Part shown: piece by piece, positions 1 through 32,874 of the stretch
Layout: every line of letters begins with the position of its first letter
Position numbering within the stretch: the first letter of the stretch is position 1
NCBI GenBank assembly: GCA_003225465.1
Contig: QIAH01000393.1
Coordinates: 1 to 32,874, forward strand
Length of the DNA stretch: 32,874 bases
Reading direction: 5' to 3'
From: Acidobacteriota bacterium
Lineage (GTDB): Bacteria > Acidobacteriota > Terriglobia > Terriglobales > Acidobacteriaceae
The notes under the pieces: generated by a model
What the model saw: only the letters and a program-made list of their open reading frames with translations
What the model was told of the DNA's origin: nothing
Database searches by the model: none
Made by a program: the position numbers and the translations under genes

Positions 1-1
1 T

Positions 2-172
2 GCCCTGATAGCCTCCCGCGAGCACAATTTCCTGAAAGTCCACTTCCGCCCCGACTCCCCGAACTTCTCAGCCACGGTGGATCTCGAAACCCTGGCCGAT
101 CCCGAATCAGCTTCCGGATTCTTCACGGTACTGAGGGAACTGGCGGCGGGAGCTTCGGCCAAGCAGCTTTAG
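2..172 (+). CDS. C-terminal fragment of an unidentified protein
   Basis: An open frame enters from the left edge and ends at TAG 170-172, giving 56 codons without a start in the window. The visible tail ends in …FFTVLRELAAGASAKQL. I do not recognise the family. The frame is uninterrupted, has G/C-rich third positions, and is followed at once by non-coding repeats, which supports it as a real gene end. It is too short, and lacks a start, for the ORF track. It faces the response regulator gene convergently. Confidence 0.6.
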   Translation, partial: ALIASREHNFLKVHFRPDSPNFSATVDLETLADPESASGFFTVLRELAAGASAKQL

Positions 173-175
173 CGA

Positions 176-193
176 CAGTTCTCAGTTCTCAGT
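176..193. repeat. short tandem repeat (CAGTTCT)n
   Basis: Directly after the stop of the first gene the sequence reads CAGTTCT-CAGTTCT-CAGT. Two perfect 7-bp units and a partial third sit in the 231-bp gap between the two convergent genes. I see no further function. Confidence 0.6.
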
Positions 194-240
194 GAGCTAG
201 CGGCTATCCAGCACAATCCAACATCTCTCGCCTCGCAACT

Positions 241-290
241 GTCATCTTGAGCGGAGTGAGGCGCCTGTCGAACGCAGTCGAAGGATCGCA
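241..290. repeat. dispersed intergenic repeat of the 'GAGCGGAGTG…GTCGAAGGAT' type
   Basis: The stretch begins GTCATCTTGAGCGGAGTGAG and ends GCAGTCGAAGGATCG. From memory it resembles a repeat commonly scattered between genes of Acidobacteria and some other phyla ('CCTGAGCG…AGTCGAAGGA'). There is only one copy here, so the repeat status rests on recognition. A whole-genome search would settle it. Confidence 0.45.
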
Positions 291-370
291 TGATCGCCTG
301 CATCGCCCGTGCCGCCGATCATCTTTTTCACCACCAACCCAAGCCCTTCCGATTGAAGCCTCCAGCTACC

Positions 371-411
371 TGCCATCAGCTAAAGGCCATCAGCTATCAG
401 CAACTAGCTAT
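371..411. repeat. degenerate tandem repeat of GCCATCAGCTA / GCTATCA units
   Basis: The units TGCCATCAGCTA and GGCCATCAGCTA are followed by TCAGCAACTAGCTATCACC. On the minus strand this reads as runs of 'TAGCTGATAGCTGATGG'. The right end of this repeat contains the stop codon of the response regulator at 404-406, so the last codons of that gene may derive from the repeat. Confidence 0.5.
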
Positions 412-1165
412 CACCGACTTCCGGCTCCGCCAAGAACCGGTACCCCACCCCCCGCACCGTCAGCAAATGCTGAGGCTTCGCGGGATCATCCTCGATATAC
501 CTCCGCAATCGCACCACGAAATTGTCAATCGCCCGCGTGTCGGTGTCTTCCTTCAGGCCCCAGACTTCCTCAAGGATCGACTTGCGCGAAACTACGCGGC
601 CGTTGCTGCGGATCAGGTGCCGCAACAAGTCCGCCTCCATGAGCGTGAGCTGAATTTTCCCCCCGCTCGTGCTCAATTCCAGCGTGGAAAAATCGATGGA
701 TTTGCCGCGAAACGTGAAAACATCTCCAGCTTGCGCCTCTGGACCACTGCCTTCAGTGGCACTGCTGACTGCTGAGCCCCGACCCGCGTGCAGCCATTCG
801 CTTCGCCGGAGCAACCCTTTCAACCGTGCCAGTAGAATCGCCAGTTCAAACGGCTTGGGCAGGTAGTCATCGGCTCCCGACTCGAAGCCCTTGAGAACGT
901 CCTCCGGGCGCCCACGCGCCGTGAGCATCAACACCGGAACGAAATTCCTCGCCGCCCGCAACTCGGACGCCACCTCGAACCCATTCTTGCCGGGCAGCAT
1001 GACATCGAGCACCACCGCATCAAACTTCTCTTTCTTCGCCAGCAGCCGCTCCAGCGCGGCTTCGCCATCAGCCACAATCTGGACCGAATGTCCCTCGGCC
1101 TCCAGGTTGTACGCAAGTCCGTCTGCGAGATGGCTCTCGTCCTCGACCACCAGAACCCGGCTCAT
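404..1165 (-). CDS. OmpR/PhoB-family response regulator
   Basis: This is a two-component response regulator of 253 aa. The N-terminal receiver domain (about residues 1-118 from the ATG) shows the acidic pocket VVEDE, the phospho-acceptor Asp in VVLDVMLPGKNG, the switch Thr in LMLTARG and the conserved Lys in PKPFEL. The C-terminal winged helix (about 150-245) has the family pattern LMEADLLRHLIRSNGRVVSR and ends GVGYRF. The linker between them is rather long and Ser/Gly/Ala rich. The track starts at TTG 1180. I chose ATG 1165 because GGAG lies 7 nt upstream of it. The gene begins 12 bp after the kinase stop, so the two form an operon (kinase first). The target genes are not evident; the EPS locus lies several kb away. 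The family call is safe; the specific role is unknown. Confidence 0.93.
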   Translation of the reverse strand: MSRVLVVEDESHLADGLAYNLEAEGHSVQIVADGEAALERLLAKKEKFDAVVLDVMLPGKNGFEVASELRAARNFVPVLMLTARGRPEDVLKGFESGADDYLPKPFELAILLARLKGLLRRSEWLHAGRGSAVSSATEGSGPEAQAGDVFTFRGKSIDFSTLELSTSGGKIQLTLMEADLLRHLIRSNGRVVSRKSILEEVWGLKEDTDTRAIDNFVVRLRRYIEDDPAKPQHLLTVRGVGYRFLAEPEVGDS

Positions 1166-1176
1166 GCCCGCTCCGT

Positions 1177-2082
1177 TCAAGCTAAGCTCCGCGGTAATTC
1201 CAGCGTTACGGTAGTTCCCTTCCCTTCGCCCGCGCTTTCAGCAAACACCTTTCCTCCATGCCTGCGGGCAATCGAGCGCACGATAAACAGTCCCAAGCCA
1301 GTACCCTTTACGTGCGCCAGCGCCCGGTGCGACACCCGGTAGAACCGCCTGAAAATGCGTTTCAGCTCTTCTGGCGGAATGCCAACTCCGCGGTCGCGTA
1401 CCTGCAGAGTCACATTCTTATCATCCGTGGCCACCCGAACCGCGACCTCGACCTGACTGCCGGAGTACTTCACTGCATTGTCGAGCAGGTTCGAAACCGC
1501 CGTGCGCAGATCTTCCACGTTCCCCAAAACCTGTGCCCGATTGCCGTTGCTGCTGGCTACCTCATACTGCAAAGCGTTCTGTTCCAGGTGGTGCCGCGTT
1601 CGTACCAGATCGATGCATTCCCGCACCAGTTCATCGAACGCAATCTGAACCCGCTGATGTTTCGCTCCCCGCTGTGCCGCCTGGCCGGCCTTCAGGACCT
1701 GCTCGACAGTACCCAGCAATCGGTCCGTGTCGCTCAGCATGAGCCGATAAAATTCATGCCGCCGTTTGTCATCGACGTCCCGGCTTTGCAAGGTTTCGAG
1801 GTAAAGGCGAATCGAGGCGATGGGAGTCTTTAATTCGTGAGTCACGGCGTTGATGAAGCTGTCGTGCTGCTCGTTGCGCCGGATCTCGCGCACCAGAAAA
1901 CTTGTGTTGACGATCAAACCCGCAATCAGCACCGCGAATAAAATCACGCCCAAAAACAGCATGACTCCTTCGCGCCAATTCAGAATGATCCAGCCGACAT
2001 TAAGCGCGACCGCCAGCGCCACCAGGCCCACGCCCAGCACGATGAAGAAGGCAATCGTTTTGCGGCGGCTCGAAATCTGCAT
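1177..2082 (-). CDS. membrane sensor histidine kinase
   Basis: This is a histidine kinase of about 301 aa and the likely partner of the response regulator just downstream. Two hydrophobic segments come first (around 10-35 and 42-65), with only a few residues between them, so there is no real periplasmic sensor domain. The HisKA domain follows with the phospho-acceptor box THELKTPIASI. The HATPase domain has the N-box NLLDNAVKYS, G1 DRGVGIP, F-box FRRFYR and G2 GTGLGLFIV. All catalytic boxes are intact. The track starts at TTG 2127. I prefer ATG 2082 because it is preceded by GAAGGG at a good distance and begins just before the first membrane helix. With so short a loop, the signal may be sensed in the membrane or through a partner; that is inference. 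Confidence 0.93.
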   Translation of the reverse strand: MQISSRRKTIAFFIVLGVGLVALAVALNVGWIILNWREGVMLFLGVILFAVLIAGLIVNTSFLVREIRRNEQHDSFINAVTHELKTPIASIRLYLETLQSRDVDDKRRHEFYRLMLSDTDRLLGTVEQVLKAGQAAQRGAKHQRVQIAFDELVRECIDLVRTRHHLEQNALQYEVASSNGNRAQVLGNVEDLRTAVSNLLDNAVKYSGSQVEVAVRVATDDKNVTLQVRDRGVGIPPEELKRIFRRFYRVSHRALAHVKGTGLGLFIVRSIARRHGGKVFAESAGEGKGTTVTLELPRSLA

Positions 2083-2179
2083 GCAACCCTTCGCTCGTGA
2101 CGATTGTATCTCGCAACTGGAATGCAATGGCGAGAACGATCCATTTCTGGCCGATAGACCGACGAGGTGTCCGGCCCGT

Positions 2180-2374
2180 GGAGCGACGGGCGTCCTCGCC
2201 CGTCGATACAGCTCCCAAATCGCAAGCGGCCTTCAGATCGCAACCCGATTGGAAAACGAAGTCGCGAAGCGACGCCAACATTAACCCCGCACGTCAGTGC
2301 GGGAAACATTGCAGGGAAGAAGCCGAGTCCCCTTCAGGGGGCGACATCCGACGGGCGAGGACGCCCGTCGCTCC
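2180..2374. repeat. 195-bp palindromic element bounded by 26-bp perfect inverted repeats
   Basis: The left end (2180-2205) carries GGAGC followed by the hairpin core GACGGGCGTCCTCGCCCGTC. The right end (2349-2374) is its exact reverse complement over 26 bp. Each end is itself a hairpin (GACGGGCG/CGCCCGTC with a 4-nt loop). Between them are two more small hairpins: CCCGCAC-GTCA-GTGCGGG near 2286-2303 and CCCC-TTCA-GGGG near 2330. A compact version of the same end-to-end pair lies at 10905-10958. It looks like a REP/BIME or MITE-type element. It fills most of the gap between the kinase and the desaturase and could also end transcription of the desaturase. Confidence 0.8.
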
Positions 2375-2426
2375 AAAAGCAAAAGGGGCGGCCGAAAGCC
2401 GCCCTCAAAAACCACTCAACAAATCC

Positions 2427-3323
2427 CTAATCCGTGAACTGTGCCGCCACCAGCCCGCCATTCGGCGCGGCTACCAACCCTCCTTTGATCTCGGCCAAAT
2501 TCACCTTCCGGATATCCCATGCCAATCCGAGCGTCTTCAAAACCCAGATTCCATACCAATTCAAATCCACTTCGTACCACGTCAGCCCATGCCGCGCCGA
2601 GGTCGGATGCGCATGGTGATTGTTATGCCATCCCTCGCCAAAGGTGAAAATCGCTACCAGGAAATTGTTGGTCGAGAGATCGCGCGTCGAAAACCGCCGC
2701 GATCCCCACATGTGCGTGATCGAATTCACCGCCCAGGTCGCGTGCAGCCCGATCACTGTGCGCATGAAAATTCCCCACATCACAAAGGGCAGGCCGCCAA
2801 TCGCCAGCAGAATCACGCCCAGTACGATCATCGGAACATAGTGATATTTGGTGATCCAGACATGGAACTTGTCCTTGGCCAGATCAGGGACGTAGCGTGC
2901 CAGAGTGGTCGTATCATGGTGCATCGACTTGCCCATGAGAATCCAGCCCATGTGCGCCCACCAGGTGCCATCGATCGGCGAATGCGGATCGCCTTCCTGG
3001 TCCGAATATTTGTGATGGATGCGGTGCGTGGCCACCCAGAAAATCGGGCCACCTTCAAGCGCCAGCGTCGCGCACACTGTCAGGAAATATTCCACCCACT
3101 TGGGCGTCTTATAGCCACGGTGCGTGAGCAGGCGGTGGTAGCTCATCCCAATTCCCAATGAGCCCGACACCCACCATAGAAAACAGGCTACAAAAAGAGC
3201 CTTCCACGAAAAGAAGAACAACGCTGCAATCGCGCCCACATGGAACATCGCCATAAAAAATGCGGTGATCCAGTTGATCTGATCCTCGCCAGCGTGCTTA
3301 CGGCCGATCGCTTCCAATTCCAT
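2427..3323 (-). CDS. acyl-CoA/acyl-lipid fatty-acid desaturase (stearoyl 9-desaturase type)
   Basis: This is a membrane di-iron desaturase of 298 aa that would put a cis double bond into a fatty acyl chain. The three histidine boxes are visible: HRLLTH, HRIHH and HNNHH in EGWHNNHHAHP. Hydrophobic helices (ITAFFMAMFHVGAIAALFFF…, VPMIVLGVILLAIGGLPFVMW) flank them as in the family, and the length is typical. The track ORF begins at 3521, but its first 66 codons look non-coding. The ATG at 3323 (MELEAIGRKHAGED…) has GGGGAAA upstream. A perfect 11-bp tandem repeat lies about 60 bp upstream and may be an operator. The gene is probably monocistronic and serves membrane-fluidity control. There is no evident link to the EPS locus. 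Confidence 0.93.
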   Translation of the reverse strand: MELEAIGRKHAGEDQINWITAFFMAMFHVGAIAALFFFSWKALFVACFLWWVSGSLGIGMSYHRLLTHRGYKTPKWVEYFLTVCATLALEGGPIFWVATHRIHHKYSDQEGDPHSPIDGTWWAHMGWILMGKSMHHDTTTLARYVPDLAKDKFHVWITKYHYVPMIVLGVILLAIGGLPFVMWGIFMRTVIGLHATWAVNSITHMWGSRRFSTRDLSTNNFLVAIFTFGEGWHNNHHAHPTSARHGLTWYEVDLNWYGIWVLKTLGLAWDIRKVNLAEIKGGLVAAPNGGLVAAQFTD

Positions 3324-3380
3324 TTTAGATTTTTCCCCGTTTGGATTCTTCTCGTAAGGTAACAGGGAAACTTGGTTGGC

Positions 3381-3402
3381 TTCTGTAATAGTTCTGTAAT
3401 AG
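3381..3402. promoter_or_regulatory. 11-bp perfect tandem repeat upstream of the desaturase, possible operator
   Basis: TTCTGTAATAG occurs twice head to tail (3381-3391 and 3392-3402), 58-79 bp upstream of the desaturase ATG. A spacing of one helical turn is typical of tandem regulator sites. The regulator is unknown and I could not place a convincing -10/-35 pair. The repeat is seen; the operator role is inferred. Confidence 0.4.
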
Positions 3403-3448
3403 CAAGCACTTAGGGCATTACGAGGGTAACGGCTCGCTCCAGAGAGTG

Positions 3449-3784
3449 CTATTGCAATTGCGCCCCTTTGCTCGGGCGTTGATTCATTTCGCGCAGTGGA
3501 TTGGCAATCTCCCGACAACACCGGCGCGCATTCTGGATCAGTGTCGTTGCAGAATTTGCGGCCTGGATTTCCACAATCAAAGGTGCATGGCCTTCCGTGA
3601 CGCTCTGGTCACGGTCAAAGCCCAGTGATGCCGCTTCAGCAGTTTCGCAAATATCGAAGACACGAGAGCGGACCAGTGTTGATGCACTCGAATGCAACTC
3701 AATCAATGCTCCGCTCGCTTTTTCCATCTTCCCCATCCGGTAACCGGTTACCCGCCCCACCCGCGTCGATCGCAACGAAAACAT
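3449..3784 (-). CDS. possible small hypothetical protein (111 aa)
   Basis: This open frame lies in the 595-bp gap between the divergent desaturase and beta-helix genes. It starts MFSLRSTRVG with GGAAG about 9 nt upstream, and ends …NPLREMNQRPSKGAQLQ. It has no membrane segment and no motif I recognise. Its amino-acid composition is protein-like, but overlapping frames on the plus strand (3446-3628, 3501-3743) compete. I give it a low score. If it is not a gene, this gap holds only the desaturase control region, a 14-bp palindrome and the leader of the beta-helix gene. Confidence 0.25.
   Translation of the reverse strand: MFSLRSTRVGRVTGYRMGKMEKASGALIELHSSASTLVRSRVFDICETAEAASLGFDRDQSVTEGHAPLIVEIQAANSATTLIQNARRCCREIANPLREMNQRPSKGAQLQ
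3739..3752. promoter_or_regulatory. 14-bp perfect palindrome GGTAACCGGTTACC
   Basis: This perfect dyad lies 167 bp upstream of the beta-helix lipoprotein gene. It could be a dimeric regulator site. A related spaced dyad, GTAACC-6-GGTTAC, lies upstream of the EPS block at 26880-26897, so one regulator might see both; that is speculative. It also falls within the low-confidence ORF 3449-3784. Confidence 0.3.
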
Positions 3785-3918
3785 TCTGATGTACTTCCGT
3801 GTCTCGACGGTCCAGTGCCCTAAGGTTATCTATGTAATCCAATTGTTGCTCTTTAAAGTCTGCAACAGGACTCGTAACGCTGAAGTCCCCCAAAAAAATT
3901 CGTTCCGAGGACGGTGTG

Positions 3919-6600
3919 ATGTTTCCCCTGGTTAGCTTTCAGTCCCGCATTTTTCGTGCCTCGTCAAGAAACCGACCTTCAACCGAGTTTTCGATCGTAC
4001 TCGGATTTCTTCTAATCGGATTAATAGCGCTTACCAGTGCATGCTCCTCGCTGAATGCTGGCACACCCTCCAGTGCGACCAGTAAGCCCGCGCAGCCGAT
4101 CGCGATGTCCGCAAAGCTGCCGCCAGCGACCGTGGGCAGTGTATACCGCGCCGTGATCGCCGTAAGTGGGGGAAGCGCGCCCTACAGTTTCTCGATTCGC
4201 GCAGGGAAACTTCCTCTCGGCCTCAATATCAATGGTGTCACGGGATCGATTTATGGCCTGCCGATGCACGCGGGCACTTATGCATTCGTGATCGCGGTGC
4301 TGGACAGCAAGCACACCGCAGAGGGACTGCAGAAGTTTGCTTTGACAGTGAGCGAGCTCTCAGCGGCCCAAAATGCGGTCCAAGTCGCGATTGCACCAGC
4401 AACTCTTACGTTAGCGGCCGGCGGAGGCCACCAGTTCGCCGCCCAAGTTTCCAATACCAGCAATCACGACGTCGCATGGTGGGCATCTGCGGGGAAGATC
4501 ACTACCGCAGGCTATTTCACTGCGCCGACTGTCAACGCATCTACAAGAGTTCAGCTGGTGGCGAGCAGCAAAGCGGATACCAGTAAGCGCGCATACGCGT
4601 ACGTAGATGTGACTGCGGTCCCCGCATCATCATCATCATCAACCCCTCTGGCGATGACAAGCGCGCCTCTACCCCAGGCAACAGAGGGTGTGCCCTACTC
4701 TGCCGGCCTGCGCGCTACGGGTGGGAATACGCCTTACCGCTGGAAGATCGCAGCTGGTTCTCTGCCTTCCGGCTTCTCGTTTGACGCAACCGCAGGAAGC
4801 ATTAATGGAACCGCCAGCCAGAGTGGCTCGTTCCCCTTGACGATTCAGGCAGCCGACACGGCTGGGCATACCGCTTCTCAACAGTTCGCCATCAACGTGT
4901 TGCCTGCCGCGAACGGAAATTTCGACGGTCCGGCTGAGCTTCCGCGCGTTTACGTGAAAAGCTCATTGGCGGATACCCCAGCTCCGGGCAATCCTCACAC
5001 CGTAGCCACGATGGCTGGCCTGCAGTCCGCACTTGGTTCCGCCCGCTGTGGGGACACCATCCTTTTGCAGGCCGGTGCCACCTTCCAGGGCACCGTGGTG
5101 CTACCCGCCAAAAATTGCGACGACAATCACTGGATCATCCTTCGCACCAGTGCACCTGATAGTGCTCTTCCACCCGAAGGAACGCGGCTTACGCCTTGCT
5201 ATGCGGGCGTAACTTCTCTCCCGGGACGGCCGAGTTTTGCATGCTCTTCATCCCGAAATGTGCTGGCCAAAATCGCGTTCGCCGGCACCGGTAGCGGTCC
5301 CATTATCCTCGCCGACGGCGCCACTCATTATCGACTGATCGGCCTAGAAATCACCCGCAGTGCTCCAAAAGCCCTTGTCTACAACCTGGTCATCAACCAG
5401 AGTGGAGGCACCACCGATCACATCGTCATTGACCGCTCCTGGCTTCATGGGACAGCGCACGACGAAACGCAACGCGGGGTAGCCCTGGTTGGCAGTACTA
5501 ACTTTGCCATCGTCGATTCCTTTTTCACTGATTTCCACTGCATCGCGGTCTCAGGGGCTTGCGGGGACTCGCAGGCGATTGCTGGTGGCCTCGGCGACAA
5601 GACTATGGGCCCTTACAAGATCGTCAACAACTATCTCGAAGCGGCTGGCGAGAACATCATCTTTGGTGGCGGCGGGGCAACCCGTACTCCTGAAGACATC
5701 GAGATTCGCCACAATCACTTCTTTAAACCTCTCATTTGGATGAAGGGGACGCCCGGGTTTGTGGGCGGACAAGACGGGCACCCTTTCATCGTAAAAAACC
5801 ATCTTGAGTTCAAGAACGCTGCTCGTGTGCTGGTCGAAGGCAACGTCATGGAGAATTCCTGGGGAGGCTTCTCGCAGTTTGGCTTCTCCATTCTGCTCAC
5901 GCCAAAAAATCAGAATGGCAATTGCCCTCTGTGTGTTTTGCATGACGTGACTATCCGTTATGGCACCATCTCCAATGTCGGCAATGGCATCACGGTTGGC
6001 AACGGGATCTCCGATTCCGGCGCCGTGTCTCTGGGCGCATGGAACGAGAGCATTCACGACCTCGTCATTACTCACGTGAATGCAAAAACCTACAACGGAG
6101 GCGGCCACCTCTTCCAGGAAAGCAATAACAACGAGCAGAATCCGATTTACAACGTGGCCATCAGTCACGTCACCGGTATCGGCGACCCAACCGCTGCCAT
6201 GCTGGTGCTCGGCAATGCTCTGAACAAGCCCCTTGCCGGTTTCAGCTGGACCAACAACATCCTGGCCGTGACGTCCGACGGCATCACCACAACCGGAGGC
6301 GGCGCGGCCAACTGTGCCTACCCTGGCTTTGGGGGTGGCCCCGCGGGCAAGCTTGATCGCTGCCTCAAAAGCTACGATTTTTCAGGGAATGTGCTGATCG
6401 GAAATAGTGGACCGTGGCCGAAAAACAATCCTACCCCAGCCACCTTGGCGAACGTCATGTTCTCCAGTTCTAATCTGAGCCTTCTCCGAAGCCTGCAACT
6501 TCTACCCGCCAGCCCCTTCTCCAGTGGAGGTACCGACGGTAAGAATCCAGGCGCGGACATTGCTGCGGTTCAGGCCGCCATTTCTGGAGTGGCTCCGTAA
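3919..6600 (+). CDS. exported Ig-like/parallel beta-helix surface protein, lipoprotein-like
   Basis: The protein has 893 aa. A membrane segment (FSIVLGFLLIGLIAL) leads to TSAC, close to a lipobox, so it is probably an exported lipoprotein. Next come a putative-Ig (He_PIG-like) domain at about 60-147 with PYSFSIRAGKLPLGLNI, a bacterial Ig-like domain at about 153-235, a Ser run, a second He_PIG-like domain at about 245-330, and a parallel beta-helix region from about 335 to the end (repeated short strands such as HIVIDRSWLHG, DIEIRHNHFFKP, RVLVEGNVMEN). Its helix half is clearly paralogous to the gene at 9087-10871, sharing FDGPAELPR, DFHC.AV.G.C.DSQ.IAGG, FGGGGAT and a PGAD..AV.AA..GV tail. 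Beta-helices often bind or cleave polysaccharides; no catalytic residues could be assigned. ATG 3919 follows GAGG at 8 nt (GTG at 3916 is the track start). It is convergent to the EPS block. Confidence 0.85.
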   Translation: MFPLVSFQSRIFRASSRNRPSTEFSIVLGFLLIGLIALTSACSSLNAGTPSSATSKPAQPIAMSAKLPPATVGSVYRAVIAVSGGSAPYSFSIRAGKLPLGLNINGVTGSIYGLPMHAGTYAFVIAVLDSKHTAEGLQKFALTVSELSAAQNAVQVAIAPATLTLAAGGGHQFAAQVSNTSNHDVAWWASAGKITTAGYFTAPTVNASTRVQLVASSKADTSKRAYAYVDVTAVPASSSSSTPLAMTSAPLPQATEGVPYSAGLRATGGNTPYRWKIAAGSLPSGFSFDATAGSINGTASQSGSFPLTIQAADTAGHTASQQFAINVLPAANGNFDGPAELPRVYVKSSLADTPAPGNPHTVATMAGLQSALGSARCGDTILLQAGATFQGTVVLPAKNCDDNHWIILRTSAPDSALPPEGTRLTPCYAGVTSLPGRPSFACSSSRNVLAKIAFAGTGSGPIILADGATHYRLIGLEITRSAPKALVYNLVINQSGGTTDHIVIDRSWLHGTAHDETQRGVALVGSTNFAIVDSFFTDFHCIAVSGACGDSQAIAGGLGDKTMGPYKIVNNYLEAAGENIIFGGGGATRTPEDIEIRHNHFFKPLIWMKGTPGFVGGQDGHPFIVKNHLEFKNAARVLVEGNVMENSWGGFSQFGFSILLTPKNQNGNCPLCVLHDVTIRYGTISNVGNGITVGNGISDSGAVSLGAWNESIHDLVITHVNAKTYNGGGHLFQESNNNEQNPIYNVAISHVTGIGDPTAAMLVLGNALNKPLAGFSWTNNILAVTSDGITTTGGGAANCAYPGFGGGPAGKLDRCLKSYDFSGNVLIGNSGPWPKNNPTPATLANVMFSSSNLSLLRSLQLLPASPFSSGGTDGKNPGADIAAVQAAISGVAP

Positions 6601-6612
6601 TCCGTTCGAAAC

Positions 6613-6665
6613 CACGAACCGGGCTTTGACATCGCTCTTAAGCGCTTGCCATAGCCCGGTTCGTG
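6613..6665. terminator. 13-bp perfect hairpin between convergent genes, likely bidirectional terminator
   Basis: CACGAACCGGGCT (6613-6625) pairs exactly with AGCCCGGTTCGTG (6653-6665). A smaller hairpin, CGCT-CTTA-AGCG, sits in the 27-nt loop. It begins 12 bp after the stop of the beta-helix gene and lies about 100 bp past the end of the oppositely oriented EPS block. There is no clean U-run, so a terminator or mRNA-end role is inferred from position. Confidence 0.6.
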
Positions 6666-6761
6666 CCTGTCCCCTTGCCTTCGACGCGGGTATTTTCACC
6701 TTCTTCTACACAGTTCTGCTTCAGACGCGAAGGGTTCGGGTGCGTGGGAGGCGACCACTAG

Positions 6762-8711
6762 TTACGGGGCTGATGCTGCGTGTTGCTGCTGGCTGGTCTC
6801 GACCTTTAGAACCCGCCAGCGCTTTGCGCCTTTCACTTCGCTCCAAACCTCAACGGTCGGGGCCAGGACTTGCACAACTTTGTGCATGCCCGGCGCGTTG
6901 TCTTTCTCCGAAACCGCTTCAGCGATGAAATCAATACGATGTTCCTGAAGAAACTGGGAGGTGATCGGACCTTGCACTTCGAAATCCGCGACCACCCGGT
7001 TTGTAAGTTTCTCACCCGCTAATGAGAAATTGGCCTCCTCGATTCCTGTATCGTTTAAGACGCCTGCGCCGCGAGGCAGCTCATCAAAGAAATGAGGATA
7101 AACATACACATCACACCTTCTCCAGGCGTGACTGCGCGCCCTGGCCGCAAGCTCTCTGAGCGGCACGAACAGCGAAATCGTGCAGGTTGCAACAACACAG
7201 GCTACCAGTAAAAACCGGAACCCTCGCGTCGCGGACCGGTCGAGCAACTCAAACAACGGCACCGCGAACACGCATCCAAGGAGCCATAATGGCAGCCCGA
7301 ACCGCGGCATTCTCTGCAGCCCTATCCACCATAGAGCAAGCAGCCCGAGCCCTACGGGTATCAGAATCCGCAAAATTGGTGCGCCTCTTCCCCGCACCGC
7401 CTGGTATCCAGCCCAAAAAATTCCGAGCGGCACAAACGCCGCAAACGCCGCTCCCAGCCCGCTACCTTCGCTATAAGGAATGAGTTGGTCCCCGGGATTG
7501 CGGAACCATTCCGTCCAGGGATAGATCAACCACTCCGCGCGCCGGCGCACAAATTTGTCACTGAACTCGTTGTGTGTAATTTCAGAAGGCGCAAACCCCT
7601 GGAACAATACGTGAGTCCCCACCTTGACCTGAAGAGGGAACACCGGGTTGTGCGTCTGCACGAAACCTCGGCCAAACCAGAATAAGCTGGGAACCAGCAC
7701 AGCCAGGGCAAACAAACATATTCCGGCCAGCGACGCCCGCCAGTGTCGCCCGCTTTCCCAAATCAAAGTCACGGCGACGCCCACGCACAACACGGCGGCA
7801 TACACATAAAACACCGGCTTGGTACCCACCGCAAGCCCGCATGCCAGCCCGGAGAGTAACAACATACGAGCCGACGAACGAGTCGGCCCATTGAAGGCCG
7901 TTGTCTTCTCCAGCGCGGGCTCTCTCCGGTATAGAAACAAAGCCAGTGAGGCCAGAAGAAATGCTGTCCCGAACAAATCAACGTAGGCCGAGAACGTTTG
8001 AAACTCGACAATTGGAAGGCTGAGGGCCACGATTGCAGCCGCCATGGCAGCTACCCGTCTGCGCGTCATCCAGCGCCCAATCAGGTAAACCGCCCCTGTC
8101 ATGGTAAGCGCGGCGAACAAGTTCACCGACGGCACCAGCCACTGCCGGCCCGTGCTCAGCAGCAGCATCATTCCAATTTCCGCATTGCCCGGCAAGGCGT
8201 ACTGCCAAGAACCGTACGTTGGAATGCTCATCGTGCCGGTCTGTATCCAACGCAACGCGACCGGCAGATGATAGGCCAGCGCATCCCAACCCGTAGGATA
8301 CGAACTCGCGAGATTTGCATAGAAGACTGCGTACGAAGCGGCGAGGACGCCGGTGCAAACCCAGAGATACGCCGGGAAACTGTCTTTCCAGTTTTGTTCC
8401 GCTCCGAGGGGAACCGGTTGATCTGACCTTGATACTCCCTTATCGTGATGCGCAGTCACGAGCCGGGAACTGCCAAGGACACACAGCACCAGGATCAACA
8501 GCTGCGCAGCCGCCAAAGGCCACAGCCGGATCGCCGAAATCCATCCCGCCATCTGCAAGGCCGCCGCGACATGCACCGGCACAATTACAAATGCGGCCCA
8601 CAACACCATGGCCGCGAGGTAACGCACCATGCGCGTCGATACCGTCCTGAAAAAATCACTCGCGAGCCATGCCGAACATGCCGAAGCCAACAGATAAAGG
8701 CCAGCCGCCAT
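6762..8711 (-). CDS. GT-C fold membrane glycosyltransferase (PMT/ArnT-like)
   Basis: This large integral membrane protein has about 649 aa and 11-13 predicted helices. After the first helices, the loop SSYPTGWDALAYHLPVALRWIQTG carries an acidic residue followed by YHLP. That arrangement is typical of the first periplasmic loop of GT-C enzymes, which use polyprenyl-phosphate sugars. A soluble C-terminal part (about 540-645) follows the last helix. The likely role is to add a sugar to the EPS repeat or to a protein on the outer face of the inner membrane. The track starts at TTG 8723; I chose ATG 8711, which follows GGGAATAGGG. It is the last gene of the long minus-strand EPS block and starts 21 bp after the small membrane protein gene, so the two are probably coupled. 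Confidence 0.8.
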   Translation of the reverse strand: MAAGLYLLASACSAWLASDFFRTVSTRMVRYLAAMVLWAAFVIVPVHVAAALQMAGWISAIRLWPLAAAQLLILVLCVLGSSRLVTAHHDKGVSRSDQPVPLGAEQNWKDSFPAYLWVCTGVLAASYAVFYANLASSYPTGWDALAYHLPVALRWIQTGTMSIPTYGSWQYALPGNAEIGMMLLLSTGRQWLVPSVNLFAALTMTGAVYLIGRWMTRRRVAAMAAAIVALSLPIVEFQTFSAYVDLFGTAFLLASLALFLYRREPALEKTTAFNGPTRSSARMLLLSGLACGLAVGTKPVFYVYAAVLCVGVAVTLIWESGRHWRASLAGICLFALAVLVPSLFWFGRGFVQTHNPVFPLQVKVGTHVLFQGFAPSEITHNEFSDKFVRRRAEWLIYPWTEWFRNPGDQLIPYSEGSGLGAAFAAFVPLGIFWAGYQAVRGRGAPILRILIPVGLGLLALWWIGLQRMPRFGLPLWLLGCVFAVPLFELLDRSATRGFRFLLVACVVATCTISLFVPLRELAARARSHAWRRCDVYVYPHFFDELPRGAGVLNDTGIEEANFSLAGEKLTNRVVADFEVQGPITSQFLQEHRIDFIAEAVSEKDNAPGMHKVVQVLAPTVEVWSEVKGAKRWRVLKVETSQQQHAASAP

Positions 8712-8732
8712 CCCTATTCCCAATCTCCCTGG

Positions 8733-8882
8733 TTAACGTACTAGTTTATGGGCGGTTTGTTCGATCGCTAGCAGCAGATTTCGCACCGCAAAGCTGTGCA
8801 CCAGCCAGACGAACGCGCTCGCGCAAGCGATCCCGAGCAAGATCTGCGCCCGCCGACTTTCTTGAGGCTGCTCCGGTGGCAT
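8733..8882 (-). CDS. small single-span membrane protein (49 aa)
   Basis: This ORF is absent from the supplied track. It reads MPPEQPQESRRAQILLGIAC… and ends …EQTAHKLVR. A charged N-terminus is followed by one hydrophobic helix (about 13-39, ILLGIACASAFVWLVHSFAV…) and a short basic tail, which predicts a single-span inner-membrane peptide. An ideal ribosome site, AAGGAG, lies 8 nt upstream of the ATG. It ends 21 bp before the GT-C gene start, which suggests co-translation. It may be a small partner or stabiliser of the glycosyltransferase; that is inference. I know no family for it. Confidence 0.6.
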   Translation of the reverse strand: MPPEQPQESRRAQILLGIACASAFVWLVHSFAVRNLLLAIEQTAHKLVR

Positions 8883-8962
8883 CGATGGATCTCCTTCACT
8901 GTTCGCAACCCGCTCAAGCTGACCTAAGCCCGGATGTTAACCAACTCGCGATCAGATGGACA

Positions 8963-9001
8963 GCATACTCATGGATGCCAGCCAGTCGCATCCAGCCATG
9001 C
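8963..9001. other. imperfect hairpin in the 204-bp gap downstream of the second beta-helix gene
   Basis: TGGATGC (8972-8978) pairs with GCATCCA (8988-8994) around a 9-nt loop. GCAT (8963-8966) and ATGC (8998-9001) can extend the stem with internal loops. It is the main structure in the gene-free stretch 8883-9086. With no U-run on the minus strand, it could be a processing or attenuation site inside the EPS transcript rather than a full terminator. Confidence 0.35.
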
Positions 9002-9086
9002 AATAGCAGGTAGCAAAAAGGAGATTGTTATGGTTGTGAGAGAGTCGGCTGCGCCGTGACGGGGAGGAGTGCTCATGGAGTCAAAC

Positions 9087-10871
9087 TTAATCAACCCCCG
9101 CGGTGGCGGCGTTCACAGCGTCCACATCCGCTCCTGGGTCCTTTCCTCCGGGACTCGCTCTCGCGAAGGCTGGTGCCTTCTTGCAATGGGACTGGCCACC
9201 ACGACACAGTCGATAGTTCCCGTTCTTCCCGCCCTGAAAATCTTCCACTACCGAGGACGGATCCCCGGCATAAAAATTTCCTGCCGGCCATCCCTTCGAC
9301 GAAGCGATAAAAACGTTCCGCGTCACCGCGGAATCCTCGAAGCACTTGCTCACGACACCAGCCGGGCCTTGTGCGCGCGGTTGAAACGCGCAATTCGCGG
9401 GTCCGCCCCCGGTTGGGAATATCTCCTGTTCTCCCACTCCGACCAGGTTGTCCGTAAACTCAAAATTCGGGATTCTCCGGTCCACTCCCGCACCCAGAAT
9501 GAAAAGGGTCTTCGGTGGGAAGGCTGTGTTGTGAGCAATACGAATGTCTCGCAATGTCGGCACCGTCGAACTCACCTGCGCAAACGCGCCAAACCCACCG
9601 TAATCCTTACCGCTAATGTCGTTGAATATATTGTCGTGAATGCTGTAACGCTCTCCACCGCTCGAGGCACCGCCCGCATCCGACAATCCCGTGCCCATTT
9701 GCATCCCGCTCGCCATATGACTGATGCGGTTGAAACGAATCACCACATCCGTGGTCTTGCAGATGGGGCAGTGGTTCTGCTGGTTCTTCGGCGTTAATAG
9801 AATCGCGAATCCCGTCTGGCTAAAACCGCCCCAGACATTTTCCATGATGTTGCCTTCAACCAATACCCGTTGAGCGTTTTTCAACTCGAACAGATTTTTG
9901 ACGATGAACGGTTTTCCTGAGGCGCCACCGACGAAGTTCGCAGCTCCCGGCCTCCAAGTCAGCGGCTTAAACATATGGTTGTGCCGGATCTCGATGTCCC
10001 CCGGTGTGACGGTCGCGCCGCCTCCCCCAAAAATCAGGCTTTCCCCGGCTGCTTCCAGAAAATTGTTGACGATCTTATAAGGCCCTCCGTCGTGGCTACT
10101 GGTGCCGCCCGCTATGGTCTGCGAATCCACGCAACTCCCCGTGACGGCCACACAATGAAAGTCATTGAGGTAGGAATCCACTACTGCCACGAACTGGCTG
10201 CCGCCCAGTGCTACGCCCCGCGTGGTTTCATCTTGCGCCGTGCCGTGCATCCATACCCGGTCAAACACGATGTGGTCGGCACCTTCGCCGGGAAGCAGCA
10301 CCAGATTGTAGACAGTCTGGCCCGGCACAGCGCGGGTAATCTCGAGGCCAATGAAGCGATAGTGATTCGCTCCCGGGGCGAAGCTGAGGGGGCCGCTTCC
10401 TCCCTTCTTATCAAAAACAATCTTTGCCATCACATTCGCCGCAGACGTACACGGGTAAGCCGGCCTTCCCGGCAAGGATGCCACCGCCGCATAGCAGGGA
10501 GTGATGCGTGTTCCCTCCGCCGGAAGATCCTTGTCGGGCGCACTGGTGCGTAGCACGATCCAGTGTGCGTCATCGCAGTGTTTTGCCGGAAGAGTGAAGT
10601 TCCCGGCGAATTCTGCGCCGGCTTGGAGGCGAATCGTATCCCCGCAAGCCGCCTTCTCGATCGCTGCGCCGAGTTCCCCAGAATTCTTCACCAGGATCGA
10701 CTTACCAGGTGTGGGCGTATCCGATAACGCCGTCTTTACCGATTGCCGAGGCAATTCCGCTGGACCATCGAACCGGCCGGGGTCAGCTTTTGCCTGCGCC
10801 CAAATCGAAACGCAACTCGAGAAAGAAAATAGCAGCAGGAAGAAAGCCTTATGAACGCCACAATTACGCAT
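9087..10871 (-). CDS. secreted parallel beta-helix protein, paralogue of 3919-6600
   Basis: This protein of about 594 aa begins with a classical signal peptide (MRNCGVHKAFFLLLFSFSSCVSIWAQA, cut near AQA). The rest is one parallel beta-helix domain that aligns along its whole length with the helix half of the lipoprotein at 3919-6600: FDGPAELPR start, ETTRGVALGGS, YKIVNN.LEAAGE, FGGGGAT.TP.DIEIRHNH.FKPL.W, GGFSQ.GF.ILLTPKNQ, and a PGAD..AV.AA..GV tail. It lacks the Ig-like domains. The track ORF runs to 11066, but those first 65 codons translate the repeat at 10905-10958. ATG 10871 has GGAGG just upstream and opens the signal peptide. Being inside the EPS block suggests an EPS-binding, lyase-like or epimerase-like role. 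No catalytic residues could be assigned. Confidence 0.85.
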   Translation of the reverse strand: MRNCGVHKAFFLLLFSFSSCVSIWAQAKADPGRFDGPAELPRQSVKTALSDTPTPGKSILVKNSGELGAAIEKAACGDTIRLQAGAEFAGNFTLPAKHCDDAHWIVLRTSAPDKDLPAEGTRITPCYAAVASLPGRPAYPCTSAANVMAKIVFDKKGGSGPLSFAPGANHYRFIGLEITRAVPGQTVYNLVLLPGEGADHIVFDRVWMHGTAQDETTRGVALGGSQFVAVVDSYLNDFHCVAVTGSCVDSQTIAGGTSSHDGGPYKIVNNFLEAAGESLIFGGGGATVTPGDIEIRHNHMFKPLTWRPGAANFVGGASGKPFIVKNLFELKNAQRVLVEGNIMENVWGGFSQTGFAILLTPKNQQNHCPICKTTDVVIRFNRISHMASGMQMGTGLSDAGGASSGGERYSIHDNIFNDISGKDYGGFGAFAQVSSTVPTLRDIRIAHNTAFPPKTLFILGAGVDRRIPNFEFTDNLVGVGEQEIFPTGGGPANCAFQPRAQGPAGVVSKCFEDSAVTRNVFIASSKGWPAGNFYAGDPSSVVEDFQGGKNGNYRLCRGGQSHCKKAPAFARASPGGKDPGADVDAVNAATAGVD

Positions 10872-10904
10872 GGCACCTCCATAAATCAAATCGTTCGGAC
10901 CATA

Positions 10905-10958
10905 ATGGAGAGACGGGCGTCCTCGCCCGTCCGGCAGGCGAGACGCCCGCCGCTCCAT
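10905..10958. repeat. compact copy of the palindromic repeat, back-to-back inverted pair
   Basis: The left half (10907-10932) matches the 26-bp end of the 2180-2374 element at 24 of 26 positions, including GACGGGCGTCCTCGCCCGTC. The right half (to 10956) is a diverged inverted copy ending GCCGCTCC. The outer ends ATGGAG/CTCCAT also pair. It sits between the fusion gene and the second beta-helix gene within the EPS block and would form strong RNA hairpins that could set relative expression. Confidence 0.75.
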
Positions 10959-10962
10959 AAGC

Positions 10963-13152
10963 TCATTTTGCCTGTCGTACGGCGACGCTGGTTTCGCTTG
11001 CTTCTCCGAGGCCATTCCCTGCAAGCCAGTCCGCCATTCGGCCAACATTGTCGTCGCTCGTGTCAAGTTCGAGTGCCGCCTTCACCTCTTCGTAGTGCTC
11101 GCGCACGAACTGAAGCTTCTGCACCATATCGGCCGCGCTGGTATCAGAATAAGTGACCACTCCCGCAGGCCGGCGCCCGTTCTCGCTGGCAACCACTGGT
11201 ACGCCCAGCGCTAAGGACTCCAGCACCGAAGCCGCAACCCCGTCACAAGCGGGTGTCCTCAAGTATACGAAGCACCTGCTCAACAGAGTGAGGAACTGGT
11301 CATGCATGAGATTCCCCAACAGCAGCAAGCTCGCACGCTCCTCTTCTGACCATCCTCTGACGAACTCCTCGGCAGCGGCCATCTCTTTGCCAGGAAACCC
11401 AAGCCAGATATATCCGGCTTTAGGGTCCTGCTCCCGATATCGCCTCATTCCCTCGCGCAAGATCTCCAGCCTGTATTCCGGACGGAAGGAGACGTACGAA
11501 AGGAATACTCGAGAATGGTTCTGGAGAAAGCTCTCGATCTGCTCGCCTAAATTCACGTGAGAGAACTCCAGGTACTGCGGTGAAAACGTCGCGATCGACC
11601 GCACCTTCTCCGGATTAATCCCGTACTGCACAATCGCATCCTGAATCGGCTCACTGTCGCATGCGATCTCCCCCGCCAGCTGAAAAAGTGCGTGAAACGC
11701 AACCTGCGCGAGACTCCGGTCATTGCGCGGAAAATAGTCCTGGGAGAGTCCTCCGTGAAATGTCACCTGTGCAGGAAGGTTTACCGCCCGCCCGGTCAGC
11801 GCTGTTGCCAGAGCCAGCAGATATCCTTTCTTCGACATACCGTTGACGTGCACATTCAACCGGTAACCGCGAAGAGCGTAGGACCAGATTTTCTTCAGGA
11901 AGTCGGCCCCACCCTGCACATCCACGTACTCCGGGCTCTTGATTTGCCGCCCTTCGTTGATCTTCAGCACTTCACAAATGTGACCACGGCGCCGCAACTC
12001 CTCCGCCACCAGCTTCAACTGCATCGCCCAACCGCACATGGGAGGCGGATAGTTTCCGATCTGGAGAATTCGAACTGGACCTTCCAGCCCATCGCCGGAA
12101 TGCGTCGAGTCTTCGCCCCCCAAGCTGAGGTCCAGGTCGCGGCTCGAGAACCAACGGCCGAGCGGAGTCTTTGTCTTCAGCATCAGCTTCGAGCTGAAGT
12201 ACGCATCGTAAATGGCCCGCATCCTTGCCGAGCTGGCCGAAGCCACAGTTTTGGCGTGTTCCGCCCCGACCCCGTAACCCAGAGACTCCAGTGTCCCGCC
12301 GATCAGTTCCTCGACATCCTCCAATTGCTGCCCTGACAGAGATGTTTTCCAACGGGCCACCGGACGGAACTCTCCAGAACCTGCCTCCTTGCCAAAAGAA
12401 CTGTTCGGCCGGCTTACCGAGCCAATTCCAACCCGCTGAATCTTGGCGTAGTCCAATTCCTGCCCGATGAAGTCTCCAATACCCGCCAACACCTCTTGCG
12501 GACTTTGCACCAGATCTTCGTAGTGGATCTCTTTGTAATCCGCTCCCAGCGCTTTGCCGTTCTCACGACCTTTGTTTATCACCCATTCCCAATAGAGCGC
12601 CGCCGCCTGAAGTTCCTTGCCGCGATCCCACGGCAGAGGTCGAATCCAGTGCTGCCTCTCGAGCGAAAGCGCGACGTCCCGGCCATCGCGGATGATGTGG
12701 ATCACCAGGGCATCGGGTATCGTTTCTTTGATCCGTTGCATAGCCAGAAGATGATCCGGCGTACAGTCAGCCCACCGTTCCATTCCCTGCTTGCGGCCCA
12801 TGGCATCCATGACGATGCGCAGGAAATCGCCCCCATTTCCGCAGTTCGCCATGACTTCTTTTTTAAGCTCGACCGCATCCAGTCCGGTTTTTGTGAAGAG
12901 GCTGCTGTGTTCCCAGGCCTCCAGCAGCGCAGCCTTGTTGCGGTCCACCCGCAGATCACCAAAGCGCGGTTCCAGCAGATTGAACACCTGCGATTCCGCC
13001 CGGTACACGACAAAATTTCCAGCCGACAACAGCATGTGGTAAAGCAAGGTCGTGCCCGAGCGCGGACACCCCAGCACGAAAACCGGCGCCTTGCTGCGCG
13101 AACTCGCCCACGAGGTTTTGTCTAGGCCAATCGTTGTCTCGGTGGTTTCCAT
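10963..13152 (-). CDS. sulfotransferase-glycosyltransferase fusion protein
   Basis: This 729-aa protein has two enzymes in one frame. Residues about 22-325 form a PAPS-dependent sulfotransferase: the 5'-phosphosulfate loop is VFVLGCPRSGTTLLYHML (about 24-41) and the 3'-phosphate site is IIRDGRDVALS (about 153-163). After a short hydrophilic linker (about 326-357), residues 358-700 form a GT-B glycosyltransferase. It opens with VRILQIGNYPPPMCGWAMQL and carries the family 4 type donor-site pattern GVAASVLESLALGVPVVAS (about 638-656). The reading frame is continuous with no stop or frameshift at the join. It lies 36 bp after the AsnB stop in the EPS block. The likely role is to add a sugar and a sulfate to the EPS repeat unit in the cytoplasm. 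The sulfotransferase fold could instead have another acceptor; that part is uncertain. Confidence 0.85.
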   Translation of the reverse strand: METTETTIGLDKTSWASSRSKAPVFVLGCPRSGTTLLYHMLLSAGNFVVYRAESQVFNLLEPRFGDLRVDRNKAALLEAWEHSSLFTKTGLDAVELKKEVMANCGNGGDFLRIVMDAMGRKQGMERWADCTPDHLLAMQRIKETIPDALVIHIIRDGRDVALSLERQHWIRPLPWDRGKELQAAALYWEWVINKGRENGKALGADYKEIHYEDLVQSPQEVLAGIGDFIGQELDYAKIQRVGIGSVSRPNSSFGKEAGSGEFRPVARWKTSLSGQQLEDVEELIGGTLESLGYGVGAEHAKTVASASSARMRAIYDAYFSSKLMLKTKTPLGRWFSSRDLDLSLGGEDSTHSGDGLEGPVRILQIGNYPPPMCGWAMQLKLVAEELRRRGHICEVLKINEGRQIKSPEYVDVQGGADFLKKIWSYALRGYRLNVHVNGMSKKGYLLALATALTGRAVNLPAQVTFHGGLSQDYFPRNDRSLAQVAFHALFQLAGEIACDSEPIQDAIVQYGINPEKVRSIATFSPQYLEFSHVNLGEQIESFLQNHSRVFLSYVSFRPEYRLEILREGMRRYREQDPKAGYIWLGFPGKEMAAAEEFVRGWSEEERASLLLLGNLMHDQFLTLLSRCFVYLRTPACDGVAASVLESLALGVPVVASENGRRPAGVVTYSDTSAADMVQKLQFVREHYEEVKAALELDTSDDNVGRMADWLAGNGLGEASETSVAVRQAK

Positions 13153-13188
13153 GTTTCGGTGGTTTTCCCCGCCACTCCTCGAGAGTCG

Positions 13189-15165
13189 CTAGCGCGCAGG
13201 CACTCCTGGCGCAACGGAAGGTGGCTCGGTCATCGCTGTGGCAGAACCCCGGCTCATGTCTGTCGACGCGATCCTCGGCGCGGTCGCCGTCCCCCGGCTT
13301 GCTCCTGCTTCCATGAAATTCCTGTGCCACAATTCCAGCACCAGCATGCGCCACAAAATCCCGGAACGATTCCGCCTTCCGCGCGTATGTTCATCGATCA
13401 AGGCACGCACAGCATCGGGTTTAAAGTAGCCGCGCTGCAAGGTGCGCTCCTCGAGCAGCACCCTGAGATACTGATCCTTCATGCTGTCGCGCATCCATTC
13501 GACCAGCGGCAACTGGAAACCCTGCTTGCGCCGATGCAGCAGTGCAGGCGGGATCCCGAGTCGCTCCGCCAACTTCTTCAAAATGAATTTCCGAGTCCCG
13601 GTACGGAATTTCCAATCGACCGGCAACGCTGCCACCCACTCCACGAACTCATGATCCAGCATCGGAACCCGCACCTCAAGCGAGGTTGCCATGCTCATTC
13701 GATCCACTTTCGCGAGAATGTCCGCGGTCAAGTAGGTTTTGGTATCGAGATAGAGCAAGCGGCTCAACGAGTCCTTGGCGGGCGCGTGGTCGTAGTAGTG
13801 CTGCCACTGCTCCAGCGGATTCGGCAGATGTTCGGCGGCTCGCAGGAAATCCTTCGAGAAAAGGCTCCTCTCCCGGTGCAGCACGGGCAGGTAGGAAACG
13901 TCATCCAGATAACGATCCCGCGCCGTCAACGACGCGTTCCAGGCGAGATTCTTTCCAAACATGCCGGCAGGCACCCGGTGGTGCACTTGATCCCGATAAA
14001 TCCTGCCCAGCCAGTTCGGGATGCGGTCAAACTTTCTCCGCTCCATCGCAACCAGGTAGCGGTCATATCCGGCAAATAACTCGTCGCCTCCGTCTCCCGA
14101 CAACGCCACCGTCACATGCTGCCGCGCCATCCGGCTTACGTAGTACGTCGGCAACATCGAGGAGTCGCCGAAAGGCTCTTCCAGCATTCCGGAAAGAAAC
14201 GTCAGCGTCTCTTCAAGATTGGGATTCAGGATTAATTCATGGTGATCTGTCCCGAACCTCTCAGCCACCAGTCGCGCGTACTCTGCCTCATTGAATTTTT
14301 CCGCTTCGAAACCAATCGAGAACGTCTTCACCGGCTGCGAAGTCACCCGCGCCATCAACGCAACGATGATGGAAGAATCAACTCCACCGCTGAGAAGCGC
14401 GCCCAATGGCACGTCGCTGATCAGCCGGATCCGGAGCCGCCGCTCCAGTTCCTCCAGGCAATCCTCTTCCGACATGGCCGCCTGCGTCCCATATTCCGGT
14501 AAGTCCCAAAATTCGCGAATGCTGGTTCGGCCGTTGCCGTATTCCATCAGGTGACCGGGCGGCAGTTTGTGGATGCGTCGAAAAGCGGTGTGTGGATCGG
14601 GAATGTATCCAAAGTAGAAATATTGCAGCAGCCCCTCAGGGTTCACTTCCGCAAGTTCAGGAGCCACTGCAAGGATCGTCTTGATCTCTGAGCCAAACAG
14701 CAGACGTCCCTGATGCACGGCGTAGTGCAAGGGCTTTTTTCCTAAACGGTCGCGCGCTAGAAGGAGCGATTGCCGCCGTTCGTCATACAAAGCGATCGCA
14801 AACATGCCGCGTAGCTTCTTGACGCAGTCCGCCCCCAACTCCTCATAGAGATGAACGATGATTTCGGTGTCGGTATGCGTGTAGAACTTGTGGCCGCGTT
14901 GTTCAAGCCCACGCCGCAGTTCTGGAAAATTGTAGATTTCGCCGTTGTAGACGATCCAGATGCTTTTGTCTTCGTTGTGGATGGGCTGGTGGCCACCGGA
15001 CAGGTCAATAATGCTTAGACGCCGCATTCCCAGGCCAACTGGGCCCTGGGCGTAGATGCCCTCATCGTCCGGTCCGCGGTGCACGATGCTCTGACACATC
15101 CGGTGCACCTGAGCGGCTTCCACCTGCTCGTCGGGCCGCCCGACCATTCCGGCTATTCCACACAC
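13189..15165 (-). CDS. asnB: AsnB-type glutamine-dependent amidotransferase (exosortase/EPS-locus type)
   Basis: This 658-aa class II glutamine amidotransferase has the asparagine synthetase layout. The N-terminal Ntn domain begins MCGIAGMVG, so Cys2 becomes the nucleophile after Met removal, and it carries HRGPDDEG and YNGEIYN. The C-terminal synthetase domain has the PP-loop LLSGGVDSSI and the later SGDGGDELFAGYDRY and KVDRMSMATSLEVRVP motifs. All key residues are present. It starts at GTG 15165, overlapping the methyltransferase stop by 13 bp, so the two are coupled. AsnB homologues in polysaccharide loci are thought to amidate uronic acids or other sugar acids rather than make asparagine. 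I infer that role from context. The last ~40 residues are a Pro/Ala/Thr-rich tail. Confidence 0.92.
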   Translation of the reverse strand: MCGIAGMVGRPDEQVEAAQVHRMCQSIVHRGPDDEGIYAQGPVGLGMRRLSIIDLSGGHQPIHNEDKSIWIVYNGEIYNFPELRRGLEQRGHKFYTHTDTEIIVHLYEELGADCVKKLRGMFAIALYDERRQSLLLARDRLGKKPLHYAVHQGRLLFGSEIKTILAVAPELAEVNPEGLLQYFYFGYIPDPHTAFRRIHKLPPGHLMEYGNGRTSIREFWDLPEYGTQAAMSEEDCLEELERRLRIRLISDVPLGALLSGGVDSSIIVALMARVTSQPVKTFSIGFEAEKFNEAEYARLVAERFGTDHHELILNPNLEETLTFLSGMLEEPFGDSSMLPTYYVSRMARQHVTVALSGDGGDELFAGYDRYLVAMERRKFDRIPNWLGRIYRDQVHHRVPAGMFGKNLAWNASLTARDRYLDDVSYLPVLHRERSLFSKDFLRAAEHLPNPLEQWQHYYDHAPAKDSLSRLLYLDTKTYLTADILAKVDRMSMATSLEVRVPMLDHEFVEWVAALPVDWKFRTGTRKFILKKLAERLGIPPALLHRRKQGFQLPLVEWMRDSMKDQYLRVLLEERTLQRGYFKPDAVRALIDEHTRGRRNRSGILWRMLVLELWHRNFMEAGASRGTATAPRIASTDMSRGSATAMTEPPSVAPGVPAR

Positions 15166-16166
15166 TGCGCGACCCCCGCGGTTTCTCGTGCCGAATTTTC
15201 GCGTTGTACTGGCGGCCGGGTCCCCTGCACCGCAATCGGCTGTTCGATCACTCGCAAATCCTGTAATCCGCAGCTTTCGAACCAGCGGAAGACTTCTTCA
15301 TAGGTATGTTTGGACTGATACCAAGGCGAATACCAGTCGAAGGTGTCCAGGACACGCCAGGTCGCGTCCTTGTTATGAGACATCGGGATTGCCCACGCCA
15401 GCGCGCTGCTGGCAGGTTTCCCGACCAGCGGAACCTTCTTCAGAACCGAATGGACCCCATACAGGGGCACCACAACTTTGCACAGCCGATGTAGTTTCTC
15501 CGGAGCCATGCGCCGGGTCCACTTGCGATAGACGTCGCTCATCCGGTACCAGGGGTTGTAAGAACTGTATAGCCAGATTGCGATACGTCCACCCGGTTTT
15601 AACAGTTTGGGAAGCGCCTTGAAGGCCTGTTCGCAATCCGGAGTGTGATGCAGGACGCCAATGCTATAGATGTAATCGAAACTTTCAGGAGCAAACGGTA
15701 ACTTGAAAACATCCGCCTGGAAGATCGTCGCGCTTCGATCCGCCAGATTTTTGGCTGCCACTTCCGAAGCCAGGCTCAGATCAATCCCAACCACGTGCGC
15801 CCCCCACCGCGTCGCCACTTCCGCGAATCGCCCCATCCCGCAGCCCACATCGAGCACAAGTTTGCCGGCAAGATCTTCCGGGCGAAACCCGGTACGTCTC
15901 CGGAACGCTCGCTCCGATCTCTGGCTGCTGGCATCATCCAACTGGGTTCGCGAGTAAAGCTTCCATTGAAAGCCAAAGCTCCCCGCATAGTTCTGCGCGT
16001 CCACAAAACGAAGCACGCCATTGAGCAGTGGATACTCTCGCCCGCACTGAAGGCACACCAAACCGCCCGCGCCCGAGGCCAGTCCGCCTTGGCAGTCAAG
16101 ACAACCGAGAATCGCTAGGACTTCTTCACCGACTCCAGGCAAGTTCACGTTCTCTGTTTTCGCCAT
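15153..16166 (-). CDS. SAM-dependent methyltransferase with N-terminal zinc-ribbon (Trm112-like) region
   Basis: This protein of about 337 aa has an N-terminal region with two Cys pairs (GCLDCQGG and CLQCGREYP), a small zinc ribbon as in Trm112-like fusions. A class I methyltransferase core follows with motif I VLDVGCGMGRF, acidic GIDLS, ADVFKLPFAPESFDYIYSIGVLHHTPD and LLKPGGRIAIWLY. The last third is an EPS-locus type extension. It probably methylates a sugar or lipid-linked glycan. The start is uncertain: the track uses GTG 16205, and ATGs lie at 16202, 16190 and 16166. I chose 16166 (MAKTENVNLPG) because it leaves the shortest overlap (41 bp) with the upstream gene; no candidate has a strong ribosome site. 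It is coupled to AsnB downstream. Confidence 0.85.
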   Translation of the reverse strand: MAKTENVNLPGVGEEVLAILGCLDCQGGLASGAGGLVCLQCGREYPLLNGVLRFVDAQNYAGSFGFQWKLYSRTQLDDASSQRSERAFRRRTGFRPEDLAGKLVLDVGCGMGRFAEVATRWGAHVVGIDLSLASEVAAKNLADRSATIFQADVFKLPFAPESFDYIYSIGVLHHTPDCEQAFKALPKLLKPGGRIAIWLYSSYNPWYRMSDVYRKWTRRMAPEKLHRLCKVVVPLYGVHSVLKKVPLVGKPASSALAWAIPMSHNKDATWRVLDTFDWYSPWYQSKHTYEEVFRWFESCGLQDLRVIEQPIAVQGTRPPVQRENSARETAGVAQCVE

Positions 16167-17493
16167 ACCCAAGTTTTTCCCGACTGCCATTTTGGGGATC
16201 ATCACTCGCCGTGCTCGTTACCTCCGCAGGTTTGGAGGCAATTCGGGAGAGCGCGCAGATATAACCCACGATGAAATAGGGGAACAAGTTGTACTCCGTC
16301 GAGGCAAACAGCGCACCTGCTGCGTAGCCTGCCAACGCGGCCCACAACGCGCTGGTCCAGATTCGAATCTCAGGATCGGTCTTGTACCCCGGCAACTTGT
16401 ACACCCGCTTGATGCGACCCATCGAAACGAACAACAACGCGAAAAAAAGACCAAGGGCTGGGATCCCTCCCTCCGCTCCGAGTTCCGTATACGTGTTGTG
16501 CACCACGCGCCACTCTTCCGTGATGGCCGGGAAGTTTCCGGGGCCCACCCCAAAAATCGGGTGATGCAACATCAGGCTTATGCTCTCCTTCAGTAGTGCC
16601 GTGCGCTGCTCCAACGACCCTTCTCCATGCGCCTCCATGCTCCCTTCGGAAAGAGAGCTGGCGCCAGGCCGTTGAAACAGGCTTGCCATGCGCGACCGGT
16701 ATTTCGGAGATGCGACCAATCCTCCCAACGCGAGCACTCCGAGAATCATAGTGACGCCCAATAGCATGAACCGGCGCCCTTTCACTCCAAACTCCCACAA
16801 GCAGACCATGGCCGTGATCATCATCGCGATCATCCCGCTGCGCGAGTAAGTGGCCACCACCCCGACCAGCAAGCAGATCAGCGCGAACGACCACAATAAC
16901 TTCCGCATGCCTCCCTTGGAGGCGAACATGAAGGCCATGCACAAGGGGAAATTGATGGCAATATTGATCGCCAGGTCATTGGGGTTCTCGAGGATCCCCT
17001 TTTGGATCCCCATGAGTCGTCCGTCCTCGGTGTGGTGCACGATCAGCGACGCAATTGTAACGATCGCCACCGCCGAAGCCTGAATGTAGAGGAGCCGCCG
17101 CAGCCAGCTGATCTTCGTGACCACCAGCGATATCAAAAGCGCAATGATCACGCCCTTCGAAAACTTGTTGATGACCGTGTCAAACGCTCCTCCCCTCCAG
17201 AACGCGGTGGGGATCGTCAGAAGCAGGTGCGCCAGCAGAAAAAGAAGAATCTTGCCCTCGAGCGGGATTTTTCCTCGTTCTGTCCGCTTGACTCCGAAAA
17301 TAAGAGCTGCCAGCGCGATTCCCCCCGCGATCTTTCCTAATGGCACATACGTCAGTCCAGGAATGAAGTCTTCCGGACGAAAGAAGTAGACCACCGAGAA
17401 AAATACCAGCGCTCGATAAGCGAGCGTAGCTCGGGGCGTCTGAGCAGGAGCCATGACCCAGCCGGATTCTTGAAATTGCAGTTGCGTGCTCAT
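16126..17493 (-). CDS. O-antigen ligase/Wzy-like polymerase, exosortase-locus type
   Basis: This polytopic membrane protein has 455 aa and about 11-12 helices. It carries the Wzy_C-type periplasmic loop with the patterns RTALLKESISLMLHHPIFGVGPGNF and VHNTYTELGAEGGIPAL (catalytic-loop His and HN.Y…E.G signature). A pair of Arg/Ser residues in TYSRSGMIAM also fits the family. It is either the EPS polymerase (Wzy) or an O-glycosylation ligase; exosortase loci carry both kinds and sequence alone does not separate them. It is the only such protein in the window, so polymerase is more likely. It starts at ATG 17493, 60 bp after the GT2 stop. Confidence 0.87.
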   Translation of the reverse strand: MSTQLQFQESGWVMAPAQTPRATLAYRALVFFSVVYFFRPEDFIPGLTYVPLGKIAGGIALAALIFGVKRTERGKIPLEGKILLFLLAHLLLTIPTAFWRGGAFDTVINKFSKGVIIALLISLVVTKISWLRRLLYIQASAVAIVTIASLIVHHTEDGRLMGIQKGILENPNDLAINIAINFPLCMAFMFASKGGMRKLLWSFALICLLVGVVATYSRSGMIAMMITAMVCLWEFGVKGRRFMLLGVTMILGVLALGGLVASPKYRSRMASLFQRPGASSLSEGSMEAHGEGSLEQRTALLKESISLMLHHPIFGVGPGNFPAITEEWRVVHNTYTELGAEGGIPALGLFFALLFVSMGRIKRVYKLPGYKTDPEIRIWTSALWAALAGYAAGALFASTEYNLFPYFIVGYICALSRIASKPAEVTSTASDDPQNGSREKLGYGENRERELAWSR

Positions 17494-17553
17494 AATTGAC
17501 TTAAATGCCTTCCTGCTTTGCCGGCCATCAAGCCGCCATCGGCCCCTGCGCTG

Positions 17554-18675
17554 CTATCGAGTCCAGGCTACTTTCCGTCTCGCTACGAAGTTCGCAAACG
17601 CCACCATTGCCGCCGTATTCAAGACCACAAATGTGAAGGCCGCATCCCCGGCTCGCGCGATCGGTCCCATTTTTACGCGCGCCATCCCGATCAGGCTCAA
17701 CCCGTAAAACGCCAACTGCAGGAAGAAAGCTCCCCGGTAAAAATGCTGAGGCAGCAAAGCCGACGCCAGCAGGGCGGCCAGAAGAGCGAAGGGAACGAGC
17801 AGTCGCAGGATTTTGTGACTGATGAATTCGAGTCGGATCGGGTTCGCCCTGCTCCATAGCCATGGCATCATCTGCAACAGCTGATAGTTGCCACTCAGCG
17901 TGCGCACCTTCCTCGCGAACTCTCGTTCCGCGCCCAGGTCGGGAACATCCCACGCCCGCGCCCGCGGCTCGAAAACCACCCTCTTACCTGCCTTCACCAC
18001 CTGCATCGGAATAAACACATCATCGAGCAGCGTCTCGGGCGGCACCGCCGGCAGCAATTCGCGCCGAACCCCGTAAAACGCCCCGGTCGCGCCCACCACC
18101 GACCCTGACGCCGATTCCAGTTCCCGCACGATCTTTTCAATTCTCCAGTACAAGCCCATCCCCTGGCTCTTCTCACCGGCGCTGGAATCACCCAGCATCA
18201 GCTCGCCGCTTACGCAGCCCACCTGCGGATCCGCAAAGTTGCTCAGCAAAACCTGCAGGCCAGTCGGTTCGATCTGTTGCCGCGCATCGGTGAAAATCAC
18301 AATCTCCCCGTGCGCAATATTGAAGGCATCATTCAAGCCGGATGCTTTTCCGCGCGAAAGCTGATTCAATACTCCATGCACGTTGGGACGCCGTGCATAC
18401 TCCCGGAGGATAGCTTCCGTGCGGTCCGTCGATCCATCCGACACTACGATGATTTCGATCTGGTCCTCCGGATAGCTCAGCCCCAGAAGATTTTCGAGCT
18501 TCCGCTCGAGCACGCCTTCCTCGTTCCGCACCACCATCACAACCGAGACGAATGGCTGAACCGATCCCAACAGCACCGGCATCGGACTCAGGCGGCACCG
18601 CAACCAGAGCCATAGCGGATATCCCGCGTACGTGTACCCGATCAGCGCGACGGCTCCCCAGAATACCCATGTCAT
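17554..18675 (-). CDS. family 2 glycosyltransferase, membrane-anchored
   Basis: This 373-aa GT-A enzyme has one N-terminal helix (about 4-24), the catalytic domain (about 40-270) and three C-terminal helices (about 290-365), the layout of processive or EpsL/IcaA-like GT2 proteins. The motifs are VSVVMVVRNEEG, VVSDGSTDRT (nucleotide site), IFTDARQQ in the place of the usual DxD, and LLDDVFIP near the acceptor site. The track ORF starts at 18960, but the first 95 codons shadow the upstream gene. ATG 18675 overlaps the sugar transferase stop as ATGA, a sign of coupling. Its likely role is to add a sugar to the lipid-linked EPS unit at the cytoplasmic face. Confidence 0.9.
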   Translation of the reverse strand: MTWVFWGAVALIGYTYAGYPLWLWLRCRLSPMPVLLGSVQPFVSVVMVVRNEEGVLERKLENLLGLSYPEDQIEIIVVSDGSTDRTEAILREYARRPNVHGVLNQLSRGKASGLNDAFNIAHGEIVIFTDARQQIEPTGLQVLLSNFADPQVGCVSGELMLGDSSAGEKSQGMGLYWRIEKIVRELESASGSVVGATGAFYGVRRELLPAVPPETLLDDVFIPMQVVKAGKRVVFEPRARAWDVPDLGAEREFARKVRTLSGNYQLLQMMPWLWSRANPIRLEFISHKILRLLVPFALLAALLASALLPQHFYRGAFFLQLAFYGLSLIGMARVKMGPIARAGDAAFTFVVLNTAAMVAFANFVARRKVAWTR

Positions 18676-20045
18676 TGCGCGCCTCGGCCCAGCAGGACGA
18701 TCTTGATCGTCTGGAACATGATCAGAATGTCCAGACCGAGAGACGCATTCTTGATGTAGAACAAGTCGTACTGCAGCTTTTCCTTGGCGTCCTCGACGGT
18801 ATTGCCGTACTTGTAGCGAACCTGCGCCCAGCCAGTAATCCCGGGCCGCACGGCGTGGCGCACGCCGTAATAAGGAATTTCCTTGCTGAGCCACTCCACA
18901 AATTCCGGACGCTCCGGCCTCGGTCCCACAAAAGCCATGTCGCCCTTGAACACGCACCACAACTGCGGAATCTCATCGATGCGCGACATTCGCAAAAATT
19001 TCCCCACCCTGGTAATTCGAGGATCATCGTCGTCTGCCCAGGTCGGCCCGGTATCGGCCTCCGCGTCTTGCCGCATCGTGCGGAACTTGTAGCAGTAGAA
19101 GTTGTGGCCGGCGCGTCCCACTCGCTTCTGCCGGTAAAGCACCGGCCCCCTGGAATCCAGCTTGATCGCCAGGATCACGAATGGCAAAACGGGCAGCACG
19201 ACAATCAGCAGGGTGAACGCCATCAGTGTCGACAGCGCTCGCCGCATCAGGTTGAAGCTCGTGCTGAACCGGAAGCCGTCGGCGAAAATCAGCCAGCTCG
19301 GATACAGCTGTTCAACTTCAATCCGCCCCGAGATCTTTTCCAGCCACGAAGTCGCTTCCTCGATGCGTGCGCCATTCAGTCGCAACTGCAGCAATTCTTG
19401 AACCGGAAAAGTTCCGCGGCGATCCGGCATGGCCACGATCACCCGGTGCACGTGATGCGAGGCTGCTATTTCCATCAAGTGGGCCGCGACCGATTCGCGC
19501 GTCAGCGCGCCCTCCACGTTCCCGCTCCAGCCGATGACGTCGATTCCCAATTCCTTCCGCTGCCGCAACCCGAGCACCAGTCGTTGCGCGCGCTCGCCCG
19601 TTCCCAGGATGTAGACCTTTTCCTGCATGAAAGCCTGTTGCACAAGCCACCCATAGGCCGCGCGCCAACCCACCAATCCCATGGTCAGCAGCACCAGGGC
19701 AATCAGCGAGGCATTGTTCCCGGGCAGGACATACGGGAAGAAGTAGCCGACCACCGCGAGGAACAGCGCGAACAGGCCGGGTACCAGGAACAGACGGAAG
19801 TACATTTCGCCCTTGGCGTCAAACTGGGCTGAGTCGTACAGGTCAAACCAGTGGGAGCAGATCAGCACGACCAAGGTTGCGACCAGCACCTTCACATACC
19901 CGTACTGGTAGTTCAGTACGATGTAGCGATCGTCCGGGAACGCCAGCAACACGCCCAGCAGAAACGACAGGAATACCACCGTCGTCTCCACCGCCAGCAG
20001 CACCAGCGTGCGGACCGGGTAGTAGACATTGAACAGTCGGATCAC
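18672..20045 (-). CDS. polyprenyl-phosphate sugar-phosphate transferase (EPS-initiating, EpsB/WcaJ type)
   Basis: This 457-aa protein begins glycan assembly by moving a sugar-1-phosphate onto undecaprenyl phosphate. Four N-terminal helices (to about 125) and a nucleotide-binding-like domain (VYILGTGERAQRLVLGL) precede a fifth helix (about 265-285) and the bacterial sugar transferase domain. That domain has YRQKRVGRAGHNFYCYKFRTM, RMSRIDEIPQLWCVFKGDMAFVGPRPERPEF and PGITGWAQVRY, so the catalytic core is intact. The layout and length match the sugar transferase usual in exosortase/PEP-CTERM EPS loci. It starts at GTG 20045, 12 bp after the kinase stop. Confidence 0.93.
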   Translation of the reverse strand: MIRLFNVYYPVRTLVLLAVETTVVFLSFLLGVLLAFPDDRYIVLNYQYGYVKVLVATLVVLICSHWFDLYDSAQFDAKGEMYFRLFLVPGLFALFLAVVGYFFPYVLPGNNASLIALVLLTMGLVGWRAAYGWLVQQAFMQEKVYILGTGERAQRLVLGLRQRKELGIDVIGWSGNVEGALTRESVAAHLMEIAASHHVHRVIVAMPDRRGTFPVQELLQLRLNGARIEEATSWLEKISGRIEVEQLYPSWLIFADGFRFSTSFNLMRRALSTLMAFTLLIVVLPVLPFVILAIKLDSRGPVLYRQKRVGRAGHNFYCYKFRTMRQDAEADTGPTWADDDDPRITRVGKFLRMSRIDEIPQLWCVFKGDMAFVGPRPERPEFVEWLSKEIPYYGVRHAVRPGITGWAQVRYKYGNTVEDAKEKLQYDLFYIKNASLGLDILIMFQTIKIVLLGRGAQ

Positions 20046-20057
20046 AGGTCGCCCTTG

Positions 20058-21002
20058 TTACGCCTTCTGTCTTGCCGTCTTTTCGTACGACTCGTAGTAG
20101 TAACGCGAGTAGTAGGAATCCGAACGCATGATGCCGTTCAGCACGACTCCCACCAGAAGCTTCCCTTGAAATTCCTGGCGCGCTTTTTGCGCGGTGTCGT
20201 ACGGTGTCGCATTCGAGCGCACCACCATCAGCACACCATCGCAGAAGTTCGCAAGCTGGCTGGCATCCGAGACCGGCACGGCGGGAGGCGAATCAACGAT
20301 GATCCAGTCGAACAACTGCTCCACTCGCTGCAGAAGCATCTTCAGCCGGCCGTTCGCAATCAGTTCCGCAGGATGCGTCACCGTGCGCCCGCATGGCACA
20401 AAAAACAGGTTCTCCATTGGACCGCGCTGCATGATGGAAAACTCGTCGCTCTCGCCCATGAGATAATCCGCCAGCCCCGGCGACGAAGTTGTCCCCAGCG
20501 CGCTGTGTAAACGGGCCACCCGCAGGTCTCCATCGATCAGCAGTACCCGCCGTCCATGTTGCCGCACGAGCACCTGTGCGAGATTCGCGGCCACGAACGA
20601 CTTCCCTTCTTGCGGAAGCGCGCTGGTAACCAGGATTTTCTTTACCGAAGCTTTTTCCCGCATCTGGTAAAGACGCGAACGCAGCGTCCGGAACTGTTCC
20701 GTTCCTAACGCGTTCTCTTCCGGGTTGAAAAACAGCATCGTCTTTTCATCCGGCTTCCACTCACCCTGCGCGCAACGCGCCAGCAGCGTGTCAAAGGTGA
20801 AGGAAGTAGTGAATGACGGTGTCCCTTGGCCGTTTCCAGGAGTTCCCGGCGCGGCCGCTTTTGAAGCCTGAGCCGTTTCCGGCATCGCGGGCACAGATTC
20901 GGTCGCGGGCAGGTCCATGACGGGCGTACCATCCGTGCGGGTGCCCTGAGATGCGGCCCTCTCCTGTTCAGCTCGCTTCAGTGCTTCGTGAATTCGGCTC
21001 AT
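20058..21002 (-). CDS. BY-type tyrosine autokinase, exosortase/EPS-locus type
   Basis: This 314-aa cytoplasmic kinase controls EPS polymerisation. The start MSRIHEALKRAEQERA is the characteristic N-terminal helix of these proteins. A low-complexity Pro/Ala/Thr linker (20-65) follows. The kinase domain has Walker A SALPQEGKS (about 127-135), Walker A' VLLIDGDLR (about 153) and Walker B DWIIVDSPP (about 232). The C-terminus holds a tyrosine cluster, YYSRYYYESY (297-306), with six Tyr as autophosphorylation sites. The kinase has no membrane part and would pair with the Wzz-type protein encoded two genes upstream. The ATG overlaps the ATPase stop as ATGA. Confidence 0.93.
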   Translation of the reverse strand: MSRIHEALKRAEQERAASQGTRTDGTPVMDLPATESVPAMPETAQASKAAAPGTPGNGQGTPSFTTSFTFDTLLARCAQGEWKPDEKTMLFFNPEENALGTEQFRTLRSRLYQMREKASVKKILVTSALPQEGKSFVAANLAQVLVRQHGRRVLLIDGDLRVARLHSALGTTSSPGLADYLMGESDEFSIMQRGPMENLFFVPCGRTVTHPAELIANGRLKMLLQRVEQLFDWIIVDSPPAVPVSDASQLANFCDGVLMVVRSNATPYDTAQKARQEFQGKLLVGVVLNGIMRSDSYYSRYYYESYEKTARQKA

Positions 21003-21961
21003 GATTTCCTCTCTTTAGGCAGGTCTTGTTCCGATTGTCGCAGCCGGTCGGCCAAGGTCGCCAGCGTGCGCAATGCTTCTACTAAGTCAAACTTCTCACC
21101 ATTGCTGGGCGCAGGCTGCGCCGGCACCGTCATGGCTCCTGACGCCACATTGTCGCTAAGATCAAAGTCGCGCGCGACCGCGTCCACGATGCTTTCGTTG
21201 ATTGTCGGCTTCTGATCCACGAATGCGCTCACTAGACAGTGCTCGCACAGCAGATTCACAACCCGCGGAATCCCGTTCGAGTACTTGTGAATGGAATTCA
21301 GCGCGTCCCCATCGAAAATCTGCCGCCCATCCGACCCCGCAATCCGCAGTCGCTGCTGCACGTAAGCTTTCGTTTCTTCCAGGGTCAGCGGATGTGTTTT
21401 CGCCCGCAACGTCAGGCGCTGGCGCAGCTGGCGCAACTGCGGCATCTTGAGTTTCGTTTCCAGCTCCGGCTGCCCCACCAGCACGATCTGCAGCAGCTTC
21501 TCCGTGAAGGTCTCGAGATTGGTGAGCATGCGGATTTCTTCGAGCACTTCATCCGTCAGATTTTGTGCCTCGTCCACAATCAGCACCGCGGTTTCGCCCG
21601 CGCGGTAACGATCGAGCAGCCAGTTGTACAGGCGCTGCAGGATCTGGCTCTTCGACTTCGAATCACACTGAATGCCGAAGTCCGCCATCATGTAATCGAG
21701 AAACTGGGGCACGTTCATGCGCGAGTTGAAGATGAACGCCGTTGCTACCTGCTGCAACCGCAACCATTCCAGCAGCTTGTTGATCAACGTAGTCTTGCCC
21801 GTGCCCACTTCGCCGGTCAGCAGAACGAACCCTTTTCGGCTCTGGATGCCATAGGTCAGGCATGCCAAAGCCTCCTCCGTATGCCGCGTCAGGAACAGGT
21901 AACGCGGGTCCGGATTCACATTGAACGGATTCGCCCGTAGTCCAAAGAACTCTTTATACAT
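20999..21961 (-). CDS. ExeA-like AAA ATPase, exosortase/EPS-locus type
   Basis: This 320-aa ATPase starts MYKEFFGLRANPFNVNPDPRY, the hallmark of the ExeA/GspA-like family found in exosortase loci. Walker A is LTGEVGTGKTTLI (about 48-60) and Walker B is VLIVDEAQNL (about 125). Sensor motifs follow in QIVLVGQPELE and the C-terminal lid contains IPRVVNLLCEHCL. There is no peptidoglycan-binding domain at the C-terminus, unlike ExeA. Its precise role in EPS export is not established in the family. It lies 9 bp from the Wzz gene and is coupled to the kinase by ATGA. Confidence 0.9.
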   Translation of the reverse strand: MYKEFFGLRANPFNVNPDPRYLFLTRHTEEALACLTYGIQSRKGFVLLTGEVGTGKTTLINKLLEWLRLQQVATAFIFNSRMNVPQFLDYMMADFGIQCDSKSKSQILQRLYNWLLDRYRAGETAVLIVDEAQNLTDEVLEEIRMLTNLETFTEKLLQIVLVGQPELETKLKMPQLRQLRQRLTLRAKTHPLTLEETKAYVQQRLRIAGSDGRQIFDGDALNSIHKYSNGIPRVVNLLCEHCLVSAFVDQKPTINESIVDAVARDFDLSDNVASGAMTVPAQPAPSNGEKFDLVEALRTLATLADRLRQSEQDLPKERKS

Positions 21962-21970
21962 ACTGGTCGC

Positions 21971-23530
21971 CTAGACCCCGACTTTCTCTCCGTTCGTTTC
22001 TCCGGCTGATTTGTACCGATTCCAGAATTTTCCGTTGCCGTTCGCCGGCAGATCCTCCGTCACCCAAGGCAGCGCCACCAGCACGGGCATCTGCAGGCTG
22101 GCAAGCACGTCGGCTTCGTTGCGGATCGACTTGTCCCTCAACTCCACCCACAGCGCCAGGCCGAGCCCAATCACCAGTCCGCCGCCCAGGCCGCCGGCCG
22201 CAAACAACAGCCGGTTCGGAAAACTCGGCGATTCGGGTAAGCTGGCTGCGTTCAACAGGTGCATCTGCTCTCCCTGCTGACGTTTTTCCATGTCGGTAGC
22301 CATTTCCGAGGTGCTTCTCTTCGCCAGCAAGTCTGCGTAAAACTTCTGGGCCGTATCGTAGTCACGGGTCAATTGCTTGTACTTTTCCTCTACTTCAGGA
22401 CTGATTGCGACCCGGCTCTGATAGTTTCGGATCTGATCACTCAGCCGCTTCTGCTCGCGCGTCGCCTGGGTCAGCACGTCTTCGTACTGGTGAACCTGCA
22501 AGCGCAATTGGCGGATCTCCGGCGGCTCCGAAGCACTCGCCTTCAAGGTCGGGTCCGGCCCCTTGGCCGCCGCGGCGTTCACTTCCGCCAGTCTCTTTTT
22601 CACCTCGGCAATGTCCGCCTTGGTCTTGATCACGTCTGGGTGATCTTCGGTATAACGCGCCTGCAGCGAGAGAAGTTGACTCTGCAGGGTCGTCAACTGG
22701 GTCTCCAGACTCTGCGGATTCGTACTTCCCTGCGCGGACTTCCAGGCTGCCAGTTGCTGCGCCAGCAACGATTCCGTGTAAGCTTTGTCTTGCTGCGCCC
22801 GGTTGACCGTCTGGGTATTGGCATCCAGCTGCGAGTTCAGTGTGCCCAGTGCTTTCCAGTTGTTATCTTCGTCGCCCGGCAATTGACCCGAGTATTGCCT
22901 CTTGAACTGTGCCAGCTTCGCATCCTGCTCATCCAGATTTCGCTTGGCTTCCTCGAGTTGCCGGCTGATGAAGGCGGTCGTGTTCTCAGCTACTGCCTCG
23001 CGCGAGTTCTGAAATTCCGTCAGGATGGCCGACGTCAGGTCGTTGCACACATCTTGCGCGTCCCGCGGATTGGCGGTCGTAAAGGTTACATAGAAGCCCG
23101 GCACGGCACTGCCCTGCCCTGGTTTCCTCCTGCCGCCGGTGTTTCCAATCGCGCTGAGATCCGTGACCACCGGCTCGATCTGTACGCTTGCGCGCACGTC
23201 TTCCAGAACATCGTCAAGGCTCTTGCCGCCGTTGAACAATCGCTGCCGCTTCTCCACGATCGGCTGCAGGCGGTTTCGCCCCAGGACCTGTTGCTGCATG
23301 GTCGCAATCCGCTGCGCCAGGTCCGCGGTGACCACCGGCTGCACTACCCCCTCGGGAACCTTCTGCCCCTCCACCAGCACCAGCGCCTGCGAGGTGTATT
23401 TCGCAGTAAAGGCGTAGGAGATCAGGAAGCCGACCAGCGGCGCCAACAGCGCCGGAATCAGAATCAATTTCAGGCGCCGGCGGAACATCGCCAGGTAGTC
23501 GTCCAGCGTCAGATCGCGATTTTCAATCAT
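21971..23530 (-). CDS. Wzz-type polysaccharide chain-length determinant protein
   Basis: This 519-aa inner-membrane co-polymerase starts MIENRDLTLDDYLAMFRRR and has a first membrane helix (about 22-42, LILIPALLAPLVGFLISYAF). A long periplasmic part follows with coiled-coil stretches (about 190-270 and 330-420, rich in Gln, Lys and Glu). A second helix (about 455-475, LLFAAGGLGGGLVIGLGLALWV) carries a Pro/Gly-rich approach, SLPESPSFPNRL, typical of Wzz proteins. The C-terminus is short and cytoplasmic, without a kinase domain, which fits the separate tyrosine kinase gene. The length matches exosortase-locus Wzz proteins. Confidence 0.92.
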   Translation of the reverse strand: MIENRDLTLDDYLAMFRRRLKLILIPALLAPLVGFLISYAFTAKYTSQALVLVEGQKVPEGVVQPVVTADLAQRIATMQQQVLGRNRLQPIVEKRQRLFNGGKSLDDVLEDVRASVQIEPVVTDLSAIGNTGGRRKPGQGSAVPGFYVTFTTANPRDAQDVCNDLTSAILTEFQNSREAVAENTTAFISRQLEEAKRNLDEQDAKLAQFKRQYSGQLPGDEDNNWKALGTLNSQLDANTQTVNRAQQDKAYTESLLAQQLAAWKSAQGSTNPQSLETQLTTLQSQLLSLQARYTEDHPDVIKTKADIAEVKKRLAEVNAAAAKGPDPTLKASASEPPEIRQLRLQVHQYEDVLTQATREQKRLSDQIRNYQSRVAISPEVEEKYKQLTRDYDTAQKFYADLLAKRSTSEMATDMEKRQQGEQMHLLNAASLPESPSFPNRLLFAAGGLGGGLVIGLGLALWVELRDKSIRNEADVLASLQMPVLVALPWVTEDLPANGNGKFWNRYKSAGETNGEKVGV

Positions 23531-23572
23531 TGCCGTGTTTCCATTCTGGCTACCTTCCCCGGTAGCCTTGAA

Positions 23573-25033
23573 TTAATCGATCCGGATCGGCCGGAAGTGC
23601 CAGTCCACGCCGATGGTCGCCACATGTCGTACAGAGATTCGGTTGCAGAACGTCCCCACCACAGGGCAAGTATCAAAAATCTGGTCGTTCCACTGATACC
23701 CCAGGAAGGCTCCCCAGTTGTAGCCAAACTGCCTGCGCACGGTGAAGCCTGCGAACGCATAGTTGTAGGAGGTCGCAGCAACGCCCAGTGCGGCCGATTG
23801 CAACCGCTGATTGTGAGCAAAGCCCACATTCCCGGCCGCGTTGTACTTCCTTCCCAGGACCCGTGAAATCTGGAAGCTCGCGACGTTGCTCTGCGCGCCC
23901 GCAAAAAATCCTGACCCGTTGCTATCGAAGCGCACAAAACTCAGTGACGTAGCCGTCTGCTTGAAGCGGTACCGCAGAATCGCCCGCCCGGCCACGGACA
24001 ACCGGTTATTTGTGCCGGTGAAAGGCTCCTGAATTCGCGTCCACTGAGGGCCCGCGCCAATCTCGAAGTCCATTCGCCCCGAAACGCGGTGACCGTACAT
24101 CCCTTGCACCACGTGCGACGTAACATTGTCCGCCCCGACCTCCGCTGGAAAATGGAACGACTGAAACCCGTAGGTCACCGCAATCTGATCCTTGCGGCTA
24201 ATGGAATAGTTGTATCCACCTTGAACGGCTGCCTGCTGGCTGTTGATAAACCCCTGCGTAGAATCCGTGAAGTGCACCAGCCCGTAGGAACCTGCGGCTG
24301 TCACCGATGACCGGGGACTCAATCCCTGAACTGCCTCCAGCATGGTGACATTGTTAAATCGCGGGGATTGGCCTAGCGACCCAACTGTCCCAGAGCCCAG
24401 AATTCCGAACTGACCTCCGAACTGCCCTCCAAAGCCGCTGCCCAACACCCCCATTCCAGCGCCCAGACCACCTAAGCCCAGCTGGAAGCCGCCGGCACCG
24501 CCAAAGGAGCCACCCCCGAATTCACCCTCGGGCAGATAGCTGAATGAATCGCGAATCGTAAGCTGCCCGGTTCTCCACAACACGGCTGCTTGTGCCTGCA
24601 AGTCATGAACTTGCCGCCAGCCATTGCCGGCCGCGTTGTAGTAGGTCGCGCCACCCACATACGCACCTTCCACTTGGTAGCGGCTCCACAGCCTCTGCAG
24701 CGTCAGGCCTGCGAGCGCGTGCGACACTGAGTGCCAGGCTGGCCTGGCATCGCTGCCAATGTTCGAGTCCAGCGATTCGGCGGCTTCCACACCGCCTAAC
24801 AGCATGCTGCGTGGCTGAATGTTCGGCTCCAGCGAAGGCTGGTCCAGTGCCGAAATCGGCGGATTGTCGTTCACAACCACCGCCGGCGCCTCCTGCCCGA
24901 ACGCGGGAGCTGGCGTATTCCTCTGCGAATCGTCCGGAGCCTGCCCGGTTCCGGCATCGGTCTGTCCCACGGCCATCATCGCGCTCAGCAATAGCCACAG
25001 CAACAGACAACCCATCTTCCGAATTTTCGTCAT
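23573..25033 (-). CDS. outer-membrane beta-barrel protein of the EPS locus, with a glycine-rich insert
   Basis: This exported protein has about 486 aa. A signal peptide (MGCLLLWLLLSAMMAVGQ) is followed by a Pro/Ala-rich stretch and then alternating amphipathic strands, with aromatic residues closing many of them and a final strand near IGVDWHFRPIRID. The layout resembles outer-membrane proteins of PEP-CTERM/exosortase EPS loci. An insert of about 50 residues (about 170-221) is mostly Gly, Phe, Leu and Gln (GGGSFGGAGGFQLGLGGLG…). ATG 25033 lies 8 bp after the export gene stop; the track uses TTG 25054. The role is probably to help EPS leave the outer membrane beside the Wza-like protein. The family call is moderate and rests on context. 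Confidence 0.8.
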   Translation of the reverse strand: MTKIRKMGCLLLWLLLSAMMAVGQTDAGTGQAPDDSQRNTPAPAFGQEAPAVVVNDNPPISALDQPSLEPNIQPRSMLLGGVEAAESLDSNIGSDARPAWHSVSHALAGLTLQRLWSRYQVEGAYVGGATYYNAAGNGWRQVHDLQAQAAVLWRTGQLTIRDSFSYLPEGEFGGGSFGGAGGFQLGLGGLGAGMGVLGSGFGGQFGGQFGILGSGTVGSLGQSPRFNNVTMLEAVQGLSPRSSVTAAGSYGLVHFTDSTQGFINSQQAAVQGGYNYSISRKDQIAVTYGFQSFHFPAEVGADNVTSHVVQGMYGHRVSGRMDFEIGAGPQWTRIQEPFTGTNNRLSVAGRAILRYRFKQTATSLSFVRFDSNGSGFFAGAQSNVASFQISRVLGRKYNAAGNVGFAHNQRLQSAALGVAATSYNYAFAGFTVRRQFGYNWGAFLGYQWNDQIFDTCPVVGTFCNRISVRHVATIGVDWHFRPIRID

Positions 25034-25040
25034 GCGATCA

Positions 25041-25664
25041 TTAGGGGACGACAATGGTATCTCCCGGTTTCAAGATGATGTTCTGCTCGACCGATTCCCC
25101 CTTGATCAATGCCCGGTAATGCACGGGGATCTTCTGTTGTTTGCCGTTTTCGTTGCGCAAAAGGTAAATTCCCTTGGTGTTGGCAAACTGTGTAAACCCC
25201 GCACTTGCAAGCGCCTGCAGCACCGTCATGTTTGGTTGCAGAATGGTGCTGCCGGGCTTCACGACTTCGCCCAGGATATAGATTTTTTGGCTGTTCATCG
25301 CCGTGACCACCACCGTCACGCGTGGATCCGAAATGAACTTCTTCAGCTTGGTGGTAATCGCGTCCGCCAATTGGGTCGGCGTCAACCCCGCCGCGACCAC
25401 GTCATTCAACAGGGGAAGCGAGATCTTTCCATCCGGCCGCACCGGCAGCGTCTCCGTCAGGTCCGGTTCTTTCCATACCGAGATGTGCAGCACGTCATCC
25501 GCGCCGATGATGTAGTCCGGTCCTGCTACCGACGTCGGCTCGCTTTGTGCTTTATCGGCGGCTGGCTTCGCCTCATCCTTCGCCTTCGCAGTCGCTTGTC
25601 CCCAAGCGCTTGTGGCTAACACTCCAGCCAGCAGAAACATTCCAAACTTGTTAGTACGCTTCAT
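25041..25664 (-). CDS. Wza-type polysaccharide export protein
   Basis: This 207-aa periplasmic/outer-membrane export protein has a signal peptide MKRTNKFGMFLLAGVLATSAWGQA with no lipobox Cys. A charged Ala/Lys linker follows, then the polysaccharide export domain (PDYIIGADDVLHISVWKEPDL, SLPLLNDVVAAGLTPTQLADAI) and an SLBB-like domain (KIYILGEVVKPGSTILQPNMTVLQALASAGG-like region). It is short compared with Wza (about 380 aa), as is usual for exosortase-locus homologues. ATG 25664 has AGGAGAGGAA just upstream; the track's 25691 start would overlap the regulator gene. It is the first transport gene after the regulator. Confidence 0.92.
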   Translation of the reverse strand: MKRTNKFGMFLLAGVLATSAWGQATAKAKDEAKPAADKAQSEPTSVAGPDYIIGADDVLHISVWKEPDLTETLPVRPDGKISLPLLNDVVAAGLTPTQLADAITTKLKKFISDPRVTVVVTAMNSQKIYILGEVVKPGSTILQPNMTVLQALASAGFTQFANTKGIYLLRNENGKQQKIPVHYRALIKGESVEQNIILKPGDTIVVP

Positions 25665-25677
25665 TTCCTCTCCTGAA

Positions 25678-26643
25678 CTATGACGCTCCATAATCCTGGT
25701 ACCCGATCTGTTTCAACTTATAGAGCAAGGCCTTGTAGCTGATCTGCAACTCCTGCGCGGCTCGCCTGCGGTTCCAGCGCGTACGTTGCAAGACCTTCAA
25801 GATCAATTCCTTCTCCGCTTCTCGCGAGGCCGCTCGCGACGCTTGTTTCAAGGAAATGCGCTCTCCGTTTCCTCCGCGTTCCGACCTCATCAGCAGCGAA
25901 CGCAATCCGCCCATTGCGACCGACTCGTCTCCCAGCGCCACAATCGCCTTCGCCGCATCTTCCAATTCCCCGATATTCCCCGGCCAGGCGTATTCCTCGA
26001 ACAAGTGCTGCGTCGCGGGGCTGAGCTTTGGAACTGGCCGCCGAAAATCCTGTGCGTACTTCATGAGAAAGAAGTTCACCAGCGCTGGAATGTCTTCCTT
26101 GCGCTGTCGCAGCGGAGGCAGTCGCAGACACACACCGCTGATCCGGTAATACGTATCTTCTCGAAAACGCTCAGCCTTAACGTCCGCTTCCAGATCGCGA
26201 GCGCTCCCACAGATCAGCCTCGCACGCGTTCCGTGCCCGTTGCCGTTCCCTTCGACCTTGGGCAACACGTTCAGGAGACCCTCCTGGCAGCTCGAACTAA
26301 GGTCCGCGAGCTCCTCCAAGTACACCGTGCCGCCGCCAAACAACCCAGCGCTTCCTCGCTCTCCCTCGCCGAACATCTCCTCGGACATATCGGCACAAGC
26401 AACGACCCGGAAGGGCTCCGCATGATGGCTCGACATTTGATGAATCCGTTCCGCAGTAGCTCTCTTTCCAGCCCCGGTCTCGGAAAGCAGGAGAACGGGG
26501 ACCTCGCTTCGGGCCAGTTCCCGAATCACTGCTTCCAGCGCCTTCATGCTCTGGCCCAGCCCCTCGACAAAATCGCGTCCGAGCAAATCCGGACCGCGCA
26601 CAGTGCCCTTTGCTTCAACGAATTGCGGGAAATCTTTCGCCAT
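25678..26643 (-). CDS. NtrC-like AAA+ regulator lacking the GAFTGA loop
   Basis: This 321-aa protein has a short N-terminus without a receiver or PAS domain, a sigma54-activator-type AAA+ domain (about 20-245) and a Fis-like helix-turn-helix (about 278-314, LKVLQRTRWNRRRAAQELQISYKALLYKL). The arginine-finger region (RFREDTYYRISGVCLRLPPLRQRKEDI) is well kept. Other parts are not: Walker A reads SETGAGKR (first Gly is Ser), Walker B reads VYLEEL (Asp is Glu), sensor II reads PGNIGEL (usual Arg is Gly), and the GAFTGA loop is missing, with ERGSAGLFGGGT bridging the gap. It therefore probably cannot remodel sigma54 holoenzyme. It heads the EPS block, 13 bp from the export gene, and is likely its local regulator, perhaps acting with sigma70 or as a repressor. 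Confidence 0.85.
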   Translation of the reverse strand: MAKDFPQFVEAKGTVRGPDLLGRDFVEGLGQSMKALEAVIRELARSEVPVLLLSETGAGKRATAERIHQMSSHHAEPFRVVACADMSEEMFGEGERGSAGLFGGGTVYLEELADLSSSCQEGLLNVLPKVEGNGNGHGTRARLICGSARDLEADVKAERFREDTYYRISGVCLRLPPLRQRKEDIPALVNFFLMKYAQDFRRPVPKLSPATQHLFEEYAWPGNIGELEDAAKAIVALGDESVAMGGLRSLLMRSERGGNGERISLKQASRAASREAEKELILKVLQRTRWNRRRAAQELQISYKALLYKLKQIGYQDYGAS

Positions 26644-26834
26644 ATTGGCTCTACTTCATCTGCAGGGGAATAACGCCAGTGAGTCGGATGTTGTTTGCTG
26701 CCGCCTATGGAGCAAGGGTACTGCCATCCGCGGAGGGAGAAGTTCAATCGTGTGCCTAACAACCATCTTCAATGTTTGCAATAGATTGGAACGTCCAAAC
26801 GATCCGTGCGGCCACCCCAGCAACCTGCGCGTAG

Positions 26835-26857
26835 CCTACAACATAACCGAATGTAGG
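26835..26857. promoter_or_regulatory. inverted repeat CCTACA-11-TGTAGG upstream of the EPS block
   Basis: CCTACA (26835-26840) and TGTAGG (26852-26857) are exact complements 11 nt apart, about 190-215 bp upstream of the regulator start. It may be an operator for the EPS block; no regulator is assigned. Confidence 0.35.
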
Positions 26858-26873
26858 AAAAGTTTTTACCCAC
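26858..26873. promoter_or_regulatory. first copy of direct repeat AAAAGTTTTTACCCAC (second at 27012-27026)
   Basis: AAAAGTTTTTACCCAC here and AAAAGTTTTTCCCAC at 27012-27026 differ by a single inserted base. A weaker third match, TACTTTTCCCCA, lies near 26895. All fall in the 448-bp gene-free stretch 26644-27091 between the acetylation module and the EPS block, the probable EPS control region. Repeats are seen; regulator binding is inferred. Confidence 0.4.
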
Positions 26874-26879
26874 TCTAAG

Positions 26880-26897
26880 GTAACCAAATCGGGTTAC
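26880..26897. promoter_or_regulatory. spaced dyad GTAACC-6-GGTTAC in the EPS control region
   Basis: GTAACC (26880-26885) and GGTTAC (26892-26897) are exact inverted repeats with 6 nt between, a common form of dimeric activator or repressor site. The same half-sites form the perfect palindrome at 3739-3752 upstream of the beta-helix lipoprotein gene. Confidence 0.35.
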
Positions 26898-27091
26898 TTT
26901 TCCCCAAAGCTCCAGTCGCCGCCCGTAAGCTATTGTGTCAAAGGAAGCTATCCTCGAGCGCCGAAGCCCCTGCGCCGCCGGAAAACCAGGCCGATCCAGC
27001 TCTGATGTGGCAAAAGTTTTTCCCACCCGTCTAGCGCTGAAAGAGGGATTAGTCTCGAAACCCCGACGTAATCTTGGGGACTGGGATACCC

Positions 27092-28081
27092 CTAATGACT
27101 GGACTCTGCTTTGACCAGCTCTGTTTTGCGTATCTGCTCGGCGAGGCGCGAGGTAAAGATCTCGGATCCCCGGTCATTCAGATGGAAACCGTCGCGGTAC
27201 AGATCCCTCGGAAACTCGCCGGGAGGAGACAATACCCAGACCGGAAGGCCAGTTTGCTCCCCCATCGCCTGGATCTCGCGCGAATGATCTTCTCGCTGGG
27301 TCGGTGGCACCAGCAAAACAATCTTCACTCCATACGTCTGCGAGAGCTCCCGTAACTCGGGCAAGCGCTGCTGTGCCCTGCTGAGCAGTAACTGCGGATC
27401 GCTCACATGGGGACCATGATCCGCGATGCGTCCGGCCAATTGGCGAAAATTGGGCACAAGCAGAATTAATACCCGCTCTCGAATGACGGATTTGCCGGCC
27501 AGCCAATTGCTCCAATGCGCAAACAGGTAAGTGCTCGCAGTAGTCCGGTCGAGTTTGCTAGCCTGAATCGCCAAAGGAAAATCGTGGGCGCTCATCTGCC
27601 GATGCGCGAACTCTTCGCCCAACGTCAGAGTCGATGCCAGTTGATCGGTGGCGAGCGAGAGCACAATCAGACTCGGCCGCGCCCCTTCCTCCAGCAGCCG
27701 TCGCAGGCCAAAGTACCAATCCAGGTAATGCGTCTGCTCGATACCGAGACGACTCACTTCGTACTCTGAGGCGAGACTATCGTGCAGGTGGTCGAGTTGC
27801 ACGCCTTCCAGCAGCAGCGAGTTGCCCGCCAGCAGCACCGTTGCCCGGCCATCCGCCGTCACCGGACGCAAACTCCTCGCCGCAAGAAGCTCAGTTTCCA
27901 CTCGCCTTTCCGTGCGGCTGAGATGTTGCAAAATCAAAGGTGAGCCGACCTCAAATCCCAGCATGATCACAGCGAGTCCAACCAGCAATGCGATAACGCC
28001 GGTATGCGAACTCAGCTGACCTGGCTCGGGCCGTGAACGCTCCAGCCCGATTTCCTCAGAACTGGAAATAGATGAATGCAT
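27092..28081 (-). CDS. SGNH/AlgJ-like O-acetylation protein, membrane-anchored
   Basis: This 329-aa protein has one N-terminal membrane helix (about 27-47, TGVIALLVGLAVIMLGFEV) and a periplasmic SGNH-hydrolase-like domain. The nucleophile motif is LLAGNSLLL (Ser88 within GNS). The C-terminal catalytic pair is D297-G-F-H300 in RDGFHLNDRG, the DxxH signature. It overlaps the end of the MBOAT gene by 26 bp. This pairing matches AlgI/AlgJ (or PatA/PatB) systems, where the MBOAT moves acetyl groups across the membrane and the SGNH protein places them on the glycan. The substrate here is most likely the EPS. The gene is on its own transcript, separated from the EPS block by a 448-bp gap. Confidence 0.82.
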   Translation of the reverse strand: MHSSISSSEEIGLERSRPEPGQLSSHTGVIALLVGLAVIMLGFEVGSPLILQHLSRTERRVETELLAARSLRPVTADGRATVLLAGNSLLLEGVQLDHLHDSLASEYEVSRLGIEQTHYLDWYFGLRRLLEEGARPSLIVLSLATDQLASTLTLGEEFAHRQMSAHDFPLAIQASKLDRTTASTYLFAHWSNWLAGKSVIRERVLILLVPNFRQLAGRIADHGPHVSDPQLLLSRAQQRLPELRELSQTYGVKIVLLVPPTQREDHSREIQAMGEQTGLPVWVLSPPGEFPRDLYRDGFHLNDRGSEIFTSRLAEQIRKTELVKAESSH

Positions 28082-29459
28082 TTGCTTGATTTGCCCCCAT
28101 CAGTGCAATGATCAGCGCGCACGCCAGTCCGAAAGCCACGCGCCAACGAACCGGCGCATACGAGAAACAATACTCGCCGCCCGTCGATTCGAGATACATA
28201 TCCAGGATAAGCAGCGGGACTGAAAATACCGCTAGAAACAGAAATGCCGCCGGGAACTCCGGACGCCAACTCCATCGTCCCAGTCCCTTCAACATCTCCC
28301 AAGCCGCCCGCAGCGACTGCGCCCGGAAGAATATCCAGCTCACGCACACCAGGTGGAAGATGAATATCTGTTTGAGCAGTTTGCGGAGCGCTCCCGGAAT
28401 CACCGGCTTGTCCCTCGTAAGCTTCCGTTCCACAGCCAGGCTCGCCCCATGCTGCCCGCCCCAGATGACAAAGGTCCAGTTGGCGCCGTGCCACAAGCCG
28501 CCCAGCAGCATCGTCAGCAGAAGATTCCGGTAGGTCTGCCGCTCTCCATTCCGGTTTCCGCCCAGGGGGATGTAGAGATAATCGCGCAACCACGTGCTGA
28601 GGCTCACATGCCAGCGGCGCCAGAAATCCTGAATGCTGTCCGCAAAATAGGGCTGCCGGAAGTTCACCATGAAATGGAAACCCAGCACCTGCGCGCATCC
28701 CCGGGCAATGTCGCTGTAGCCGCTGAAGTCGCCGTAAATCTGCCACGCGAATGCATACATCCCCAGCAGAGTGACGGGCAAACTCGGTTTCCCGAACGCT
28801 CCGCTAAAGGCCGCATTCGCAATCAAGGCGCAGTTATCCGCGATCACGCACTTGCGAAACAATCCCTCCAGAATGAGCAGCAAGCCATCAAAAGCCTTGT
28901 CCGAATCCCAGTGCCTCGGTTTCTGGACTTGCGGAAGCAGGTGCGCCGGCCGCTGGATGGGACCCGCGATCAGGTGCGGAAATAAGCTGATGAACAACCC
29001 GTAATCCAGAAACGACCGCGACGCAGGTAGCTTCCCCGAGTAGACGTCCACGATGTACGCCACTTCCTGAAATGTGTAGAAGGAGATGCCGGGCGGAAGA
29101 ATGATGAGCAAAACCGGAAGCGAAGCTTTGATTCCCACTCCCGCCAGCACGTGTCCCAGCGAATCCGCAAAAAAGTTGAAGTACTTGAAGAATCCCAGTA
29201 TCGAGAAATTAATCACCAGCGACAGCGTGAGCAGAGACTTGCGAACCCGCGGATCCTTCGCTTCGGCGATCTTGATGGCAATGAAATAGTCGATGACCGT
29301 CGACCCGATCATCAGGCACAGAAACCGCCAATCCCACCAGCCGTAGAATAGGTAGCTCGCCGCCAGCAGGAATCGATTCTGGTTGCGGAATCCGAGCCTC
29401 CAGTAGCACAGGGCTACCACGCAGAGGAAAAGGATAAAGATCGGGGTATCAAAAAGCAT
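28056..29459 (-). CDS. MBOAT-family membrane O-acyltransferase (AlgI-like)
   Basis: This 467-aa protein has about 10-11 helices. The start MLFDTPIFILFL… and ASYLFYGWWDWRFL are typical of AlgI/DltB relatives. The conserved segments include GFFKYFNFF, PPGISFYTFQEVAYIVDVY, LFPHLIAGPI, QIYGDFSGYSDIA, and FWRRWHVSLSTWLRDYLYIPLGGNR. The catalytic His is in GGLWHGANWTF (His324). All family residues are intact. It probably supplies acetyl groups from the cytoplasm to the SGNH protein next door. It starts at ATG 29459 and is divergent from the exosortase operon, so the 196-bp gap upstream may hold both promoters. Confidence 0.93.
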   Translation of the reverse strand: MLFDTPIFILFLCVVALCYWRLGFRNQNRFLLAASYLFYGWWDWRFLCLMIGSTVIDYFIAIKIAEAKDPRVRKSLLTLSLVINFSILGFFKYFNFFADSLGHVLAGVGIKASLPVLLIILPPGISFYTFQEVAYIVDVYSGKLPASRSFLDYGLFISLFPHLIAGPIQRPAHLLPQVQKPRHWDSDKAFDGLLLILEGLFRKCVIADNCALIANAAFSGAFGKPSLPVTLLGMYAFAWQIYGDFSGYSDIARGCAQVLGFHFMVNFRQPYFADSIQDFWRRWHVSLSTWLRDYLYIPLGGNRNGERQTYRNLLLTMLLGGLWHGANWTFVIWGGQHGASLAVERKLTRDKPVIPGALRKLLKQIFIFHLVCVSWIFFRAQSLRAAWEMLKGLGRWSWRPEFPAAFLFLAVFSVPLLILDMYLESTGGEYCFSYAPVRWRVAFGLACALIIALMGANQANAFIYFQF

Positions 29460-29655
29460 CGTGAGCTATTTGCGAACGGATCGGAACGCTTGTTGGCACT
29501 GGGGCGTGCGCGATGTCCCTCAGGATAACCCACGTTGGTGCTTCGTGCATGCCGCGGTAGTTCCTTTGGTAATCGGCTCGACTCACCCAACTCTTTGACG
29601 GTTGTCTCCCTGGTCAGTCCCAGGGTGCGTGTGAGGTCGCCGAGTTCTGGAGACC
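29460..29655. promoter_or_regulatory. divergent promoter region between acetylation module and exosortase operon
   Basis: This gap lies between the divergent MBOAT and exosortase reading frames. It holds the inverted repeat CCCTGG-TCAGTC-CCAGGG (29608-29625). TTGGCAC at 29494 resembles a sigma54 -24 element, but the GC partner is one base off the required spacing, so I do not call a sigma54 promoter. No clear sigma70 pair was found. The role is inferred from gene orientation. Confidence 0.35.
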
Positions 29656-30744
29656 ATGCTATCTGAGCTTTATGGTCCTCGAACGGTTGTAACGTTTGTA
29701 GAAGGGCCCAAATTCTGTCCAGGAGCTGATAATCATCCGATTGGACGGGCGGCCATCCTTGGTAACGAAAGTCACAGATCAGGCAATCACCGATTGCGCC
29801 ACGCCCGCAGTTCTACTATCCTTGCGAATATTCCGCTTACAACTTGCGTTTTGAGCCACGCTGTCCAAACCGCGCATTTGACCGTCGAACCACCGCCAGT
29901 GTCGCAATCGCGAGTGCCCCTTTGGCAAATCGTGGTGCTGCTGGGCGTGCTGGCTTGGCTTTACGCTCCTGTCCTCACACACCTGGTGGGCCAGTGGTCG
30001 CACGATCCCAATTATTCCCATGGCTTCTTCGTCCCGGCGTTTTCCTTTTTTGTGATCTGGAGCGAGCGTGATCGGCTGCGAAAATTACCTCTCGAAGCTT
30101 CCTGGTCGGGGCTGCTGGTGCTGGCGTTTGCGCTGATCGTTTTGACGGCCGGCGTTCTGGGCGCCGAACTCTTCCTGTCCCGGTTTTCCTTCTTGCTGGC
30201 CATTGCCGGCCTGGTCGTCCTGATCTACGGATGGAATCATTTCCGCGCCGTCTTCTTTCCGTGGGCGTTCCTGTTGTTCATGATTCCCATTCCCGCCATC
30301 GTTTTCAACCAGATTACGTTCCCGCTGCAGTTGCTGGCTTCGCGCGCAGCCGCGCACACTTTGCCCTGGCTTGGGGTTCCAGTGTTGCGCGAGGGAAACA
30401 TTATCCAGTTGCCGGCCATGGCGCTGGAAGTGGCGGAAGCTTGCAGCGGAATTCGCTCCCTGATGTCCTTGACCACATTAGCCATTATTTACGGCTATCT
30501 TCTGGAGACTCGAACCCCCATTCGCGTTCTGCTGGCGCTCGCCTCGGTTCCGATCGCAGTCATTGCGAACAGCCTGCGCATCATCGGCACCGGCCTGCTG
30601 GTGCAATATTGGGACCCTGACAAGGCGCAAGGCTTTTTTCATACCTTTTCTGGATGGCTGATTTTCGTCGTGTCCCTGGTCTTGCTCTTCTTGCTGCACC
30701 GCGCTCTTCAAGTGTTCTGGAACAAGGGAGGCGCGCGCGCATGA
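29656..30744 (+). CDS. exosortase (EpsH-type transpeptidase)
   Basis: This integral membrane cysteine protease/transpeptidase cuts and anchors PEP-CTERM proteins. Eight or so helices start near residue 90 of this frame. The catalytic triad is visible: Cys263 in VAEACSGIRSL, Arg308 in ANSLRIIG and His329 in FFHTFSGW. The early motif DPNYSHGFFVP is also typical. The frame from ATG 29656 has 362 codons, and GGAG precedes that ATG. The first ~65-80 codons have A/T-rich third positions and no exosortase similarity, so the true start may be a TTG or GTG near 29851-29914; it is unresolved. EpsI is encoded separately just downstream, not fused as in many proteobacterial EpsH proteins. Confidence 0.9.
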   Translation: MLSELYGPRTVVTFVEGPKFCPGADNHPIGRAAILGNESHRSGNHRLRHARSSTILANIPLTTCVLSHAVQTAHLTVEPPPVSQSRVPLWQIVVLLGVLAWLYAPVLTHLVGQWSHDPNYSHGFFVPAFSFFVIWSERDRLRKLPLEASWSGLLVLAFALIVLTAGVLGAELFLSRFSFLLAIAGLVVLIYGWNHFRAVFFPWAFLLFMIPIPAIVFNQITFPLQLLASRAAAHTLPWLGVPVLREGNIIQLPAMALEVAEACSGIRSLMSLTTLAIIYGYLLETRTPIRVLLALASVPIAVIANSLRIIGTGLLVQYWDPDKAQGFFHTFSGWLIFVVSLVLLFLLHRALQVFWNKGGARA

Positions 30745-31388
30745 AAAGGCATGCACGGTTCGCGATAGCGCTGCTGCTGCTGCTGGGCACGGCCTTATTC
30801 CTGCAAGCTCGCAACCACGGTGAAGTCTTTCCCGCCCGCAAGCCCCTCTCGGATTTTCCCGAGCAGTTTGGCAGCTGGACCGGCACAAACGTCGAGATCG
30901 GCAAAGACATCCGCGACATCCTCGGGCCCGGCGATTTCCTGCTCCGCGTCTACCGAAACCAGAGCGAGAAGCAACCGAATACCGACCTTTTCATCGCGTA
31001 CTTTCCAAGCCAGCGCGCCGGCGACACCATTCACTCTCCCAAGAATTGCTTGCCGGGAGCCGGTTGGACGCCCATCGATTCTGCTCGCGTCACCGTGTCC
31101 GTTCCGGGCCACGCACCTTTTCCGGCGAATCGGTACGTGATCGCAAAGGGTGGCGATCGCCTCCTGGTTCTCTATTGGTACTGGGCTCACGACCGCGCTG
31201 TCGCCAGCGAATACTGGGCCAAAATCTATCTGGTCACAGACTCGATCCGCATGAATCGCAGCGACGGTTCACTGGTGCGTCTGACCACGCAGATGACGCC
31301 CGGCGAGTCGGTGGACGCTGCCATGGCTCGCCTGCACCCGTTTGCGGGACAGGTGGTCCCCTTGCTCAATCAGTACATTCCCCAATGA
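30741..31388 (+). CDS. epsI: EpsI-family exosortase-associated protein
   Basis: This 215-aa protein has a single N-terminal helix (FAIALLLLLGTALFL) and a periplasmic EpsI domain. Characteristic parts are LSDFPEQFGSWTG near the start, the FIAYFPSQRAGDTIHSPKNC segment with LPGAGW, and LLVLYWYWAHDRAVASEYWAKIY. In exosortase loci EpsI occurs either fused to the exosortase or directly after it; its chemistry is not established. ATG 30741 overlaps the exosortase stop as ATGA; the track's 30654 start would run into the exosortase gene. Confidence 0.9.
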   Translation: MKRHARFAIALLLLLGTALFLQARNHGEVFPARKPLSDFPEQFGSWTGTNVEIGKDIRDILGPGDFLLRVYRNQSEKQPNTDLFIAYFPSQRAGDTIHSPKNCLPGAGWTPIDSARVTVSVPGHAPFPANRYVIAKGGDRLLVLYWYWAHDRAVASEYWAKIYLVTDSIRMNRSDGSLVRLTTQMTPGESVDAAMARLHPFAGQVVPLLNQYIPQ

Positions 31389-31570
31389 ATCACTCGATCT
31401 TTGGCAAACATACTCTTGTCCCGCATCGCTCCGCGCCGCATGGCGTGGGCGGAATTCGTGACGCGATGATTTTCCCTGCCCGCAGCCATTGCTTCCCGGC
31501 GCAGGGGATGATCGGTATTCCAAACCACCTGGCGCGTTCAACGCGCTCCCATCGGGAGAATCACTCATGA
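31385..31570 (+). CDS. possible 61-aa ORF coupled on both sides by ATGA overlaps
   Basis: This frame opens with ATG 31385, overlapping the EpsI stop as ATGA, and closes with TGA 31568-31570, overlapping the ATG of the TPR gene. It encodes MNHSIFGKHTLVPHRS…, rich in His, Arg and Pro, without a membrane helix or known motif. The double ATGA overlap is striking, but the protein composition is poor, and the stretch could be only a 178-bp spacer. It appears in the track only as the tail of a longer out-of-frame ORF (31046-31570). Confidence 0.25.
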   Translation: MNHSIFGKHTLVPHRSAPHGVGGIRDAMIFPARSHCFPAQGMIGIPNHLARSTRSHRENHS

Positions 31571-32874
31571 GGCGTGCTTCAGCGTTCCGCCTGTTCTTCA
31601 TTCTCACTCTGCTCGCCAGCCTTCTCACGGGCTGTTCGCGTGACCCCAACGTTCGCAAGCAGAAATATTTTGAGAGTGGCCAGCGCTTCTTCGAAAAGAG
31701 CAAGTTCCGTGAAGCCGCCATTCAATACAGCAACGCGATCCAGGTGGATCCGCGCTTTGCCGACGCGCACTATCGCCTCGCCCTGACCTATCTCCGTCTC
31801 GGGGAAGTCAATCGCGGCTATCAGGAACTGCAGCGCACCGTCGAACTCCAGCCCGACAATTACGCGGCTCGCGTCGACATCGCCAACATGTTGATCGCCG
31901 CCAAATTCTTCAAGGAAGCTCAGGAGCAGTTGGACATCCTCACCGCCAAGCAACCCAGCAGTCCTGATGTTCATATGGCGCTGGCGAACTTCAAGGCTCG
32001 TCAGGGCGATCTCGCCGCCGCGATGCAGGAGATGCAGAAAGCGATCGCGCTCGATCCCAACCGCTCCGAGGCGTTCCTGAATTACGCCATCATGCAGATT
32101 CAGGCTCAGCAGTACGATGCCGCCGAAGCTAGCCTCAAAAAGGCCATCGCGCTCGACCCCAAGGCGATGAATGCACAACTCGCGCTGGGCAGTTTCTACC
32201 AGTCTCGTGGCCGTTTCCCCGAGGCCGAAGAGCAATTCAAGCACGCGGTCACCGTCGATCAGAAGAATCCCGATCCCCGATCCTCGCTAGTCCGGCTCTA
32301 CATGATGGAAGGCAAGAAACCCGAAGCTGAGGCTTTCCTTCAGCAAACCAAGCGGGACCTCTCCGGCAACCCGGTCGGCTATCGCATGCTGGGCGACTAC
32401 TACTTCGCCAATGGCGACCTGGACAAGGCGGTGGCTGAGTACGAGTCTCTGAACAAGGAGCATCCCAAGGAACTTCAAACCAAGAAAAACTACATCCAGC
32501 TCCTGATCCTGAAGAATCGCCTGGACGACGCCCGCAAACTGAACGATGAAATCCTGAAGGCGAGCCCGCAGGACAACGAGGCGCTGATTTTTCGCGGTCA
32601 GATCAAAATGCGCGACGGTCACTTGGACGAGGCCATCAGTGCTTTGCAAGCTGCCCTTAAGAGCGATCCCGATAACGGCGTCGGGCACTACCAACTGGGT
32701 CTGGCTTTCGATCAGCAAGGCAATCTCTCGCGCGCGGAAACCGAGTGGCGCGACGCGGTTCGCCTGAAACCCGACCTCATGGAAGCTCAACGCGCCCTGG
32801 CTGCTGTCTCCATCCGCAAAAGCGATTGGGACAGCCTCAACCAGATCTCCTCCACCATCATTACTGCGCAGCCC
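31567..32874 (+). CDS. TPR-repeat lipoprotein of the exosortase system (PrsT-like), cut by the window end
   Basis: This frame is open to the window edge (436 codons) and so is missing from the track. It begins MRRASAFRLFFILTLLASLLTGC, a lipoprotein signal with lipobox LTGC. Tandem tetratricopeptide repeats of about 34 residues follow, e.g. KFREAAIQYSNAIQVDPRFADAHY, LAAAMQEMQKAIALDPNRSEAF, YDAAEASLKKAIALDPKAMNAQ, LDEAISALQAALKSDPDNGVGHY. At least ten repeats are seen. GGGAGA lies 7-8 nt upstream of the ATG. TPR lipoproteins of this kind accompany exosortase/PEP-CTERM loci and probably act in outer-membrane or periplasmic assembly. The C-terminal part lies outside the window. Confidence 0.9.
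   Translation, partial: MRRASAFRLFFILTLLASLLTGCSRDPNVRKQKYFESGQRFFEKSKFREAAIQYSNAIQVDPRFADAHYRLALTYLRLGEVNRGYQELQRTVELQPDNYAARVDIANMLIAAKFFKEAQEQLDILTAKQPSSPDVHMALANFKARQGDLAAAMQEMQKAIALDPNRSEAFLNYAIMQIQAQQYDAAEASLKKAIALDPKAMNAQLALGSFYQSRGRFPEAEEQFKHAVTVDQKNPDPRSSLVRLYMMEGKKPEAEAFLQQTKRDLSGNPVGYRMLGDYYFANGDLDKAVAEYESLNKEHPKELQTKKNYIQLLILKNRLDDARKLNDEILKASPQDNEALIFRGQIKMRDGHLDEAISALQAALKSDPDNGVGHYQLGLAFDQQGNLSRAETEWRDAVRLKPDLMEAQRALAAVSIRKSDWDSLNQISSTIITAQP

Follow-up and report, generated by a model that had tools for sequence, protein, structure and literature searches.

A paired family of predicted beta-helix proteins linked to acidobacterial exopolysaccharide loci and also carried by phages

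Acidobacteria are major soil bacteria, and their exopolysaccharides (EPS) are barely known. The window analyzed here, the whole stretch of 32,874 nucleotides, contains a block of EPS genes with two similar genes, P0001 and P0002, at its end, and the question raised by the locus is what their products do with the polymer. The original prediction described them as paralogous parallel beta-helix proteins that may represent an uncharacterised EPS lyase, epimerase or binding family. The features of the two genes and of the surrounding block are the following.

3919–6600, + strand: P0001, the long paralogue, 893 aa, with lipobox, three Ig-like modules and beta-helix (ORF and translation; long homologues among 39 aligned host proteins)
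3919–4044, + strand: signal segment of P0001 with terminal lipobox LTSA-C, Cys42; predicted lipoprotein (pattern only)
4090–4908, + strand: three Ig-like modules of P0001, at about 4090–4359, 4375–4623 and 4639–4908 (Pfam He_PIG, AlphaFold2 blocks and linkers, Foldseek Ig and cadherin matches)
4909–6597, + strand: beta-helix domain of P0001 (alignment to P0002, AlphaFold2 model)
5713–5814, + strand: invariant segment NHFFKPLIW...KNHLEFK of P0001 (sequence alignment)
6762–8723, – strand: multi-span GT-C-like membrane protein between the paralogues (position and sequence only; no Pfam match)
9087–10871, – strand: P0002, the short paralogue, 594 aa, with signal peptide and beta-helix (ORF, AlphaFold2 model)
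9090–10784, – strand: beta-helix domain of P0002, pLDDT 96.2 (AlphaFold2 model)
9879–9980, – strand: invariant segment NHMFKPLTW...KNLFELK of P0002, proposed active site with K273, W277, K296, E300 and K302 in domain numbering (162-row alignment)
10794–10871, – strand: signal peptide of P0002, MRNCGVHKAFFLLLFSFSSCVSIWAQ (pattern)
10963–13152, – strand: sulfotransferase-glycosyltransferase fusion of the EPS block (Pfam Sulfotransfer_3, Glycos_transf_1)
13189–15165, – strand: AsnB-like amidotransferase, marker of the EPS locus (Pfam, co-occurrence)
15153–31388: remaining EPS block with methyltransferase, Wzy, GT2, Wzx/PGT, tyrosine kinase, ExeA-like ATPase, Wzz, outer-membrane protein, Wza, regulator, AlgJ/MBOAT, EpsH exosortase and EpsI (Pfam for Wzy, conserved order in relatives, other names from sequence)

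Both open reading frames were found where the two paralogues had been predicted, P0001 starting with an ATG at 3919 and P0002 with an ATG at 10871 that is preceded by GGAGGT. In BLASTP, residues 333–891 of P0001 and 32–593 of P0002 were identical at 297 of the 567 aligned positions (52%; 569 bits), which is far beyond chance. The common domain, originally estimated at about 530 residues, comprises 565, and all the conserved strings quoted in the prediction are present in the sequences. The paralogues also flank the gene at 6762–8723 as described, but the identity of this gene as a GT-C glycosyltransferase is unproven; like the putative outer-membrane beta protein encoded within the EPS block at 23573–25054 (– strand), it had no match in Pfam. 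The sulfotransferase and the GT4-like glycosyltransferase at 10963–13152 form one open reading frame in the window and are separate genes in relatives, e.g. in genome G092 (L045/L046).

The export signals of the two proteins differ. A lipobox (TSAC, residues 39–42) agrees with the predicted lipoprotein-like nature of P0001, and P0002 has a plain signal peptide; these signals, and the corresponding ones present in most relatives, were called by pattern and not by a trained predictor. Three Ig-like domains had likewise been foreseen in P0001. Pfam identified two He_PIG stretches in its N-terminal part and nothing else, the AlphaFold2 model (pLDDT 82.9) showed three beta-sandwich-like blocks ahead of the helix with low-confidence linkers between them, and Foldseek searches with this model returned Ig and cadherin repeat proteins. 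The PEP-CTERM signal of exosortase substrates (PEP motif, hydrophobic span and basic tail) was absent from both proteins, the C-termini of which follow the pattern GAD..AV.AA..GV and include no transmembrane span.

AlphaFold2 modelling of P0002 together with 92 relatives produced a right-handed parallel beta-helix with a mean pLDDT of 96.2 and a pTM of 0.95, in line with the fold originally proposed. According to DSSP the model has about ten coils with an asparagine at the short turn on several of them, as in the right-handed parallel beta-helix superfamily. One of these, N269, is a structural part of the Asn ladder and was present in all 162 aligned sequences (92 close, 54 distant and 16 phage copies). 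No Pfam model matched P0002, the generic Beta_helix model touched one of the 29 relatives scanned, and searches of NCBIfam and PDB sequences with the helix domain identified no enzyme family above threshold. The family is undescribed in the libraries searched. Within the library covered, the literature search found nothing relevant on the family or on acidobacterial EPS/exosortase loci, and no paper that brings exosortases or beta-helix proteins together with the EPS loci of acidobacteria. In the Foldseek search against PDB the nearest solved structures were mostly carbohydrate-active: the GH136 lacto-N-biosidase LnbX (E 1.8e-7), PL6 alginate lyases (E 2.6e-7), Pel9A, RbmB and AlgE4, all with query TM-scores of about 0.3–0.5 and 10–14% identity. 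Against viral models the search returned generic tailspike-type matches only.

The family was detected in 22 of the 200 genomes of the order at E ≤ 1e-10, and 21 of these had a full-length copy. The AsnB of the window (at about E ≤ 1e-180) was present in all these 21 genomes and in seven of the 179 others, while none of the 172 genomes lacking the EPS-locus AsnB had a copy of the family (Fisher p 8.6e-23 over 200 related and hence non-independent genomes, uncorrected for ancestry). The gene order of the relatives is collinear with that of the window, from AsnB through methyltransferase, Wzy, GT2, Wzx/PGT, kinase, ExeA-like protein, Wzz, outer-membrane protein and Wza to the exosortase. The seven genomes that have the EPS-type AsnB and no beta-helix copy indicate that the family is dispensable for the polymer. 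A scan of the whole GTDB found 68 loci, every one in MAGs of Acidobacteriota/Terriglobia.

The phylum-wide search detected distant copies in 28 genomes of other families, mostly full-length and with E-values from 1e-116 to 1e-35. An EPS marker was present within about 20 kb of 13 of the 20 distant-copy loci (28–40% identity) vs three of 20 random 20-kb control stretches of such genomes, and at least two markers were present at ten of the 20 loci vs one of the 20 controls; in the close group the latter was true of 18 of 22. It could be argued that the linkage merely reflects common descent of a single conserved region and that the role of the proteins is unrelated to EPS, since the sampled genomes are related, the Fisher value ignores kinship, and seven of the 20 distant loci had no EPS marker. 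We consider this highly improbable, because the link persists in other families of the phylum despite different gene orders and at 28–40% identity, and multiple markers are so rare in random stretches. Homologues scattered apart from EPS loci, the pattern expected if the original prediction were wrong, were not what the search found: copies in the order, and 13 of the 20 distant loci in the wider phylum, sit near EPS genes. The link between the beta-helix family and EPS loci is real, and the predicted tie of an uncharacterised secreted family to these loci is upheld.

The nature of the polymer is suggested by gene content. In the fuller locus of G092, genes for UDP-glucose dehydrogenase, heparinase II/III, polysaccharide deacetylase, an ATP-grasp protein and a sulfotransferase adjoin the pair, and in the genome of the window the dehydrogenase, the heparinase and a second AsnB are together on another contig (C162). 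This content suggests a uronic-acid-containing and possibly sulfated polymer. On C162 the UDP-glucose dehydrogenase (G000:C162:3290-4574; L244), alongside which the heparinase II/III and the second AsnB lie, is divided between two frames (query 1–209 and 220–441) by a frameshift or an assembly error.

The alignment of 162 sequences located the most conserved part of the domain in a segment other than the one originally pointed out. W277, E300 and K302 were invariant, as was the basic character of position 273 (K/R in 162 of 162). K296 was present in 159, D/E220 in 161, E244 in 158, E248 in 152 (with Gln in nine) and K/R333 in 140. The string DFHC, the His, Asp and Cys of which had been proposed as the functional residues, varies across the family and was ruled out as the active site: H210 was kept in 75 of the 92 close, 17 of the 54 distant and 13 of the 16 phage copies, and C211 and C218 of the region were missing from the distant copies. 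We propose K/R273-W277-K296-E300-K302 as the putative active site. In the strand list of the predicted model three consecutive coils contribute E248, E300, K302 and K/R333, each on PB1 or at its end, W277 belongs to the loop that precedes PB1, and the cluster would accordingly line a groove.

The composition of the cluster bears on the chemistry. GH136/GH28/GH87-type hydrolases use an Asp/Glu pair. With LnbX of GH136 as the first Foldseek match, a glycoside hydrolase of such a type, acting on neutral or amino-sugar linkages, has to be considered, but the invariant cluster consists mostly of lysines, E300 is the only strictly invariant acid, and E248 is replaced by Gln in nine of the 162 sequences; we regard a hydrolase as quite unlikely. 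Lysine-based sites serve lyases and epimerases alike, the latter including AlgG/AlgE, and the cluster would suit a C5-epimerase or another in-chain modifier, which alters the polymer during export without cutting it, as well as a lyase. The epimerases share the fold class, AlgE4 was among the Foldseek matches, and the locus of the relatives has uronate genes. Yet AlgE4 ranked below PL6, GH136 and RbmB, the sole DPHE-like candidate, DFHC, is not conserved, and the gain to a phage is less evident if slime is epimerised than if it is cut, which makes an epimerase an unlikely candidate.

Many beta-helices are adhesins. A non-catalytic protein that binds EPS or tethers it to the surface, with the Ig modules as spacers and the helix as a lectin-like scaffold, would fit this and the lipobox and Ig modules of the long copy. 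That a small polar cluster stays strictly invariant throughout the phylum and its phages while overall identity drops to 28–40% is, however, more typical of catalysis, and one of the phage copies comes as a fusion with a deacetylase; a purely binding role seems very unlikely. Of the original choice between lyase, epimerase and binding protein the short list stands, and the lyase is now favoured over epimerase and hydrolase because the cluster is rich in lysine, the locus of the relatives includes uronate genes, and lyases are among the fold neighbours.

That the two proteins are exported enzymes acting on EPS appears to us very probable. In the more specific reading, to which we give somewhat more belief than doubt, P0001 and P0002 are secreted, EPS-processing beta-helix enzymes, predicted to be lyases, one anchored as a lipoprotein and the other free, i.e. 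two forms of one enzyme acting on the exopolysaccharide of their own locus. The polysaccharide chain would probably lie along the PB1 groove of the model, where the Lys/Glu/Lys/Trp cluster could act on a uronate-containing sugar, possibly assisted by E244/E248, D/E220 and K/R333 from neighbouring coils. Beta-elimination would be the most likely chemistry, followed by C5-epimerisation. The lipid-anchored, Ig-extended copy may be active at the envelope during export while the free copy trims or releases polymer outside.

The recurrence of the pair had escaped the original prediction, as had the spread of the family through the phylum and its carriage by phages. In 18 of the 21 copy-bearing genomes the family is represented twice within about 10 kb, as a rule by a long and a short copy; the exceptions are G135, G035 and G187. 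One of the 18 is G182, in which the long paralogue (L035:17532-19855) is frame-broken into ORFs of 334 and 440 aa. Mapping the long/short label on the tree needed 9 changes vs 13 in shuffles, and the pairs of G118 and G103 were within-genome sisters with a support of 100. On these grounds, at least 8–9 changes being needed, a descent of the long and the short copies from two ancient orthologous groups was rejected; possession of two copies, one of them Ig-extended, has evolved on more than one occasion. The repeated origin suggests that an anchored and a free copy are useful together. The sister pair of G118 (L071/L072, on G118:C8) is located away from EPS markers, its neighbours including a CHAT-TPR protein and a protein that matches a tail-spike PHROG; on the tree this pair clusters with phage copies.

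The carriage of the domain by phages was the unexpected part of the findings. A scan of IMG/VR detected it on 16 uncultured viral contigs at 35–44% identity, while GenBank phage genomes gave no match. Where neighbouring genes could be named, the contigs proved to be those of phages, with genes for portal and major head (L194/L210), terminase and portal (L203/L212), DNA polymerase (L204), helicase and primase (L205/L215), major head (L211) and a virion structural protein (L208), and a terminase was found in five of the 16 records. All 15 phage copies with an intact N-terminus had a signal-like segment (for L209 this was judged by eye; L195 is a near-copy of L194). As all 15 look signal-bearing, the phage proteins are probably not tailspikes, which are virion proteins without a signal peptide. 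On the tree the phage rows fell into at least two separate groups, L194 and L195 being placed inside the EPS-locus clade.

A third copy in the assembly of the window (G000:C250) grouped with the phage protein L208; it adjoins a terminase large subunit, and a polysaccharide deacetylase domain is joined to it in one protein. It lies on an 11-kb phage-like contig binned with the genome (L004:1-11236; terminase large subunit phrog_2, E 3e-19), where a protein of 1613 aa combines beta-helix, polysaccharide deacetylase and family domain and has a neighbour of 1425 aa without PHROG match. Among the soil phage contigs L194–L209, some copies have very long N-termini (L201, 1503 aa) or repeats of the PKD or InlB type, and neighbours of 700–930 aa matched neither PHROG nor Pfam. 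Searches did not confirm a GH-like domain that visual inspection had suggested for the N-terminal part of the L201 protein. One phage contig carrying the beta-helix gene also encodes a glycosyltransferase (L214:4255-6120, – strand; phrog_28745, E 7e-39).

Phages of these bacteria appear to share the gene and to have the infected cell secrete the phage-encoded copy, which would act on the host slime. More broadly, though we hold this only tentatively and with rather more doubt than belief, host and phage may have in common a new family of polysaccharide-active enzymes specific to acidobacterial slime: the bacteria would keep anchored and free copies in the EPS locus, the phage copy would be exported via the host Sec system to cut or remodel slime within the infected population, and genes would have moved between the two. 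An EPS-tied family that is spread across the phylum and has an invariant, catalytic-looking cluster provides a direct handle, as the identity of the polymer could be read from its breakage by one expressed protein. The signal-bearing phage copies raise the testable question of whether slime is handled from inside by secretion, besides from outside by tailspikes.

Among known systems, tailspike depolymerases resemble the phage copies in being phage-encoded beta-helices that probably degrade slime. Tailspikes are assembled onto virions in the cytoplasm, whereas the phage copies of the family start with signal peptides, and P0002 matches no PHROG family. AlgG and AlgE, the mannuronan C5-epimerases, are likewise beta-helix enzymes with a uronate exopolysaccharide of the producing cell as their substrate, and AlgE4 was found by fold; no sequence similarity was detected, and their DPHE/DPHD-type motif is not conserved in the family, the closest string being DFHC with H210 in 17 of the 54 distant copies. 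LnbX of GH136 (5gqc) was the first Foldseek match by E-value and is similar in length, but it is only 10% identical to P0002. It is a hydrolase with acidic residues, a gut enzyme of host glycans, and is found outside EPS loci.

The PL6 lyases (chondroitinase B, AlyGC, Pedsa0632; Pfam PF14592) resemble P0002 in fold and have a similar N-terminal cap. The profile comparison was marginal (E about 0.01 to PL6 chains; hhalign E 1.4e-4 and probability 52% over the N-terminal half only), and the PF14592 profile matched neither P0002 nor anything else in the genome of the window. The catalytic Lys (ExE..xKS) and Arg (RHG, on the next coil) of PL6 did not align with the family motif, the expected pairing ranking 100 of 460 windows in a sliding profile alignment. 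The similarity seen by eye between KNLFELKNAQRVLVEGN...ILLTPKN and EIISLKS...RHG of PL6, with K302 as the PL6 lysine, was dropped by the same ranking. As the comparison was marginal and the catalytic motif was not recovered, the family is kept out of PL6. PL6 genes of the phylum were also considered as a comparison set, and only one (L143) was found, with no counterpart in the viral-contig scan.

A further parallel is RbmB of Vibrio cholerae, a VPS lyase that acts on the producer's own biofilm polysaccharide (PMC11637428; PDB 9ozl, 9ozd). RbmB differs in sequence (10–14% identity) and in length (about 360 residues vs 565) and is not a lipoprotein/soluble pair with Ig modules. It ranks among the best structural matches (target TM-score up to 0.60–0.63) and is a beta-helix lyase tied to the Wzy-type biofilm polysaccharide of its own organism, as P0001 and P0002 are proposed to be.

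Follow-up and report, generated by a model that had tools for sequence, protein, structure and literature searches.

Results

The window analysed here, 32,874 nucleotides that make up the entire contig C570, belongs to a genome of 6.15 Mb in 590 contigs that is 95% complete. The nearest named match is an Acidobacteriota MAG, in agreement with the affiliation suggested by an earlier note made from the sequence alone. One gene in the window joins a PAPS-type sulfotransferase (ST) to a GT-B/GT4-like glycosyltransferase (GT) and lies among genes for EPS assembly and export (Table 1).

Table 1. Features of the window, with the subdivisions of the fused gene.
Feature	Position	Strand	Basis
Fused gene, 729 aa, ST - linker - GT	10963..13152	-	Translation; fusion kept in G001
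GT-B/GT4-like glycosyltransferase domain, residues 359-729, D637-x7-E645	10966..12078	-	PF00534
Linker, residues 341-358, former ST tail and former intergenic sequence	12079..12132	-	Standalone ST/GT boundaries
PAPS-type sulfotransferase domain, residues 1-340	12133..13152	-	PF13469, E 1.7e-26
Asparagine-synthase-like amidotransferase (AsnB-like)	13189..15165	-	TIGR03108-like, 659 bits, under 817-bit equivalog cut-off
SAM-dependent methyltransferase	15153..16205	-	Pfam
O-antigen ligase/polymerase (Wzy_C)	16126..17493	-	PF04932
GT2 glycosyltransferase, true start downstream of listed one	17554..18960	-	PF00535
Initiating glycosylphosphotransferase EpsB_2 (XrtA system)	18672..20045	-	TIGR03013 above cut-off
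Tyrosine kinase, ATPase, chain-length determinant, OMP-like, export protein, sigma-54 regulator (EPS export/regulation)	20058..26643	-	NCBIfam
Exosortase XrtA and EpsI	29656..31388	+	TIGR03109, TIGR02914

The gene runs from an ATG at 13152 to a stop at 10963. The uninterrupted 729-codon frame described in the earlier note is continuous and holds the expected motifs, but it lies on the minus strand; the plus strand of the same interval has stops throughout. Translation, Pfam matches and motifs all agree with the claim of a single polypeptide carrying two complete domains, ST N-terminal and GT C-terminal. Each quoted motif is in place: GCPRSGTTLLYHML (residues 28-41), RDGRDVALS (155-163) and ESLALGVPVVAS (645-656). 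The join, previously put near residue 326-358, does fall there but is narrower, at about 341-358, and the domains are separated by only about 18 residues. A single-sequence AlphaFold model of the fusion, the structure prediction proposed in that note, was of low quality (pLDDT 35.6).

The AsnB-like gene is directly upstream in the same direction, and the fused gene starts 36 bp after it. As had been proposed, this is a true exosortase locus of the XrtA (PEP-CTERM) type. The XrtA model TIGR03109 scores 214.5 bits against a cut-off of 208, and EpsI and EpsB_2 are present; TIGR02914 and TIGR03013 also exceed their cut-offs, while TIGR03015, TIGR03007 and TIGR03027 score below theirs. A source of PAPS was found as well, in the form of a 580-aa ATP sulfurylase-APS kinase on C162 of the same genome.

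Two related large proteins of unknown family are encoded at 3916-6600 (+) and 9087-11066 (-), and in many related loci their relatives adjoin an ST or AsnB gene. At 27092-29459 (-) lies an MBOAT-like acyltransferase (DltB-model match), followed by a gene with no family match that looks SGNH-like by eye. The EPS may also carry acyl groups.

Sulfotransfer_3 (PF13469) matches residues 23-233 of the ST half with 94.3 bits, against a Pfam gathering cut-off of 27. This half contains the 5'-PSB motif CPRSGTTLL, E53 and the 3'-PB motif RDGRDVALS. Residues R31, S32, G33, T34, R155 and S163 are invariant among ST relatives, and the fusion has all of them; E53 is nearly invariant and aligns with the glutamate of the tyrosylprotein sulfotransferase motif, which is the catalytic base in those enzymes. 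By profile and site residues, we predict that the ST half is a PAPS-dependent sulfotransferase that transfers sulfate. A tblastn search of plasmids returned ST-only matches at about 25-30% and no fusion. On contig C590 the genome encodes a second ST, 45% identical to the ST half of the fusion; a GT4 gene lies downstream of it in the same orientation, and its frame overlaps that of the ST by about 67 bp (L028:673-2792).

In the GT half, Glycos_transf_1 (PF00534) matches residues 544-659 (E 4e-5) with 23.7 bits, slightly under the gathering cut-off of 26.4. Homologues pass this cut-off, both the standalone L059 (26.6) and L064 (34.4). D637 and E645, which form the E/D-x7-E donor-site motif, are invariant in 29/29 relatives. 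Because the standalone relative clears the cut-off and close relatives share 52-65% identity, the assignment as a GT4-like glycosyltransferase seems safe at the level of sequence. A PDB search with the GT profile gave no match. The L064 relative (7753-9711, -) sits in a frame of 653 aa; the first 276 residues of that frame are without a Pfam match and are possibly a mere open frame upstream of the real start.

Both halves also exist as separate proteins. The fused protein was matched in 82 of about 400 genomes of the bacterial family, and the fusion itself occurs in only two, both of this genus. A sample of 396 genomes of the phylum held no further ST-GT fusion, and a scan of genome contigs with the fusion as query gave a single match, the GT-only L054. 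As the comparison covers the family genomes and the phylum sample, such fusions may exist elsewhere, outside the Acidobacteriota.

In 12 loci a standalone ST, encoded on the AsnB strand, fills the slot after AsnB. Six of these (G166, G106, G239, G110, G226 and G006) have Sulfotransfer_3 genes about 55-60% identical over the whole ST half, in the same position as the fusion but as separate genes ending at fusion position ~343, three residues past residue 340 (..KTPLGQLLVTRDLSWI-stop). In G080 and G361 the slot instead holds a standalone GT. These GT4-like EPS enzymes, together with those of G116 and G110, are 61-65% identical to the GT half and share its motifs but have no ST attached, and some of their genomes lack the ST family. 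Standalone GTs begin at fusion position about 356-361 (..KILQIGNYPPP). The end of one and the start of the other therefore indicate that two full-length proteins abut, leaving a linker of about 18 residues. Trees join the ST half to an AsnB-adjacent ST, that of G006, as its sister (support 98/94). The GT half falls into one group with G089 and with the GT that stands beside AsnB in G080; support there is 91/84, slightly short of the starred level.

Since relatives carry both halves as separate full-length genes, the gene is best described as a lineage-specific head-to-tail fusion. We found no genome in which AsnB, ST and a GT of this lineage stand as separate genes in a row, and we infer AsnB-ST-GT as the immediate precursor arrangement. 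The simplest history from these sequences would be three such neighbours, of which the ST then lost its stop codon. The partnership of the domains is not obligate, as 7 of the 14 genomes with a GT relative have no ST of this family, which also implies that the GT does not need sulfation. Many genomes have an ST beside AsnB without a close GT relative.

To judge the join, we compared the window with G001 (C686), a 69%-complete draft and the other of the two genomes that make up the genus sample. It has the same ST-GT order, with residues 235-726 in one frame that spans the join at 71% protein identity. DNA identity is about 70%, and because of this divergence the join is not the same error made twice. 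The 18 linker codons have dN 0.83 and dS 0.81, plus a one-codon indel, compared with dN 0.15 and dS 1.5 for the GT half and dN 0.17 and dS 1.7 for ST residues 72-250. By these values, both domains are under purifying selection and the linker is drifting neutrally.

The earlier note had named a sequencing error joining two genes as one finding that would refute its claim, and we rejected this origin: in G001 the two sides of the join remain in one frame and the linker has a different sequence. That the contig itself wrongly joined two genes is very improbable and largely refuted by the same independent DNA, even though ours is a draft in 590 contigs and G001, the one relative that shares the join, carries indels in other parts of the gene. 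The ST part of G001 contains two frame-breaking indels away from the join, at L022:4314 and 4802-4899; one is a short deletion, the other a tandem duplication of 49 bp with a single-base difference between its copies. We read them as strain-mixing assembly errors; decay of that gene copy may be the alternative. Codon 344 (12121-12123) is TTG in the window and ATG in G001, a possible internal start that would give a separate GT product. Taken together, the comparisons show a genuine, conserved and lineage-specific fusion of known enzyme families in a known type of locus.

STs of this bacterial family have other partners too. A PF13469 scan of 388 family genomes gave a strong match in 107, and we examined eight long ST frames. 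Three are TPR-STs or lack any known domain other than TPR or ST, two show the ST alone and three join it to EPS machinery. Among the last, G303 encodes an 861-aa ST-WecG/TagA/CpsF glycosyltransferase (L085:790-3372, -), found in one genome. The other two are ST-Wzx flippase frames, of 907 aa in G375 (L086:244-2964, -) and 964 aa in G330 (L087:2317-5208, +), 48% identical end to end over 908 residues. In G268 the relatives of ST and Wzx are separate genes on one strand with about 90 bp between them, and in G097 those of ST and WecG lie separately on one strand within about 1.3 kb. Thus, STs of the family repeatedly sit before EPS genes and are sometimes fused to them. The earlier note knew the two halves only as separate proteins, not fused in this order; they do occur separately, but the order is not unique, given the independent ST-WecG frame.

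Discussion

The fusion, the completeness of its domains, their conserved motifs, the type of locus, the PAPS genes and the two-gene ancestry are directly supported by the comparisons above. We propose that two adjacent genes in a Wzy-dependent EPS operon of the XrtA type were fused head to tail when the ST stop codon was lost. In the cytoplasm, the GT half would extend the undecaprenyl-linked repeat unit by a sugar, and the ST half would move sulfate from PAPS to this unit or to the newly attached sugar before the unit is flipped and polymerised. These steps would yield a sulfated EPS. The donors of both activities are cytoplasmic, and from this we infer that the undecaprenyl-linked repeat unit is the likely substrate. 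The ST may act on the sugar added by its attached GT or on a neighbouring one. Judged from sequence, a lipid-linked EPS unit is likely to be sulfated and glycosylated in coupled steps, and a sulfated-EPS reading of the locus is plausible; we give the explanation as a whole a probability of roughly 0.6.

A dedicated bifunctional enzyme that couples the addition of a sugar to its sulfation on the lipid-linked unit, in Acidobacteriota whose XrtA loci make sulfated EPS, is a possibility that we put forward tentatively. Stop-loss could also have joined operon neighbours opportunistically, with no coupling, so that each domain keeps its old job and the fusion merely fixes 1:1 expression. Each half is also found on its own, often in the absence of its partner, the linker evolves neutrally, and STs of the family repeatedly adjoin or fuse with different downstream EPS genes, as a neighbour-driven process would give. 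However, both genomes of the genus retain the join (71% identity) and conserve the two domains, and both halves are EPS-locus enzymes. We consider fusion without coupling rather unlikely.

It is more doubtful still that the ST modifies something other than EPS. Searches with its profile hit TPST1/2 structures (E about 1e-9) as well as the CurM sulfotransferase, which would suit a lipid or protein acceptor. Against this, ST genes recur beside AsnB in XrtA EPS loci, the ST is here fused to a GT, and other STs of the family are fused to WecG or Wzx, so we regard such an acceptor as improbable. Coupled modification of a lipid-linked EPS unit is the reading that we prefer.

Papers dating from 2021 to 2026 describe a narrow range of bacterial sulfated polysaccharides, coming exclusively from cyanobacteria (PMC8205485, PMC13390465) or from cyanobacteria plus a few marine bacteria (PMC13125312). 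Among open-licence papers we found nothing relevant on ST-GT fusions of this kind or on exosortase-linked STs in Acidobacteria. The STs that recur in XrtA EPS loci of this acidobacterial family, some fused to a GT, WecG or flippase, lead us to predict sulfated EPS in another phylum, and these genes are named candidates for sulfated EPS in bacteria not known to make one. The ST-GT fusion would also link a single sulfation step with a single glycosylation step, an aid in ordering the assembly of the repeat unit.

The closest parallels in architecture come from the same bacterial family. Like the fusion, the G303 protein has an N-terminal ST and a C-terminal glycosyltransferase in one frame, but its GT belongs to another family (PF03808) and its ST is just 24% identical to that of the fusion. 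The ST-Wzx proteins of G330 and G375 likewise join an N-terminal ST to an EPS-assembly protein and are kept in two genomes; their partner, however, is a flippase, whereas that of the fusion is a GT. A functional comparison is offered by the synechan xss cluster of Synechocystis 6803 (PMC8205485), a Wzx/Wzy EPS cluster that contains STs and GTs, like the locus described here. In that cluster ST and GT are separate genes, unlike in the fusion, and one of its STs matches the ST half weakly (26.5% identity). The sulfated product of the xss cluster has been demonstrated, while that of the acidobacterial locus is predicted from its genes.
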